A stretch of 39,799 nt of DNA from a virus. The translations under genes and the position numbers were made by a program. The notes beneath the pieces were generated by a model, which saw only the letters and a list, made by a program, of their open reading frames with translations, made no database searches and was not told the origin of the DNA. The stretch spans positions 1 to 39,799 of IMG/VR virus record IMGVR_UViG_3300010233_000088; one strand, written 5' to 3'. This document shows positions 1 to 39,799 of the stretch, one piece after another. Position 1 is the first letter of the stretch. Each line of letters starts with the position of its first letter.

Positions 1-33
1 GTTAGACCTTAAACCCTTATGCATCTTGTAGGT
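1..33. repeat. 33-bp inverted copy of 35972-36004
   Basis: Bases 1-33 are the perfect reverse complement of 35972-36004, which lies inside the portal gene. Homology stops abruptly at base 34. This is the left-hand overlap that closes the genome after inversion of the 35972-39799 block. It is most simply an assembly or amplification overlap and not a biological repeat. Confidence 0.9.
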
Positions 34-99
34 ATCAAGAAGCTGGTCTGCTCTTGGCTTATTCGTTGACTTCTGTTTTGGTTCTTCGACGCCTATCAT
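1..99 (-). CDS. Portal (head-tail connector) protein, N-terminal 33 codons, cut by window edge
   Basis: ATG at 99-97 overlaps the stop of the preceding gene as TAATG, with an AGGTGG ribosome site at 107-102. The frame stays open to base 1, giving MIGVEEPKQKS...TYKMHKGLRSN. The last 33 bases are the exact reverse complement of 35972-36004, inside the long portal frame on the other strand. Joining the two gives a 567-residue protein, close to the 536 residues of T7 gp8. I infer that this is the true start of the portal gene and that the plus-strand reading frame at 35981 lacks its first 25 residues only because of the rearranged joint. Confidence 0.85.
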   Translation of the reverse strand, partial: MIGVEEPKQKSTNKPRADQLLDTYKMHKGLRSN

Positions 100-452
100 T
101 ATCCACCTAACAATGTTTTACGAGCAACGTTGGCTTGAGTTCCTAATCCTAAAGGGGATGTGAATATATCTTGGCTAGCTGCTGCCGCTACTCTCTTAGC
201 TGTAAGAGCGTTCTGTGCTTGAGTGCTTGCCGTGTCTTGGGCTGTTTGTAAAGCTGCTGTAGCTGCTGACTGCTGATTAGTCGCGGCTTCTGTGGCTTTC
301 TTGGCTTGGGTGGATTGAGCGCTTGCGCCATAAAGCGATGTTGCTAAACCCCCTGCTGCCGCTAATCCTCCAACGGTCGCAACTGTTCCCACTGCGGCAG
401 CGCTTGCGGCGGATGCCCCTAAAGCTAGTCCGATCGGTGCTAAGAAGGGCAT
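99..452 (-). CDS. Small Ala-rich virion-associated protein next to portal
   Basis: 117 residues. The N-terminal third is a hydrophobic Ala/Gly/Val stretch (residues 7-40); the middle is Gln/Ala/Thr-rich and predicted helical; the C-terminus ends ARKTLLGG. Small Ala-rich proteins of this kind commonly sit directly upstream of the portal gene in T7-like phages (position of T7 gp7.3, a tail-assembly factor). The gene overlaps the upstream frame by 13 nt and the portal start by 1 nt (TAATG). The family is assigned from position and composition only. A role in tail assembly or DNA ejection is inference. Confidence 0.7.
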   Translation of the reverse strand: MPFLAPIGLALGASAASAAAVGTVATVGGLAAAGGLATSLYGASAQSTQAKKATEAATNQQSAATAALQTAQDTASTQAQNALTAKRVAAAASQDIFTSPLGLGTQANVARKTLLGG

Positions 453-829
453 ATATACCTATGTAGTTTTGTAAAGCTTGGATTGTACCAGCTTATTGTT
501 TTGGGTTTTAGCTTCATTACCGACCTTAAACCTATGCGAATCGTCTTATAACTGTCTGCCGCAAGCAACACAAAATGAAAGTTCTTCCCGTTCTCTAAAG
601 CCAATGCTTGAAGCACGTCAATACGCTTGATGTCAATGCAATGCAAGAACGAGAATGTTTTGTCTGTAAGTGTTAAAAATATCCCAATTCCCCTAATTTC
701 ACTGTCTTTAACAACAATTACTTTGTCAGGATGCCTTTCTAGGGCTTGATCTATCTGCTCTTGAGTAGGTATCAACTCCCTTTGTGGACATTTTGAATAG
801 TAATGGTCAAACAGATATTTGCTTATCAT
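440..829 (-). CDS. Conserved-type phage protein after terminase, possibly degenerate GNAT-like fold
   Basis: 129 residues. The start ATG overlaps the terminase stop (ATGA, 829-826). The layout of alternating strands (VIVVKDSEIRGIGIF, TFSFLHCIDI, FHFVLL) followed by a C-terminal ISWYNP...LHRY recalls the degenerate acetyltransferase-like proteins often found beside phage terminase and portal genes. The acetyl-CoA loop (R/Q-x-x-G-x-G/A) is not clearly visible, so enzymatic activity is doubtful. It lies between the terminase and the Ala-rich protein in the packaging module and is translationally coupled to the terminase. Function unknown. Confidence 0.65.
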   Translation of the reverse strand: MISKYLFDHYYSKCPQRELIPTQEQIDQALERHPDKVIVVKDSEIRGIGIFLTLTDKTFSFLHCIDIKRIDVLQALALENGKNFHFVLLAADSYKTIRIGLRSVMKLKPKTISWYNPSFTKLHRYICPS

Positions 830-2172
830 CGAATCCCCGCAATATCAAACAAGTTATCTGAACGAGATTTACTGCGCCTCATCCCTACATACTTTGTATC
901 TTGCTCTTTCTTAATACCATCAATCAAGCTTACTGCCATTATCAAAGCATCTGCCATATTGGGTGACTTAAAACCTTGCTTCTTCATTTTCTCTTTGCTC
1001 ACCAGTATCCTTCGTTGGTTGTGGTCGTACTCATACCTAAGCGTTCCTAATTCCTCTAACAATGCTTCATCTGTTATGTGCAAATGTCCTTGCAAAAGCA
1101 TGTCTTTAAGCCGGTATGTATTTGCTGTGCGTGGATTACCATAGAACCTGTCTTTGTCATACCCTAACGCTGGATTCCTAAAACCCACAAACGTCTGCAT
1201 ATTGCGTCCTTTAGTAAGCGTATCTAAAGGCCCTGAGCCTATACCATCTTCATCCACTATTGATTTATCAACCTTTTGCTCTGTGTGTACTTTTAGAATC
1301 TCTCCTGTTGTCCAATTCAAGTCTTTGTGATCCCATTGGTTGACATAAACAACTTCCCAATGTAAAGCTCCGTTCTGTCTGATAATCACACTTGCACATT
1401 TATCATCACCGTATCGAGCAATATCAAAACCTGCTATCTTTGTGTTGTAGCCATCCCTTGGAAGATAAATTGCCCTTTTAGCCGCATCAAGCTCTGAATG
1501 AGTGAACACTGAATCTTCTGTCTTGTCTAAAGGCAATCCCAACCAAATATGGTTATAGTCCTCTTGCGACTTCTTCAAACACTCCAAAGCTTCTTTCTTA
1601 AGAGCGTTCGTACAAAAAGGATTGTCGTTGTAATTTAAGTGGATATGTAAACAGTCATCACGATGAACAAAGTTTGCGTAAGCAGGGTCATTGCGCACAA
1701 ACCTGTTCATTGTGAATATTACTTTGGCATTGTCTTTACGAATCGTTGGAATAAGCACATCAAGGGTTTGCTTAGTTAAAGCTTGAGATTCGTCTATCCA
1801 GACTATATCAATACCTTCCATCCCTTGAATGTTAAAAGCTCCTTGCTCCCGAAATCCTCTAAAGTTAATTTCTGTCTTGGTGTCACGATGGATGATTGTC
1901 TTAGCTAATATTGTGAAGTTAAGATTGTACTGCTGGATTAAATCGGTGAGTATTGAGTAAACGGATTCTTTGATTGAGTTCTGGACTTCACGCCCGCATA
2001 CTATTCGGATATTGTATTTCTCGGCAAGGTATAAAATCCACCTTGCGACAGCATGTGACTTTCCACCGCCTCGTCCTCCATCAATCAAGAAATATCTCTT
2101 GTTGTTGAATTGGGTGATTAAAGGCAGAAGCTTATTAGGGACTTGGAGTATACTCGGTAATTCTATTTCCAA
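826..2172 (-). CDS. Terminase large subunit (PBSX/Terminase_3 type)
   Basis: 448 residues. Packaging ATPase and nuclease that threads DNA into the prohead through the portal. Visible motifs: Walker A GGRGGGKS at residues 32-39, Walker B IVWIDE at about 123-128, and a C-terminal nuclease domain with acidic residues in GFDIARYGDD (about 250), VDEDGIGSG and NMADALIMA near the C-terminus. The domain order and length match Terminase_3 plus its C-terminal nuclease. The start is TTG at 2172-2170, seven bases after AGGAG, and overlaps the small subunit gene by 38 nt. No disrupting mutation is seen. Confidence 0.95.
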   Translation of the reverse strand: MEIELPSILQVPNKLLPLITQFNNKRYFLIDGGRGGGKSHAVARWILYLAEKYNIRIVCGREVQNSIKESVYSILTDLIQQYNLNFTILAKTIIHRDTKTEINFRGFREQGAFNIQGMEGIDIVWIDESQALTKQTLDVLIPTIRKDNAKVIFTMNRFVRNDPAYANFVHRDDCLHIHLNYNDNPFCTNALKKEALECLKKSQEDYNHIWLGLPLDKTEDSVFTHSELDAAKRAIYLPRDGYNTKIAGFDIARYGDDKCASVIIRQNGALHWEVVYVNQWDHKDLNWTTGEILKVHTEQKVDKSIVDEDGIGSGPLDTLTKGRNMQTFVGFRNPALGYDKDRFYGNPRTANTYRLKDMLLQGHLHITDEALLEELGTLRYEYDHNQRRILVSKEKMKKQGFKSPNMADALIMAVSLIDGIKKEQDTKYVGMRRSKSRSDNLFDIAGIR

Positions 2173-2404
2173 GGGTAAGCTCCTGTTCTTTTTCTTGAAG
2201 TTTAACCGTCGGCATTTTAGTGACGTTATAATTTCCGTCTATGGTGGTGTGCTGTGGAACGTCTTTACCTAAAACTGCTGCCATTAATTTTATCTTATTG
2301 GCTTCGCTATATTTATGAAAGTTGTCAACAATCTCTTGCCAAAGCTTTCCTATAGCTAGTTCTCTTGCAGTATGTTTTTGTGACGTTAGTCCACCTGTAC
2401 TCAT
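2135..2404 (-). CDS. Probable terminase small subunit
   Basis: 89 residues, immediately upstream of and overlapping the large subunit. The N-terminal half is helical (RELAIGKLWQEIVDNF...KIKLMAAVLG) and the C-terminal half has a short beta segment, NYNVTKMPTVKL, like the C-terminal tail of several small terminases. A GAGG ribosome site sits in a 12-bp palindrome just before the ATG. The assignment rests mainly on position; the DNA-binding HTH typical of small terminases is not obvious. If correct, it recognises the packaging site, which may lie in 2405-2505. Confidence 0.65.
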   Translation of the reverse strand: MSTGGLTSQKHTARELAIGKLWQEIVDNFHKYSEANKIKLMAAVLGKDVPQHTTIDGNYNVTKMPTVKLQEKEQELTLGNRITEYTPSP

Positions 2405-2408
2405 AGTT

Positions 2409-2420
2409 CCTCGGCCGAGG
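2409..2420. promoter_or_regulatory. 12-bp perfect palindrome CCTCGGCCGAGG containing the SD of terS
   Basis: CCTCGGCCGAGG is perfectly self-complementary and its right half on the minus strand supplies the GAGG ribosome site four bases before the small-terminase ATG. In mRNA, a CCTC/GAGG stem would hide the ribosome site. In DNA it could be a protein or packaging recognition site. The neighbouring CCGG...CCGG at about 2425-2441 adds a second GC-rich symmetric element in an AT-rich genome. Confidence 0.5.
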
Positions 2421-2471
2421 TTTGCCGGCTTCTTTGTCCGGTCTTAATCTAAGCATAGCACTGCCTTGGAA

Positions 2472-2487
2472 TGTTTCACGTGAAAAG
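2472..2487 (+). other. parS-like site
   Basis: TGTTTCACGTGAAAAG matches the bacterial chromosomal ParB-binding consensus TGTTTCACGTGAAACA at 14 of 16 positions, including the complete 12-bp palindromic core TTTCACGTGAAA (2474-2485). It lies in the only non-coding gap (2405-2505) between the glycan operon and the terminase genes. No ParA or ParB gene is visible in the window, so host ParB would have to be the ligand. Function is inference. Confidence 0.55.
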
Positions 2488-2504
2488 TGATTTATTAAAG
2501 ATAT

Positions 2505-2510
2505 ATTATA
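2505..2510 (-). promoter_or_regulatory. Possible -10 box (TATAAT) upstream of packaging genes
   Basis: A perfect TATAAT on the minus strand lies about 100 bases upstream of the small terminase gene, overlapping the end of the preceding mini-gene. No convincing -35 element is seen at 16-18 bp. In AT-rich DNA this is weak evidence, but it is the best promoter candidate between the glycan operon and the late genes. Confidence 0.25.
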
Positions 2511-2664
2511 AAACTCTTCTGGTGGGTCTTACGATGTTTGTCTTGCGGTTCTTACGCATGTTTAAAACGTGGCGTTTCCATTGGCAGAGCCAATGACCAC
2601 AAGTCTTACGAAGTATGGGGCGTTTATTGCAGTATTCGCATATCCTTATTTCAGTTCCAGCCAT
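2506..2664 (-). CDS. Cys-rich zinc-ribbon mini-protein
   Basis: Starting at the ATG at 2664 this is 52 residues: C-x2-C (CEYC), then C-x3-x-C (CGHWLC) and a strongly basic C-terminal tail rich in Lys and Arg. An upstream GTG at 2694 would add 10 residues; neither start has a clear ribosome site. It overlaps the end of the glycosyltransferase gene by 19 nt or more. The Cys/His spacing suggests one zinc site and the basic tail suggests nucleic-acid binding. It is the last gene of the glycan operon. Function unknown. Confidence 0.55.
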   Translation of the reverse strand: MAGTEIRICEYCNKRPILRKTCGHWLCQWKRHVLNMRKNRKTNIVRPTRRVL

Positions 2665-3212
2665 AAAGTTATGCTTTCTTTTAGGATTTTCCACAATGAT
2701 ATTAATTCTACCTTCTTATTGGTGTGAGTAAATTCAATAGGAACTTCGATCATGCTGAAACCTTTTTGCTTGGCAAGTGAAAGTATTTCCAAATCGAATA
2801 ACCAACCATTGCTATACCATTCTGAAAGTGTGTGGCGCTTGAATATCTTTAAACCAGTTTGACTGTCAACTTTCATTCCAAATAATAAAGCTATATAAAG
2901 GCGTGACCAATACGTGATTAGGCGTCTTGACCATCGACCGCTTATTGGCTTCACCCCGCACACAATGTCATAGTCAGCAAGAAACGGTATTAATCGTTTA
3001 ATCATATTGGGATGAATGTCACCATCACCATCGAGGAAACACACAAATTCACCTGTGGCCTGTTTAAGAGCTTCACGCACCGCCCATCCTTTCCCAAGGG
3101 ATTGACGGTTGCTTGATACGATGATCTGGACATTATTAAATATTCCTTCAATCTCTTGTACTAATTCATTTACTTTCACCAAATCTGTTGCGGGAAGGAT
3201 TATTGATAACAT
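2646..3212 (-). CDS. DPM1-like family-2 glycosyltransferase, shortened N-terminal domain
   Basis: 188 residues. Recognisable polyprenyl-phosphate hexose synthase features: GKGWAVREAL, A-T-G-E-F-V-C-F-L-D-G-D-G-D (DXD-like metal site, about 66-70) and VDSQTGLKIF, a hallmark of the dolichol-phosphate mannosyltransferase branch. Such enzymes charge a membrane lipid carrier with a sugar on the cytoplasmic face. The usual first Asp pair (VDDGSxDxT) after strand 2 is missing: the chain jumps from QIIVSSN to SLGKG, so roughly 25 residues normally contacting the nucleotide are absent. Lipid-linked sugar from this protein would be a natural donor for the GT-C enzyme two genes upstream. It may be inactive. 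Confidence 0.8.
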   Translation of the reverse strand: MLSIILPATDLVKVNELVQEIEGIFNNVQIIVSSNRQSLGKGWAVREALKQATGEFVCFLDGDGDIHPNMIKRLIPFLADYDIVCGVKPISGRWSRRLITYWSRLYIALLFGMKVDSQTGLKIFKRHTLSEWYSNGWLFDLEILSLAKQKGFSMIEVPIEFTHTNKKVELISLWKILKESITLWLELK

Positions 3213-3214
3213 AG

Positions 3215-3388
3215 TTAGACCTTATCGAATGTGGATTTTAAGATTGACATAAATGTTTGTAAAGAAAAACCGTTGTAAACTAAATTGCCATTGGGATCTT
3301 TTTCTCCAGTTAACAGTTTCCCGCATTTGCTCTTTTCTACTCCTTCGTAAATAGTGTTGATCGTTTGTGCGATTTCTTGTGCTGTCAT
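3215..3388 (-). CDS. 57-residue mini-protein in the glycan operon
   Basis: ATG at 3388-3386 with a strong AAGGAG ribosome site; 57 codons ending TAA two bases before the next ATG. The sequence begins MTAQEIAQTINTIYEGVEKS and ends with an amphipathic FMSILKSTFDKV. A single Cys, no membrane segment. It fills exactly the gap between the GT-C gene and the DPM1-like gene, which supports it as a real gene. Unrecognised; function unknown. Confidence 0.65.
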   Translation of the reverse strand: MTAQEIAQTINTIYEGVEKSKCGKLLTGEKDPNGNLVYNGFSLQTFMSILKSTFDKV

Positions 3389-3398
3389 TTTTATCTCC

Positions 3399-4709
3399 TT
3401 AGATTAGTATTGTTATTTGCCCACGTTTGAAATTCCAAAGTATTTGCGCGACGGCTTTTTCCTGTCCTGCCGGTATGCACTTTTCTGCTCTTTCTAAATA
3501 TTTTAATGCTTCTTTCTTTTGATTACAATGATGTAAAACTACCGCAATATTATAAAGTACTTTAAATTCGTTTGGGCTTATTTTTAGAGCTTCCATCCAA
3601 AAAAGCAATGCCTCTTGGAATGATTGCTTCTCCCATCTTTTCATTGCCCCTATGTGCCAGCCAAACCATGAGTCTAAACTGTTTACTCGGCTAAATTCAG
3701 TGAGTATGAAATCATCCCTGTATCCGTCAATATAAAACCATGTCTTGCAGGCGTATGCCCCTAAGAGTCCAGCCACCAAATAAGGACTTGAATGAATAAA
3801 TTGAGAAACAACAAACATAAGACCCACATTAGGCAAATATGCATATCTCTCCGCGAGTTCTTGTTGCATACGATAAAGGTTAAGAAAAGGCGCTATCCCC
3901 AAACACCACCAGAGTAAGCCAAAACAAACCATGTCCCATTTGTGCGTTGATACATACCACGCCATTAAAGATACCGTAAATAAACCAAACCAAAATAACC
4001 TGCATAAAGAATACGCTTCTTTGACACGTGAACCCGCAATACTCTCAAGCAATGAGTGATAAAAAGTCGTCTTTATTGGCAACAGTGAATGACTTACATA
4101 GAAACCAAACGTCTTAATCGCAAGTATTATTTTCTTGGGATGAATCTTAGCGTCCTCTGTAAAAACCTCAATCTTGGCTTTCTGTGTTACATTATAACTG
4201 AACCTCCCAAAATTATACATCCATACTAAAGGAGCGAATATTAAAAGTTCAGGACGGCTTGAGCCAAACAAACACAACGGCATAATGAAACCGGAGTTTG
4301 TATAGGTAGCGCCAAGCAACATTAGCCCTCCCATCTCCATAGGTAAAGCTAATGCCCAAACCATCCCTAAAGATGCTAAAACATAATTCCTTCCGCTTAT
4401 CCAGACAGCGCCTTGATTATTGATAGGATTGAAAGCGAAAAGCAAAGAAGCAATGAAGCTAATACTATTAGAACCAAAGCCCAAATATATACCAACACAA
4501 ACCAACGTGTGAAGAAATAAAGTAAGCGCATGATCTATCTCCGGTTTGCTTTTTAATTTACCCTCAAACACCCAAAAGGCGTATTTCCAAACATTGATTG
4601 GGCGGTTGCGTTGATAAGAAGGATTGTCGTCGCTCACATAACCATATTTTATTGTCTTTAAATAAAAAAGTATGTTTGCTAATAAAATTATGCAGACTTT
4701 TTCAAACAT
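3399..4709 (-). CDS. TMTC-like GT-C membrane glycosyltransferase with C-terminal TPR repeats
   Basis: 436 residues. An N-terminal membrane helix is followed by GYVSDD (residues 23-28), the acidic first-loop motif of GT-C enzymes. Further on are the conserved loop AVWISGRNYVL and many hydrophobic helices up to about residue 330 with LAERYAYLPNVGL. A cytosolic or periplasmic tail has two TPR-like helical pairs (about 355-415: FQEALLFWMEALKISPNEFKVLYN...). This order matches the TMTC/DUF1736 O-mannosyltransferase-like family. Such enzymes move sugar from a polyprenyl-phosphate donor onto protein or glycan outside the membrane. A polytopic GT-C enzyme is very unusual in a 40-kb phage. It overlaps the upstream mini-gene by 22 nt. 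Confidence 0.8.
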   Translation of the reverse strand: MFEKVCIILLANILFYLKTIKYGYVSDDNPSYQRNRPINVWKYAFWVFEGKLKSKPEIDHALTLFLHTLVCVGIYLGFGSNSISFIASLLFAFNPINNQGAVWISGRNYVLASLGMVWALALPMEMGGLMLLGATYTNSGFIMPLCLFGSSRPELLIFAPLVWMYNFGRFSYNVTQKAKIEVFTEDAKIHPKKIILAIKTFGFYVSHSLLPIKTTFYHSLLESIAGSRVKEAYSLCRLFWFGLFTVSLMAWYVSTHKWDMVCFGLLWWCLGIAPFLNLYRMQQELAERYAYLPNVGLMFVVSQFIHSSPYLVAGLLGAYACKTWFYIDGYRDDFILTEFSRVNSLDSWFGWHIGAMKRWEKQSFQEALLFWMEALKISPNEFKVLYNIAVVLHHCNQKKEALKYLERAEKCIPAGQEKAVAQILWNFKRGQITILI

Positions 4710-4897
4710 TGGATACTTGACAACCTTTCAAGAGATTCTTTTATACGATCATTTTCATTCCTAATAAATACTTTTATACAATTTTTACAAATTTGACCAC
4801 AAAAAACTTTAAATTCAGCCATTCTATGACAGTCACTGTATTGGCATTCATTTTCTCGTTTTGGGTCTATAACGCTTCCATCAGTGATGTAGGGCAT
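4688..4897 (-). CDS. 69-residue Cys/His mini-protein, possible zinc ribbon
   Basis: Contains C-x4-C-x-H (CQYSDCH), then C-x3-C-x2-C (CGQICKNC), arranged like a zinc ribbon, followed by a charged helix. AAGGAAATTAA precedes its ATG. It overlaps the radical-SAM gene by 17 nt and the GT-C gene by 22 nt, so it is translationally tied to both. Similar Cys-rich mini-genes sit at 2506 and 5921 in the same operon. No family recognised. Confidence 0.65.
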   Translation of the reverse strand: MPYITDGSVIDPKRENECQYSDCHRMAEFKVFCGQICKNCIKVFIRNENDRIKESLERLSSIQCLKKSA

Positions 4898-5924
4898 TTA
4901 ATTTCCTTAATTTTTCCTCCATAACCAACCTTGCCCCTCTTAATAAATATTTAAAATCATCAAAATCTTTTATGTCTTTAAATTTGTGATACCAAAATTC
5001 TGGATAATGCAATACGTCATAAACCATTGGTATATATTTATGCCCAAGAGAATTAGGGTCAGGACGAGTACGAGGTGGCGAATAAACGGATGCCTGAGCA
5101 GTTTTAGCATATCCCTTCCTAAGTAAATAATGAATCATGTCCAAAGTATTTTGTGCGTCTTTTTCAGTTTCCCATTCATATCCAAACATGCTAGTCAAAT
5201 GGGGGTAAAGACCTGCCTCGCTCATCTTTTTTATGATTTCAATAGTAGTTTGTGCGTTCTGACCTTTTTGAATCTTATTTAAAGTTACTTGATTGGCGCT
5301 TTCGACTCCTACCAAGATAAACCTGAAACCAGCATCAGCCATCATTTTATAATCAATATTGACAGGCTTCATGTTACAGCCTAAGCGTATTTTCTTGTTA
5401 CGTCCATTAATTTTCATCTTCAAACAAAACTCTGTCAACCAATCCCCCACAGGGAATGTGCCTGAATCATCAAAGACCTCTTTATAACCATTGGCAATTA
5501 AATCGTCTATTTCTTCCATGACGTGGTCAACACTACGAATACCTCTTTTTTCGCCTTCTTGTAATTTTTTGGTATCGACACAGAAAACGCATTTCCCGTA
5601 CCAGCATAGATTTGACACCATCATGTGGGTAGCAGGATGCTTGCGATAATTGCCGTATCTTTGCCATCGTGGATTTTTGGCGTCTGTAAATATGCGGTCT
5701 GGATAGGGTAGTTTTTCAAAAGGAACATCTATTTGAAAATCATCTTTAATTTCTTTATCTACCGGCATCATTCCAAAACTAACGCTTTCTTTCCCCCAAA
5801 TAACTTGATGTTTTTGATTTCTTAAATAAGTCGCATAAGCGGCTAAATGAGCCGGGAATACCCAAACGGGCTTCTCAAACTGACGCTGCTGATTATAGGG
5901 GCTTAATGGAAATAAATATCTCAT
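4881..5924 (-). CDS. Radical-SAM enzyme of the B12-binding type (N-terminal domain shortened)
   Basis: 347 residues from the ATG at 5924, chosen because it forms an ATGA overlap with the upstream gene; an in-frame start 33 bases further up is less likely. The iron-sulphur motif is CWYGKCVFC (C107, C112, C115), a CX4CX2C variant of CX3CX2C. Downstream are the typical GVES and (M)FGYEWETEKD segments. The first 50 residues (FPAHLAAYATYLRNQKHQVIW) resemble the end of a cobalamin-binding domain, but the DxHxxG cobalamin motif is absent. Enzymes of this group methylate or rearrange unactivated carbons; in this operon a sugar or lipid-carrier substrate is likely. Reaction unknown. Confidence 0.85.
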   Translation of the reverse strand: MRYLFPLSPYNQQRQFEKPVWVFPAHLAAYATYLRNQKHQVIWGKESVSFGMMPVDKEIKDDFQIDVPFEKLPYPDRIFTDAKNPRWQRYGNYRKHPATHMMVSNLCWYGKCVFCVDTKKLQEGEKRGIRSVDHVMEEIDDLIANGYKEVFDDSGTFPVGDWLTEFCLKMKINGRNKKIRLGCNMKPVNIDYKMMADAGFRFILVGVESANQVTLNKIQKGQNAQTTIEIIKKMSEAGLYPHLTSMFGYEWETEKDAQNTLDMIHYLLRKGYAKTAQASVYSPPRTRPDPNSLGHKYIPMVYDVLHYPEFWYHKFKDIKDFDDFKYLLRGARLVMEEKLRKLNALHH

Positions 5925-6202
5925 CCTTCCCACTCCACCTTTAGCCATCCACAACATATTTTACATAGTAAATTATTTCTCATATACGTATTACCTTTTG
6001 TTTCTGCGCTACAGTTCTCACAAACAAACCTTTTAGAAGCATAATCCATGTTCTCACACTGCCTTATTAAAACGCTTCGACAAATTGTTTTACTATAATC
6101 ATCCACACAAGCAGAAGAAAATACAGAATCTTCGCCCTCTACAAATACCCTTGAATCTTGGGGAAATTTATTTAATTCCTCAATGAGTTCACTTATTTTC
6201 AT
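5921..6202 (-). CDS. Small protein: helical N-terminus plus C-terminal zinc ribbon
   Basis: 93 residues from the ATG at 6202 (ATGA overlap with the dehydratase stop; MGRA further up is outside the coupling pattern). The N-terminus KISELIEELNKFPQDSRVFVEG resembles a widespread small phage/bacterial protein that typically reads (S)xELIxxLxxxPxDAxVxV. The second half has C-x2-C (CENC) and C-x2-C (CKIC) forming a probable zinc ribbon. Function unknown. Its stop overlaps the radical-SAM start. Confidence 0.7.
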   Translation of the reverse strand: MKISELIEELNKFPQDSRVFVEGEDSVFSSACVDDYSKTICRSVLIRQCENMDYASKRFVCENCSAETKGNTYMRNNLLCKICCGWLKVEWEG

Positions 6203-7212
6203 AGCCCTACCCACTCAGGATGTTCCATTGTCCACTTAACTGTACGTTCAAGTGATTCTTCAAGGTTCTTAGGGAATGCATGCCCGTAATTGCGAAGTTT
6301 CTCACCGCTTAATCCGTAGAATGGGTCGTGACCAGGACGGCTTGTTTCTGCGTCAACCATTTTATACTTTAATTCTTCGCCCATAATATTGGCAATCAAT
6401 AGTGCCATGTCTAAGTTACTTATTTGCTTTCCTCCAACAATATTAAATCTCTCCGGTCGGTTTGCTTGCGGATATAAGGGGACAGGAACGTTCTGAAGCA
6501 TGAACAGTAAAGCGTCAGAGGTGTTGCGGGCGTGTAGCCAGAACCTTGCTCCGGAGATTGTCTTTGTTGGGTCTGAGTGAATCGTAACAGTTTCACCTAA
6601 AATTATTTTCCTTATTACCATTGGAATAAATTTTTCATGATCTTGCATCTCCCCAAATGTGTTCATAATGTTTGTAAGGATCACCGGAACCCCATAAGTG
6701 CGCCAGTAGCTTATTGCTATTGCGTCTTGTGATGCTTTGCTTGCGCTATAAGGGTTTGAAGGTAATATGGGAGACCATTCAGGATGATTATGCACTCCAT
6801 CCGTTGGGCCGTAAACCTCATCAGTGCCTATTTGTATAAACTTTATTGGCTTTGCCTGCCGTGCATATTCAAGCATGTTTAACGCAATATTTACATTATT
6901 TTGAACGAAAGGTACGGGGTCTGTGATACTGCGGTCTACATGTGAGGCTGAACAAAAATTTACGATATAATCCACATTTCCAATAGTCCCTCTAAGTACT
7001 GAAGAAATAGGAGCATTTAAATCATGAGTAAATATTCTTACTCTACTTTTATCTTTCTGGTAATGTTCAGAAAATGTTATCCTTTCTGACATCCCTTTAT
7101 GGTTAAAACTGTCAAGGCAAACCACTTCCCAGTCTGTGTTAACAAGAATATGGCTTAAACAATGCGAACCTATAAAACCTCCTGCCCCAGTTATAAGAAT
7201 CCTTTTAGTCAT
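6199..7212 (-). CDS. dTDP-glucose 4,6-dehydratase-like SDR (RmlB family)
   Basis: 337 residues, extended short-chain dehydrogenase. NAD site GAGGFIG (9-15); the family signature SASHVDRSI; catalytic TDE (130-132, in TDEVYG) and YSASK (Tyr155, Lys159); EKFIPMVI downstream. The TDE triad distinguishes 4,6-dehydratases from plain 4-epimerases, so conversion of an NDP-hexose to its 4-keto-6-deoxy form is likely. The product is the normal substrate for NDP-sugar C-methyltransferases such as the one at 11173-12225. No RmlA-type nucleotidyltransferase is in the window, so the activated sugar must come from the host. Overlaps the upstream GT2 by 8 nt. Confidence 0.88.
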   Translation of the reverse strand: MTKRILITGAGGFIGSHCLSHILVNTDWEVVCLDSFNHKGMSERITFSEHYQKDKSRVRIFTHDLNAPISSVLRGTIGNVDYIVNFCSASHVDRSITDPVPFVQNNVNIALNMLEYARQAKPIKFIQIGTDEVYGPTDGVHNHPEWSPILPSNPYSASKASQDAIAISYWRTYGVPVILTNIMNTFGEMQDHEKFIPMVIRKIILGETVTIHSDPTKTISGARFWLHARNTSDALLFMLQNVPVPLYPQANRPERFNIVGGKQISNLDMALLIANIMGEELKYKMVDAETSRPGHDPFYGLSGEKLRNYGHAFPKNLEESLERTVKWTMEHPEWVGL

Positions 7213-8086
7213 TTGGCCTTTCTATAACTTTCGAGTATCTTCTTGCTACGTGATTTCGAAAAAACTTTGAAAGTGACCGGAGAACCAGAGAAGGAACCAA
7301 CATGGCCGTCAGCGTATAAAACCAAAACTTCCATGACAATAATACCTTCTTGTCGTTTTTTACGTGCAGACATATTTCCCCCCAAAGTAAATGTGACGCT
7401 CTATTCTTTAAAGTAATAAATACAGGAAAATCTTGGTAATTTTGTCCTAATAAATCAATCCAGTTTTGGGTAGGTGATTCGGTGTAATAAGAGGATTTTG
7501 TTCCTGTATTAAATCCAGGCATGTAACGAGAAGCCACGGTGTCGTACTCAATCATTGTCCAACGATATTTGGGCAGGTACTGCGATACTATAGATGGCAT
7601 CTCCACAAAGATTTTATTTGTCCCGACTATGTCCATTTTTCTAAACGCCATTCCTGACGGACAACAGCTACTTGTCAAAATGTTAGGGTCGCGACAAACG
7701 CCAATCGCACCTTTGTGACCATGTAAGAAGTAATACTTGTAGGCAGCAATGATTCCTATTTCTTTATTCTCGTTGAAGATTTTAACAATATCACTTAAAA
7801 CTTTTGGATGTGTTAAAATATCATCGGCACACAAATATAATATATACCGAGTTTCACATAATGTCATTAACTTTTCTAAGTTTTTTCCTATCCCTAAATT
7901 AAATGGGTTTGATATGACACGAACGCCAAAACTTAAAGCTATCTCCGCCGTATTGTCCGAAGAGCAGTCATCACAGACAAGGATTTCCTTTAACGGGTAC
8001 TCTTGGTCTAATGCGCTTTCTATCGCTTCTGCAATAACATCTTGGTTATTATGAGAAGGAATTGCTATAGTTATTTTATTTTTCAT
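7205..8086 (-). CDS. Family-2 glycosyltransferase, paralogue of 8322-9194
   Basis: 293 residues. GT-A fold: AIPSHNN, CDDCSSDNT (first Asp pair) and CADD (metal-binding DXD equivalent, about residue 98). A hydrophobic segment near residue 245-270 and a basic tail suggest membrane association. It shares blocks with the gene two places upstream: (N/C)PSG(L/M)AFRK, TNK(M/I)F(V/I)E, (K/E)YDTVA(V/S)R, SP..(E/N)W and WGEIC/WDEIC. The two are therefore a diverged tandem duplication. The start ATG overlaps the preceding stop (ATGA). Substrate unknown; addition of a sugar to a lipid-linked or surface glycan is expected. Confidence 0.85.
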   Translation of the reverse strand: MKNKITIAIPSHNNQDVIAEAIESALDQEYPLKEILVCDDCSSDNTAEIALSFGVRVISNPFNLGIGKNLEKLMTLCETRYILYLCADDILTHPKVLSDIVKIFNENKEIGIIAAYKYYFLHGHKGAIGVCRDPNILTSSCCPSGMAFRKMDIVGTNKIFVEMPSIVSQYLPKYRWTMIEYDTVASRYMPGFNTGTKSSYYTESPTQNWIDLLGQNYQDFPVFITLKNRASHLLWGEICLHVKNDKKVLLSWKFWFYTLTAMLVPSLVLRSLSKFFRNHVARRYSKVIERPND

Positions 8087-8325
8087 TTATAAAAATCTTT
8101 CTCAAAAAAAATATAAAAAACAAATGTGATATTACATACACAGATTAAGACCCTTCTTTGCATTTTTTTAAATCCAAATTCAATATTTACAATATGAAAA
8201 TTAGAGTGATCTGGATTTTCTATTTGAACACAAATCCTAACTGCTTTGTATTGTGTAAAGAAAGCATCAAATCCTATAACAGAAATGTTAGGATGGTCTG
8301 ATTCTGGAATAAAACGAAATCTCAT
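8083..8325 (-). CDS. 80-residue protein between two GT2 paralogues
   Basis: Start ATG at 8325 chosen because it forms ATGA with the preceding GT2 stop and its own stop forms ATGA with the next GT2 start. The N-terminal part is beta-rich (RFRFIPESDHPNISVIGFDAFF...), and the C-terminus is hydrophobic (VLICVCNITFVFYIFF), probably a single membrane helix. No family recognised. The position between two paralogous glycosyltransferases suggests a role as a partner or membrane anchor, but this is inference. Confidence 0.6.
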   Translation of the reverse strand: MRFRFIPESDHPNISVIGFDAFFTQYKAVRICVQIENPDHSNFHIVNIEFGFKKMQRRVLICVCNITFVFYIFFEKDFYK

Positions 8326-9194
8326 TTCCTTTTTACCTCCCTTGTTGTCCATTTTCCCCACGTTGCCCTGTAAATATCCGGAATTTTAAGTAGTATTGGT
8401 GTCGGTATAATAAGTGCCACCAGACCAAAAAACCAAAGGCAAGGATTGAATATATTATCAGGATTGACCCATACAAAATTACAGATCTCATCCCACACCG
8501 CCTTTCTGGTGAAGTAATTGCTGATTTGAATTAAGGATGTGAAGTCATTGGATTCCCAGCCAAGCTTTGCCCATTCAAGAACAGGGGAAGAAGTCCACAT
8601 TTTTTTATAATAGTCTTTAGATCGGGCGGTGCTCTTGTGGACACGTACGGCAACGGTGTCGTATTTTAGAATTGAATATAACCATCCTCTTTCAATAACA
8701 GATTGGACTAAAAAAGGCGCTTCAATAAACATTTTATTTGTTAATACTAATTTTCCAACGTAATTTATCTTTCCTGGTAGAGTTGTGAATTTACCATCTA
8801 AAATGCTCTTTCTAAATGCCAACCCCGATGGATTATTAGCAATTTCGAATATATTATCACCACGCCAAGCCCTTACCGGTCTTTTATCTCCATCTACAAA
8901 CTGATAATACCATCTTGACACATGACCCATTCCAGTATGAGTTTCAAAACATTTTACAATATCTTCAATTACGTGCTTGTCTGTAAAATAGTCGTCTGCA
9001 CAAAGCAACACTATAATGTCCCCTTTAGCGTATGATATTGCTCGGTTAAACGATTCCCCGCTTCCAACGCCTTCAAGATCATCGTAAACAACAGTTTCAA
9101 TGTTCTTGTATGTCTGCATGTTAATACTTGCGCGGGCTTCTGGTAAAAATTGATCCTGTTTATAATTGGCTATACATACGCTAACGGCGAGCAT
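8322..9194 (-). CDS. Family-2 glycosyltransferase
   Basis: 290 residues. SVCIANYKQDQFL, YDDLEG (first Asp pair in a shortened loop), and LCADDYF (metal site, about residue 68-71) place it in GT2. The middle carries NPSGLAFRKS and TNKMFIEAPF, shared with the paralogue at 7205. The C-terminus (CLWFFGLVALIIPTPILL) is hydrophobic and ends in a basic tail, suggesting peripheral membrane attachment. It overlaps the upstream GT2 by 14 nt. The acceptor is unknown. Confidence 0.85.
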   Translation of the reverse strand: MLAVSVCIANYKQDQFLPEARASINMQTYKNIETVVYDDLEGVGSGESFNRAISYAKGDIIVLLCADDYFTDKHVIEDIVKCFETHTGMGHVSRWYYQFVDGDKRPVRAWRGDNIFEIANNPSGLAFRKSILDGKFTTLPGKINYVGKLVLTNKMFIEAPFLVQSVIERGWLYSILKYDTVAVRVHKSTARSKDYYKKMWTSSPVLEWAKLGWESNDFTSLIQISNYFTRKAVWDEICNFVWVNPDNIFNPCLWFFGLVALIIPTPILLKIPDIYRATWGKWTTREVKRK

Positions 9195-9864
9195 AGATTA
9201 TCCCCCTAATTACCAATAGAAATATAAGCCCCAAAGTAAGTATTGGATGTCTTAACAACTTCTTCCACTTCCCCTTTTCAGTATAAACAGTCACACACCT
9301 GTACCAAATATTCAAACAACGATCATCGGGATTAAGTTCTTTGTATTTATCCATACTCTTTGAGTAGTACGCTTTCTTCTGGCAATACTTATAAAATGGG
9401 ATGTCGTCATGGTGATAAAGGACTGATTTGCTTACTGCCCTTAATCCAATTATTCTATTACCAAAGTCTGCATCTTCCGGCCCATGCAATTCTTCGTTAA
9501 AAAGGGGGCAACAACGCCTTAATACCGCTTTAGGCACATCTACAGACGTTCCGGTCAAAAAAGACCTCTCAAATGCCCTTATACGCCCAAAGAATGACTT
9601 TGCTACGATGATTTCAGGGATATATACAGATGTGTAACCTGTACTTATTAGATTTTCACATTCTTTAACTACACCAGGGCCCAAAGACTGATCGCTGTCT
9701 AACCAAATAATGATGTCCCCTTTTGCTTGGCGTATTGCCATATTCCTTTGAACCGATCTTTCAAGTCCCTGGTTGATTTCAATGTATTCAACATTGAGGG
9801 GCAAAGAATTTCTTAAAACGGATGTGTCCCTGCCATGGTTAGCACAAATTATGCTTGTTTTCAT
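9181..9864 (-). CDS. Family-2 glycosyltransferase with C-terminal membrane anchor
   Basis: 227 residues. GT-A features: SIICANHGRD, LERSVQRNMAIRQAKGDIIIWLDSD (DSD metal site, about 57-59), GPEDADFGNRI (the ED catalytic-base region) and a final hydrophobic helix PILTLGLIFLLVIRGIIYARR. Shorter than the two neighbouring GT2 enzymes and a separate lineage. Stop and start are coupled to the FAD enzyme upstream by ATGA and to the downstream GT2 by a 14-nt overlap. Confidence 0.83.
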   Translation of the reverse strand: MKTSIICANHGRDTSVLRNSLPLNVEYIEINQGLERSVQRNMAIRQAKGDIIIWLDSDQSLGPGVVKECENLISTGYTSVYIPEIIVAKSFFGRIRAFERSFLTGTSVDVPKAVLRRCCPLFNEELHGPEDADFGNRIIGLRAVSKSVLYHHDDIPFYKYCQKKAYYSKSMDKYKELNPDDRCLNIWYRCVTVYTEKGKWKKLLRHPILTLGLIFLLVIRGIIYARR

Positions 9865-10988
9865 ACATCAAAACCCATCATAATTGATTGAGTAACCCCG
9901 CAAAATTCCCACTTACCATACCGGCCTGTACTGGTAATATCTCTTTCCTTAAGCCATTGAATTTCCTTGGAAACATCTTCTTTGTTGTACTGCCACGTAT
10001 ACGCACACTCAACCCAATCAATGCAAATCGTTTCAGGTTTTTTAATCCATCCCCAATCCATAAGCTCTTGACAGACTTCCCTTGCTATGAGATTCGTTTC
10101 TATGCCTTTAATTTTTGTATTATGGTACGCGATTTCAACGCTTAATCCTACTCGATTAGGCGGAGCTTTTGATTCATCAACATTTGTATAAAAACTAACG
10201 CGGTGGAATCCTGATTTACAAAATGGTATATATAGCCAATGTTCTTTGGGAAAATTAACGTTTGATTCTGCACCAACATTTATTACTAAAACAGAGGTGT
10301 AAGGAAGATTTGATTCTTGACCGCATAATTCCATACATTTGTTTAATGGGATTGTTGAAATTAACCTTCCGTATTCTTCCGAAGTACCATCCTCAAATTC
10401 AACCTCTCTGTCATCCGTATGTATCTTTGTTGCTTTCTTGTTATATTGAATATCACACTTACTCGCCATCTTCTCAACTAAATCATCTAATCCGTTAACA
10501 GGATCACAAAAGGTACTTACCCATCCTGTTCCTGTTTTGGGTGTTTTATAATTATCTTGTGGTAATACGGAGCTCATTAAACCAGCCGTATATTTTTCAT
10601 TAAATGGGTGAAAAAACAAATTACATTGTTCTTTCCCAAAATTAGAAACAAGCCACCCATCAAAATATTGAGGAGACCAATCTCCTTTGAATTCTTCCAA
10701 ATCTTTTGAAGCCGTAGATTGAAAAGGATAAGGGAAAATATGGTTATAATAAACTCCTGCCTTACGCTCGTATTCTTTAACCTCAACTAAACTCTTGATG
10801 TATTCAAGTCCCTTGTCTTTACCAAAAAGGTAATGTGGCCCCCCGTTTGAGAACCTAAAACCGTCCTTCACATAGTCCGTACAAATACCGCCTGCGTGAT
10901 CGGTTTTCTCGTAAATGGTTGCCCCTGTCTTAATGCCCGCTGCCATACCTGAAAATCCTGCCCCAATTATGATAGTTTTACTTTGCAT
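9861..10988 (-). CDS. FAD-dependent oxidoreductase/mutase of the UDP-galactopyranose mutase-like group
   Basis: 375 residues. N-terminal dinucleotide fold GAGFSGMAAGI (8-18) followed by YEKTDHAGGICTDY, then GGPHYLFGK, which recalls the H/GPH-x-F region of galactopyranose mutases; the C-terminus GRYGKWEFCGVTQSIMMGF recalls the FAD-closing G-R-x-G motif. The family converts pyranose to furanose sugars or acts as amine/protoporphyrinogen oxidase; in this operon the sugar role is the likelier. The true mutase active-site arginines cannot be checked by eye. Overlaps the 68-residue gene by 22 nt. Confidence 0.8.
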   Translation of the reverse strand: MQSKTIIIGAGFSGMAAGIKTGATIYEKTDHAGGICTDYVKDGFRFSNGGPHYLFGKDKGLEYIKSLVEVKEYERKAGVYYNHIFPYPFQSTASKDLEEFKGDWSPQYFDGWLVSNFGKEQCNLFFHPFNEKYTAGLMSSVLPQDNYKTPKTGTGWVSTFCDPVNGLDDLVEKMASKCDIQYNKKATKIHTDDREVEFEDGTSEEYGRLISTIPLNKCMELCGQESNLPYTSVLVINVGAESNVNFPKEHWLYIPFCKSGFHRVSFYTNVDESKAPPNRVGLSVEIAYHNTKIKGIETNLIAREVCQELMDWGWIKKPETICIDWVECAYTWQYNKEDVSKEIQWLKERDITSTGRYGKWEFCGVTQSIMMGFDV

Positions 10989-11173
10989 TTAAACTCCAGT
11001 TTGTGATAACTTATATTGTAATTATTGTTTACGTCTTTTTTTATTTTAATACCATCGACCCTAAACTCTTCTCCATCTTCTGTTCTAGCATATAGTCCAC
11101 TCTTTTGATCTAATTTCAAAAGTTGTTTTACATAATCGCCAACTGTGGCTTTTACTATAAATATTTCTTTCAT
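10967..11173 (-). CDS. 68-residue mini-protein in the glycan operon
   Basis: Begins MKEIFIVKATVGDYVKQLLKLD and continues with alternating charged and hydrophobic residues suggestive of a small beta-rich domain. The start overlaps the methyltransferase stop (TAATG) and the end overlaps the FAD gene by 22 nt. One Cys; no membrane segment. Unrecognised. Confidence 0.6.
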   Translation of the reverse strand: MKEIFIVKATVGDYVKQLLKLDQKSGLYARTEDGEEFRVDGIKIKKDVNNNYNISYHKLEFKCKVKLS

Positions 11174-12225
11174 TAAATTATCCTTTCAAATCTATCATTC
11201 TTGTTAGGACGTAACTTTTTAATCTTTACGGATATTTCATCAAATAGGTTGTGAGCGCAAATGATGTTTAAATCCCTTGGGTCTTTAGAAAAATGTTCTG
11301 CGCTTACTATTGGGGAATTTATGCCTGGAATAAACTTCCCTTGCTTTAAATGGTTGTCATCAACTACGTATTCGGGTTTTAGGTTATAATAATTTAGTAA
11401 AACTATTTCGCTGGCGCTTGCTCCATAAACAACAAAATTACCTTGCGTTTCCTTGCATGGCCTTGCCATACCTAGCCGTGCCGTTCCACGCCTTGCCGTA
11501 TCGATTTTTCTAATTTCAAATAAATAGCTCTCTCTGTGCATTGGTGCTGTTTTAAAACTCACAACTTCAACACCACATTTTTGAGCAAGCACCATCATGC
11601 TTTGAGGTGTAAAATAAGAAATATGCTCATGGTAAAAATTATCTAAGCGGGCGGGTGTGGTAAGTATATAAATTCTCCCCTTGTCTTTAAGTAGTTTGGA
11701 AGCTTCAATTAAGAATGTCTTGGGGTCGTCATTATGGGCAAACACATTAAAAGCGGTAATTAAATCAAACTTCATTCCAATATCTGCCTGTAAAGGGAAA
11801 AATTCGTTTAAAACATGAACTTCTCTTTTAATTGCTATTTCATAAAGGTCTTTACATGGCTCTATCCCCATGACAAACCATCCCTCCATTTTTAAACAAC
11901 TCAATAGAGTTCCGTCATTACATCCTATATCAATAGCGGTGTTGCCATAATGATTGAGTGATTGGGAAAAATCTATTAAAAAATCAAGATGAGATATAGA
12001 TGTTCCTGTTTGGTAAAGATAGTCCTTAAACAACAATTCCCGATCAACCGCTACGCTTAACTGTTTATGTGTACATAACAGACATTCATTGACTACTAAT
12101 GGAAATTTAACATCTTCTTTTTCAGGAGAAACTTTTAAATTATTAACTAGAGGCATTAATCCCATATCACAGAAAATATTTAATTCTTTATTCCCACACA
12201 CCAAACATGATTTAAGTTCCTTCAA
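11173..12225 (-). CDS. NDP-sugar C-methyltransferase with zinc-binding N-terminus
   Basis: 350 residues. Cys4 zinc module (C7, C10, C48, C51), SAM-binding motif DIGCNDGTLL (99-108), the FYHEHISYF segment (about 197-205), HRES in place of the usual HGGS (230-233), and a C-terminal domain starting NFVVYGAS and ending with VSAEHFSKDP. This is the TylCIII/NovU-type architecture that methylates C-3 or C-5 of dTDP-4-keto-6-deoxy sugars, the product of the RmlB-like enzyme. It is about 60 residues shorter than typical members because the linker before the C-terminal domain is replaced by a low-complexity TARRGTARLGMARP segment. Start is TTG at 12225, six bases after GGAG. Confidence 0.85.
   Translation of the reverse strand: MKELKSCLVCGNKELNIFCDMGLMPLVNNLKVSPEKEDVKFPLVVNECLLCTHKQLSVAVDRELLFKDYLYQTGTSISHLDFLIDFSQSLNHYGNTAIDIGCNDGTLLSCLKMEGWFVMGIEPCKDLYEIAIKREVHVLNEFFPLQADIGMKFDLITAFNVFAHNDDPKTFLIEASKLLKDKGRIYILTTPARLDNFYHEHISYFTPQSMMVLAQKCGVEVVSFKTAPMHRESYLFEIRKIDTARRGTARLGMARPCKETQGNFVVYGASASEIVLLNYYNLKPEYVVDDNHLKQGKFIPGINSPIVSAEHFSKDPRDLNIICAHNLFDEISVKIKKLRPNKNDRFERII
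11441..11500. repeat. Pentanucleotide-periodic tract inside the methyltransferase gene
   Basis: On the plus strand the 60 bases fall into twelve 5-base units, ten of them beginning CC (CCTTG, CCATA, CCTAG, CCGTG, CCGTT, CCACG...). On the coding strand this is a run of NNNGG units. Because 5 is not a multiple of 3, the tract reads through all frames and encodes Ala/Arg/Gly-rich peptide. It is much more GC-rich than its surroundings and sits exactly at an expected domain linker. Confidence 0.75.
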
Positions 12226-12318
12226 TTCTTTCTCCTTTTTCCCCTAGAACCCACCTGTTTCTATTTAGCGTCTATACTTTCGCTGTTTGCATTTTTAATG
12301 TCCTCCTCATAACACTCT

Positions 12319-12338
12319 GTTGTGGGTGATGGGGTTAA
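12319..12338. repeat. 20-bp direct repeat, copy 1 (second copy 12548-12567)
   Basis: TGTTGTGGGTGATGGGGTTA occurs at about 12319-12338 and again at about 12548-12567, flanking the 63-residue gene. On the coding strand both copies lie upstream of an ATG or ribosome site, so they belong to the set of duplicated gene-leader elements in 12.3-13.9 kb. Confidence 0.7.
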
Positions 12339-12526
12339 AATATGCTTTTTAATATCCTGACCTTAACTGCCTTAAATCCATTATTTTTATTGATAAAATC
12401 TTTTGCCATATATTCCATAGGCCACGCATTAGGATATAACTCGCCTTCTGGGTTTATCACACCCCACGCTTCTGCTTTCTTTACACCGCCAATTCCTTTT
12501 TGCCTTCTGCCAATATTATGCTTCAT
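12335..12526 (-). CDS. 63-residue basic protein, unrecognised
   Basis: Start ATG at 12526 preferred over 12538, because GGAG lies about 8 bases before it and the upstream ATG touches its own AAGGA. The sequence begins MKHNIGRRQKGIGGVKKAEAWG and has an aromatic middle (YPNAWPMEYMAKDFIN). It is flanked by the 20-bp repeat described above. No family recognised. Confidence 0.55.
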   Translation of the reverse strand: MKHNIGRRQKGIGGVKKAEAWGVINPEGELYPNAWPMEYMAKDFINKNNGFKAVKVRILKSIF

Positions 12527-12564
12527 CACGCTCTCCATTCCTTTAACTGTTGTGGGTGATGGGG

Positions 12565-12651
12565 TTATTTTCTTAATTTATCTATTGAATTACAAATCAT
12601 AAAACTTGAAAAAATTATAGCAAAACTGATAGTTAACCCTAAATACATCAT
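12565..12651 (-). CDS. 28-residue single-helix membrane peptide
   Basis: ATGATG at 12651 preceded by GGAGAG, encoding MMYLGLTISFAIIFSSFMIC followed by a short polar tail ending LRK. The hydrophobic run and positively charged end fit a single inside-anchored membrane helix. It has the same upstream leader (variant with CATTGTTAAAGGA) as the other mini-genes here. Its size makes it uncertain. Confidence 0.4.
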   Translation of the reverse strand: MMYLGLTISFAIIFSSFMICNSIDKLRK

Positions 12652-12682
12652 TCTCTCTCCATTCCTTTAACAATGCCGTTGA

Positions 12683-12850
12683 TTACATCTCCATAACATC
12701 ATATATCTCATGTTCATCCAATGCCTCAAACACTCGCCTTGCAGTAGGAATATCTGCTGCTTGAATTATTCTATCTCTTATTTCATCTCGCACATGATAT
12801 CCCAATCCATTAACTATAGAAACTTCATAACGTATTCTGTATTGTTTCAT
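12683..12850 (-). CDS. 55-residue mini-protein in cassette array
   Basis: ATG at 12850 six bases after GGAGGG in the shared leader; ends TAA at 12685-12683. Sequence begins MKQYRIRYEVSIVNGLGYHV, then a charged helical stretch rich in Arg, Ala and Glu. No motif recognised. It has its own copy of the repeated leader (12851-12874). Confidence 0.6.
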   Translation of the reverse strand: MKQYRIRYEVSIVNGLGYHVRDEIRDRIIQAADIPTARRVFEALDEHEIYDVMEM

Positions 12851-12874
12851 ATCCCTCCTTTAACAATGCCGTTT
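12851..12874 (-). promoter_or_regulatory. Repeated mini-gene leader (one of six near-identical copies)
   Basis: Minus-strand core CGGCATTGTTAAAGGAGGG ending in a strong ribosome site directly before an ATG. Near-identical copies lie at 12851-12874, 13119-13142, 13309-13332, 13577-13600 and 13846-13869, with a diverged one at 12652-12680. Each copy heads one small gene. Conservation extends about 10 bases beyond the ribosome site, more than translation alone needs. Confidence 0.8.
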
Positions 12875-13118
12875 AATCTCTAATAATTTTTAAAGCGTGT
12901 TCAATCTCACATCTAAAAGACCCAATATCCTTGAGCATGGTAAGAAAAGCTTCTAATCTTGCACTATCAAACCAATATTTTTGTGAACCATACCCACTGT
13001 CAAAAGATAATATTCCAGCGGTAGATTGGTACTCCATTTTAGCTACATGACTTGGACATCCTTCTTGTCTGCAATCATCCGAGCATGAATATTTAAACTC
13101 TCTTACTGTAGTACTCAT
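12873..13118 (-). CDS. 81-residue Cys-rich protein, duplicate copy A
   Basis: Identical at protein and DNA level to the gene at 13331-13576. N-terminal part has C-x3-C-x4-C (CSDDCRQEGC) and a His (PSHVAKMEYQ), then a beta-rich segment and a C-terminal helix. It may bind one metal ion. Its ribosome site lies in the shared leader at 13119-13142. No family recognised. Confidence 0.75.
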   Translation of the reverse strand: MSTTVREFKYSCSDDCRQEGCPSHVAKMEYQSTAGILSFDSGYGSQKYWFDSARLEAFLTMLKDIGSFRCEIEHALKIIRD

Positions 13119-13140
13119 ACCCCTCCTTTAACAATGCCGT

Positions 13141-13308
13141 TTAAATAAACCATTCATATTTTTCATATTTATTACATTTTCTACATTTCTTCCAAGAGAA
13201 TTTTTCTCCTTCGATTGCATGATGAACAACTGAATTTAATTCTATTGACCATTCATGCTCACAACACTGCTCATTCCATGCTTTTTTAATAAAATTAAAT
13301 AAACTCAT
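13141..13308 (-). CDS. 55-residue Cys/His mini-protein, zinc-ribbon-like
   Basis: ATG at 13308 after GGAGGGAT of the leader; stop TAA at 13143-13141. Contains CC-x-H (CCEHEW), HH and C-x2-C (CRKC), enough for a zinc site resembling short phage zinc-ribbon proteins (EHEWS...CRKCNKYEKYEW). It is the single-copy gene lying between the two identical copies of the 81-residue gene. Confidence 0.65.
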   Translation of the reverse strand: MSLFNFIKKAWNEQCCEHEWSIELNSVVHHAIEGEKFSWKKCRKCNKYEKYEWFI

Positions 13309-13602
13309 ATCCCTCCTTTAACAATGCCGTTTAATCTCTAATAATTTTTAAAGCGTGTTCAATCTCACATCTAAAAGACCCAATATCCTTGAGCATGGTA
13401 AGAAAAGCTTCTAATCTTGCACTATCAAACCAATATTTTTGTGAACCATACCCACTGTCAAAAGATAATATTCCAGCGGTAGATTGGTACTCCATTTTAG
13501 CTACATGACTTGGACATCCTTCTTGTCTGCAATCATCCGAGCATGAATATTTAAACTCTCTTACTGTAGTACTCATACCCCTCCTTTAACAATGCCGTTT
13601 AA
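13305..13602. repeat. 298-bp perfect direct repeat, copy 2
   Basis: Second copy of the 298-bp unit (see 12847-13144). The absence of any difference, including third codon positions, means either a recent duplication or ongoing gene conversion; an assembly collapse or expansion error is also possible. Confidence 0.92.
13331..13576 (-). CDS. 81-residue Cys-rich protein, duplicate copy B
   Basis: Second, identical copy of the 12873-13118 gene, with the same leader and ribosome site (13577-13600). Two identical copies may raise dosage. The copies also provide homology for expansion and contraction of the array. Confidence 0.75.
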   Translation of the reverse strand: MSTTVREFKYSCSDDCRQEGCPSHVAKMEYQSTAGILSFDSGYGSQKYWFDSARLEAFLTMLKDIGSFRCEIEHALKIIRD

Positions 13603-13605
13603 TAA

Positions 13606-13845
13606 TTAACACGTTATTTGATTGTGCCCATAAGGATAATAAGGATATTGTGGATAATTCCAATTACCTAATGGTCTACCACAACAAGGGCATTTTGGTT
13701 GACAGTAAGGACAAGGTGGATATAAACTGCCCCATGCTTGACCTAATCCTGCTTGCGCAGAACCCATTTGTGGTTGATTGTTTTGTTGGTGATTACATTG
13801 TGCTTTAGCGTTATCCGCTAATCCTTCTGGTTGCTTAGTGTCCAT
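13606..13845 (-). CDS. 79-residue Pro/Tyr/Cys-rich protein
   Basis: Gln/Asn/Ala-rich first half, then PPCPYCQPKCPCCGRPLG (C-x2-C-x3-C-x-C-C), then a YPQYPYYPYGHNQ tail. The Cys pattern suggests a zinc knuckle; the tyrosine/proline tail is low-complexity. Small Pro/Tyr/Cys-rich proteins of this style occur in many phages with no assigned function. It has the shared leader at 13846-13869. Confidence 0.65.
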   Translation of the reverse strand: MDTKQPEGLADNAKAQCNHQQNNQPQMGSAQAGLGQAWGSLYPPCPYCQPKCPCCGRPLGNWNYPQYPYYPYGHNQITC

Positions 13846-13873
13846 CTACCCTCCTTTAACAATGCCGTTCCTT

Positions 13874-14563
13874 TTATTCCTCTGTACATACTATTTTCAC
13901 CAAGTCCTTGTCCTTAGAGGCGAGGATGATGGCGTCTGCTAATTCTTCTAAATCAGCATTCATCCATCTGTCTATTTTAAACTGGCTATTTGTTTGGTGA
14001 TGACACTCTGCTAAAGCATTTGTGGCTAAAGATGAGCAACCTATAATATGAGCCAACTTCTCCCTACAAATCACCACCCCCAGACGCTTGGGGGCGATTA
14101 GGTCAATGGCTTGGTTTGGAATTATAAAAATATGAAACTGCAAATCAATTAACTCTGGCTTCAATGGATTGGGATCATGATAAACAAAAGCATCATGATT
14201 CCATTCTTCTCCCAAAGCAACATTACCCCTCATTCCAAGTTTGTACTCAAGAATAACGCAATGTAATTCATCTGTACCTTTTACTGTAAATGTGCCTATC
14301 CCATATCCATTAAGGATTAAAGCTGGAATGTCTTTTTGTTTAAAATATATAAGACCATAATTATTTTTAACACACCAATCATATAGGGTATCCCACCATT
14401 CCAATCCAGAATGTGAATATAGGTCTGGAATTTCCTCAATAGGAATACCCGTCAAACAGGACACACACGCAGTCAAACAATTCCCTTTATCTTTACCGAA
14501 TTTTGTTTGCATTACTTTTAATGGTTTTTTACTATTCCCAGGTATTTCACTTGCTGTTTGCAT
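13874..14563 (-). CDS. Papain-like cysteine-peptidase-fold phage protein with C-terminal extension
   Basis: 229 residues from the ATG at 14563 (AAAGGA six bases upstream); a GTG nine codons further up is less likely. The first about 145 residues match a widespread phage/bacterial family with pattern GNCxxAC-x2-ClLTGIPxEExPdl...W...L...HxVxL...HDPxP. Here GNCLTAC (possible catalytic Cys), ELHCVIL (His) and YHDPNP (Asp) are present, so a cysteine peptidase or amidase fold is likely. The last 80 residues are a separate helical segment. Target unknown; a role against a host protein is one option, cell-wall cleavage another. Confidence 0.7.
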   Translation of the reverse strand: MQTASEIPGNSKKPLKVMQTKFGKDKGNCLTACVSCLTGIPIEEIPDLYSHSGLEWWDTLYDWCVKNNYGLIYFKQKDIPALILNGYGIGTFTVKGTDELHCVILEYKLGMRGNVALGEEWNHDAFVYHDPNPLKPELIDLQFHIFIIPNQAIDLIAPKRLGVVICREKLAHIIGCSSLATNALAECHHQTNSQFKIDRWMNADLEELADAIILASKDKDLVKIVCTEE

Positions 14564-14590
14564 TTTTATCCTTTCATAAACGTAATCCAC

Positions 14591-14923
14591 TTAGTCAGCG
14601 ACCTTCCTTGTCAAATCCGTCATATAATCATATTCACGGGCTTTATCAATCTCCCAAATGCCAGGTTCTAAAGTTATATTGTCATGGCGTTCCTTAATTG
14701 CACAATAAACTTCCGTAGGAACATCATTTTTGAGCCATAATACACCATTAGAGTCTTCGAATAACTCAACACCTTCTTTGGCTTCCAGTAGGTGAAAATT
14801 CCCAGATGTTTCCGAATCTGCCAAACGGTAGCATCCCTTATCGAATAATTTTACCTTCTTTAATCCTTCTGGTAATTTACAAGATTTCATTAACAAACAT
14901 TCTCCATGATAATAAGTTTTCAT
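14591..14923 (-). CDS. Conserved-type small phage protein paired with the repeat protein
   Basis: 110 residues. Pattern YYHGECLLMKSCKLPEGLKKVK...LADSETSGNFHLLE...GIWEIDKAREYD...RKVAD fits a beta-barrel-like family that usually reads QGDvLl...LPxG...GExTGHxHxl...pGxYxvxrqREYxpexxRxVxD and is often encoded next to DUF6745-type proteins, as here. Start ATG forms ATGA with the stop of the repeat protein and is preceded by GGAGGGCAT. Function of the family is not known to me. Confidence 0.75.
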   Translation of the reverse strand: MKTYYHGECLLMKSCKLPEGLKKVKLFDKGCYRLADSETSGNFHLLEAKEGVELFEDSNGVLWLKNDVPTEVYCAIKERHDNITLEPGIWEIDKAREYDYMTDLTRKVAD

Positions 14924-16182
14924 TTTATGCCCTCCAAGTGGATGGTACGGTTATTTGCTCTATATTTTAAAGCTTCTTCAATAGTTTTGCAAGATGGGTC
15001 AACACCTTCGAAATGATAATTCCCTGTAGTTAAATTCTTCATTTTTAAGAATACCGCCCTCTTACGATTAAATATTGAACCCATATTATAAAGCTCATAT
15101 TCCGAATCAACGTACCAACGATTATTATTGTATTTAGCGTCACAAATCTTTGTGCCTAGTGACAACATTCTTTGAATGCCGTATTTTCGTATGAATTGCG
15201 CCTTAACGTCTGCATTTGATTCTTTCTTGAAAAATTCAATATCTAATTCACTTTCAGGAGTTTTTGATAAATAATCAGGGACTTTTACACCATTAAGAAA
15301 ACTCATCCCATACCCATCTGAATATTTAACTGCAAGATCACCGTCTTTATGCAATATTCCATTATCCCAGTGTATTTCAGTCGGTTTTTCGGATATAAAA
15401 CAAATATTTTTGTATGGAATTATAAAATTAACCTCTGAACTAAAATTAACAAATAAATCATACTTATCATTGTCAAATTCAACTCCTATTGATTTCCCAT
15501 ATTCATACCAACCACACGAAATTAACCAAAATATTCCTAAATACCAATTTGAATTAATTGATTTTAATATTTCATTATTTGGTTGGCTGTCCAACTGGTT
15601 GTACAACTGGCTGGACAACTGGTTGGACAACTGGCTGTCCAACTGGCTGTACAACTGGCTGTACAACTGGTTGTACAACTGGCTGGACAACTGGCTGGAC
15701 AACTGTCTGGACAACTGGCTGGACAACTGGCTGGACAACTGGCTGGACAACTGTCTGGACAACTGGCTGGACAACTGGTTGTACAACTGGCTGTACAACT
15801 GGTTGTACAACTGGCTGTCCAACTGGCTGTACAACTGGCTGGACAACTGGTTGGACAACTGGCTGTCCAACTGGCTGTACAACTGGCTGTACAACTGGTT
15901 GTACAACTGGCTGTCCAACTGGTTGTACAACTTTTTAAGCAAATCCTTATCTTCTTTAATCAACTTAAAAAACAATTCACACAATAAAATCGTATTCATT
16001 GGACTAAATCCAAATATTATTAATGGTTGTTCTAGTCCCATTGACTTATAAAGTTTTCCCGTGTATTCAATAGCCTTTTTGTGAACCATTGGCTTTGAAG
16101 CTATGCCAACCCATTTTTCTATTGTCTTAGGAATTTGTAGTTCTTGTTTTTTTGTTAATTTAGTTATTATTCTGGGATTCAT
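14920..16182 (-). CDS. DUF6745-like protein with about thirty 4-residue repeats
   Basis: 420 residues. Residues 1-82 are helical; about 83-201 are an uninterrupted array of Q-L-x-(S/N) units with x = Tyr, Ser, Asp or Arg; then a domain with EIHWDNGILHKDGDLAVKY...GYGMSFLNGVKVPDYL and a C-terminal strand TTGNYHFEGVDPSCKTIEEALKYR. The latter two blocks match the LHxxDGPAVxxxDG...G..VP and VPPxxxTxxEAlaW features of DUF6745 proteins, which also carry Q-hydrophobic repeats. The repeat encodes a long regular helix or solenoid. Overlaps HNH upstream and the 110-residue gene downstream by ATGA. Function unknown. Confidence 0.8.
   Translation of the reverse strand: MNPRIITKLTKKQELQIPKTIEKWVGIASKPMVHKKAIEYTGKLYKSMGLEQPLIIFGFSPMNTILLCELFFKLIKEDKDLLKKLYNQLDSQLYNQLYSQLYSQLDSQLSNQLSSQLYSQLDSQLYNQLYSQLYNQLSSQLSRQLSSQLSSQLSSQLSRQLSSQLSSQLYNQLYSQLYSQLDSQLSNQLSSQLYNQLDSQPNNEILKSINSNWYLGIFWLISCGWYEYGKSIGVEFDNDKYDLFVNFSSEVNFIIPYKNICFISEKPTEIHWDNGILHKDGDLAVKYSDGYGMSFLNGVKVPDYLSKTPESELDIEFFKKESNADVKAQFIRKYGIQRMLSLGTKICDAKYNNNRWYVDSEYELYNMGSIFNRKRAVFLKMKNLTTGNYHFEGVDPSCKTIEEALKYRANNRTIHLEGIK
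15582..15937. repeat. 12-bp minisatellite, about 30 units
   Basis: Units of CAACTGG(C/T)TGTA or CAACTGGCTGGA and CAACTGGCTGTCC-type variants run without interruption, encoding four residues each. Variation is nearly confined to one codon (TAC, TCC, GAC or CGA-type on the coding strand). Unit length 12 keeps the reading frame whatever the copy number. All three plus-strand frames are open here only because the unit lacks stop codons. Confidence 0.95.
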
Positions 16183-16532
16183 AATGACTCCAATACGTGT
16201 AAAAGGGTTAACATATCAGGGATAGTCCATTTTTTGACCGCATTGTGCCTTATACGTAATAATTCATATTCGTACATACCAAGATATAGCTTAACCTGTT
16301 CTGTGAACTCCAATGGGCATCTGTGCGCAAGGAAATGGCACCCCTGACAAAGTGGCATGAGATTTTTTAAGTCCCAGCGGGTATTTCGATAAGTTCGGCT
16401 AAATATATGAGCGCATTGTATTTTCTCATAATTAACCATCTTGCACCAAGCGCATTGACCTTCTGACCTTACTATGCGGGAGCATTCTTTATCTAATTTA
16501 TTAGTCAAACTACTTTTTTTATGTTTTCTCAT
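16179..16532 (-). CDS. HNH endonuclease
   Basis: 117 residues. Zinc pairs CAWC (C28, C31) and CQGC; HNH core AHIFSRTYRNTRWDLKNLMPLCQGCHFLAHRCP with H, N (LKNL) and H in order. Resembles the NinG/Rap-type recombination nucleases that accompany annealing proteins in phages. Clustered with ERF (16803) and the 95-residue protein, it is likely a junction- or flap-cutting nuclease of the recombination module. Overlaps upstream by 14 nt, downstream by 4 nt (ATGA). Confidence 0.88.
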   Translation of the reverse strand: MRKHKKSSLTNKLDKECSRIVRSEGQCAWCKMVNYEKIQCAHIFSRTYRNTRWDLKNLMPLCQGCHFLAHRCPLEFTEQVKLYLGMYEYELLRIRHNAVKKWTIPDMLTLLHVLESL

Positions 16533-16806
16533 TGTCTGGGGGATCCGGTATGTTAATCTGTCGTTCTTTTAAAGCCCATCTTTTTATCGTATCCGTAAAC
16601 CTTACAAATTCCTCAGTGGTCATTCCTACGGTTGTTGATCGTCCTGTTGGTTTTAAGAACATTTGAATCATTAGCTCATGGGTTTCTATGAGTTCGTACC
16701 CAAGTTCTTCAGAAATCATATCTAGAACTACCCCAAAATAATATCTTAATTGAGGATTTGATCTTTCTGTGCTTACCCATTGGAAATGGCATTTAGGGCA
16801 TTTCAT
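16519..16806 (-). CDS. Conserved-type phage recombination-module protein with N-terminal CxxC
   Basis: 95 residues. N-terminus CPKCHFQW is a half zinc-finger. The rest (NPQLRYYFGVVLDMISEELGY, ETHELMIQMFL, STTVGMTTEEFVRFTDTIKRWA, INIPDPP) follows a pattern that I associate with a common lambdoid-type phage protein encoded next to ERF, NinB or NinG genes. Start forms ATGA with the ERF stop. Family function unclear; a recombination or replication accessory role is inferred from its neighbours. Confidence 0.75.
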   Translation of the reverse strand: MKCPKCHFQWVSTERSNPQLRYYFGVVLDMISEELGYELIETHELMIQMFLKPTGRSTTVGMTTEEFVRFTDTIKRWALKERQINIPDPPDNEKT

Positions 16807-17399
16807 TTTTTAACTGCCTTTATAGCATTATAAATCTTGGCGTACTCTAATTCACTTAAACAATTAATATCTTCTGGGAGATTGTTATCTGTGCGCCAAA
16901 CTTGATAAGTTTCAAGAGAACCAAACTTTTGGATAAACATTTCTTCTGCGAATACTCTCATGCTTTTAACGCCTTTAGGTGGTTTAACTTCATCATTTTT
17001 ACCCTTAACCTCTGTTGCGCTATTGGCGTCATCATCTATTTCGGATGCAATGCCAACAATGGATGAAAGAGCGTAACGGCGTTCATAGGTAATACATGAC
17101 CCTATCGCTTGAGGGCTTGCGTCTTTGGCTACCATTGTAAGATCGCTTGTAATGAACTGACCGCTTGAGTGCATAAGGATTGTTTTCAAGGTAACAATGT
17201 TACCCTCTGCGCTTGGAAGCTGTACGATTGACAGTCCGTTATCTGCAAGTGGTTTACGGGCAACTTCCCAAACTGATGCGAGATCAGCGTACTTGCTTTT
17301 GAAATAAGGGTTATCTGCCTCTTTTGAAGCCGGGATGATAACACCTTGCGCCTTGCTTAAAGCACTTGCTAATTCGTTTATTTCCGGAGATTTTTCCAT
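16803..17399 (-). CDS. ERF-family single-strand annealing protein
   Basis: 198 residues. Strong ERF signature: NPYFKSKYADLASVWEVARKPLADNGLSIVQ (29-59), LKTILMHSSGQFI, and PQAIGSCITYERRYALSSIVGIASEIDDDAN (about 95-125). It anneals complementary single strands and, in P22-like phages, circularises terminally redundant genomes after infection, which fits the circular map here. The C-terminal 60 residues are a separate, variable module that probably contacts a single-strand-binding protein. GAAAGG precedes the ATG. Confidence 0.93.
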   Translation of the reverse strand: MEKSPEINELASALSKAQGVIIPASKEADNPYFKSKYADLASVWEVARKPLADNGLSIVQLPSAEGNIVTLKTILMHSSGQFITSDLTMVAKDASPQAIGSCITYERRYALSSIVGIASEIDDDANSATEVKGKNDEVKPPKGVKSMRVFAEEMFIQKFGSLETYQVWRTDNNLPEDINCLSELEYAKIYNAIKAVKK

Positions 17400-17410
17400 A
17401 TTTCCCTTTC

Positions 17411-17638
17411 TTATTGGCGCATTTCTAACATTGTTTGTACCCTCGCCATGATCTCTTGCGCGTTCAAGTACAGATGATTCAATTCTTGGGTGGTTAGTTC
17501 TTTAAAATCGGGTTCTTCGGCCTTATAGAAATAAGGCACTTCTTTAGCTGTCTTTGTGGTGTTTAGCGTTTGCCTGCAAATCTTCACTGTGTAGTCCATA
17601 ATACAAAGGTATCCTTTCGTTCCTAACCATTGAACCAT
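17411..17638 (-). CDS. 75-residue protein, unrecognised
   Basis: Start ATG at 17638 is favoured by GGAG six bases upstream and a TAATG overlap with the previous gene; an internal ATG at codon 14 (MDYTVKICRQ) is an alternative. The C-terminal half forms a likely amphipathic helix (ELNHLYLNAQEIMARVQTML). Directly upstream of ERF in the recombination operon. Confidence 0.6.
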   Translation of the reverse strand: MVQWLGTKGYLCIMDYTVKICRQTLNTTKTAKEVPYFYKAEEPDFKELTTQELNHLYLNAQEIMARVQTMLEMRQ

Positions 17639-17799
17639 TAAAAACTCCTACAAGTTACGTTAAAACCGTCTTTCTTTAGCTGGTCATATGCTTTTTGTAA
17701 TTCCGGAGAAAGTCCCGCGCATGTAGCCATTACAAGAGCAATCGTAAGACAAGCCGCTAAAACTACCCCTGCGTGTTCTTGTTCGTATTGAGAGTGCAT
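17638..17799 (-). CDS. 53-residue single-helix membrane protein
   Basis: ATG at 17799, stop TAA overlapping the next start (TAATG). The sequence begins MHSQYEQEHAG, then has a hydrophobic helix VVLAACLTIALVMATCAGL and a soluble tail with LQKAYDQLKKDG. The start directly abuts the previous stop, with GAGG about 9 bases before it. It may be a small inner-membrane protein. Function unknown. Confidence 0.6.
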   Translation of the reverse strand: MHSQYEQEHAGVVLAACLTIALVMATCAGLSPELQKAYDQLKKDGFNVTCRSF

Positions 17800-18024
17800 T
17801 TATTCCTCACTCTCTGGGGAATCCCCATCGTCATACCTTGTTTTGTCTGATTCCGAATACCAGCAGTCATAACAGCAGTTGTGCTTGTGGTTGTACTTGT
17901 CTTCATAAACACGTCCCTTACATATAGTGCAAAAATACTCGTCATAACCACGGTCATCCTCAATTAGTAAGGTATTACCGTTTACTGCGTTTAAGGCCTT
18001 TTGGACATTCCGCAAGAGCGACAT
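17800..18024 (-). CDS. 74-residue Cys/His zinc-finger-like protein
   Basis: Start ATG at 18024, six bases after AAGG; in-frame upstream starts lack proper spacing. The middle has C-x2-C (CTIC), H-x-H (HKH) and CC-x2-C (CCYDC), an arrangement for one or two zinc ions, followed by an acidic tail ending ESEE. Overlaps the ribbon-helix-helix gene by 50 nt. Unrecognised family. Confidence 0.65.
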   Translation of the reverse strand: MSLLRNVQKALNAVNGNTLLIEDDRGYDEYFCTICKGRVYEDKYNHKHNCCYDCWYSESDKTRYDDGDSPESEE

Positions 18025-18160
18025 TGTCATCCTTTCCAAGCCAAGCATCAAGGGCTAATCCAATCATGAATTTGATGGTGGCACCTGTCTTGGCCTTTTG
18101 CTGTTTTAACCTTCTAAACGATTCCCCGGTGATCCGTATGTTGGTGTCTTTTGATTTCAT
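17975..18160 (-). CDS. Ribbon-helix-helix (Arc-like) transcriptional regulator, leaderless
   Basis: 61 residues: NIRITGESFRRLKQQKAKTGATIKFMIGLALDAWL fits the short beta-strand plus two helices of Arc/MetJ-type DNA-binding dimers, with a basic tail. No Shine-Dalgarno precedes the ATG. An extended -10 promoter (18167-18172) ends only six bases before it, so the mRNA is probably leaderless. A TTGC-n4-GCAA inverted repeat overlaps the -35 box and is a natural autoregulatory operator. Likely early regulator. Confidence 0.75.
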   Translation of the reverse strand: MKSKDTNIRITGESFRRLKQQKAKTGATIKFMIGLALDAWLGKDDNVALAECPKGLKRSKR

Positions 18161-18166
18161 AGTTTA

Positions 18167-18194
18167 AGTATACCACAATATTTTGCTTATGCAA
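18167..18194 (-). promoter_or_regulatory. Sigma70-type extended -10 promoter for the RHH regulator
   Basis: Minus strand: -35 TTGCAT at 18194-18189, spacer 16, extended -10 TGG-TATACT with TATACT at 18172-18167 (five of six match TATAAT and the TGn is present). The expected start of transcription coincides with the ATG at 18160. Confidence 0.65.
18183..18194. promoter_or_regulatory. Inverted-repeat operator TTGC-TTAT-GCAA over the -35 box
   Basis: Perfect 4-bp arms separated by four bases, overlapping the -35 region of the promoter above. A ribbon-helix-helix dimer pair could bind here and repress its own gene. Function inferred from position. Confidence 0.45.
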
Positions 18195-18207
18195 GCATTA
18201 TCTTTAA

Positions 18208-18393
18208 TTATTTTTGCCCGTGCATTAATCCCACTTTTCTATGACGCTGTGTCTTAAAAAACATCGCATTACATCCGTCGTGCTGATGGGTGAAAAACTC
18301 TGTTTTAGGCATTATGACGATGGGTTCTTGTTTTCTACGGCGAAGTATTTTTGTACGCTTATTAAACTTTTCCTGTAATTTGGCAAGGTTCAT
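18208..18393 (-). CDS. 61-residue basic protein
   Basis: Strongly basic N-terminal half (LQEKFNKRTKILRRRKQEP) and a C-terminal half with several His residues (FTHQHDGCNAMFFKTQRHRK). One Cys. Start ATG overlaps the preceding stop (ATGA) and follows AAAGG. Possibly nucleic-acid binding. Unrecognised. Confidence 0.6.
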   Translation of the reverse strand: MNLAKLQEKFNKRTKILRRRKQEPIVIMPKTEFFTHQHDGCNAMFFKTQRHRKVGLMHGQK

Positions 18394-18548
18394 TTCTTTG
18401 CCTTTCTTAGCTTCTCACGGGCCTTGTTTAAGCAATAGCGGATCTCTTCGCGCTTGCCATCCGGGTAGGTGTTTTTATCGAGCATTTCAACGTAATTGGC
18501 TATGTATAGCTTTAACTGCATTTTATCATCAGGTAGGTCAAGTATCAT
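18390..18548 (-). CDS. 52-residue helical protein
   Basis: Encodes MILDLPDDKMQLKLYIANYV followed by a charged helix with REEIRYCLNKAREKLRKAKK. Bounded by ATGA overlaps at both ends (with the HTH gene upstream and the 61-residue gene downstream), which supports it as real. Mostly helical and basic at the C-terminus. Function unknown. Confidence 0.65.
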   Translation of the reverse strand: MILDLPDDKMQLKLYIANYVEMLDKNTYPDGKREEIRYCLNKAREKLRKAKK

Positions 18549-18739
18549 TTGATTAAGGTATATCTAACCCACCAGTTCTTGCCGTCTGTTTCACGGGCTG
18601 GCATGATTTTATACCCCTCCTTTTTTAATTGACAAATATGAGCGCCAAGCCTAGTTACATGGTAGTCTTGAATGGCTTGCCACGTACTGATGTTGCCGAA
18701 GCGTTTAAGATGATCGAGTATCTTGTCTTTTTGGCTCAT
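18545..18739 (-). CDS. Small winged/HTH-domain protein, first gene of the early operon
   Basis: 64 residues from the ATG at 18739 (AAAGGA eight bases upstream). DKILDHLKRFGNISTWQAIQDYHVTRLGAHICQLKKEGYKIMP matches the common phage helix-turn-helix domain in which iTxxeAxxxygixRLaxxIxxLrxxGxxI is conserved. It lies just downstream of an inverted repeat (18770-18804), a plausible binding site. Likely transcription regulator. Confidence 0.8.
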   Translation of the reverse strand: MSQKDKILDHLKRFGNISTWQAIQDYHVTRLGAHICQLKKEGYKIMPARETDGKNWWVRYTLIK

Positions 18740-18769
18740 ACAGTTCCTTTCTTTAAATAAACCCTTTTC

Positions 18770-18804
18770 TTTTATCCCTAATACGTGATGTTTTAGGAAT
18801 AAAA
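18770..18804. promoter_or_regulatory. Operator-like inverted repeat upstream of HTH gene
   Basis: Arms TTTTATCCCTAA (18770-18781) and TTAGGAATAAAA (18793-18804) pair at 11 of 12 positions around an 11-bp centre. It is 31 bp upstream of the start of the HTH-protein gene and about where promoter elements would be expected. Probably a repressor site for that protein or the RHH regulator. Confidence 0.5.
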
Positions 18805-18939
18805 CCAAAAGGGGACTTGCTTAAACCTTATTAGGTCGTGGCCAAGAGAAAAGGGCAAAAGAACTTGGGAGTCCCACATTGAAAACTTAACGTTCCATAC
18901 ATAACGGCGCACGGATTGTATACAAGCCGGGAGATTTTA

Positions 18940-18978
18940 TGACAAAGAAAAAGCCCCATACGTTTTAAGTATGAGGCT
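18940..18978 (-). terminator. Rho-independent terminator of the virion operon
   Basis: Minus strand: AGCCTCATAC, loop TTAAAAC, GTATGGGGCT (ten pairs, one of them G-U), directly followed by TTTTTCTTTG. Position 190 bases after the tail-fibre stop and before the early promoter region fits the end of the late transcript. Confidence 0.88.
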
Positions 18979-19001
18979 AAAGAATTCTGGGGGGTTAAAT
19001 C

Positions 19002-19091
19002 TTGAGGATTTACGCTGACCGTTAAGAGAGCGGCCCCCCATATTTTGAATTTTAAAATTGAATTTTTATTAACGGTCATAAATATCCTCAA
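19002..19091. repeat. Long imperfect inverted repeat (possible cruciform)
   Basis: Left arm 19002-19025 and right arm 19069-19091 share TGACCGTTAA/TTAACGGTCA and GAGGAT/ATCCTC at matching distances. The loop (19026-19068) holds a C6 run and a symmetric AATTTTAAAATT. Could be an origin, recombination site or regulator-binding site. Confidence 0.7.
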
Positions 19092-19166
19092 AAATCATTA
19101 TTGCTAAATGAAAACAAATTGCAAGGAAAATTTTAATTATTTTTTAATGTTCTCTACAATAAAAAT

Positions 19167-20369
19167 TTAATTTATCTTTGTTAATTCCAAAAATCCATAA
19201 ACTTCCGTTCCATATCCACCAGAAGTACCCAGACCTGATGAAATACTACTAGCAACTTGGTATTGAAAAACCAATGTTGTTGTTCCCGTTACTGAAAATT
19301 CACCAGATAAAGGGCTTGTAGTATAAAGTCCTGTCGTACCGCTTCCTGAATTCATTCCATTTATCAAAACAGTTGAAGGGCTTACTACAAGCCTTGATTG
19401 ACATACGCCATCATTGCTAAAAAAATTAATAGCTCCTTTTGCAAGATATGTTCCATAAGGGACTATGAGCGTACTACTTGATAATGTTGCGATAGTCGCA
19501 GTGTCATTGTCTTTAGTGTTTAATGGGTAAGTTAACCAACTTCCACTAACGCTATTTGCGCCATTTGTATTGGCAGAGAAAGAATATGAACATTTAATAT
19601 AAGAATAAGGAGCATGAAGATACCCCCCTGCATCTGTTCTTACAATTACATTCGATCCGCTTGTTGAAGCATTTACAGAGGTTATTATCGGGGTTGTTGA
19701 AGTGCTAACAATAGTAATATCGGAAGTTGATGAAGAAACACTTGTTACTGTTCCCGCGTTACCCCATTGCTTAATTGCAACAGTTGTCATGGTGGGGGTC
19801 ATAAATGTTGTGTTGTCTGTACCCGTTTGGGCTTGTGCCGCTGTCGAAGCCACCGTTGTCCCGCCTGTTGGTGCATAAGCATAAACAAATGCCGTTGCTG
19901 TTGTATTTAAAGCAAGAAACAAAGTCCCGTTTGTAACTGATACAGGAGTCGGTACGACAGTGCTTATTCCTGTTGTTCCTAAAGGAAAAGTCAAAGACAA
20001 GTTAGTATTAGTTAACTGCTCTTGGTCAATCATCGTTAATTGGTCAAGGTTATTCTGTAACGTCGTCGCTGGAAAAGTATTGTAATTAGCGTATGATGAA
20101 TTTTGGACTATTGAGGTCTGACGATAAACCACATAGTTATAGTTTGAACCATAAGAAGGCGTAACGATTACCGTGCCACCTAAACTCGTGGTGCTTAAAG
20201 TGACCGTGTATTGTGTCCCGTATGATAAAGCCGTAATCGTTCCTCCGGTCAAGGCGACTACATTAACTTGAATATATTGCGGAAATCCTGAAAGCGCGGT
20301 GAATGTAAAAGTTAAAACGCTCTGACCACCTGAAAAAGTTTGAGTCGAATTTGTTGTACTAACCGGCAT
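19167..20369 (-). CDS. Tail fibre / receptor-binding protein
   Basis: 400 residues. The first about 120 residues follow the T7 tail-fibre N-terminal plan (SVLTFTFTALSGFPQYIQVNVV, YGTQYTVTL...VIV, YVVYRQTS, FPATTLQNNLDQLTMIDQEQL) that attaches the fibre to the tail. The middle is Ser/Thr-rich beta repeats; the last about 140 residues (TIATLSSSTLIVPYGTYLAKGAINFFS...ELTKIN) resemble a C1q-like trimeric head. Binds the host surface. AAGGAG precedes the ATG; last gene before the terminator. Its receptor may be the glycan that the phage itself modifies. Confidence 0.85.
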   Translation of the reverse strand: MPVSTTNSTQTFSGGQSVLTFTFTALSGFPQYIQVNVVALTGGTITALSYGTQYTVTLSTTSLGGTVIVTPSYGSNYNYVVYRQTSIVQNSSYANYNTFPATTLQNNLDQLTMIDQEQLTNTNLSLTFPLGTTGISTVVPTPVSVTNGTLFLALNTTATAFVYAYAPTGGTTVASTAAQAQTGTDNTTFMTPTMTTVAIKQWGNAGTVTSVSSSTSDITIVSTSTTPIITSVNASTSGSNVIVRTDAGGYLHAPYSYIKCSYSFSANTNGANSVSGSWLTYPLNTKDNDTATIATLSSSTLIVPYGTYLAKGAINFFSNDGVCQSRLVVSPSTVLINGMNSGSGTTGLYTTSPLSGEFSVTGTTTLVFQYQVASSISSGLGTSGGYGTEVYGFLELTKIN

Positions 20370-20396
20370 AAATCATCTCCTTAGAGTTCGATTTTA

Positions 20397-21650
20397 TCAT
20401 AAAGATATTCCAAACTCATTTAGTTTCTTTTCTTCCTCCGTTGCCTCATCCAAGCTGTCCGCGTAAGTTTCTATGTAATATCCTTCAATCTGCTCGCAAG
20501 CTTCCTTGCATTTCTTAATAGCTTCTTCCTTGGTATCTCCTGTGGCCACAACTGCCCCTATTTCGGGCAATCCTACCCCTTGCGGGGCTACATAATATTT
20601 ACCGTCAATTATACACAAATTCCTGAATTTCATATTATCCCTTAATTCAGGGGGAAACTCAATCGGTTGCCAATTATTATCAGCCCAGGACGAATGAATT
20701 AAAACTTCCGCCCCGTACTTTGCCTCTGCAATCGGTTCAACCAGAACGCCCTCAGCCCCATACCAAAGGATTTCCGCAAGATTTGAATACATGTTCTGTA
20801 CCAACTCACCAGGAGGGCTTCCGAAACGGCACATAGGGTCAATAACCCAAGGCGTTCCGTCTTTAGTAATCCGCATTTCACAACAAAAAAAGTTCTTGTA
20901 TCCATAACTTGCAAGTGTTGGGGCGACCTTCGCGTTTATATCTTTGACCTGTTGGCACATCTTATCATATTCTTTAAACACACCTAAATAAGACTTGTCT
21001 TTTATTTCGATTCCAGCCATAGCATGTTTAGGAAATTTTCCATCAATAGTAAATCCATCATAACCAACCTCTACTGCTTCTGTGATAGCGTCCTCAACAA
21101 CCCACTCCATTACTGATTTCTTAGCGCCTAATTTATATTCAAGTTCATCAAGTTTTGGCTCAATCAATTTATAATTCTTAGATTTAAAAGTTTCCATGTC
21201 CCCGCGTGTCGTTGAAACCTTTACATACTGGTCTTCATGTTCTTTCAAATGCGCCCTTAAATTAGCCATTCCTTTAACGACTTTGTAGTTTCCTATATTT
21301 ATACCAAGACTTCGTAAATGCTCTTTTGTTTCAGGGCGGTAAAGCTCTAATTCATCACCACAACGGGAACCCCATACCCTTTTACCTTGAGATTCAAGTT
21401 CTAACTGTTCTGGCCCTGTATAAATATCGGGAAACACCCACAAGTCAACTTCGTCTTTGACTTCCCAATAATTATAAATGCGTTCAACTCCGGGGATTCC
21501 TTTTCCTACAATCCTTGTGTTAGACTGTGGGAAAGCGTTAACCCAGTGCATGTAATAAAGCACACGCCCAAAAGTTTTTGAAAGAGTTACCGCCAACTCA
21601 ATAAACAAACCATTGTCTATGATGCAAACTGTCTTATTGCTGAAGTCCAT
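20397..21650 (-). CDS. ATP-grasp ligase related to PurD (glycinamide ribonucleotide synthetase-like)
   Basis: 417 residues. N-terminal pre-ATP-grasp domain, then ATP-grasp with YVKVS (Lys144), MEWVVEDA, GFTIDGKF, CCEMRITKDGTPWVIDPMCRF (Glu258, Asp271, Arg275 region) and a C-terminal domain (YVAPQGVGLPEIGAVVATGDTKEEAIKKC) like that of PurD. PurD joins a carboxylate to an amine via acyl phosphate, so amide-bond ligation is predicted. It lies inside the virion operon, between internal virion proteins and the tail fibre, and overlaps a SpeD-like gene by 17 nt. A purine role is improbable here; substrate unknown. Confidence 0.82.
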   Translation of the reverse strand: MDFSNKTVCIIDNGLFIELAVTLSKTFGRVLYYMHWVNAFPQSNTRIVGKGIPGVERIYNYWEVKDEVDLWVFPDIYTGPEQLELESQGKRVWGSRCGDELELYRPETKEHLRSLGINIGNYKVVKGMANLRAHLKEHEDQYVKVSTTRGDMETFKSKNYKLIEPKLDELEYKLGAKKSVMEWVVEDAITEAVEVGYDGFTIDGKFPKHAMAGIEIKDKSYLGVFKEYDKMCQQVKDINAKVAPTLASYGYKNFFCCEMRITKDGTPWVIDPMCRFGSPPGELVQNMYSNLAEILWYGAEGVLVEPIAEAKYGAEVLIHSSWADNNWQPIEFPPELRDNMKFRNLCIIDGKYYVAPQGVGLPEIGAVVATGDTKEEAIKKCKEACEQIEGYYIETYADSLDEATEEEKKLNEFGISL

Positions 21651-22002
21651 TTCTTAACCTCAATTCAAAAGATTTCACTTGTTTTATTTTATAACCACAT
21701 GCCCTTATTTTCTTGGTTACTTTGTTAAGATTAACGGTCTTGCAAGATTCAATAGTTAAGTAAACACCGTCGAAGTCAGGCCATGAATCAAAACATATAA
21801 AAGATTCTGTAATTGGCTGAATATACGAGAATCCTAATCCACCAGCACCGTCCTCTAAAGGATATTTATAACATACTGCGTCATGTGCTTTGTGCATGTC
21901 TAAAGTTTTGATTATTTCGTCAACAAGTTTAATCGCCCCAAACTTTGAGCAATCACCTTTAAGCGTAAAGGCAACCACATCCAATCTTTCTCCTAATTTC
22001 AT
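21634..22002 (-). CDS. S-adenosylmethionine decarboxylase-like (SpeD-like) protein with altered active site
   Basis: 122 residues, the size of short prokaryotic SpeD. The segment ITESFICFDSWPDFDGVYLTI...C aligns with the pyruvoyl-forming motif (S/T)ESH-x3-HT-x-PE. The cleavage pair Glu66-Ser67 is kept. Cys87 lies exactly 20 residues after Ser67, as Cys83 after Ser63 in the Thermotoga enzyme. The His after ES is Phe68 and the catalytic His (His68 there) is Asp72 here. Self-cleavage is possible, but the substrate may no longer be S-adenosylmethionine; SpeD homologues have elsewhere become amino-acid decarboxylases. Coupled to the ATP-grasp gene. Confidence 0.72.
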   Translation of the reverse strand: MKLGERLDVVAFTLKGDCSKFGAIKLVDEIIKTLDMHKAHDAVCYKYPLEDGAGGLGFSYIQPITESFICFDSWPDFDGVYLTIESCKTVNLNKVTKKIRACGYKIKQVKSFELRLRNGLQQ

Positions 22003-22115
22003 TCTTCATCGCCCCCTTCATCATCACCGAACGGATTTACAGGGTAGTCTTCCCCTTCTCCGTTTTGATAAAAATATCCGTCTTCATCGTATAGGCAACC
22101 GTTAGGGTCAATCAT
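21999..22115 (-). CDS. 38-residue acidic mini-protein ahead of SpeD-like gene
   Basis: Encodes MIDPNGCLYDEDGYFYQNGE... ending GGDEE. Both ends are ATGA overlaps (with the 637-residue internal protein and with the SpeD-like gene), so it is part of the translational chain. Very acidic, rich in Gly, Asp, Glu and Tyr, with a single Cys. Could be a linker gene or a substrate peptide for the neighbouring enzymes; that is speculation. Confidence 0.6.
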   Translation of the reverse strand: MIDPNGCLYDEDGYFYQNGEGEDYPVNPFGDDEGGDEE

Positions 22116-24025
22116 TCTTCATCCAGTATTGAGAAATTCTTTCTCTTTTTCTTTTCAGCAATAAAACCATGTTCTTGCATAACTTCTTTTTTTATCCTAT
22201 TTTCCTCATGTCTAATATATGCGCTTTTATCATCCTCTGACATTGCTTTATACTCTGGATTATCTTTGATTTTATCCATTAATTCTTCAAACTTATTATC
22301 GTATTCATCACTTGCTTTATCAAAAGTTTCATCACCTACTTGTTTTTTGAAATCAAGCATGGACTTACTCTCACTAAATTCCCATGATTGACCGGGTTCT
22401 TTGGTGTGCATGGCGGCGCCAAACATCGCAAGAGGAGAAGCTAGGTAGGCAGATGTATTAGCGCCATCATACCGGACTAAATTTATTACATCTCCTATAA
22501 AGATAGGGGTCATTTCATCGACTACTCTTTTTTCTACATCCATAGGTTTTCCAGCAATAGCACTAGAGAGATATTCCCAAATACCTGAATCCATAGGTGA
22601 AAGTTTATTCTCTAAATATTGCATAATATCTTCTTTTTTCTCTTTTAAAGAAATTCCTCTAACTTCACCATATTTTGTTTTTGTCTTGCTTGAAAGTAGG
22701 CGCGCCCAAAGCCTTGCATAAATTGCATTACCACCTGTTATATCAAAGGTCGTATTCCCTAGCCTTACTTTTCCAAAGTCATTACTTCTAGGATCAAAAT
22801 CAATCTTTGCGCCTGCCAACTGGGCTAGTTGCAAAAATCCATAAGTAGCTACCAGACTTCCTAATAGCTGTCTAATTGCTTGTTGTCGGACGTAAGGAGC
22901 CATTTTTACATAAAGATAAGGATTAAACATATTCATCGTTGCTAGTATTTTTCTTGGTGCAAAAAAGACATTATTCAATATCGGTTGAGCAGAAGCATAA
23001 CGATCATCTTTCCCAAGCGCCGCCCTTCCCGTAAAGTCGTTAACAATATTTGCTAGTTCCTTTGATAAGTCAGAGCCTTTTGTAACATCTAAACCGCGCA
23101 ATCTTGCGCCATTTAATAAATCAACATACCGAGTAAACCTAACATAGTTTAGGAAACCTGTAAATGACCTGCTCGACGCTAAAACAAGTTCTTTTAATAT
23201 AGGGACATGTTGAAGAATGCTTGACTGGATAGCCTCTTCTCGTTCGCTTAATTTGTCAGTTATTTTAGTCAATCCAAGCTTGGCCGCTTTGGCTGTAGAG
23301 TAGTCAGGATGGGTTATAATAAAAGCATCTAAATTTTCAAAGTTGTCTTTATTCAAATATTTAAACATTTCTGGTATTCCTTTCCAGAAATTCTTTGTAG
23401 ATAACATTCCCCATCCTTGAACTCCGGGCCCTGAGAAGTGGAGTATTGACGTTAGGGCTTCTTTAGGAAGATTCCACCAATTTGAAAAGCTTAAGAATGG
23501 ATTTCCTTGAGGTTTTAAGGAATCTATATAATTGAGAGCATCCTTATATTTTCTTCCATAATCAATTCTATTTTTTATGTTAGATGGATCAGAATCCATC
23601 TCTTTTTTTGCCTCTGTAGCCAATTTTGCCAATCTTGAAATTTCTTTAGCTTCATCAGGGGTAACTTCTCCTTTTATTCCGAGTTTCTTTGCAATAACAT
23701 CCCCCATGAACTTTTCTTTGTCTTCTGGACTTAATAAATGATCTATCCTGTTTATTTTTGAGATTACATCTCTTGAAGCCGGTGTCTTTAATCCTAAAAG
23801 TTGTTGTGTTGCATTAATTAGTCCCTGCTCTTGATTTTTTAATAACAATTTACTCTCAATCAATTCATTAACATTCTCTGCCGTTTTTACATCATTAAAA
23901 ATAGAAGTAAAATAGCCCAAACGTTGTGCAGGTGACATATCTTTGATAGAATCTACATCCAATTCCCCGGATGTTATTTTACCTCTTAAAACATCTGCTA
24001 GTTCTTTGCGTAAGCAAAATGACAT
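22112..24025 (-). CDS. Large internal virion / ejection-type protein
   Basis: 637 residues. Mostly helical; central region has NNVFFAPRKILATMNMFNPYLYVKMAPYVRQQAIRQLLGSLVATYGFLQLAQLAGAKIDFDPRSNDFGKVRLGNTTFDITGG. This pattern (FF-x-PR, then hydrophobic helices, then DPRSxDFGKxxxGxTxxDxxGG) is that of large polyvalent/internal proteins of podoviruses and prophages (LPD38-like). The C-terminus is highly charged. Third of three consecutive large proteins downstream of the tail nozzle, equivalent in place to T7 gp16. Likely ejected with DNA. Confidence 0.75.
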   Translation of the reverse strand: MSFCLRKELADVLRGKITSGELDVDSIKDMSPAQRLGYFTSIFNDVKTAENVNELIESKLLLKNQEQGLINATQQLLGLKTPASRDVISKINRIDHLLSPEDKEKFMGDVIAKKLGIKGEVTPDEAKEISRLAKLATEAKKEMDSDPSNIKNRIDYGRKYKDALNYIDSLKPQGNPFLSFSNWWNLPKEALTSILHFSGPGVQGWGMLSTKNFWKGIPEMFKYLNKDNFENLDAFIITHPDYSTAKAAKLGLTKITDKLSEREEAIQSSILQHVPILKELVLASSRSFTGFLNYVRFTRYVDLLNGARLRGLDVTKGSDLSKELANIVNDFTGRAALGKDDRYASAQPILNNVFFAPRKILATMNMFNPYLYVKMAPYVRQQAIRQLLGSLVATYGFLQLAQLAGAKIDFDPRSNDFGKVRLGNTTFDITGGNAIYARLWARLLSSKTKTKYGEVRGISLKEKKEDIMQYLENKLSPMDSGIWEYLSSAIAGKPMDVEKRVVDEMTPIFIGDVINLVRYDGANTSAYLASPLAMFGAAMHTKEPGQSWEFSESKSMLDFKKQVGDETFDKASDEYDNKFEELMDKIKDNPEYKAMSEDDKSAYIRHEENRIKKEVMQEHGFIAEKKKRKNFSILDEE

Positions 24026-24026
24026 A

Positions 24027-25634
24027 TTAGCACTCTATGGAATCTACAAAATCTTTCCAATTTTTTGGTTTATTTAATTTGCTTATTTCTTTTTCTAATA
24101 TCTTTGCGGCTTTCTTTGATTCCATTTTTATCTTAGGCTTATTCTTTTTTACCACAAATTCTCTTGCTTTATTTATTTCTCTTATTCCCTTAACAACGTC
24201 TGATGGGTCGCTTGCATCTAGTGCTTTTATTCTTTGACCCATTTCTGTTGCAGCATGAGCAGCCTTATCTGCATGCGCCAAATCTAAAAGGGTATCAATG
24301 TCTCCTTCTGCCTGTGCTTTAATTCGAAGCGCTGTAAAGAGTTCTTCTGCTCTTAAATCGTCTTGTTCTGCGGCTTCGCGCTTGGCGATTTTCATTGCTA
24401 AATCATGGTCATTGTTTATAAATTCAGAGGCTCTTTTCCCAACATCATCCATATTACGAACATCATATTTTGATACTTCTTCTTTCTTCGCATCTTCTTC
24501 TTTAAGTCCAGCCTTTATAGCGTCTTCAATAACAGATTTAGATAAGCCGCTTTCCTTTTTTCCTATTGGTTCTCCTGCTAGTTCTCCTATGGGCGCCTCA
24601 GCTTCTTGGGAAGCTATGGGAGAATAACTTACTTTTCCGTCATCATCAATTTTTACTTGATATCTTGGTTTAATTATTGTTCCTATTGCTTGCTTTATTT
24701 CAAGACGAATATTCCCGTCTTGCATAAGTGTTTCAGTTGTGTTCTTTAATCCTTCAAAATCTCCATCTTTAATATTGGTCTTCATTTGTTCTTGGTGATC
24801 TTGTAAAGTTTCTTTTTCTATAGGAGTATCAACGCCTGCTATTAAATGAGGCATTAAACTAAATGCTCCCCAATATGCAAATCCTTCTCCTGCTGATCGA
24901 ACAAGTTCTTCTCTTGTGGGAAGCCTTCCTTGTGTTGCTGCATCATAAGTTGAGGAAGCCATACTTATTGATGGCATTAGAAAAAACCCCTTAACTCCGG
25001 TTCCTGCAAAAGCAAATGCGGTATCAAAAGCCGCTGTAGATGTGGCACTTGCCACTGACTTCAAAGCAGCTTCTGGAATATCTTCTTTGTTCTTAATTGA
25101 ATTTTGTATACTCTCTGTTGCATTTCTAACAGCTCCTCCTATTGCAAAACTAGGGATAGCATTTAGAACTTCGGATACTGCTGGCATAGCTTCTACAAAA
25201 GAAGCTGCTCCTTGGAAAGCCATACCAGTTGCAATATCTACTGGCAAAGTTGGCCCCAACATACCAATTCCCCTTAAAAATCCATCTGCCGTTTTTACAG
25301 CTATATTATCGGATGCAGTTTCTTTAGACAGCGCGGAAACTTTTTGTCTTATCTCTTTAACTTCAGGAGTATCACCTCTGCCTATGAATTGTAAAAGATT
25401 AGCAGATCCTTCTTCAAAACCTTGATACAGGCTTAATCCTGCACTTTTAATAAAAGGAGTTGAATGTTCTGCTGAGAGTGGAGTCATATCATGGGCAGGT
25501 GTTCTTATTCCATTCGCAAAATCGTCTGCTCGTACTAATTCATATTGAGAATCAGGTTCAGGTTTTTGGGATAAGAAATCTCCTTTAGTCATTACCTGTT
25601 GATTATTATTTATAGTTTGGGCATTGTCACTCAT
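24027..25634 (-). CDS. Internal virion protein with hydrophobic Gly/Ala segment
   Basis: 535 residues from the ATG at 25634, which overlaps the previous stop by 8 nt (ATGAGTGA); the frame extends 12 codons further up but without a better ribosome site. Residues about 75-240 are rich in Gly, Ala and hydrophobic residues (FLRGIGMLGPTLPVDIATGMAFQGAASF...), able to insert into membranes, flanked by charged helices. This suits an ejection-channel protein of the T7 gp14-gp16 group. No enzyme motif seen. Confidence 0.7.
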   Translation of the reverse strand: MSDNAQTINNNQQVMTKGDFLSQKPEPDSQYELVRADDFANGIRTPAHDMTPLSAEHSTPFIKSAGLSLYQGFEEGSANLLQFIGRGDTPEVKEIRQKVSALSKETASDNIAVKTADGFLRGIGMLGPTLPVDIATGMAFQGAASFVEAMPAVSEVLNAIPSFAIGGAVRNATESIQNSIKNKEDIPEAALKSVASATSTAAFDTAFAFAGTGVKGFFLMPSISMASSTYDAATQGRLPTREELVRSAGEGFAYWGAFSLMPHLIAGVDTPIEKETLQDHQEQMKTNIKDGDFEGLKNTTETLMQDGNIRLEIKQAIGTIIKPRYQVKIDDDGKVSYSPIASQEAEAPIGELAGEPIGKKESGLSKSVIEDAIKAGLKEEDAKKEEVSKYDVRNMDDVGKRASEFINNDHDLAMKIAKREAAEQDDLRAEELFTALRIKAQAEGDIDTLLDLAHADKAAHAATEMGQRIKALDASDPSDVVKGIREINKAREFVVKKNKPKIKMESKKAAKILEKEISKLNKPKNWKDFVDSIEC

Positions 25635-27270
25635 CTGATTTTTTCTCTGCTTGCTTTTTATAATAATCACTGCTTTTCTGTTTTAATTTCTTTGCCCATT
25701 TAGTAGCTCTTTCTGCTTCATGTTCAAATTTGCTAACAATGGCTTCACCAATAGGTTTGGCTACCTTTGATATTTCTTCTCCAATAGGATTTTCTAATCT
25801 TGGCCTTGTTCCCGGCGGGGTATACTTACTTCCTTCTGGTGCCAAGAAACGATCATCCTCGCTAGAAGATTTCTCTTTTTTAACTTTAAGAATTGCAACT
25901 CCATCATCATCAAACTTAACAACCTGACCAGAATTTCCTGTTTTATTATCAGTTATTACGTCTCCAATCTTATGTTGAACCATTGAAGAGTTTCTTTTAA
26001 CTTTATACGCATCTGTAGCAGTCTTATATGCTTCCGCGGCAGATGAGCCTTGATGTATGGCATTTAAGTAGTCCCCCATAGCTGTGGGATCATTTTTAGT
26101 AGTCATTGCTACAGATTTTGTTCCTGCATCAATAGTTGCTTGAGTAGGGTCAATATCATTTACTCCGGTTGTAGGAAGTTTTTTTGCTCTATCGGCGACT
26201 GCATTAATTAGAATAGAAAGTCTTTCTTCCGTCATTCCTTTTTCTTTAATAGCATCTAATAAATATTTCCCTGCTTCGTCTTTATTCTTGGACAACAAAG
26301 CCTTTTGCGCTGCTTGTGAATATTCAATATTCTCGTCGCTACTTGGTTCGTATTCTCCTCTGGGGTCGGATAATCTCTTGTCTCTTACGGCGATTAAAGA
26401 ATTTTCTAAAACGCTATCACCTTTTGACAATTCTTTTATTTGTTGATTACTTTTCCATCCTTTGTCTTTATTAAAAATATCAGATAATACAGAGACCCTA
26501 TTTTGATAAGTGTTCTCTATGTTTGACTTAACATTATCTGCTATATGAGAATCGACCATCTTTCTTAATTCACTAGAATCTTTTATATCTAGTCCGGCGC
26601 TATCTTCTTTTCTTGGCATTTCACTGATATTCTTGTAATCATCAGGATTTGTTGATTTGTTTCCATCAACTCTTGCTTTTATAATTTCCATTCTTAATTC
26701 TTTCTCTGCTGCTAATGCTTCTTCATCTGTTCCATATATTCCTCTTGAACGCAGAGTCCTTATGCTGCTCATTCTTTTATCATAATCCTCTAAGGCCGCT
26801 GCTTGAGAAACAGGATTGGCTATATTTTGAGCTGCTACAACATTTGCCTGTTTTTCACTTTCCTTAGTTGCCAATATCTGTTTTCCTTTAAACATGTCTT
26901 GAATTTTTATGCTTGTAAGAAAAGCACTATGTTGTATGTCCAATGATGTTTGTTGAGCCACCCCTTGATTAGATATTCCTTTTGTAGCGTCTTCTGATAT
27001 TTTATTAACTGCTTTTATGTGCATTTCTGCGTTTTCAGGATTGGGATCATTTTGTGCAGCAATTTCTTGTTGATAAAGAGACATTTCTGCTGAATTCTTT
27101 GCCTTAGTTTCCTGCATGACATCGTTACGATCACTCCAATCTTGAGTTAGTTTGGTAATCGTATTGGTCATGTTCTGAATGTCCTCGAACGGCGCTGCCG
27201 CTTGATGACGTTCAGGTGGGGTTTGGATATTGATATTTGATGTACTATCGTATGTGGGAAATTTTGGCAT
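25627..27270 (-). CDS. Long helical internal virion protein
   Basis: 547 residues, rich in Glu, Lys, Asp, Gln and Ala with long predicted helices (for example residues 45-75 and 120-215), no membrane segment, and a Lys-rich C-terminus ending KKQAEKKSDE. Position and size match T7 gp15-type internal proteins. ATG at 27270 follows the preceding stop TAA directly. Confidence 0.68.
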   Translation of the reverse strand: MPKFPTYDSTSNINIQTPPERHQAAAPFEDIQNMTNTITKLTQDWSDRNDVMQETKAKNSAEMSLYQQEIAAQNDPNPENAEMHIKAVNKISEDATKGISNQGVAQQTSLDIQHSAFLTSIKIQDMFKGKQILATKESEKQANVVAAQNIANPVSQAAALEDYDKRMSSIRTLRSRGIYGTDEEALAAEKELRMEIIKARVDGNKSTNPDDYKNISEMPRKEDSAGLDIKDSSELRKMVDSHIADNVKSNIENTYQNRVSVLSDIFNKDKGWKSNQQIKELSKGDSVLENSLIAVRDKRLSDPRGEYEPSSDENIEYSQAAQKALLSKNKDEAGKYLLDAIKEKGMTEERLSILINAVADRAKKLPTTGVNDIDPTQATIDAGTKSVAMTTKNDPTAMGDYLNAIHQGSSAAEAYKTATDAYKVKRNSSMVQHKIGDVITDNKTGNSGQVVKFDDDGVAILKVKKEKSSSEDDRFLAPEGSKYTPPGTRPRLENPIGEEISKVAKPIGEAIVSKFEHEAERATKWAKKLKQKSSDYYKKQAEKKSDE

Positions 27271-27271
27271 A

Positions 27272-27733
27272 TTAGCTCAAGTTTAATGATTTTTTATTAT
27301 ACATTCCATATTGTGAAACACCTGTGAGCAAGTCTGAAAAAGCGCTGGAAACTCCGGAGAACATATCGTTTGACGCTTGTTGCTTTAACATCTTGGCCCG
27401 GTCGGTAGCAGAATTTATTCCCATTGTCGTGTTGTATTGGGCGATCGCCTTATCCGTTTCTATTTGAGTCTGATTATTGACCATGACTGCGGCAACGCTT
27501 CCGGTAGGATCAAGTCCTGCGGCCCCGGCCACAGCAGTAGACTTGGCCGCCATCTCTCCGCCTTGGGTCGTTAATTGACCTTGCTGGATGTTTCCTTGAA
27601 CCTGTGTTTGTTGCGCCTGTAAAGTAGATAACGTAGAATTGTATTTATCTTCTGCACTCGTAGCAATTCCTTGTCCGATGCTAGTTATCCCCTTAACTGC
27701 GCTGAGTGCTAATAAAGCCCCGCTAAAACCCAT
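27272..27733 (-). CDS. T7 gp14-like small internal virion protein
   Basis: 153 residues from the ATG at 27733, seven bases after GAGG; a TTG six codons upstream is less likely. N-terminus MGFSGALLALSAVKGITSIGQGI is an Ala/Gly-rich hydrophobic helix, followed by Gln/Thr-rich helices and AATDRAKMLKQQASNDMFS-like segments. This is the order found in T7 gp14 and in many podovirus internal proteins, directly after the nozzle gene. Confidence 0.75.
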   Translation of the reverse strand: MGFSGALLALSAVKGITSIGQGIATSAEDKYNSTLSTLQAQQTQVQGNIQQGQLTTQGGEMAAKSTAVAGAAGLDPTGSVAAVMVNNQTQIETDKAIAQYNTTMGINSATDRAKMLKQQASNDMFSGVSSAFSDLLTGVSQYGMYNKKSLNLS

Positions 27734-27740
27734 ATATGCC

Positions 27741-30056
27741 TCACTTATCAAACGTCGATATAGTTGTCGTTAAACTCAAAATTTCTACTGGGAAAGGATC
27801 TGTATTTTGAATCAATACTTGTGACCCATAACGGTAATCATCCTGAAATGTGATATTAGGTAATATGCCCGTATACAAAGGAGGCGGCGTCCCCATAATT
27901 GTTGACGGTAATCTTGCTTGCGCAATAAACTGTGTTCCGGTAGTACCACTTAACAGAAAACCCGTGTAAGAATTATTCAGTTTAAAAGAGATGTTATTAA
28001 TTCGTTGCTTCTTGCCCTGCGCAGTTCCCTCTGGGTCTGGTGTTTCCTGTGGTAAGGTCAGAATGGTTTGCGTTGCTTGAAGCCCAACGGTCACGACATA
28101 ATAATTGCTTCCTAAAGTTATCGCGCCATTAGAAACTACCTTAGAAGGATAATCAACTCCGCCATCCGCATTGACAACTACCGTTTGAGCTTCTAACCAA
28201 GTAATTCCTGAAATCTTCGTTACTGAAATTCCCCAACTTTGTGCGGAATAACTTGTCGCAGAGAAATTTGAAGTCGAAGTACCTACAATTATCGTGCTTG
28301 AGGTATACCCCGTGATGGTGATTTCCCCTAACATGTTGTCATATGCATCCACCGCACGTAATCTATTACCTACTTGGCTTGCTGAAAAATATGCGGCAGA
28401 GGAAGTAACAACGATCGTGCCTGCCGTTGCACTTAAGCTTATCGAAGTTGATGATGTGGCTGTGAAGGCACTGTAAGTCAATCCAGAGTGGACATAAAAT
28501 AATTGGTCTTGTTGGATTGCTGTTGAGTTGCCTTGCGTTGGCAAAAGTTGGCTTTGATACCTTTCAATGTAATTTACTTGGGAACCGTTTATGGTTCTTA
28601 AAACCATGACCCACACCTCATCATACGGGCCGCTCTGTGATGGAATAATAGCGATTGAAGAAAAACTTCCCGAGGTAACTTGGCGTGACCACGCCTGTAC
28701 TTTCTGGTCAATCTCACGGGTCATGGTAGCCAGCGTGCCGTTAGAGCATAAACACCAAAGCACGGTATCTGGATTCTGTTGATAACCTATATCAATAAAC
28801 CCACCACCCGCCACTTGAGGGGATAAGATTGTTCGGTCGGTAGATTGATAAAGTGATTGCAAAAACTGAAAGGTTATTTCCCTTAATTTTTGCTGGCCCC
28901 TTTGAATATAATAAGCGAAATTTCCTATCTTTTTAGGGATGATAGGCTCAGATCCCCAGCTGGTCTGTTGAATAACACCCACGTTAGAAGGGGTTATGGC
29001 ATTACCTGTTCCTATCCCTGCGGTAATACAAAACTCCCCCCCATAGGTACCAACGATTAAATCATTCATGGGGACAAGCCATTTGATATCGTTTCCTTGT
29101 GTGGCAGATAACTGTAGATTAAGCGCGTCATCATCTGCGCCACCGTTGACAGCGTAATTGGTAAAATTAAAAGTCGCAGACCCCCATACTGTTTGAGGTT
29201 CACTAGATGTTCTGGCAAAGAAAAGCCTGCCTTGGTAGAAACAACAGCACGAAGGATACCCACGCACAGCAGACCAAGACCCTTCTGCCCAAGTAGTTGT
29301 CGCTGCGGTCGTAGTTAGAGTCTGGTAAACAGTGGCCGCGGCAGTTGAAGGATTTGTTACCGTAGTTATCTGCACACATCCTTGAATAGCCAGACCCGTT
29401 GTGGCGCTTGTAATTGTAGACCCAATAGACCACCAAGTGCCGTTGTGTCCGGTTGTAGTGGCACTTGAAACCGTGAATATGTTTCCACTGGCACTTAGAG
29501 TCGTTGAAGCCCCGGAAGCAGAAGCGCTTGATTGCAGAGTCGTTAAAGTAAGATTACCCGGCATGAACGGGCCGCCTGTGAAAGCAAACGCCGCCAAAGC
29601 CCAGTTAGCAGAGGCGTTTCTGGTTAAAGTGTTTATCGTGTATTGCCCTTGTGTCAGATAAACTACATCGTGGTTTTGGCAGTATTGAATGGTAGAAATG
29701 CTTGGTGCGGCATAGCTGTTTGTAAGCGTGTAAGGAGTTGTACCGGTTGAAACGACCACCGCGCCATTTGTATAAAATCTAAAGTTCCCTGCGCCTACTT
29801 CAATGATATATGAATCTGTTACAGAAAACTGAAAAGGAATTATCCTTGCACCCGTAAGGGTCGTTGATCCACCTGTAAGAGCTTGGTTAATAAACTGTAG
29901 CCCGGGCGTTGAAATAATAGAACCGAAAGGACGGATAAGCCAATTTACAATTATCGCGCAAGCTTGTTTGTATTGGTCTATATCCGTCCTTCCGTTCAAT
30001 GAAGGCCCGAACTCACCTCCAACAAAAGAGGTTTGTATTGTGTCAATCTTTTGCAT
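27741..30056 (-). CDS. Tail tubular protein B (nozzle, T7 gp12-like)
   Basis: 771 residues. N-terminus TSFVGGEFGPSLNGRTDIDQYKQACAIIVNWLIRPFGSIISTPGLQFI is the diagnostic start of the gp12/nozzle family (sFxGGExxPxLxgRxDlxxYxxg...N...pxGgxxxrPG). The remainder is Ser/Thr-rich beta structure with EVWVMVLRTINGSQVNYIERY and a C-terminal propeller-like region. Forms the distal tail tube in the mature virion. AAGGAT precedes the ATG. Confidence 0.93.
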   Translation of the reverse strand: MQKIDTIQTSFVGGEFGPSLNGRTDIDQYKQACAIIVNWLIRPFGSIISTPGLQFINQALTGGSTTLTGARIIPFQFSVTDSYIIEVGAGNFRFYTNGAVVVSTGTTPYTLTNSYAAPSISTIQYCQNHDVVYLTQGQYTINTLTRNASANWALAAFAFTGGPFMPGNLTLTTLQSSASASGASTTLSASGNIFTVSSATTTGHNGTWWSIGSTITSATTGLAIQGCVQITTVTNPSTAAATVYQTLTTTAATTTWAEGSWSAVRGYPSCCCFYQGRLFFARTSSEPQTVWGSATFNFTNYAVNGGADDDALNLQLSATQGNDIKWLVPMNDLIVGTYGGEFCITAGIGTGNAITPSNVGVIQQTSWGSEPIIPKKIGNFAYYIQRGQQKLREITFQFLQSLYQSTDRTILSPQVAGGGFIDIGYQQNPDTVLWCLCSNGTLATMTREIDQKVQAWSRQVTSGSFSSIAIIPSQSGPYDEVWVMVLRTINGSQVNYIERYQSQLLPTQGNSTAIQQDQLFYVHSGLTYSAFTATSSTSISLSATAGTIVVTSSAAYFSASQVGNRLRAVDAYDNMLGEITITGYTSSTIIVGTSTSNFSATSYSAQSWGISVTKISGITWLEAQTVVVNADGGVDYPSKVVSNGAITLGSNYYVVTVGLQATQTILTLPQETPDPEGTAQGKKQRINNISFKLNNSYTGFLLSGTTGTQFIAQARLPSTIMGTPPPLYTGILPNITFQDDYRYGSQVLIQNTDPFPVEILSLTTTISTFDK

Positions 30057-30062
30057 AAATCC

Positions 30063-30650
30063 TTATGCGGTATTGCCCGCAGATACCGGAACATTAGAAA
30101 GAGCTTTTTCAAGTCCTGCAACCGCGCTTGATACAGCAACGAAAATACCGTCAACTACCGGATGGCCTGTTAAGAACGTCCCAACAGAAGGAATAGTCGC
30201 GGCTGTTGTTACCCCTGCGGCTACGGTAGCCAAAGCAGTTTTCCAGATACGTTGCCACACCGTACCTGCGATTGTTGGGGCTGTTTGACTTGCGGCTGTG
30301 AACATACCCGAGAATATTGAAGCCACATCCTGAATCACCCCGTTAGCCGCCATACTTGACTGTGCGGCTGTAGCCACCGGAGCGCCACCGTTTTTGCGTA
30401 TATTTGACCCACGTTGCCACGTAAACCAGATACCTGCTAAGAAGGTCACTGCCGCTCCTATGGGGGCCGCAAAAGGCACTGGAAGCGAAGCAACGGTATT
30501 CCCAATGACTGCGCCTTGAGCGTTTGGTGACACTTCATTGACCGCCAAGGGAGTTGAAGAACCTACCTGATAATCACTGACCGCCTGTTTGGTTGCCGCG
30601 CAACCTACCAACAAAGCCCCTAAGACAACAATTAAATAAACACTTTTCAT
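30063..30650 (-). CDS. Lipoprotein with internal membrane segments, possible lysis or exclusion protein
   Basis: 195 residues. Signal peptide MKSVYLIVVLGALLVGC with lipobox LVGC (lipidated Cys17). A hydrophobic segment at about residues 60-78 (PFAAPIGAAVTFLAGIWFTW) and a C-terminal Ala/Val/Thr-rich region that could form two more helices. Strong GGAGGGGA ribosome site. It follows a holin-like gene and another lipoprotein gene, so a lysis function (spanin-like) is the first guess, superinfection exclusion the second. Confidence 0.65.
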   Translation of the reverse strand: MKSVYLIVVLGALLVGCAATKQAVSDYQVGSSTPLAVNEVSPNAQGAVIGNTVASLPVPFAAPIGAAVTFLAGIWFTWQRGSNIRKNGGAPVATAAQSSMAANGVIQDVASIFSGMFTAASQTAPTIAGTVWQRIWKTALATVAAGVTTAATIPSVGTFLTGHPVVDGIFVAVSSAVAGLEKALSNVPVSAGNTA

Positions 30651-30659
30651 AATCCCCTC

Positions 30660-30905
30660 CTATTTGTGAAATATTGCTATTAAAGAAACTCCTACCACTT
30701 GAAGCGTGCTGATTATCCCAACTCCAATCCAAACTAACCTATTGACACTTTTGAAATTCCCCTCATCATCTACTTTATGAGTTTCAAAACTCACCATATG
30801 GGAAACTAACTTATCACTTATATTCTTAACTCTTTCGTCTATCCTTGCTAGAATAACGTCATTAGATTCAATACCTTTGTCGGACGCTCTGCGCTGTTCA
30901 CTCAT
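30660..30905 (-). CDS. Small coiled-coil plus C-terminal membrane helix protein (XhlA/holin-like)
   Basis: 81 residues from the ATG at 30905, which overlaps the upstream stop (ATGA). A charged coiled coil (DVILARIDERVKNISDKLVSHMVSFETHKVDDEG) is followed by one membrane helix (LVWIGVGIISTLQVVGVSLIAIF) and ends HK. This is the layout of XhlA-type haemolysin-associated phage proteins that accompany holins. Good candidate for the membrane lesion step of lysis. Confidence 0.72.
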   Translation of the reverse strand: MSEQRRASDKGIESNDVILARIDERVKNISDKLVSHMVSFETHKVDDEGNFKSVNRLVWIGVGIISTLQVVGVSLIAIFHK

Positions 30906-31135
30906 TTCTCGTTCCCCCATTTGATAAGATATTGCATGGCTGCCTCGCAATCCGCTATACACGTTAAACTACTAGACGCTGAACATTCCTTGACACATTC
31001 TGGGTTCGCTTTGCTTGCGACCGTTGGGTCGTTTGGTACGGTTGCTGGTATCGTTGTGCAACCTGTTAAAAATATGGTGAGTAGCCACCCTTGCGCGTTG
31101 CATCGCACTGCCCTATTGTTAGACAAGGCTCTCAC
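30902..31135 (-). CDS. Small Cys-rich lipoprotein, possible outer-membrane spanin
   Basis: 77 residues from a GTG at 31135. Signal region WLLTIFLTGCTT with lipobox LTGC; the mature part has CVKEC and CIADC (four further Cys), ending in an acidic/basic helix. Size and lipobox resemble outer-membrane spanins, though these are usually proline-rich. The start is uncertain because no good ATG is in frame. Overlaps the holin-like gene by 4 nt. Confidence 0.6.
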   Translation of the reverse strand: MRALSNNRAVRCNAQGWLLTIFLTGCTTIPATVPNDPTVASKANPECVKECSASSSLTCIADCEAAMQYLIKWGNEK

Positions 31136-31372
31136 CTAAATAATCGACTTTACTGAAGTTTGTAACGTCGTATTGGCTAATACCTGTAAATTAGAAGCCT
31201 GTGTTACTACAGCGTTCATATTGTCAACATCTGACTGAATCTTTGAAAGTATGGTTGCTTGCGTATCTTGTAATGTAAAATTATATGTTTGCTGTATGTT
31301 ATTTGAGAATTGAACACTAACAACAATGAGATTTCCTTGAGCTAAAATGCTTTGTATAATTGCGGTTATCAT
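31136..31372 (-). CDS. 78-residue structural-type small protein
   Basis: ATG at 31372 forms ATGA with the beta-helix protein stop and follows GGGGGGATC. The sequence (MITAIIQSILAQGNLIVVSV..., then a helical SKIQSDVDNMNAVVTQASNL) suggests a beta hairpin followed by a helix, as in small trimeric fibre or chaperone-like proteins. No family recognised. Confidence 0.6.
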   Translation of the reverse strand: MITAIIQSILAQGNLIVVSVQFSNNIQQTYNFTLQDTQATILSKIQSDVDNMNAVVTQASNLQVLANTTLQTSVKSII

Positions 31373-32598
31373 AGATCCCCCCACCATCCTGTTTTAAGAT
31401 TCATAATTCCATTTGTAATTGCAGGGCCACTGCTGGCATAATAAAAAGCGCCAATATCCCATGCACCAGTTGCTTGACGGGTTGCGCCTGTAATATCTGT
31501 TGTAAACGTGCCAGATTCGTTTGTTCCTGCCAAAATTAAAGAAGAACCGCTGACAAGATTAAAATTTTCGCTTCCTGAAGTTACGTTGTTGAATGTGGCT
31601 GTAGTGTATGGAATATTTTGTAATCCAGTAGAACCAGTAGTATCATTAGAAGCAGAAGTTGTTAAGGTATTAGTACCAGATGCCGTATTATTATACGCCG
31701 CTCCCGAAGAAGAATATGAAGCATAACAATTTTTCAGAACAGAAGTAATACCTGATCCAGATGTTAATATCCCTTCTGCTGAACCGCCAATAATAATACA
31801 ATTATAAAAATAAGATGTTGAGGTGGCAGCTATCATTGCGATAGCTCCCACATTCCCACCATAAAACAAGCAGTTAATGAAAGTTTGCGTCATTGTATTC
31901 CCGCTACCAGCGCTATCAAGTCTTGCTGTAAACCGTCCTCCTCTAAAAATACAATTTTCTACAATTAACCCGTTTGCTGTTGCTGTTGAGTTAGTTCTTA
32001 TTGCCGCTGCATTTCCAGAGGCAGGAGTATTTGTATTTATAATTTGTAAATTATTAAGAGTAACATTTTGTGTATTTATATCCAATATGCCGTCAGAAGC
32101 ATTAGACCCTGATAAGACGTAATAAGATGTGTTCCAGATACCCGTGGTATTTTTAGCTGACCCCGATGTGGATATAACAACATTATTAGAAGACGATGTT
32201 GTAATGTTGACAATATTTACTGCCGTTGTATCTGCACTAGCCCATGTTCCACTAATAACAATATTCAAATATGGGCTTGCCCCCGCATCCCCTAACGTCA
32301 CATAATTTGTCCCCAAAGTCTCATAAACAATCTCACCACTCTGGAATGTTCCAGTTATTGATTTAATTAAAATCTGACCATTTACCGACGAAGCATGAAC
32401 GCAAGTACCAGTCGCTCCTGATGTTACTCCTGTTACTGCGGTATTATCTGACATTGTTCCAGTTATGCCCCCACTGATGGCAAAGACTTTAGTTGCGGCG
32501 GATGTGAGATCAATAGTGCCACACGCAGTAAATATCCCTTGTAAGGTTGTATAATCTCCACCACTAGGGGCCACGCTAACATTGAAAGCTGTTGCCAT
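31369..32598 (-). CDS. Right-handed beta-helix surface protein
   Basis: 409 residues. After an N-terminal GGDYTTLQGIFTAC segment, residues about 120-330 show repeated N-x-x-I/V turns (VTLNNLQIINTN, LIVENCIFRGG, TFINCLFYGG, YFYNCIIIGGSAEG, SVLKNCYAS) typical of pectate-lyase-like parallel beta-helices, and the C-terminus DITGATRQATGAWDIGAFYY is the capping motif of such proteins. Likely a head fibre or tail appendage binding surface polysaccharide. Enzymatic residues not identifiable by eye. Confidence 0.8.
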   Translation of the reverse strand: MATAFNVSVAPSGGDYTTLQGIFTACGTIDLTSAATKVFAISGGITGTMSDNTAVTGVTSGATGTCVHASSVNGQILIKSITGTFQSGEIVYETLGTNYVTLGDAGASPYLNIVISGTWASADTTAVNIVNITTSSSNNVVISTSGSAKNTTGIWNTSYYVLSGSNASDGILDINTQNVTLNNLQIINTNTPASGNAAAIRTNSTATANGLIVENCIFRGGRFTARLDSAGSGNTMTQTFINCLFYGGNVGAIAMIAATSTSYFYNCIIIGGSAEGILTSGSGITSVLKNCYASYSSSGAAYNNTASGTNTLTTSASNDTTGSTGLQNIPYTTATFNNVTSGSENFNLVSGSSLILAGTNESGTFTTDITGATRQATGAWDIGAFYYASSGPAITNGIMNLKTGWWGDL

Positions 32599-32599
32599 A

Positions 32600-33439
32600 T
32601 TATGCCGCCACGTAATAGGTTGCTAAAATACTTATCGTTCCCGTTGAAGCCACGGTGAAAACAAAATTAGTTGAAGCTGGTAATTTAATAGGTGTCTGTT
32701 GAGGAATAGGATAAACCATCCCGCCGTTGGCTGCAAAGTATAAAGTCGGTATATAAATAGCTGTTGTCGTCGGAGCAGTTGATCCTGTTGCATATCCTAA
32801 GTATATTGTCCCTGCTGTCAGTCCATTGCTAATGACTAACGAAGTAACGTAAATAGAATTACTTGCAGTAGAAGGAATTACTACCCCCGTCCCTGCTGTT
32901 GTTGCTGTTGCATTAGCCGTTGAGAAGCTCGGAGCAATAACCAATGAAACTGAACCTGTGACAACGGGCGTACTGATAACTGTAACTGAACCCGTAATAG
33001 CCTGCGTTGAAGAAGTCGGAAGCGGGCCAATGATAGTCACGCTTCCAGTTATAGAAGGCATTGATGCTATGGTGGTGCTTCCAGTAATCGTTACCGTACC
33101 GATCGTAATAGCAACAACCGTAACGCTTCCCGTTATAGTTACCGTGTTTAGGACAGACACGCTTCCAGTAACCGTTGGCATTGAAAGGATAGAAGTAGAA
33201 CCTGTTATGGTTACAGTCCCCAAAATAGTAGTTGACCCAGTGATCGTCACCGTGCCTAAAATAGTTGTTGACCCCGTGACAGGCATAGGATTGGCACTAG
33301 AAATATCCCCACTGTCAACGTCGTAAGTTCCCAAAGCAACCTTGACCCTTTGCAAAAGTGTCGCAGATCCGGAAACTGTTATATTCTCTGCCGCAACGTT
33401 TATCGTTGAACCCGTGTCTATTGATACGTTATCCGCCAT
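32600..33439 (-). CDS. Repetitive beta protein with ITGS repeats (decoration/fibre)
   Basis: 279 residues. Residues about 50-165 contain around ten irregular repeats of the form (T/S)ITGS(T/V)(T/S)I-L-G-TV, each about 10-14 residues. The last about 100 residues form a compact beta domain (IYVTSLVISNGLTAGTIYLGY...). Such repeats suggest a shaft ending in a knob. Encoded beside the beta-helix protein, with AGGAGAA before the ATG. Probably exposed on the virion. Confidence 0.7.
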   Translation of the reverse strand: MADNVSIDTGSTINVAAENITVSGSATLLQRVKVALGTYDVDSGDISSANPMPVTGSTTILGTVTITGSTTILGTVTITGSTSILSMPTVTGSVSVLNTVTITGSVTVVAITIGTVTITGSTTIASMPSITGSVTIIGPLPTSSTQAITGSVTVISTPVVTGSVSLVIAPSFSTANATATTAGTGVVIPSTASNSIYVTSLVISNGLTAGTIYLGYATGSTAPTTTAIYIPTLYFAANGGMVYPIPQQTPIKLPASTNFVFTVASTGTISILATYYVAA

Positions 33440-33448
33440 AATATTCTC

Positions 33449-33718
33449 CTATGTCAATGCAACCCTTACTGTAGAATTCTCATTTGTCCGGTAGCTGAAT
33501 TTATAAGTCAATGTTATCGAACCTCCACTACCAGGATGAGTTAAAGATAATAACAAACCTAAAGCTTTACCTCCGCCGCTCACACCACTCCCTGATTGTG
33601 TCTTAAGCACCCAAGCATCGCCAGGGTTAGGAGATGCTGGATCAACGGAGTATTCAGGTATCACTCCTATTTCATCAAGCTTCGAGGTTATAGGATTAAA
33701 AGTAAGTTGAGTAATCAT
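33449..33718 (-). CDS. 89-residue small virion protein
   Basis: Contains PASPNPGDAWVLKT, a short motif seen at the N-termini of phage tail and fibre proteins, then a Gly/Ser linker (SGSGVSGGG) and a beta C-terminus (GSITLTYKFSYRTNENSTVRVAL). Start forms ATGA with the previous gene. Role in decoration or fibre attachment inferred. Confidence 0.6.
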   Translation of the reverse strand: MITQLTFNPITSKLDEIGVIPEYSVDPASPNPGDAWVLKTQSGSGVSGGGKALGLLLSLTHPGSGGSITLTYKFSYRTNENSTVRVALT

Positions 33719-34005
33719 GTCCTTACCACCGAAATAATATTGCTTCCTGAATAACTCAACGTAAGTGTTGCTATTAAAGTTCCGCTAACCCCTCCAACCA
33801 GATAATAAACGCTTGATATCAAACCGGACGAGTAACTTATGACGATTGAATCATACGCCGGTATATCAAGACCTTCCGAGATCAACAACGCCCCACTCGA
33901 CGTTACAATCAAAGGAAAAGCAACTTCATCATTTGCGTTTTCTTTTGCGTGTAAGACGATAGGAGCCGCGTCAACTGCGCTGAATAACTTACGTTGTATC
34001 GTCAT
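33715..34005 (-). CDS. 96-residue beta-rich virion protein
   Basis: ATG at 34005 (MTIQRKLFSAVDAAP) is chosen because it overlaps the stop of an 11-codon leader frame (ATGA) that has a strong AGGAGG site. The frame is open 38 codons further up to an ATG at 34119, but that part lies within the tail-tube gene and has no ribosome site. The chain is beta-rich (YDSIVISYSSGLISSVYYLVGG, TLIATLTLSYSG). Function unknown, in the virion module. Confidence 0.6.
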   Translation of the reverse strand: MTIQRKLFSAVDAAPIVLHAKENANDEVAFPLIVTSSGALLISEGLDIPAYDSIVISYSSGLISSVYYLVGGVSGTLIATLTLSYSGSNIISVVRT

Positions 34006-34037
34006 GGCGTAATATAATAAAGAGCCGTTATCCCCAT
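34002..34037 (-). CDS. 11-codon leader peptide ahead of the 96-residue gene
   Basis: AGGAGGG (34047-34041) is placed four bases before ATG at 34037-34035; the frame reads MGITALYYITP and stops at TGA overlapping the next ATG. The strong ribosome site has no other in-frame use, since the downstream gene is in another frame. Looks like a translation-entry or coupling leader. A leader-based attenuation role is speculative. Confidence 0.5.
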   Translation of the reverse strand: MGITALYYITP

Positions 34038-34045
34038 AAACCCTC

Positions 34046-34675
34046 CTATTGTGCGACCGCTCCCATTGATGGGTCGTAATATCCGTCGTTATAATATTTA
34101 GAATTTGTCCAAGCGCCATCCTTGGGGACTTGCTGGACTCCTGTTTGTGAATTAGCTGACTTGGCTTTGGGCAAAGTTACAGTTTCATATTTCTTAATGA
34201 AAGCTTCCGCGATCTGCGCTGAGTTTATAATCATATAAGCTATATCCGAACAAAGCTTGTCAATGAAAGCGTCAAGGAAATAACTTGGATAGTCGTTAGG
34301 ATTGTCGTCGTAGAATGTATAAAATATTCCAAGATTAACTGTGTCTGAAATTAACAAACCACTTTCTTCTCGTATCTTTGCATTGGTTGGATTGGTTGCC
34401 CATATCCTTATACAATTTGAAGGAATTTGATAAACCACCACTTCACTTGGCATTAAAAAGGCAGGGTAATTCGTTGAAGACGACGCCACAACGGATGGCT
34501 TAGAACGTACAGTACAAAAGTTCCATTTACATTCTGAAAGGATGGACTGTAAAGAAAGTTCGTAAACGTTATTCAAAGCGATAGCATTAGGAGAGTTGTC
34601 ATTGATTGAAACAACCGTTTGCGCTCCGCATAACACCAAAGCTTTATTAAGTAACGCTGTCTGTGAGTTTGCCAT
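34046..34675 (-). CDS. Tail tubular protein A (adaptor, T7 gp11-like)
   Basis: 209 residues. N-terminus LLNKALVLCGAQTVVSINDNSPNAIALNNVYELSLQSILSECKWNF, then MPSEVVVYQIPSNCIRIW and DAFIDKLCSDIAYMI, all characteristic of the gp11 adaptor family (helical, with the aLxxLGaxxixxlxDxsxxA start and xYxxPxdclxI). Forms the ring between portal and nozzle. Encoded in the expected place between capsid-type genes and the nozzle. AAGGA precedes ATG. Confidence 0.92.
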   Translation of the reverse strand: MANSQTALLNKALVLCGAQTVVSINDNSPNAIALNNVYELSLQSILSECKWNFCTVRSKPSVVASSSTNYPAFLMPSEVVVYQIPSNCIRIWATNPTNAKIREESGLLISDTVNLGIFYTFYDDNPNDYPSYFLDAFIDKLCSDIAYMIINSAQIAEAFIKKYETVTLPKAKSANSQTGVQQVPKDGAWTNSKYYNDGYYDPSMGAVAQ

Positions 34676-34681
34676 ATGTCC

Positions 34682-34729
34682 TTTAGGGGGCTACTAAGCG
34701 GAAAGGAATACGCTGTTCGCCCCCTTAAA
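34682..34729 (-). promoter_or_regulatory. Strong intercistronic hairpin between decoration and adaptor genes
   Basis: TTTAGGGGGC (34682-34691) and GCCCCCTTAAA (34719-34729) pair over about nine bases with one bulge around a 27-base loop, in the mRNA just upstream of the adaptor ribosome site. No U-run follows, so it is not a classical terminator. It could be an RNase III-type processing site or a partial stop that lowers tail-gene expression below that of capsid genes. Confidence 0.6.
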
Positions 34730-34730
34730 A

Positions 34731-35255
34731 CTAGGTATAACGGATAATGGTCTGAATCGTTCCAGATGTCGGAGCGGTTAACGCTAAGCTCAGCGACAAG
34801 TAAATAGGATGATTCGTATACGTCAAGATTGTCCCGCCAGAAACAGACGAGGTCGAAGACGTTGTGACGAAGTTCTGACCCAATATGTTATTTATACTAA
34901 CCTTGTTCAAATACGTCAACGTGCCTCCCGAGCTTGCTGGCCCGCCAACTACATAAGCTGTTGAGTTTGAGATCAACAAGCTTGTGGAATAAGAAGGCCC
35001 CACGTTAATGGCACAATTCGTAGGAGCAAAAGTTATCGGAAGGATAACCTCACAACCCACAATCTTCTTATTGGCTGGAACGATACCGATACATAATGTA
35101 TCGGCTGTGGTCATTAAAGCCGCAGATGCTGTATTGAATACATAAGAATCAATCCATACCTTTTCAACGGCCCTAACATAACCATCACCGATCAGGTTAT
35201 CTCCTGAACCCCCTAAATTATAGAGAGCCACGTTTGTTGCGTTATAATTAACCAT
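34731..35255 (-). CDS. 174-residue protein directly after capsid gene, likely head decoration protein
   Basis: Beta-rich, Ser/Thr/Gly-rich chain with few charges (VRAVEKVWIDSYVFNTAS, KIVGCEVILPITF, THPIYLSLSLAL). Directly downstream of the major capsid gene with a strong AAGGAG site, and followed by a hairpin; this is where head decoration or minor capsid proteins are usually encoded. No family recognised by sequence. Confidence 0.65.
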   Translation of the reverse strand: MVNYNATNVALYNLGGSGDNLIGDGYVRAVEKVWIDSYVFNTASAALMTTADTLCIGIVPANKKIVGCEVILPITFAPTNCAINVGPSYSTSLLISNSTAYVVGGPASSGGTLTYLNKVSINNILGQNFVTTSSTSSVSGGTILTYTNHPIYLSLSLALTAPTSGTIQTIIRYT

Positions 35256-35257
35256 TT

Positions 35258-35285
35258 TAATCTCCTTGCCGGTACTCTGCCGGCT
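35258..35285 (-). promoter_or_regulatory. Short hairpin ahead of the 174-residue gene
   Basis: GCCGG-CAGAGTA-CCGGC on the minus strand forms a five-base-pair stem immediately before the AAGGAG ribosome site. No U-run. May stabilise or process the transcript between capsid and decoration genes. Confidence 0.4.
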
Positions 35286-35290
35286 GTTTA

Positions 35291-35974
35291 TTATCCTTCG
35301 TTCATAATTACGACGCGTGACTCTTCAAGACGCACGGCGCCGATGTTTAGTTCATAATACACTTGCCAAGAATACGACAAGTCGGTACGTTCATCCGTAC
35401 GCACATACGGAGCATCAGCCATTGCCATGCAAATACCAAAGCGTTGGTAAGCAACTCCGATAAGTGTTGAGGATGAAGCCGCCGCGATACGAGTGGACAT
35501 AATCCACTTGAAGCCTAGGAATGAATCAATCTCTCCACGCACTAACGATTTGACCGAGTTATAATCGCTCGATGTAAAGGCTGTAGTGTTTAAGAGATTA
35601 TCCAAGGCATCCGGTCGGATGCAGATAAACCGGTCTTCCATCTCCACATCATTAACGTCAAAGACTTGCTTGACAGCTAAGATACGAGCAAGTGTCATTG
35701 AAGCTGACGACATGAGGGTGATGTTTCCTGCGGTGGTAGTACCAGTACCCGTTTCACCTGTGTACGCTGTACCAAGTAAACCGTTCTGTAAGATGGTGTC
35801 ATCCATCTGACGGCCTAAAGACTGTGCCGCCGCAATCGTATAAGCACTACGAGGGTCAGAGATTACCTTCAACTCGTCTGTCCTGTCCAACATACGGTTG
35901 TCGTTGTAATCAATCATCAGACCCATACGACGACCTAAAACGGGGTCGTTATTTGGTGTTTGTGAGTTACGACC
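35291..35974 (-). CDS. Major capsid protein, C-terminal 227 codons (gene split by rearranged joint)
   Basis: In-frame from GGT at 35974, reading GRNSQTPNNDPVLGRRMG and then LMIDYNDNRMLDRTDELKVISDPRSAYTIAAAQSLGRQMDD. The first 18 residues equal the last 18 of the partial gene at 39575-39799, so the full protein is 284 residues. The pattern fits the phage major capsid family of podoviruses (DxxD...dpxsxyxxaxAxxlgRxxDd, then GEIDSFLGFKWIMSTRI). The residues MHLV that precede this in an open frame come from reading the inverted portal sequence and are artefactual. Confidence 0.85.
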   Translation of the reverse strand, partial: GRNSQTPNNDPVLGRRMGLMIDYNDNRMLDRTDELKVISDPRSAYTIAAAQSLGRQMDDTILQNGLLGTAYTGETGTGTTTAGNITLMSSASMTLARILAVKQVFDVNDVEMEDRFICIRPDALDNLLNTTAFTSSDYNSVKSLVRGEIDSFLGFKWIMSTRIAAASSSTLIGVAYQRFGICMAMADAPYVRTDERTDLSYSWQVYYELNIGAVRLEESRVVIMNEG

Positions 35975-35975
35975 T
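35921..35975. repeat. 55-bp inverted copy of 39745-39799
   Basis: Exact reverse complement of the last 55 bases of the window. Together with the 33-bp match of bases 1-33 to 35972-36004, it defines how the genome closes. The two matches overlap by only ACCT (35972-35975), the junction microhomology. Confidence 0.92.
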
Positions 35976-37609
35976 ACAAGATGCATAAGGGTTTAAGGTC
36001 TAACTTTGAAAGCTATTGGCAGAGTTTACATGATTATTACTATATTGAAGCTGAGGACATAAACACGACTTATTATCCTGGGACTGAGTTAAACGCGGCG
36101 TGTTTATATGACTCGACCACGCTTGAAGCGGCTGACGTCTTAGCTTCGGGTTTTATGAATTACCTAACACCTCCTACGAGCAAGTGGTTTGGTTTGACAC
36201 CGAAGAACCCTAAAAACAGAGATAACAAAACAATCTGCAAATTCTTGGAGGACTGTACTGATGAAGTCAATTACGCGCTTAATAAATCAAATTTCTACAA
36301 CCAGATCATTGCGTCGTATAAAAGCTCAGGGGTCTACGGAACCTCGTGCATCATCGAAGAAGAAGACGTTGAAGATGATATACGATTTAACTCCCTCGCT
36401 ATCAAGAACATTGTCCTTGTAGAAGATGGGAGAGGTCGGGTTGTCCAGTATTTTATAGAGTTTGAGTATACCGCAAGGCAAGCAGAGAGCAAATGGGGGC
36501 GTGAGAATCTTCCCGATGCTTTACAGAAAGAGTTAGAAAGCGGAAATGAGAAAGCCAATAAGCACTTATTTTTGCTTTACATAGCCAAGCGCAGTAACCG
36601 AGAAGTCCAAAAGACTGACAAGAAGAACATGCCTGTTGAAGCGGTTTGGTTAGACCAAGAGAATAGGCAGATAATTGATGAGAGCGGATATAACGAGTTT
36701 CCTGCTTTTTGCCATCGCTTTGATAAAAGGCCATCCATTGTATGGGGATTCAGCCCTGGCATGAAGACATTACCTTTCGCCCGTATCTTAAACGCGGTGG
36801 CAAAGACTAATTTAAGGGCAATGATGAAGCTGACTGATCCTCCTATAGCGGTTCCTGATGATGCTTTCATAATGCCTTTTGACATGAATCCAAGGGCTTA
36901 TAACGTTTATAACAAGAAAGCTATGGACAGGGGAGCGGCTGACATCTTCGCTTTCGGTAATTACGGCAACCCTGAAGTTGGCATGAAAGCTTTGGAGTAT
37001 TACACCACTCGAGTTAAAGCGATGATGTATAACGATGTTTTTATAGCTTTTGACAATATAACTAAGCAAATGAACAACCCTGAAGTCATGGAGCGAATTA
37101 ATGAGAAAATGACCATGTTAGGGCCTGCGGTTGGCAGGTATATATCTGAGATGCTTAATCCGGTAATCATTCGAACCTTGGGCATCCTAGCGCGAAGGGG
37201 ACGTCTTCCAAAGCCACCTGTTGAGTTCTTAATGGAACCAGAGTATGAGATTGATTGTGTAAGCCAGTTGGCACAGGCACAGCGTAGAAGTGAGTTAAAT
37301 AGCTTAGTAAGTGGATTGACGATCGTTGCCCAGATGGCCCAAGTAAGTCCACAGGTTACAGACTGTGTTGATCCTGACAAGGTAGTTAATGAGGTTTGGG
37401 CTATTACTGGTGCTCCTGACAGGGTGTTGAGGGATGATGCAGAAGTAGCTAAGTTGCGTGAGGTAAGAGGGCAGATGGCTAAACAACAGCATGATATGGA
37501 GATGGCTTCAAAGGGAGCGCAGACTGTCAAGGATGGTTCACAGGTCGACCTCAACGTTGCTAAGGCCAAAGCACATACAGGTATCGTGCCAACATCGAGG
37601 GCGCAATGA
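35972..37609 (+). CDS. Portal (head-to-tail connector) protein, residues 23-567 of 567
   Basis: Reads in frame from ACC at 35972; an internal ATG at 35981 gives 542 residues, but the real start is at bases 99-97 on the minus strand. Features of the T7 gp8/Head-tail_con family: FESYWQSLHDYYYI, DSTTLEAADVLASGFMNYLTPPTSKWFGL, YKSSGVYGTSCI, GRVVQYFIEFEYTARQ, KRPSIVWGFSPGMKTLPFARILN and a charged helical C-terminus. Forms the 12-mer DNA gate at the capsid vertex. Stop overlaps the next start (ATGA). Confidence 0.93.
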   Translation, partial: TYKMHKGLRSNFESYWQSLHDYYYIEAEDINTTYYPGTELNAACLYDSTTLEAADVLASGFMNYLTPPTSKWFGLTPKNPKNRDNKTICKFLEDCTDEVNYALNKSNFYNQIIASYKSSGVYGTSCIIEEEDVEDDIRFNSLAIKNIVLVEDGRGRVVQYFIEFEYTARQAESKWGRENLPDALQKELESGNEKANKHLFLLYIAKRSNREVQKTDKKNMPVEAVWLDQENRQIIDESGYNEFPAFCHRFDKRPSIVWGFSPGMKTLPFARILNAVAKTNLRAMMKLTDPPIAVPDDAFIMPFDMNPRAYNVYNKKAMDRGAADIFAFGNYGNPEVGMKALEYYTTRVKAMMYNDVFIAFDNITKQMNNPEVMERINEKMTMLGPAVGRYISEMLNPVIIRTLGILARRGRLPKPPVEFLMEPEYEIDCVSQLAQAQRRSELNSLVSGLTIVAQMAQVSPQVTDCVDPDKVVNEVWAITGAPDRVLRDDAEVAKLREVRGQMAKQQHDMEMASKGAQTVKDGSQVDLNVAKAKAHTGIVPTSRAQ

Positions 37610-37842
37610 TATTAAGCGAAGCCCAAGCATTAAAGAAGAATATGCTTGCTACTTTCGAATCAGCGCATGGCAAAGAAGTGATGAAGTTTATTAAGAGGAT
37701 AGGAAATTATTATTGCACGGTTTACGATTCAGGCGATACAAATGAGATCATCGCAAGGGACGCGAATAGAAGACTGATACAGACCTTGGAGTCTATAATT
37801 AACTTAACGCCGGAACAGATTGTAAAACTAACGGAGGAATGA
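37606..37842 (+). CDS. Bbp19-like small phage protein
   Basis: 78 residues: LATFESAHGKEVMKFIKRIGNYYCTVYD...NEIIARDANRRLIQTLESIINLTPEQI. Matches the small family next to portal genes in many podoviruses, in which F-x-x-x-G-x-x-vL-x-x-L and an (E/D)-x3-x3-(G/A)-(R/N)R-x-(L/V) segment recur. Start ATG forms ATGA with the portal stop. Role unknown, presumably head assembly. Confidence 0.78.
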   Translation: MILSEAQALKKNMLATFESAHGKEVMKFIKRIGNYYCTVYDSGDTNEIIARDANRRLIQTLESIINLTPEQIVKLTEE

Positions 37843-37843
37843 T

Positions 37844-38164
37844 ATGGCTAATCTTTTAAACTCAACTGGTGATCCAATAGCACCAACATACGGCACTGGT
37901 GCGGTATCTATTATGTCTGGTATCAATTTACAAGAAACAGGTGTAAACAGTACGGTAGGGGATTTCTTAAACGATAGCGCGGCTCCCGGGCAACCTAATG
38001 GGTATGTAAATAATTTTACCAGTTATGGTTCAAGCGGAATGAATAGGGTTGGTGGTTACAATAGTGGATGGGCTAATGGCTGTTTAAGTCATCAAGGTCT
38101 TGGAGTTCCTCCAACATATTCAAGCGGTTTGTTATCTTTCGGAAATACTGGAAGGCAAGCATGA
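37844..38164 (+). CDS. Gly/Asn-rich small protein, paralogue of the next gene
   Basis: 106 residues, no charged clusters, rich in Gly, Asn and Ser. The segment PGQPNGYVNNF...GYNSGWANGCLS...PTYSSGLLSFGNTGRQA recurs in the following gene, so the two arose by tandem duplication. Between portal and scaffold in the head module. AGGAATGAT precedes the ATG. Unrecognised family; probably a minor head protein. Confidence 0.65.
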   Translation: MANLLNSTGDPIAPTYGTGAVSIMSGINLQETGVNSTVGDFLNDSAAPGQPNGYVNNFTSYGSSGMNRVGGYNSGWANGCLSHQGLGVPPTYSSGLLSFGNTGRQA

Positions 38165-38424
38165 GCTTAACAAGTTCTGCCAGCGATCCTACTTGTCCTA
38201 CGTATGCGTCTGGAACATGGTCATTGATGAATGGTTCAGCAGTGCTTTCAAATAATAATGACTGCGCTCAACCGGGACAGCCGAATGGATATTACAATAC
38301 TTTTCCTACATTAACAGTTGGTTCTTTCAATGCGGGATGGACTAATGGAGATTTAACACAAACAGTACAGCCAGTGTATAGGAATGGTTTAAATTCTTTT
38401 GGGAATACTGGCTTACAATCCTAG
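38161..38424 (+). CDS. Gly/Asn-rich small protein, paralogue of 37844-38164
   Basis: 87 residues. Shares PGQPNGYYNTF, (S/N)xGWxNGxL, PVYRNGLNSFGNTGLQS with its neighbour; both end FGNTG(R/L)Q(A/S). The start overlaps the preceding stop (ATGA). Contains two Cys (PTCPTY, NDCAQP). Function unknown. Confidence 0.65.
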   Translation: MSLTSSASDPTCPTYASGTWSLMNGSAVLSNNNDCAQPGQPNGYYNTFPTLTVGSFNAGWTNGDLTQTVQPVYRNGLNSFGNTGLQS

Positions 38425-38433
38425 GAGGGAGTT

Positions 38434-38508
38434 ATGAGCAAGACAGGACGTACAGGTCACAGGGTAAAAATTAAGATACCAACCAATCCAAGACAACCAA
38501 ACGGTTAA
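38434..38508 (+). CDS. 24-residue basic peptide
   Basis: ATG three bases after AGGAGGGAGTT, coding MSKTGRTGHRVKIKIPTNPR then QPNG and a TAA stop. Very basic, with no acidic residues. The strong ribosome site and the fit between two genes support translation, but the size makes it uncertain. A DNA-binding or scaffold-associated role would be a guess. Confidence 0.45.
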   Translation: MSKTGRTGHRVKIKIPTNPRQPNG

Positions 38509-38522
38509 GAAAGAAGGAAAAA

Positions 38523-39431
38523 ATGGATAATCTAATTCGAAAGAATTACGACCCAGCAGTGATTGACGATAAGGGAGCGGCGGTCGCTACTGCTACAGGG
38601 TTAGAAGCAGGGGCAGTAAGCGGAGGTGCAGGAGCCGCAGGCGCAACAGCATGGAAAACAAGTATCAGCAATCCTGATCTGCGTAATTCATTAAGCAAGT
38701 TTGATGATACTCCAGATGGGATTGGAAAGCTTGCGGAGAGTTACAATAACCTTGAAAAACTTTTAGGTCACGAGAAAGTCCCCATACCTAAAGACATCAA
38801 TGATGTTGAAGGATGGAATAGGTTAAGCAAAGCTCTGGGAGTTCCTGACAAAGCCGAAGGGTATGGGTTAGCTGACGCATCTATCCCAGCCGACTTAGCT
38901 AAAATGGGGTTGACTTTAAACAAGAACGAGTTTGCAGAAGTCATGCACGCCCATAAAGTCCCACCAGCCGCAGTGAAAGGTATTTGGGATGTGTACCAAA
39001 AGAAAGCCATTGATTCTTATTCTCAAGCCATGAAGCAACACCAAGAACAGTTGACCAAGACTATAAATACTTTACGCGGTGAATGGGGAGATTCTTACGA
39101 AACCAACGTGGAGTTAGGACAGATGGTTATTAACAAGTTTTCCACAGGCCAAGAAATGAACGATAAGATCACTGCGATGCTTTCAAAAGACCCTGATGGT
39201 ATTAAGTTCTTAGCTAAGGTTGGAGAGCAGTTCGCAGAGAACAAGGTTCCTGAGTTCCAAATGAAAAGGTTTAGCTTAGCTCCAGAGGAAGCAATGGAGG
39301 AAGTCCGCAAGATCACAATGGATATGGACGGCCCGTATATGAACATGAAGGGCAAGTTCACAGCCAAAGAACACGAAGCGGCAATAGACCGAGTGAACCA
39401 TTTACTTGGAGTTTCACAAAAAAGAGGATAA
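38523..39431 (+). CDS. Scaffolding (capsid assembly) protein
   Basis: 302 residues. After an Ala/Gly-rich N-terminus, IGKLAESYNNLEKLLGHEKVPIPKDINDVEGWNRLSKALGVPDKAEGYGL is the common podovirus scaffold pattern (vpxP...ew..l...LGxPxxxxxYxl). The C-terminal half is helical and charged with many Glu and Lys. Encoded directly before the capsid gene. AAAGGAAAAA precedes the ATG. Confidence 0.88.
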   Translation: MDNLIRKNYDPAVIDDKGAAVATATGLEAGAVSGGAGAAGATAWKTSISNPDLRNSLSKFDDTPDGIGKLAESYNNLEKLLGHEKVPIPKDINDVEGWNRLSKALGVPDKAEGYGLADASIPADLAKMGLTLNKNEFAEVMHAHKVPPAAVKGIWDVYQKKAIDSYSQAMKQHQEQLTKTINTLRGEWGDSYETNVELGQMVINKFSTGQEMNDKITAMLSKDPDGIKFLAKVGEQFAENKVPEFQMKRFSLAPEEAMEEVRKITMDMDGPYMNMKGKFTAKEHEAAIDRVNHLLGVSQKRG

Positions 39432-39574
39432 GCGTTAAGCCCCTCAAATAGTTTTGTAGTGTCGACAAGCGAAAGCCCGGCAAATGCAGTAAAGCTGGAA
39501 GCAACGACCCCTTTTTGGGACAATCGAAACGACCGCTTCAATCGTTAACGCAGTTCTAAAAAGGGGAATTTCAA
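39432..39574 (+). promoter_or_regulatory. Structured 5' leader of the capsid gene
   Basis: 143 bases with no gene. It holds a GCGAAAGC mini-hairpin, a CCGGC...GCTGG stem (about 39477-39498), a CCC-TTTTT-GGG stem, and flanking GCGTTAA (39432-) and TTAACGC (-39551) that could close the whole element. AGGGGA at about 39562-39567 is the capsid ribosome site. Likely a stabilising or regulatory mRNA leader for a highly expressed gene; a promoter could also be inside. Confidence 0.5.
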
Positions 39575-39799
39575 ATGGCAGACACACAAGCCGCAATTTT
39601 CGCCCAAGCCTATAGTCAGAATATCATGCAGTTAGCGGAGCAGAAATATTCTAAGCTCTATAATACCGTTTACATGAAGCCCAATGTACGGGGCAAGGCT
39701 TTCTTCCAAGACCAAATCGGTCAATGGGCAATGAGCATCAAAGCAGGTCGTAACTCACAAACACCAAATAACGACCCCGTTTTAGGTCGTCGTATGGGT
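39575..39799 (+). CDS. Major capsid protein, N-terminal 75 codons, cut by window edge
   Basis: ATG at 39575, eight bases after AGGGGA. Reads MADTQAAIFAQAYSQNIMQL, AEQKYSKLYNTV and FFQDQIGQWAMSIKAGRN and runs open to the last base. The final 18 codons are repeated (inverted) at 35974-35921, where the gene continues. The QxxsxLxxxvxxxxxxGxxxxxxxig pattern is the normal N-terminus of podovirus major capsid proteins. Confidence 0.85.
   Translation, partial: MADTQAAIFAQAYSQNIMQLAEQKYSKLYNTVYMKPNVRGKAFFQDQIGQWAMSIKAGRNSQTPNNDPVLGRRMG
39745..39799. repeat. 55-bp inverted copy of 35921-35975
   Basis: Last 55 bases of the window, exact reverse complement of 35921-35975 in the capsid gene. Marks the right-hand closing overlap of the rearranged block. 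Confidence 0.92.

Follow-up and report, generated by a model that had tools for sequence, protein, structure and literature searches.

A conserved glycan gene island beside the terminase genes in a lineage of small podoviruses

Nine glycan enzyme genes form a single overlapping chain on the minus strand, between positions 2646 and 12225, of the 39,799-nt virus record IMGVR_UViG_3300010233_000088, the whole of which was analysed and is here called the window. Their summed length is 8,589 nt, i.e. about 22% of the genome, within a span of 9.6 kb. The content and order of the genes are conserved in related podoviruses, and the phage itself contains no genes for precursor supply or a flippase. The island is probably a phage-borne operon for surface-glycan remodelling that taps precursors of the host, and the view of it as a podovirus glycan operon, put forward in an earlier note on this DNA, was upheld.

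Organization of the glycan island

All nine enzyme genes named in the earlier note were recovered by family searches and from the sequence (Table 1). Early genes lie on one flank of the island and TerS/TerL on the other. From position 12225 down to TerL, 13 of 16 gene junctions overlap by 1-49 nt, while gaps of 2, 10 and 101 nt were found at the remaining three; because most junctions overlap, translational coupling of the chain is plausible. The description of the island as one chain between early and packaging genes was confirmed. Of the proposed extent of 2506-12225, the ORF at 2506-2694 matched no glycan family; we regard it as a short reading frame that is kept next to TerS, not as a glycan gene. 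Promoter and terminator scans of the window remained at chance level, PADLOC gave nothing beyond one weak methyltransferase match, and neither an integrase nor lysogeny genes were seen in the window.

Table 1. Features of the glycan island, its terminase flank and the inverted segment
Feature	Position	Strand	Basis or remark	Identity in relatives
TerL, neighbouring anchor of the island	826..2172	-	Terminase_3 87 bits; phrog_2, phrog_3717	46-86%
Putative TerS	2135..2404	-	Position and size; no family match	
ORF, 62 aa	2506..2694	-	Kept beside TerS in relatives	
GT2, polyprenyl-phosphate type (GtrB/Dpm1/ArnC-like)	2646..3212	-	PF00535 45 bits; alignment profile	
ORF, 57 aa, function not assigned	3215..3388	-	In chain; ORF list	
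Membrane GT-C-type glycosyltransferase, C-terminal TPR	3399..4709	-	Fold; TPR_1 26.3 bits	
ORF, 69 aa, Cys-rich	4688..4897	-	In chain; ORF list	
Radical-SAM protein, HpnJ/B12-radical-SAM-like core	4881..5957	-	PF04055 57 bits; C-x4-C-x2-C	
ORF, 97 aa, function not assigned	5921..6214	-	In chain; ORF list	
RmlB-type nucleotide-sugar 4,6-dehydratase	6199..7212	-	PF16363 146.8 bits	
GT2, C-terminal hydrophobic segment	7205..8086	-	PF00535 86.7 bits	42-64% (syntenic relatives)
GT2, C-terminal hydrophobic segment	8322..9194	-	PF00535 40.7 bits	40-61%
GT2, C-terminal hydrophobic segment	9181..9864	-	PF00535 35.9 bits	44-67%
UDP-galactopyranose-mutase/PRK07208-type FAD enzyme	9861..10988	-	PF01593, NAD_binding_8	
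ORF, 68 aa, function not assigned	10967..11173	-	In chain; ORF list, overlaps	
Sugar C-methyltransferase, TylC3/TcaB9/NovU type	11173..12225	-	PF08421, PF13489, PF08484; TTG start	
Inverted segment	35972..39799	.	Ends repeat 35921-35975 and 1-33	

At the far end of the record, the major capsid gene was found to be split, with its N-terminus at 39575-39799 (+) and the remainder at 35291-35975 (-), and in relatives this segment runs in the orientation of the remaining genome. For these reasons the inversion (about 35,976-39,744) was not accepted as genuine; it is an assembly artefact that spares the glycan island.

Sugar-modifying enzymes and missing supply genes

The RmlB-type dehydratase has an extended SDR fold with the GxxGxxG, TDE and YxxxK motifs all present, and it matched 6bi4 in the PDB (E 4e-47). 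It stayed below the cut-off of the dTDP-glucose equivalog TIGR01181 (205.9 versus 365.1 bits), and its specificity for dTDP-glucose, on which the earlier note relied, is only likely. The FAD enzyme scored 57.9 bits against PRK07208.1-4 (cut-off 389) and 31.5 bits against the UDP-galactopyranose mutase family TIGR00031 (cut-off 303.75), and matched eukaryotic-type UGMs in the PDB (E 1e-11). On account of the missed TIGR00031 cut-off and this kinship, it is graded as only mutase-like. A single-sequence scan for its relatives found only one contig because the search patterns were exact.

The C-methyltransferase comprises a Zn-binding domain, a SAM domain and the C-terminal PF08484 domain, retains the YxEH catalytic motif and the CxxC pairs, and matches the D-mycarose 3-C-methyltransferase 4rv9 in the PDB (E 2e-25). 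Its relatives were absent from the viral contigs examined, also in a single-sequence scan, and among these contigs the enzyme appears specific to this window. A branched-chain deoxy sugar, as predicted in the earlier note, would therefore not be the purpose of the lineage, and the prediction can concern only this member, for which it is possible.

The nucleotidyltransferase family PF00483 was not found anywhere in the record, in agreement with the earlier note, whereas the positive controls responded in 14/14 genomes. The GtrA flippase family PF04138 was found neither in the window nor in seven relatives (positive in 7/14 control genomes), and searches of eight phage genomes, run with positive controls, revealed no nucleotidyltransferase, GtrA, Wzx-type flippase or initiating transferase. 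The phage would need to draw on pathways of the host, and the proposed dependence on host nucleotide sugars was supported.

Glycosyltransferases and the radical-SAM partner

Four GT2 enzymes had been proposed and all are present, but the one next to the terminase end of the island is of the GtrB/Dpm1 polyprenyl-phosphate type. Its alignment profile matched GtrB sll0501 (E 1.5e-5), DPM synthase (E 2.7e-5) and ArnC, although, unlike GtrB, it has no membrane helices. Together with the GT-C protein, this enzyme gives the island a recognisable mechanism.

A Pfam search of the GT-C protein named nothing except TPR, and its putative assignment to GT-C rests on the fold. An invariant DD, residues D27 and D28, follows the first helix, and the structure model had a pLDDT of 92.8. 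As the Foldseek search with the whole model was swamped by TPR matches, the TPR part was removed and the search repeated. Matches then included ALG9, ArnT and OST at TM 0.35-0.46 and E 0.2-2.7, and the Foldseek E-values obtained for GT-C were weak (0.06-1.4, with TM-scores of 0.38-0.46); among the matches listed, only ALG9, ArnT, OST and a GPI-transamidase chain had a TM above 0.3, and the best polyprenyl-type fold matches were ALG9 and ArnT. The viral structure library yielded no match to the model at E<=0.001. The dN/dS of the GT-C gene was about 0.03-0.04, similar to TerL, i.e. the gene is under purifying selection.

In the radical-SAM protein, C118, C123 and C126 were invariant across 24 aligned sequences. 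Aligned with full-length cellular relatives, it was about 100-150 residues short in the B12-binding domain, most of which has been lost, leaving no complete domain. Relatives of the radical-SAM protein were found in 54 viral loci and those of GT-C in 53, while neither protein had a match among 50,697 deposited phage genomes. Of 38 distinct GT-Cs, 34 had the radical-SAM gene on their upstream side, and TerL followed downstream of GT-C in 32 of 37. The core of the island is a radical-SAM protein beside a membrane GT-C/TPR protein, usually together with a GtrB/Dpm1-like GT2.

Conservation and cellular relatives

Independent metagenome contigs repeated the order FAD-GT2-GT2-GT2-RmlB-rSAM-GTC-GT2-TerS-TerL, with protein identities of 44-80%. 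Related genomes measured 37-41 kb and carried glycan islands of 8-12 kb, and in this virus and dozens of its uncultured relatives linked genes for sugar-processing enzymes occupy roughly one fifth to one third of the genome. No such island was present upstream of TerL in the TerL relatives L014-L016. Judged from these comparisons, the island is a conserved lineage trait and not the oddity of one phage. That the island was recently acquired by horizontal transfer, or is bacterial DNA joined to the contig in error, was rejected, since the order of the island is kept in independent contigs and its GC content (0.35-0.41) is similar to that of the remaining genome. The same island-TerL order in these contigs also supports the continuity of 2.5-12.2 kb with phage genes.

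The closest relative from a genome bin was a phage contig in one Saccharibacteria bin; 380 sampled genomes of that phylum gave no further strong GT-C match, and 241 genomes of a third phylum gave none. In 334 genomes of the phylum Omnitrophota, GT-C homologues were exclusively cellular. Among nine Omnitrophota loci that hold a strong homologue of GT-C, six had a prepilin motif within about 1.5 kb, as against none of 12 other cellular loci (about 217 kb). Pfam and NCBIfam searches of the cellular GT-C relatives gave TPR only, or weak matches. The pilin-cluster relatives in Omnitrophota offer a lead that may point to pilus or protein glycosylation, but this gene linkage was seen only at cellular GT-C homologues and the phage carries no pilin gene.

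Discussion

We infer the topology, acceptor, sugar and benefit of the island as follows. The RmlB-type dehydratase and the mutase-like FAD enzyme, joined in this phage only by the C-methyltransferase, would convert host-made NDP-hexose to unusual nucleotide sugars, and the three membrane-associated GT2s would attach these to a lipid-linked glycan of the host. The GtrB/Dpm1-like GT2 would place one sugar on polyprenyl phosphate, a host flippase would turn it outward, and GT-C/TPR would move it to a cell-envelope acceptor at the outer face of the cytoplasmic membrane. The radical-SAM protein, an obligate-looking partner, is likely to modify the sugar itself or the lipid-linked form of it. The likely benefit is that infected cells present altered receptors, so that rival phages are excluded, or that progeny are kept off debris. 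Since the window showed no integrase, stable serotype conversion of the lysogen type lacks support, and any exclusion would need to take effect in the course of a single lytic cycle.

The earlier note had named two aims, host-surface modification and virion glycosylation, and the former was supported as a likely aim. For the latter, GT2s, whose active sites face the cytoplasm, would glycosylate proteins of the capsid or tail there, where virions are assembled. The large size of the islands and their content of GT2s and enzymes of sugar modification fit this explanation, which has been proposed for some mycobacteriophages; the putative glycosyltransferases of one were read as a sign of capsid glycosylation (PMC11256854). 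However, the most conserved members are the predicted outward-facing GT-C and the polyprenyl-phosphate GT2, a chain that could not reach cytoplasmic virions, and the remaining GT2s end in hydrophobic segments. Because GT-C, by its fold, would act across the membrane, away from the cytoplasm, modification of the envelope is favoured and virion glycosylation is improbable. A glycosylation of DNA is extremely improbable. Phages do use glycosyltransferases for DNA hypermodification, but those of the island are of membrane and lipid-carrier types, and the scans revealed no genes for modified-base synthesis.

GT-C might instead put a lipid-linked sugar on type IV pilins or exported host proteins and thereby cap a pilus receptor. 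The prepilin motifs in Omnitrophota would agree with this, and Pseudomonas offers a possible analogy: TfpW and TfpO are also membrane glycosyltransferases, and the pilin glycosylation carried out by them shields the cell by blocking the binding of pilus phages (PMC11841053), although they are host genes, unlike the phage-borne island. This explanation is rather unlikely, as the contexts come from one phylum, the homologues reach only 102-181 bits, the GT-C/TPR proteins of cells form a broad family and a pilin gene is missing from the phage. In a more specific form, which we regard as unlikely, the lineage would carry an outer-face module for pilin-type protein glycosylation, put together from a Dpm1-GT2-radical-SAM cassette of cells and a GT-C/TPR enzyme like those in pilin clusters, so that a bacterial receptor-capping trick becomes a weapon against rivals. 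The island might also support adhesion or symbiosis of the host and not the exclusion of rivals; the relative in the Saccharibacteria bin would suit such auxiliary metabolism, as would the O-antigen sugar genes, including rmlB, reported in Patescibacteria phages with a claimed role in adhesion or symbiosis (PMC12911398). A single bin is concerned, however, binning of phage contigs is unreliable and lysogeny genes were not seen, and this possibility appears very improbable.

Most known cases of phages altering the surface sugars of their hosts concern large marine myoviruses or the small gtr cassettes that prophages of enterobacteria carry. Like the island, the GtrABC cassettes of Shigella and Salmonella phages contain a GtrB-type polyprenyl-phosphate GT2; they combine it with a polytopic membrane glycosyltransferase, of which GT-C is a putative counterpart. 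In contrast to these, the island lacks a GtrA-type flippase, has more sugar enzymes and a radical-SAM partner, carries TPR on its GT-C and sits beside the terminase, not in a prophage attachment region. The LPS/O-chain islands of pelagimyophages and cyanophages likewise contain many glycosyltransferase and deoxy-sugar genes and occasional radical-SAM cassettes, and exclusion of co-infecting phages was proposed there too (PMC7029224). Those islands are hypervariable and belong to large myoviruses, whereas the present ones have a conserved core in a fixed place in podoviruses. The many LPS genes of large pelagimyophages, together with the sugar genes of Patescibacteria phages, render too strong the statement that phages rarely carry more than a three-gene serotype-conversion set. 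A lineage of small podoviruses that holds a glycan island in a fixed place provides a testable case for glycan remodelling as a possible core function in a minimal phage.

A cellular GT2(Dpm1-like)-GT2-B12 radical SAM cluster was found in Omnitrophota, other PVC-type bacteria and DPANN/Thermoplasmata archaea. Its radical-SAM protein and Dpm1-like GT2 are homologous to those of the phages and arranged as in the type-B phage islands (G003, G004), but the cellular protein has a full B12 domain and no GT-C neighbour, whereas the truncated phage protein is joined to GT-C. The island offers an entry to a putative chemistry of radical-SAM enzymes and lipid-linked sugars that also occurs in these bacteria and archaea.

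Genome layout and the glycan gene island

The IMG/VR record of 39,799 bases was assigned by gene content to a podovirus, because genes for tail tubular proteins (phrog_376 and phrog_394), a T7-type head-tail adaptor (phrog_332), an internal virion protein and a major head protein were present. Nine minus-strand genes encode glycan enzymes; together they measure 8,589 nt, or 22% of the genome. Neighbouring genes overlapped at 13 of the 16 junctions from 12,225 down to the large terminase subunit gene (TerL). The island lies between the early region and TerS/TerL, and its GC and third-position GC contents were within the range of the window's other genes. The glycan operon claimed in an earlier note was borne out by this chain of nine genes and its position, while the interpretation offered there was, as a whole, supported in part.

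Positions of features in the window and in two related contigs
Feature	Position	Strand	Content
Glycan-enzyme genes	12225-2646	minus	nine genes
C-methyltransferase	11173-12225	minus	
Dehydratase	6199-7212	minus	RmlB-like
Radical SAM	4881-5957	minus	
Putative GT-C	3399-4709	minus	C-terminal TPR
GT2	2646-3212	minus	
TerL	826-2172		
Early region	12.3-18 kb		Erf-type annealing protein, HNH and small genes
Small early genes with leaders	12317-13869	minus	leader sequence AACGGCATTGTTAAAGGAGGG
Duplication	12847-13144 and 13305-13602		298 bases, exact
Repeat array	15512-16004		SQLY/SQLS/NQLD
Array protein	14920-16182		420 aa, DUF6745
Head protein	35291		lacks N-terminus
Head-protein N-terminus	39575-39799	plus	
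Inverted repeat	39745-39799		reverse of 35921-35975 (55 bases)
Inverted repeat	1-33		reverse of 35972-36004 (33 bases)
Inverted segment	35921-39799 and 1-33		~3.8 kb
L070, TerL	13706-15130		
L167, HNH-endonuclease-like gene	10001-10510		

Relatives and island types

TerL searching yielded about 20 relatives, most of them 58-86% identical, and further ones in a second search; radical SAM and GT-C matched 54 and 53 viral loci, respectively. Among 44 distinct GT-C proteins, with only judgeable neighbourhoods in the denominators, radical SAM lay at most 3.5 kb upstream of GT-C in 34 of 38 and TerL downstream in 32 of 37; a Dpm1-like GT2 was near GT-C in 25. Two island types emerged when the genes of seven long relatives (G001-G004 and G006-G008; 37.0-40.9 kb) and of contig L167 were mapped. 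Type A (the window, G001, G002, L124/L126 and L167) reads FAD-GT2-GT2-GT2-RmlB-rSAM-GTC-GT2(Dpm1); type B (G003, G004, G007 and G008) reads, with small differences, epimerase/DegT-methyltransferase-like-GT4-GT2-GT2-unknown-GT2(Dpm1)-GT2-SDR-rSAM-GTC, and G006 is intermediate. The type-B genes of G003 were checked with Pfam, which assigned no family to the putative methyltransferase or to a gene with a P-loop-like motif. Islands spanned about 8-12 kb, or 21-30% of each genome. Since the TerL relatives L014-L016 had no island upstream of TerL, the island is frequent, not universal.

Viral contigs of up to 95 kb (L069, L078-L080, L086, L090, L097, L109 and L110-L119) carried radical SAM without a closely similar adjacent GT-C, in L111-L119 mostly accompanied by a GT2 like that at 9181. 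The HNH-endonuclease-like gene of L167 lies between a short duplicated radical-SAM start and the intact copy. The TerL proteins of L070 and L099 diverge N-terminally (about 50% identity, different segments matching), which suggests a module swap beside the island. In L014, L149 and L156, early and late blocks are oppositely oriented around TerL or after the island, reflecting either true rearrangement or further assembly chimeras. In GTDB, L167 (RXKC01000030.1) falls in a Saccharibacteria bin, which may hint at the host or be a binning error.

In close pairs, dN/dS was 0.034-0.042 for GT-C, 0.12-0.24 for radical SAM and 0.02-0.05 for TerL, from few pairs, some with saturated dS; strong purifying selection on GT-C is nonetheless clear. 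In 50,697 phage records, tblastn gave zero matches for radical SAM and GT-C, three weak ones for the FAD enzyme and seven for the C-methyltransferase; RmlB-like genes were common (267 records). In pelagimyophages, LPS genes lie in hypervariable islands, some with radical-SAM cassettes (PMC7029224), and 46 O-antigen sugar genes, rmlB among them, are known from Patescibacteria phages (PMC12911398). None of the open-access papers found deals with this lineage or its radical-SAM/GT-C core.

Island enzymes

The C-methyltransferase had the three-domain layout of TylC3/TcaB9 and the YxEH motif, and matched nothing among the viral loci scanned. The nearest solved structure to the dehydratase was dTDP-glucose 4,6-dehydratase (E 4e-47), its score lying under the equivalog cut-off; the FAD protein is UGM-like, with a score far under the cut-off. 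A five-member profile of the GT2 at 2646 matched GtrB sll0501, DPM synthase and ArnC, and this one of the four GT2s belongs with the polyprenyl-phosphate transferases; for GtrB, a structure and mechanism are available (PMC4728340). The other three have hydrophobic C-terminal segments, as would be expected of membrane-associated GT2s. In the radical-SAM protein the C-x4-C-x2-C motif is invariant and the core resembles HpnJ and other B12 radical SAMs, but most of the B12 domain seen in its full-length cellular relatives (~490-530 residues) is missing.

For the putative GT-C, Pfam found the TPR only. The DD after the first helix was invariant in an alignment of 43 sequences, and the AlphaFold model was confident (mean pLDDT 92.8). 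With the whole model, TPR proteins dominated the Foldseek matches listed, ArnT (rank 34) being the sole GT-C. Without the TPR, ALG9, ArnT, two OST chains and a GPI-transamidase chain exceeded TM 0.3 and all other listed matches were below 0.22. A viral structure library gave no match at E<=0.001. Because the E-values of the TPR-less model were weak, GT-C is the best reading of this predicted fold, short of proof.

Missing functions, cellular relatives and proposed function

In the window and seven relatives no match was found to nucleotidyltransferase (PF00483; controls positive in 14 of 14 genomes), which upholds the earlier note on this point, nor to GtrA (PF04138; 7 of 14), Wzx-type flippase (PF01943; 13 of 14) or initiating transferase (PF02397; 9 of 14). 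Host NDP-sugars, lipid carriers and flippases would therefore be needed, if the proposed pathway works. Host NDP-hexose would be converted to unusual sugars, which three GT2s would attach to a lipid-linked glycan of the host; a cross-membrane relay of the GtrB-like GT2 and GT-C may add sugar to an envelope acceptor, and radical SAM may modify the sugar or its carrier. The purpose is probably receptor masking; acceptor, topology, sugar and benefit are those we infer. The phage would resemble the Gtr system in working, yet its island is not a GtrABC cassette, because GtrA is absent. The virion as main acceptor is spoken against by GT-C, which is predicted to face outward.

Radical-SAM relatives (29-46% identity) occurred in Omnitrophota, Kiritimatiellae, Verrucomicrobia, Planctomycetes, DPANN and Thermoplasmata genomes. 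A Dpm1-like GT2 lay 1.7-2.3 kb upstream in 10 of 26 judgeable loci and, in the loci read, one GT2 stood between the two or was fused; type-B phages keep this order. No GT-C neighboured the cellular radical-SAM loci examined. Searches at E<1e-25 gave GT-C relatives in 9 of 334 Omnitrophota genomes, in none of 380 Saccharibacteria genomes besides the phage contig itself and in none of 241 genomes of a third phylum. A prepilin motif was close by in six of the nine Omnitrophota loci versus none of 12 other cellular loci (~217 kb), and pilin or protein glycosylation is therefore a lead. Pilin glycosylation by Pseudomonas TfpO and TfpW evades phages (PMC11841053).

Inverted segment and other features

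The inverted end repeats, the head protein split from its N-terminus (its profile starts at residue 59) and the gene order of relatives, which runs from portal to capsid on the terminase strand, identify the 3.8-kb inversion as an artefact of assembly or amplification that splits the major capsid gene. The repeats point to a chimera that arose in the de Bruijn graph or during amplification. The real genome would probably close into a circular map of about 39.7 kb, all genes lying on a single strand; the island is unaffected. The small early genes form a run preceded by near-identical leaders, in six copies spaced 190-270 bases apart, and the duplication lies within this run. In the long array of four-residue repeats, a 12-base unit recurs in 28 copies in register.

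Follow-up and report, generated by a model that had tools for sequence, protein, structure and literature searches.

What would a tailed phage do with a polytopic membrane glycosyltransferase that ends in a TPR tail? The question is raised by one gene (P0001) in the stretch of DNA analyzed here, a virus record of 39,799 bases that we refer to throughout as the window. An initial annotation, made from the letters alone, had described the gene product as phage-encoded, and the podovirus genes of the same record (large terminase, connector, major head protein and tail proteins) bear this out; the open reading frame (ORF) lies exactly where it had been placed, at 3399-4709 on the minus strand, and specifies 436 aa. 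We argue below that the phage GT-C protein is a real finding, and a sharper one than had been stated: it belongs to a distinct clade, found in phages, of TPR-tailed GT-C_A enzymes. On the evidence of sequence comparison it is part of a conserved module that joins the GT-C protein to a radical SAM (rSAM) enzyme and a putative lipid-phosphate-sugar-synthase-like enzyme. By means of this compact membrane enzyme, a group of uncultivated tailed phages probably adds sugars to something outside the infected cell. The features discussed are collected in Table 1.

Table 1. Features of the GT-C gene and its cassette in the window.
Feature	Position	Strand	Basis or remark
GT-C glycosyltransferase with TPR tail (P0001)	3399..4709	(-)	ATG start, 436 aa, frame intact
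Membrane domain, residues 1-330, GT-C_A core, 11 predicted helices	3720..4709	(-)	model, VIA-align, hhalign
Ser26-Asp27-Asp28, first outer loop, putative catalytic/metal-binding acidic pair	4626..4634	(-)	conservation; TMTC motif M1 (PMC7801869)
AVWISGRN, EL2 motif, residues 101-108; GRxY in the phage family	4386..4409	(-)	alignments
HSLLPIKTTFYHS, EL4, residues 207-219, position equivalent to TMTC DW motif	4053..4091	(-)	alignments
Glu287-Arg288-x-x-Tyr291, EL5, putative lipid-phosphate-binding arginine	3837..3851	(-)	conservation; TMTC motif M7 (PMC7801869)
TPR tail, residues 345-415, about two repeats	3465..3677	(-)	Pfam, profile, fold; strongly conserved
DPM1/GtrB-like family-2 glycosyltransferase, 188 aa, no membrane helix, putative polyprenyl-phosphate-sugar synthase	2646..3212	(-)	PF00535 1.5e-11
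57-aa ORF between DPM1-like and GT-C genes, no assigned function	about 3215..3388	(-)	read from sequence
69-aa cysteine-rich ORF between rSAM and GT-C genes	4688..4897	(-)	nothing above cut-off in Pfam
Radical SAM protein, likely start MRYLF at 5924, upstream neighbor of GT-C	4881..5957	(-)	PF04055 3.5e-15
NDP-sugar 4,6-dehydratase-like, closest to dTDP-glucose 4,6-dehydratase	6199..7212	(-)	TIGR01181 7.7e-61, 206 of 365 bits, below equivalog cut-off
Family-2 glycosyltransferase	7205..8086	(-)	PF00535 2.2e-24
Family-2 glycosyltransferase	8322..9194	(-)	PF00535 3e-10
Family-2 glycosyltransferase	9181..9864	(-)	PF00535 9.4e-9
FAD amine-oxidase/UDP-galactopyranose-mutase-like oxidoreductase	9861..10988	(-)	PF01593 4.3e-12; TIGR00031 8.7e-8
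Sugar C-methyltransferase-like protein, window only	11173..12225	(-)	PF08421/PF13489/PF08484; not found in other loci

The record itself has some peculiarities. Compared with all relatives, the segment from 35972 to 39799 lies in inverted orientation. The left end of the window, read on the reverse strand, shares 33 bases with the stretch from 35972 onward, and the window's final 55 bases repeat 35921-35975 as a reverse complement, the site being an ATGCAT palindrome. At the boundary of the inverted segment, the genes for the connector and the head protein have each lost their N-terminal end. Most likely the inversion is a misassembly of a circular map, in which case the record would be close to a whole genome. 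Judged by the connector protein, the closest isolates are Pelagibacter phages (about 33% identity). Elsewhere, two identical 81-aa ORFs (12873-13118 and 13331-13576) stand 458 bases apart, as a recent direct duplication or an assembly artifact, and the ORF at 14920-16182 contains a long run of short repeats (SQLYNQLYSQLDSQL...), to which an alanine/arginine/tryptophan repeat at 4-384 of a related phage locus, L013, is comparable. Among the tail genes, a 417-aa ORF (20397-21650) appears ATP-grasp/phosphoribosylamine-ligase-like by eye, with PHROGs giving no function.

The elements from which the GT-C assignment had originally been made are present in the protein: the SDD motif of the first loop at residues 26-28, the AVWISGRN loop at residues 101-108, a polytopic membrane portion with 11 plausible membrane helices in the predicted model, and C-terminal TPR-like pairs, which are real and amount to roughly two repeats rather than a long array. 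Pfam detects the latter at residues 383-411 (TPR_1 5.9e-6, TPR_2 1e-5, both just under their gathering cut-offs), and designed TPR proteins match residues 345-424 in a profile search of PDB sequences. No family library names the membrane half, for which Pfam is silent beyond the TPRs, and profile searches of PDB sequences return TPR proteins only, for the phage family and its cellular relatives alike.

Structure prediction is more informative on this half. In a full-length model (eight alignment rows, pLDDT 70.6), VIA-align places GT-C enzymes on residues 1-330 and aligns TPR folds over residues 331-431. With a model of the membrane domain (ten alignment rows, pLDDT 78.7, pTM 0.82), all of the best 33 rows are GT-C enzymes, at Z 8.7-16.1 and with 228-289 residues aligned, before an unrelated row follows at Z 5.2. 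The protein O-mannosyltransferase Pmt4 is the top match (Z 16.1, rmsd 4.5, 279 aligned), ArnT with undecaprenyl phosphate reaches Z 14.7, and AglB, PglB, OST, ALG9, AftB, EmbA/B and others are also found. The fold is resolved only by VIA-align: Foldseek gave no E < 1e-3 against the PDB for either model and nothing < 1e-3 against viral models, where a protein of Oenococcus phage phiS13 came nearest (TM 0.58). The loops surrounding the active site are modeled at a pLDDT of only about 50-75. The predicted structure thus yields the GT-C core that the initial annotation had anticipated, and the membrane half is, as modeled, a GT-C_A glycosyltransferase fold.

Orientation is a separate matter. In the published scheme for TMTC enzymes, the DD loop, the ER loop and the TPRs all lie outside (PMC7801869), and the 11 modeled helices of the phage protein fit this scheme. 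Placement of the Asp pair outside the cytoplasm, as had been supposed, holds insofar as the pair follows TM1, in the loop that is on the outer face in PMT, ArnT and TMTC proteins, but loop charges lend it no independent support. The helices are connected on the inside by very short loops, of two to four residues, in which lysine and arginine are nearly absent; positive charge is plentiful in the long outer loops. Since the positive-inside rule does not back the orientation, outer-face placement rests on homology, from which we infer that the active-site loops face outward.

The gene has company among phages. Scans of IMG/VR revealed further phage homologues at 42-62% identity, at first nine other intact ones, and a scan with the rSAM family raised the total to 27 distinct GT-C proteins, down to 27% identity with the window protein. 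Because intact phage homologues exist (the reading frames of the first ten members are uninterrupted) and dN/dS is far below 1 (0.004/0.108 for L008/L010; 0.33/1.7 for the window and L001), the ORF is not a product of chance. The GT-C protein found no match in 50,697 deposited phage records or in 72,556 plasmids. Searching IMG/VR with two cellular sub-profiles likewise returned no TMTC-like gene, so that, at that pattern sensitivity, the phage clade is the only viral holder seen. One close relative, returned by a scan of genomes, is a phage contig (RXKC01000030.1) assigned to a Saccharibacteria MAG; an error of binning would be enough to account for this assignment.

Within this family, the DD pair after TM1 (Asp27/Asp28) occurs in 27/27 phage homologues and in nearly all cellular ones, and Glu287 and Arg288 are invariant in all 27, with Tyr291 lost in one clade. 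Positions kept in at least 95% of the 27 are Asp27, Asp28, His60, His67, Trp103, Gly106, Arg107, Tyr109, Lys177, Glu181, Asp186, Lys199, Pro211, Phe216, Tyr217, His218, Asn277, Arg280, Gln283, Glu284, Glu287 and Arg288, together with many residues of the TPR tail; the GRxY and FYH motifs are retained to the same degree. This pattern bears on the proposal that the protein is a catalytically dead GT-C serving as a membrane scaffold or decoy. The GT-C relative in GPI transamidase is non-catalytic, and the subunit in question is among the structural matches; moreover, TMTC motifs M3-M5 are changed in the phage family and the loops have shrunk. However, a dead enzyme is hard to reconcile with retention of the Asp pair, Glu287, Arg288, GRxY and FYH at that level, or with a donor-synthase-like gene kept beside the GT-C gene, and we regard this proposal as very improbable.

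Relatives in cells, for which our sampling covers the Patescibacteria, clarify where the phage protein belongs. GT-C enzymes with TPR tails are present in many bacteria and, to our knowledge, uncharacterized there. Those of Patescibacteria (about 490-660 aa) align with the phage protein along its whole length. PF13231 (PMT_2) has no match in the phage proteins; among ten cellular relatives scanned, all of which have TPRs, three pass the cut-off, two come close and five have no match either, which indicates that the model is insensitive here. Even for alignments without the TPRs, hhalign connects the phage family with three separate cellular groups, at E 1.9e-15, 4.1e-10 and 9.9e-10 (probabilities 98.5/96.7/96.5 for the membrane domain alone). 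Reversed or locally shuffled controls reach a probability of at most 3.4 and an E of 0.013 or worse, and shared hydrophobicity is therefore not the cause of the match. In the tree, the phage proteins form one clade (100/100) on a long stem, which probably reflects a single origin followed by long evolution in phages. Nesting of the phage clade inside a cellular one was considered and rejected, as the tree keeps the phage proteins apart. Several SDD-type cellular relatives share with the phage family the EL2 tyrosine and a YHS/YHE variant in EL4.

Whether the protein should be called TMTC-like, as initially proposed, depends on what is meant. Seven motifs have been described for TMTCs, including M1 (DD, EL1), M3 (RxD, EL2), M4 (KE(T/Q)xxT, EL3), M5 (DW, EL4) and M7 (ERxxY, EL5) (PMC7801869). 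M1 is kept in the phage family, as is M7 in the window protein, its ER being universal in the phages and its tyrosine missing from the one clade. By contrast, M3 has become RxY (Arg107-x-Tyr109, with Lys in one of 27), M5 is replaced by YH (Tyr217-His218) in all 27, the KE of M4 is absent from 27/27, PxxP is reduced to one proline, and the SHKSYRP motif is not recognizable. A Pfam search of the window protein at E 10 does not bring up PF08409 (TMTC_DUF1736), nor was this domain found in six related phage records. The label is apt for the architecture and for the homology to bacterial TMTC-like proteins, but with PF08409, RxD, KE(T/Q)xxT and DW missing, several defining features are lacking, and we do not file the phage protein as a TMTC; by sequence, it is best described as a relative of TMTC-like bacterial GT-Cs and no TMTC sensu stricto. 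This weighs on the idea that it might act as animal TMTCs do, as a protein O-glycosyltransferase in which exported proteins of phage or host, bound by the TPRs, are glycosylated on Ser/Thr by the GT-C core. The domain order is that of TMTCs, Pmt4 is the best structural match, the TPR tail is strongly conserved, and bacterial GT-C-TPR homologues of human TMTC3 exist (PMC7801869). Nevertheless, there are only about two TPRs, the RxD, KE and DW motifs are gone, ArnT matches the fold nearly as well as Pmt4, and the fold does not reveal the acceptor.

The neighboring genes offer further guidance. A DPM1-like gene two genes downstream had been noted as a possible source of donor, and it is indeed there, with a 57-aa ORF in between. 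A profile of nine such proteins matches GtrB sll0501 best among PDB sequences (9e-7), followed by the P. furiosus DPMS (2e-6, over most of the length) and ArnC (1e-4); accordingly nearest to polyprenyl-phosphate-sugar synthases, the protein is a putative enzyme of this type. The triad of rSAM, GT-C and DPM1-like genes is kept in the first ten phages (10/10), among which the dehydratase, the FAD enzyme and two of the three other family-2 glycosyltransferases (GT2s) come and go (L013, L039 and L041, in none of which a 4,6-dehydratase-like gene was found). A distant phage clade has the DPM1-like gene upstream, or shows none in the available stretch. Across viral loci with this rSAM subfamily, a GT-C gene follows the rSAM gene in 34/47; exclusivity of the rSAM to GT-C was rejected on the strength of the other 13, which have no GT-C gene in the available stretch and belong mostly to another phage type. 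This second type (L073, L075, L082, L084, L090, L097 and L101) carries the same rSAM subfamily with, on the opposite strand, a GT2-like gene and a different polytopic protein, several of the latter having an FFPHW-like stretch near the N terminus. No Pfam family names that protein, a YfhO-like identity is unsupported by Pfam, and it is possibly another GT-C. The phage rSAM itself has CX4CX2C spacing (CWYGKCVFC) instead of CX3CX2C, and its N terminus is shortened relative to B12-type cellular relatives.

Such a cassette could also serve lipid-linked oligosaccharide extension, in the manner of ALG3/9/12, ALG6 or PimE: its three GT2s would start a cytoplasmic chain on polyprenyl diphosphate, to which the GT-C would add a sugar after flipping and before transfer. 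The three GT2s and the presence of ALG12/ALG9/ALG3 and PimE among the structural matches are in keeping with this scheme. Yet no priming phosphoglycosyltransferase, Wzx or ligase was recognized among the window ORFs, and the GT2s are not kept in all GT-C phages (L013), which leads us to consider it a rather unlikely account.

A counterpart of the phage module exists in Patescibacteria. With the rSAM subfamily defined as at least 190 bits against the phage rSAM profile (background rSAM proteins score <100 bits), it is present in 19/191 genomes; the SDD-type TMTC-like clade (>=400 bits) occurs in 13, and 12/13 have both (Fisher p 1.8e-13, a value that ignores kinship). In G008, G112, G084 and G127 the two genes are 1.7-4.2 kb apart, and in three of these four a phage-type DPM1-like GT2 (88-101 bits) adjoins the GT-C gene. 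The DPM1-like gene is often preceded by one for a polytopic Wzx-type protein (PF13440/PF01943 in G008). The G127 locus also contains nucleotidyltransferase, 4,6-dehydratase-like, FdtA, acetyltransferase-like and aminotransferase-like genes (the last three partly by eye), a dTDP-deoxyaminosugar-type set that suggests a deoxyaminosugar pathway. A cellular cluster seen in Patescibacteria loci L050, L051, L063 and L064 groups a Wzx-type protein, a DPM1-like GT2, a second GT2 and an rSAM, often with a small membrane protein; a TMTC-like gene is nearby in four genomes, and we know of no description of this cluster. The cassette of the phages, which likewise includes a 4,6-dehydratase-like gene, may be a reduced version of a surface-glycan locus of this kind, borrowing the host flippase. 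A GtrA-type flippase (PF04138) had no match in nine phage records, while control matches appeared in 13/14 genomes. Phages of Patescibacteria have been reported with nucleotide-sugar genes (PMC12911398).

These surroundings, in phages and cells, resemble glycan loci, and an envelope glycan fits the genetic context at least as well as protein O-glycosylation does. Virion proteins, in addition, assemble in the cytoplasm and so would not meet the active site, making such cytoplasmically assembled acceptors unlikely. With these points added to the missing motifs, we consider protein O-glycosylation after the TMTC model an unlikely alternative. The reading we prefer, with confidence slightly better than even for the whole of it, is that of a working GT-C_A enzyme which the infected cell carries in its cytoplasmic membrane; the two TPRs and the active site, made up of Asp27/Asp28 in the first outer loop and Glu287/Arg288 in the last, would lie outside. 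The DPM1/GtrB-like enzyme would load a sugar from a nucleotide donor onto host polyprenyl phosphate, a flippase, probably the host's, would turn the product over to the outside, and the GT-C would hand the sugar on to an acceptor in the envelope, for which a glycan or glycoconjugate of the host surface is the likeliest candidate. In this scheme Asp27/Asp28 would form the catalytic/metal site, Arg288 would contact the phosphate and the TPRs would hold the acceptor in part; the rSAM enzyme and other sugar genes of the cassette may act in making or modifying either the sugar or the acceptor chain. A changed cell surface would be the likely benefit, through receptor masking, exclusion of other phages or reduced loss of progeny to debris. 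A bolder variant, to which we assign little probability, makes the triad a compact outer-face module in which the rSAM remodels the sugar or lipid-linked sugar and the TMTC-like enzyme attaches it to exported proteins held by the TPRs. If true, viral protein glycosylation of the TMTC type, with non-standard sugar chemistry, would be seen here for the first time, in parallel with the cellular rSAM/DPM1-like/GT-C-TPR system of Patescibacteria.

On the envelope reading we favor, the cassette extends phage surface remodeling beyond classical Gtr operons. A GT-C of 436 aa with minimal cytoplasmic loops, under purifying selection across a phage clade, provides a small and tractable model for its family, and the functional link indicated among rSAM, lipid-phosphate-sugar synthase and GT-C-TPR is testable in cells and phages alike.

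Phage-encoded extracytoplasmic glycosylation is already known from Gtr-type systems, which set a precedent for an envelope-modifying role (PMC11127046; PMC3688519). Like the three-component O-antigen glucosylation systems (GtrA-GtrB-GtrC/Gtr*), the present cassette combines a phage-borne GT-C with a polyprenyl-phosphate-sugar-synthase-like GT2, and extracytoplasmic glycosylation is the likely outcome in both; it differs in that its GT2 lacks the membrane helices of GtrB, its GT-C is TMTC-like with TPRs, and an rSAM gene is added. The streptococcal Pgf protein glycosylation system offers a lead only: PgfS is a weak family match for 8/9 DPM1-like enzymes (best 3e-7), far below its cut-off. PMT (GT39) and ArnT (GT83) are the closest solved folds, but the phage GT-C is only 8-12% identical to them and carries a TPR tail in place of the MIR or ArnT periplasmic domain. 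Animal TMTC1-4 (CAZy GT105) share the order of GT-C core and then TPRs, with far more repeats than the two or so of the phage tail. The nearest parallel is with bacterial PMT_2-TPR proteins (e.g., L018, L021 and L034 of Patescibacteria), which have a collinear membrane domain followed by TPRs, the same DD, WISG, YHS/YHE and ERYxY loops and, in some genomes, rSAM and DPM1-like neighbors; compared with these, the phage protein is smaller, has tiny loops on the cytoplasmic side and about two TPRs, and is only 15-20% identical.

Follow-up and report, generated by a model that had tools for sequence, protein, structure and literature searches.

The DNA analyzed here, referred to below as the window, is a stretch of 39,799 nucleotides from an IMG/VR virus record (IMGVR_UViG_3300010233_000088). 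Three minus-strand ORFs lie tightly packed within it: an acidic mini-protein of 38 residues (21999–22115), a SpeD-like proenzyme of 122 residues with the predicted fold of class 1b AdoMet decarboxylases (AdoMetDC) and belonging to an Asp-type clade (21634–22002), and a 417-residue ATP-grasp ligase with a predicted PurD fold, from a phage family that is absent from Pfam and PHROGs (20397–21650). The mini-ORF overlaps both the SpeD-like gene and the end of a 637-residue virion-operon ORF upstream (22112–24025, minus strand), in each case through ATGA, while the SpeD-like and ATP-grasp ORFs overlap by 17 nt. Re-reading of the sequence confirmed these coordinates, frames and overlaps, together with the ATGA-chained 38-residue ORF, as an earlier note on this DNA had given them. 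That note also placed the pair between internal virion proteins and the tail fibre. This holds on the downstream side, where a tail protein or fibre is encoded (19167–20369, minus strand; phrog_1640, tail), and a PHROG match to an internal-virion-protein family is found at 27272–27751, followed by a tail protein (27741–30056) and a head-tail adaptor/portal (35981–37609, plus strand). However, the two ORFs directly upstream (22112–24025 and 24027–25670) have no confident PHROG match, and the label of internal virion proteins is thus partly a positional inference.

Each of the three ORFs shows purifying selection, with pN/pS values of about 0.29 for the SpeD-like protein and 0.16 for the ATP-grasp ligase (window against locus L001), and of 0.10 for the mini-ORF (window against L011; pN 0.09, pS 0.88), ratios that should be taken as rough because synonymous sites are near saturation. 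The evolution of the locus appears mosaic, in that the window ligase is closest to that of L001, while the SpeD-like protein of L001 and the mini-protein of the window are both closest to those of L011. We also observed a conserved, apparently non-coding stretch 3' of the tail-protein gene (18780–19100, minus strand, in the window; 8800–9130 in L001). Within it are an inverted repeat resembling a terminator, CATAC...GTATGGGGCTTTTT, and more than 40 consecutive identical bases, CCAAGTTCTTTTGCCCTTTTCTCTTGGCCACGACCTAATAAGGT; the SpeD-like proteins of these phages are just 65% identical. An Rfam search of this stretch returned no match.

The window SpeD-like protein is matched by the Pfam AdoMet_dc profile at E=3.5e-4, which is under the curated cut-off, while 27 of 31 members of its family are matched, the best at E=4.7e-17. 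A PDB search with the single sequence returned nothing, and one with a two-sequence profile returned only chance matches. The assignment was settled by a 31-sequence profile together with a fold search: using an AlphaFold2 model (pLDDT 93.3), five PDB matches were obtained at E≤1e-3, all of them bacterial AdoMetDC, with a Z of 12.3 against the enzyme of Thermotoga maritima. The SpeD-like identity proposed from the sequence alone, for which the presence of this fold had been named beforehand as decisive, is thus borne out by the predicted structure and the profile matches. A bona fide AdoMetDC of the spermidine pathway is nonetheless disfavoured, as no spermidine synthase (SpeE, PF01564) was found in 24 phage records (the window and 23 others, many of which are fragments). 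Among GenBank phages, neither the SpeD-like nor the ATP-grasp protein of the window has a detectable homologue, and isolates are therefore uninformative for now.

For the ligase, the PurD profile TIGR00877 gives a match at 1.6e-4, with a score of only 20.6 bits where the cut-off is 288; it also matches 22 of 65 family members, the best at 2.5e-9. The predicted structure (pLDDT 95.9) finds its best solved match in GAR synthetase/PurD over the whole length (TM 0.76, Z 31.9), in agreement with the PurD-like ATP-grasp assignment made previously. Eight residues (R105, K144, E153, E215, K217, E258, D271 and R275) are invariant in 65/65 ligases, while the third metal ligand of ATP-grasp enzymes, usually Asn, is replaced by Cys, Thr or Met at position 273. 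As the signatures GGRE, NTGGMG and GDPE are found in none of the 65 ligases and the score is far under the TIGR00877 cut-off, PurD (GAR synthetase) itself can be ruled out. Tested member by member, the family has no counterpart in Pfam or PHROGs, and the ORF at 20397–21650 is, on the modeled structure, an ATP-grasp ligase of the PurD fold that stands outside both collections.

To follow the pair across phages, IMG/VR was scanned with a five-sequence ligase profile, yielding 147 relatives, of which 80 were kept. A SpeD-like gene is present in 35 of 74 non-redundant ATP-grasp loci, mostly just upstream of the ligase. An independent scan from the SpeD-like protein yielded 53 loci, 51 of them with enough downstream DNA, and an ATP-grasp gene lies downstream in 50 of these 51, in most cases overlapping the SpeD-like gene or at most a few hundred bases away. 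Because the scan was seeded from linked loci, distant SpeD-like genes that are unlinked may be under-represented in this count. The sole SpeD-like locus with no ATP-grasp gene downstream is L221 (3962–4360), where a stop codon stands just ahead of the cleavage motif. Co-occurrence in other genomes, on which the earlier note had staked its proposal, is thus very widespread. The possibility that SpeD-less phages carry a SpeD-like gene elsewhere found no support, as none was seen in their records, many of which are fragments, in a search run with no positive control. As about half of the ATP-grasp loci have no SpeD-like gene beside the ligase, and none elsewhere in their records, the decarboxylase is therefore optional. 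The dependence is one-way: the ligase exists without the decarboxylase, but the reverse is hardly ever found, as expected if the SpeD-like protein supplies the ligase.

A terminase or portal can be detected beside 51 of 91 non-redundant loci, these being typical neighbours. A few copies are found in cellular genomes, namely in a prophage of Bradyrhizobium sp. YR681 (L088), in the order terminase, SpeD-like, ATP-grasp and portal, and in contigs of Opitutaceae, Acidobacteriaceae and a Patescibacterium. Two further small proteins were noted upstream of the genes. A small basic family (about 50–95 residues, NNK.V.F.GK...ISEKAAKRH) with weak matches to phrog_16759 lies upstream of SpeD-like/ATP-grasp genes in about 20 loci (L026 102–395, L029 3266–3550, L033 3451–3624 and others). 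A small protein of the HELIEELLT type, with a metal-binding-like motif, lies directly upstream of the SpeD-like or ATP-grasp gene in 17 loci (for example L005 5303–5650, L006 5555–5962 and L087 3604–4008); it has no PHROG assignment, and its only Pfam match is sub-threshold.

In the ligase tree, every SpeD-bearing ligase falls into one supported clade, comprising 49 of the 65 (SH-aLRT 99), and explaining where SpeD is present takes nine changes on this tree, compared with about 22 in shuffles. Among the SpeDs, the Asp-type proteins group as one clade (100/100) and a further set of phage SpeDs as another (100/99), in which L029, L040 and L050 have His at the catalytic position and L028 has Asp; in the best tree, this His-type group is placed with bacterial SpeDs and not with the Asp-type clade. 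Such an arrangement hints that SpeD may have been recruited twice beside the same ligase. Two independent recruitments are not claimed, however, because a single clade remains compatible with the data under an AU test (p 0.116).

The active site was read directly from the window sequence, where the Glu66-Ser67 pair, Asp72 at the position of the catalytic His and Cys87, 20 residues after the Ser, are all as the earlier note had them. The codon of Ser67, the predicted self-cleavage and pyruvoyl residue, lies at 21802–21804, that of Asp72, in place of T. maritima SpeD His68, at 21787–21789, and that of Cys87, the counterpart of T. maritima Cys83, at 21742–21744 (all on the minus strand). In T. 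maritima SpeD, Ser63, His68 and Cys83 have roles in processing and catalysis (PMC10407285). In a set of 51 non-redundant SpeD-like proteins, the Ser at the cleavage site is found in 51/51 and the Cys at +20 in 50/50, with Glu or Asp at -1 in 49/51 and Ser or Thr at -8 (the position of T. maritima Ser55) in 48/51. Position +5, where class 1b SpeDs have the catalytic His, is occupied by Asp in 46 proteins, including that of the window, by His in three, by Glu in one and by Leu in one (L007). The Asp found four residues ahead of the catalytic Cys is kept in the rows with His (3/3 phage, 14/16 cellular and pelagiphage) but lost in 26 of 27 Asp-type rows. Because the two changes are coordinated, the Asp-type active site looks, as far as sequence comparison can tell, rebuilt rather than decayed. 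One case of probable decay was observed separately: in L007, a close relative, the SpeD-like gene (6001–6360) has an in-frame TAA at a Tyr position as well as the Leu where the window has Asp72, whereas its ATP-grasp gene remains intact.

Taken together, we assign a probability of about 0.55 to a reading in which the two genes form a two-enzyme module: a self-cleaving pyruvoyl decarboxylase would convert an amino acid to an amine, with which the ATP-grasp ligase would then amidate a carboxylate. The two genes would be expressed together with virion genes as one module. In the first step, the SpeD-like proenzyme would cut itself between Glu66 and Ser67, with Ser67 becoming the pyruvoyl group, and, by analogy with SpeDA and SpeDC, this group and Cys87 as proton donor would decarboxylate an amino acid to an amine. 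The likeliest substrate would be a basic amino acid of the ornithine or arginine type rather than AdoMet; for phage SpeD homologues without AdoMetDC activity, ornithine or arginine serves as the substrate (PMC9992855, PMC10407285). In the second step, by analogy with PurD and other ATP-grasp ligases, a carboxylate would be activated by ATP and the amine attached to it as an amide, the candidate acceptors being a peptide, a virion protein, a polyamine or a small acid; in phages with no SpeD-like gene, the ligase presumably uses a host amine. Both predicted folds, the near-complete conservation of key residues, the strict one-way linkage and the packaging/virion location support this reading, while the change of His68 to Asp, the loss of the Asp before the Cys, the replaced third metal ligand, the optional nature of the SpeD-like gene and the decay in L007 count against it. 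The pyruvoyl step should be considered its weakest link, given the role of His68 and because the human AdoMetDC H243A mutant cleaves its Glu-Ser bond without forming pyruvoyl (PMC5377238), such that Asp must be an adequate base or else the enzyme is inactive. The two-step reading of the earlier note accordingly survives as the best explanation of the linkage, and as a plausible pathway now that both folds are found and the genes co-occur, but its step from Asp in place of His to a different substrate was too strong. Since the His also serves pyruvoyl formation and ornithine- and arginine-specific SpeD homologues keep it, the Asp signals a changed active site and not a changed substrate as such.

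The same substitution could instead mean that the SpeD-like protein is dead, a prozyme-like partner that does not cleave itself and binds or regulates the ligase, which alone would act on host metabolites. There is precedent for this in the trypanosomatid AdoMetDC-like paralogue, a regulatory partner with no self-cleavage (PMC3686867), and a protein that practically never occurs without its ATP-grasp neighbour would fit such a role. We nonetheless consider this unlikely, as the invariant cleavage Ser and Cys and the acidic residue that precedes the Ser would be superfluous if no cleavage took place, and as His-type members retain the complete His/Asp/Cys set.

Slightly less probable is that the SpeD-like enzyme serves polyamine auxiliary metabolism. 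Its product, be it putrescine, agmatine or decarboxylated AdoMet, would replenish polyamine pools used in condensing DNA or in translation, and the ATP-grasp enzyme would be an unrelated neighbour, for example a PurD substitute in purine synthesis. Phage SpeD homologues with ornithine or arginine decarboxylase activity are documented (PMC9992855), free-standing pelagiphage SpeDs adjoin ribonucleotide reductase genes, and a place in the virion operon would suit DNA condensation. This reading leaves unexplained, however, why an ATP-grasp gene accompanies nearly all SpeD-like loci, while the free-standing phage SpeDs that were compared fall outside this clade, and both the missing spermidine synthase and the missing PurD signatures speak against it.

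The acidic mini-protein deserves separate consideration. That of the window has a close homologue in L011 (MIDPNGC.YDEDGY.YQNGEGE), while other loci have acidic ORFs of different composition, many with a PDEWRDYAD-like motif. Of 83 non-redundant loci, 27 have an acidic small ORF in the 1.6 kb upstream, compared with 0–4 of 42–79 loci in downstream or far-upstream 0.8-kb bins. These ORFs are seen whether or not the locus has a SpeD-like gene, and some directly adjoin the ligase gene. The mini-protein is thus suggested to be a companion of the pair, recurrent but not universal. In a graspetide-like system, a conserved precursor peptide would be expected beside every ligase, and the count of 27/83 weakens the idea of a universal acidic-peptide substrate. 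That the mini-protein is the true substrate of the ATP-grasp enzyme, receiving the amine on its Asp/Glu or C-terminal carboxylates, would agree with this upstream enrichment, with the occurrence at both kinds of loci and with the strong conservation between the window and L011, but is the least likely of the alternatives, as such an ORF is missing from two thirds of the loci, the mini-proteins fall into at least two types that look unrelated, and acidic small ORFs may be ordinary proteins of phage packaging modules.

Returning to the two-enzyme module, a more specific and quite improbable form of it would have the Asp-type pyruvoyl decarboxylase make a cationic amine, to be linked by the ATP-grasp enzyme to carboxylates on a virion protein or on the co-translated acidic mini-protein while particles are assembled. 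If true, such amine capping would be a protein modification not known to us in any virus, and the His-to-Asp pyruvoyl active site would be without precedent. For phage biochemistry, the module itself would be an additional pathway, forming amides in two steps, that its genes assign to the packaging/virion programme. The Asp-type proteins would offer a natural test of whether Asp can stand in for the catalytic His in pyruvoyl enzymes, the ligases would be a new ATP-grasp family for enzyme discovery, and the Bradyrhizobium prophage copy makes the system accessible to laboratory work.

Phage SpeD-derived decarboxylases and phage amidoligases are each already known, separately; in open-licence papers we found no description of the SpeD/ATP-grasp pairing, of the Asp-type clade or of the ATP-grasp family. 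The window SpeD-like protein shares with SpeDC and SpeDA, the pyruvoyl ornithine and arginine decarboxylases derived from SpeD in phages and bacteria (PMC9992855, PMC10407285; e.g., pelagiphage HTVC201P AXH71538), the class 1b SpeD fold and size, the Ser/Cys pair and being encoded by a phage. From the diagnostic SpeDC residues (Gln, Thr, Phe and Tyr, at positions inferred from the alignment) it keeps Gln62 and Tyr81, as do the SpeDC-like L159/L160, but has Glu66 and Ser73 where these carry Thr and Phe, and the four-residue set is thus incomplete. Its clade differs from SpeDC and SpeDA in having Asp for the catalytic His, in being separate in the tree and in being practically always coupled to ATP-grasp; its genes lie in the virion/packaging region, whereas those pelagiphage SpeDs lie beside ribonucleotide reductase. 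Compared with PurD (TIGR00877), the ligase shares the whole-length fold and the ATP-grasp ATP/metal residues but differs in its missing signatures, its low profile score and its location outside a purine operon. Like the trypanosomatid AdoMetDC prozyme and ADL (PMC3686867), the SpeD-like protein is a SpeD paralogue whose active site has changed and which would act together with a partner, but the prozyme does not cleave itself, while the phage protein keeps the cleavage Ser and Cys invariant. The phage amidoligase/ATP-grasp operons (Iyer et al. 2009, cited in PMC10580990; LUZ24-like phages, PMC3890496) and the R2K ATP-grasp ligases (PMC4431377) are also phage-encoded amide-forming ATP-grasp enzymes with unproven targets, for which cell-wall or protein modification has been proposed. 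Those operons combine amidoligase, glutamine amidotransferase and AIG2-type partners, of which no Pfam match was found among the 10 window proteins scanned around the pair, and lie in the early region, while the ligase described here has a SpeD-like partner and lies in the packaging/virion module.

Follow-up and report, generated by a model that had tools for sequence, protein, structure and literature searches.

An inverted portal-to-capsid block in an IMG/VR phage record is probably a misassembly around a fold-back chimeric joint

In the virus record IMGVR_UViG_3300010233_000088, nearly all of the long genes are on the minus strand, the exception being a block at positions 35972-39799, in which the portal gene, three small genes, a gene in the scaffold position and codons 1-75 of the capsid gene are on the plus strand. 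This raises the question of whether the head genes of this phage are really inverted or whether an ordinary gene order is hidden by an artefact, as the preliminary description had proposed. The window, i.e. the stretch analysed here, is the whole IMG/VR record of 39,799 bases. Very probably, this record represents an ordinary tailed phage of about 39.7 kb, with its main genes all on one strand, that was misarranged in assembly around a chimeric capsid-portal joint, which probably arose by fold-back template switching in vitro.

Each end of the contig has an inverted internal copy (Table 1). The matches that had been described were recovered as exact, 33 and 55 nt long and meeting at the ACCT microhomology, and the internal 84 bases at this point consist of both contig ends, inverted and fused on 4 common bases. 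The next-best inverted repeats in the window were 20-27 nt long with 74-85% complementarity, and none of those listed exceeded 27 nt or 85%, therefore exact matches of 33 and 55 nt are far beyond chance.

Table 1. Positions of the inverted end matches, the interrupted head genes and the repeated leaders in the window.
Feature	Position	Strand	Remark
a, left contig end	1..33	+	portal-side, through native portal joint; exact reverse complement of 35972-36004
Portal, first codons, at opposite contig end	1..99	-	start codon 99-97 by coordinate arithmetic
18-nt leaders	12663-12680, 12856-12873, 13124-13141, 13314-13331, 13582-13599, 13852-13869	genes on -	
Major capsid protein, remainder (phrog_3437)	35291..35986	-	false start created by joint
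b, capsid sequence as far as false joint	35921..35975	+	exact reverse complement of 39745-39799
ACCT, 4-base microhomology	35972..35975		at false joint; overlap of two internal copies
a', inverted copy of 1-33	35972..36004	+	at false joint; opens inverted block
Portal / head-tail adaptor (phrog_332), codons 26-567	35981..37609	+	within inverted block
Inverted block, unique interior (3,740 bp)	36005..39744	+	
Scaffold-position gene (phrog_3742 unknown function; weak phrog_458 protease)	38523..39431	+	within inverted block
Major capsid protein, first 75 codons	39575..39799	+	cut by contig end
b', right contig end	39745..39799	+	crosses native capsid joint by 55 bases

When the block is undone, the portal (567 aa) and the capsid (284 aa) each read locally in a single frame across the native joints, in agreement with the earlier prediction of complete genes, and the arithmetic of the collinear length is sound, 39,799 - (33+55-4) = 39,715. 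The two overlaps are different sequences, each of which is needed only once in the collinear order. The claim that both genes are cut as given was correct for the capsid gene, which is truly split, but the portal gene is short of only its first 25 codons, and an internal ATG opens the other 542. The circular genome that had been proposed holds at the level of the assembly only; the DNA packaged in the virion may be either permuted or linear with terminal repeats. Portal, capsid and tail proteins homologous to those of HTVC010P-type podoviruses, with their T7-like head and tail, are present (phrog_332, phrog_3437, phrog_394 and phrog_376), and no tRNA genes were found in the window.

The native order was sought in 42 loci that encode a related portal, of which 39 came from IMG/VR and two from MAG contigs; the remaining one, L116, was the only relative found when the tail tubular B protein was used as the query. 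Several of these loci are nearly identical and belong to a single phage recovered in different samples. The portal alignment crosses the break in 39 of the 42 loci and begins at a contig edge in the other three. Capsid matches were present in 32 loci, in 30 of which a single alignment crosses the break, the other two being truncated at the end of the contig. In every locus with both genes (32/32), portal and capsid were on a common strand, with no inverted arrangement among them, and TerL was upstream on the same strand in all 32 loci that hold TerL. In the nearest relative (L043, 29,922 bp; portal 86-87%), the genes of the window follow the order expected once the block is turned back, all on one strand. 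Two further relatives, of 39,724 and 40,584 bp, are both collinear at the portal-capsid region, and their ends overlap directly by 123 and 127 bases, giving circles of about 39.6 and 40.5 kb that resemble in size the 39,715 bp expected for the window's phage. In the longer of the two (G005), some long frames are on the opposite strand, therefore strict one-strandedness is not universal in this family.

A related portal was also found in 178 phage records. Megablast of positions 27000-39799 against phage records gave no match. In exact-pattern scans of IMG/VR, neither the given joint nor either native joint was present in any contig (0, 0 and 0), a result of little weight because the collection may omit the window's own or very near records. 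The collinear order of TerL, portal, capsid and tail tubular genes on one strand was found in the relatives and across the local joints, not in the deposited record. The relatives settle the native order of the portal-capsid region, and the proposal of an artefact hiding a collinear order is backed by the 42 relative loci, the two relatives of about 40 kb and the phage HTVC010P.

The arrangement is very probably explained by a chimeric joint at the 4-base microhomology, by which the capsid gene is fused to portal-gene sequence of the opposite strand, from 3.8 kb away. The joint probably came about by fold-back template switching while the DNA was amplified or the library prepared, and the origin of the chimera was probably in vitro. 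Such a joint would make the portal-to-capsid block a loop in the assembly graph that could be walked in either direction; if the assembler took the loop backwards and halted at the branch points, inverted end overlaps of 33 and 55 bases would result. In the chimera counts reported in PMC1855051, 85% of 475 MDA chimeras were inverted, most with short complementarity, and the commonest class was inverted with partners less than 10 kb apart (337/475). Among 200,000 random inverted joints in the present sequence, 1.9% had a microhomology of at least 4 bases, which is mild support for priming at the microhomology. The earlier attribution to amplification template switching fits the published MDA class, but other sources of chimeric DNA would look alike.

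It had also been pointed out that 33 and 55 are common assembler k sizes. This was borne out, as both values are in the k lists of the JGI metaSPAdes settings published in PMC7171226 and PMC12697132, and a toy graph can yield the pair. The toy de Bruijn graph was made from random DNA without the microhomology, with chimeric reads of more than 56 bases spanning the joint. When the native portal joint was thinly covered, with no k-mers of 56 or more across it, the long unitig started exactly 33 bases before the portal joint, and the two ends of the loop were inverted copies of each other over exactly 55 bases, the values found in the record. If every joint was fully covered, the overlaps were 55 and 55, therefore an overlap of 33 needs the assumption of thin coverage. 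The 127-base end overlap of the G005 record suggests that its last k was 127; if the last k was also 127 here, ends at 33 and 55 need thin coverage. We infer that the assembler was SPAdes.

End overlaps were surveyed in 68 records available over their full length, comprising the window, 62 single loci and five records pieced together, with contigs available only in part excluded. Direct terminal matches were found in three of the 68 and an inverted terminal match in 1 of the 67 other than the window, and a k-sized inverted pair was not seen again among these 67, a rarity that counts against the assembly explanation. The single inverted match is in L040, an IMG/VR contig with a 144-nt inverted copy of its internal positions 5200-5343 at the right end, which is likely a fold-back artefact of the same kind. 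The ends of G005 (40,584 bp; L049:1-310, and L050/L051 near the right end) lie within a short tandem-repeat tract with 15-nt steps, and the 127-nt overlap is inside this repeat.

A gene block flanked by inverted sequence could also be read as a programmed DNA inversion that serves as an on-off switch for the head genes. In a reciprocal inversion, both native joints are lost and two new ones appear in their place. The contig, however, has one inversion joint, both of its ends cross native joints, by 33 and 55 bases, and the reciprocal second joint (39744 to 34) is absent from it. With a single new joint, and ends running through the native joints, this is a non-reciprocal fold-back joint and not an invertible segment. 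The inverted matches are products of this joint and the contig ends, therefore they are not repeats of the collinear genome that a recombinase could use. In addition, the break falls inside two essential genes, no relative is inverted, and no serine or tyrosine recombinase, invertase or integrase family was found in a PHROGs scan covering 50 of the 100 listed ORFs, the other 50 being mostly short overlapping frames. Programmed inversion was rejected because of the non-reciprocal joint and the lack of any inverted relative, and its probability is negligible. A physical genome end within the portal gene was likewise rejected, as 39 of 42 relatives run through this point and the other three start downstream of it at a contig end. 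Four features expected of a fold-back chimera were found: an inverted second segment, partners less than 10 kb apart, short complementarity, and a non-reciprocal joint beside intact native joints.

Two other origins of such a joint can be envisaged. The assembler may have misjoined the sequence by error correction, gap closing or a short spurious overlap, with no chimeric molecule involved; both overlaps are k-sized, and a 4-base overlap taken alone is short enough for an accident. However, de Bruijn assemblers are not known to make joins from as few as 4 bases, and the toy graph that matched the overlaps had been fed chimeric reads of more than 56 bases across the joint, which leaves a pure misjoin improbable. 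Alternatively, the joint could come from a minority of real fold-back molecules that had formed as the phage replicated in infected cells, either through template switching at the microhomology or through aberrant annealing, and were then sequenced. This would be consistent with the Erf-type annealing protein encoded by the phage (16803-17399, minus strand) and with the non-reciprocal joint, as predicted by template switching. Against it, the molecule as assembled is without a whole capsid gene, no such molecule was found in the relatives (0/32 loci holding both genes), and the same product is routine in vitro according to the chimera data of PMC1855051, so that an origin in the cell seems quite unlikely. 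If the joint did exist in real phage DNA from infected cells, through microhomology template switching, it would represent a natural class of defective, snap-back genomes, a prospect to which we attach very little weight. The preferred explanation is still a fold-back joint made in vitro and then misassembled, and the preliminary description was essentially right in seeing an artefact with an ordinary order behind it.

Several other features of this genome were observed. A sugar/glycan cassette at 2646-12225 (minus strand) makes up about a quarter of the genome and contains four GT2 glycosyltransferases, a dTDP-glucose-dehydratase-like epimerase, a radical SAM protein, a UDP-galactopyranose-mutase/amine-oxidase-like flavoprotein and a C-methyltransferase. 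As much of it is kept beside TerL in G001, G002, G003, G005, G010 and L115, the cassette is a trait of the lineage, possibly with a role in glycosylation of the virion or of the host surface. L115 (RXKC01000030.1), closely related (portal identity 68%) and with the same cassette, comes from a MAG labelled Candidatus Saccharibacteria; it is possibly a mis-binned phage contig, or a clue to the host.

Six identical 18-nt leaders, AACGGCATTGTTAAAGGA (minus strand, Shine-Dalgarno included), are located directly before small genes, where 0.09 would be expected at up to 3 mismatches. A single occurrence of a 20-nt form of the leader was found in 116 loci, and this was in L043, the nearest relative. 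These leaders may resemble the start-associated sequences of some mycobacteriophages. Positions 12847-13144 and 13305-13602 form an exact 298-nt direct duplication with a spacing of 458, carrying two identical 81-aa genes, and this could be either a recent duplication or a second spot in the assembly that deserves checking. The ORF at 14920-16182 (minus strand) encodes a product of 420 aa with a DUF6745 domain, and a tandem 12-nt repeat at 15512-16004 within it encodes a long run of SQLY/SQLD/SQLS-type tetrapeptides.

With its split capsid gene and wrong-strand portal, the deposited record would mislead gene calling, synteny and estimates of completeness, and comparisons should instead be based on the collinear order of about 39.7 kb. 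Similar misassemblies in collections of viral contigs can easily be scanned for by their signature, a pair of inverted end matches that converge on a single internal position and whose lengths belong to a k list. A literature search on viral contigs with such inverted misassemblies found no matching paper.

Compared with known systems, the joint shares with the MDA inverted chimeras described by Lasken and Stockwell (2007; PMC1855051) the inverted second segment, partners less than 10 kb apart (3.8 kb here) and short complementarity (4 nt), whereas the joint here is known from an assembled contig and not from reads. The end overlaps resemble the k-sized ones of SPAdes and metaSPAdes contigs in that their lengths are k-list values (33 and 55), as in G005, where the direct overlap is exactly 127. 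They differ from the usual ones in being inverted and of two sizes, which requires a fold-back joint and uneven coverage. Among isolates, the Pelagibacter phage HTVC010P, one of the T7-like podoviruses, has TerL, portal, capsid and tail tubular B in the same order on one strand as the window's phage, and a capsid of 284 aa is found in both (in HTVC010P by its coordinates). The portals are about 33% identical, and the window's phage is about 5 kb longer and, unlike HTVC010P as compared at its positions 1-8857 only, has a long sugar/glycosyltransferase cassette adjoining TerL.
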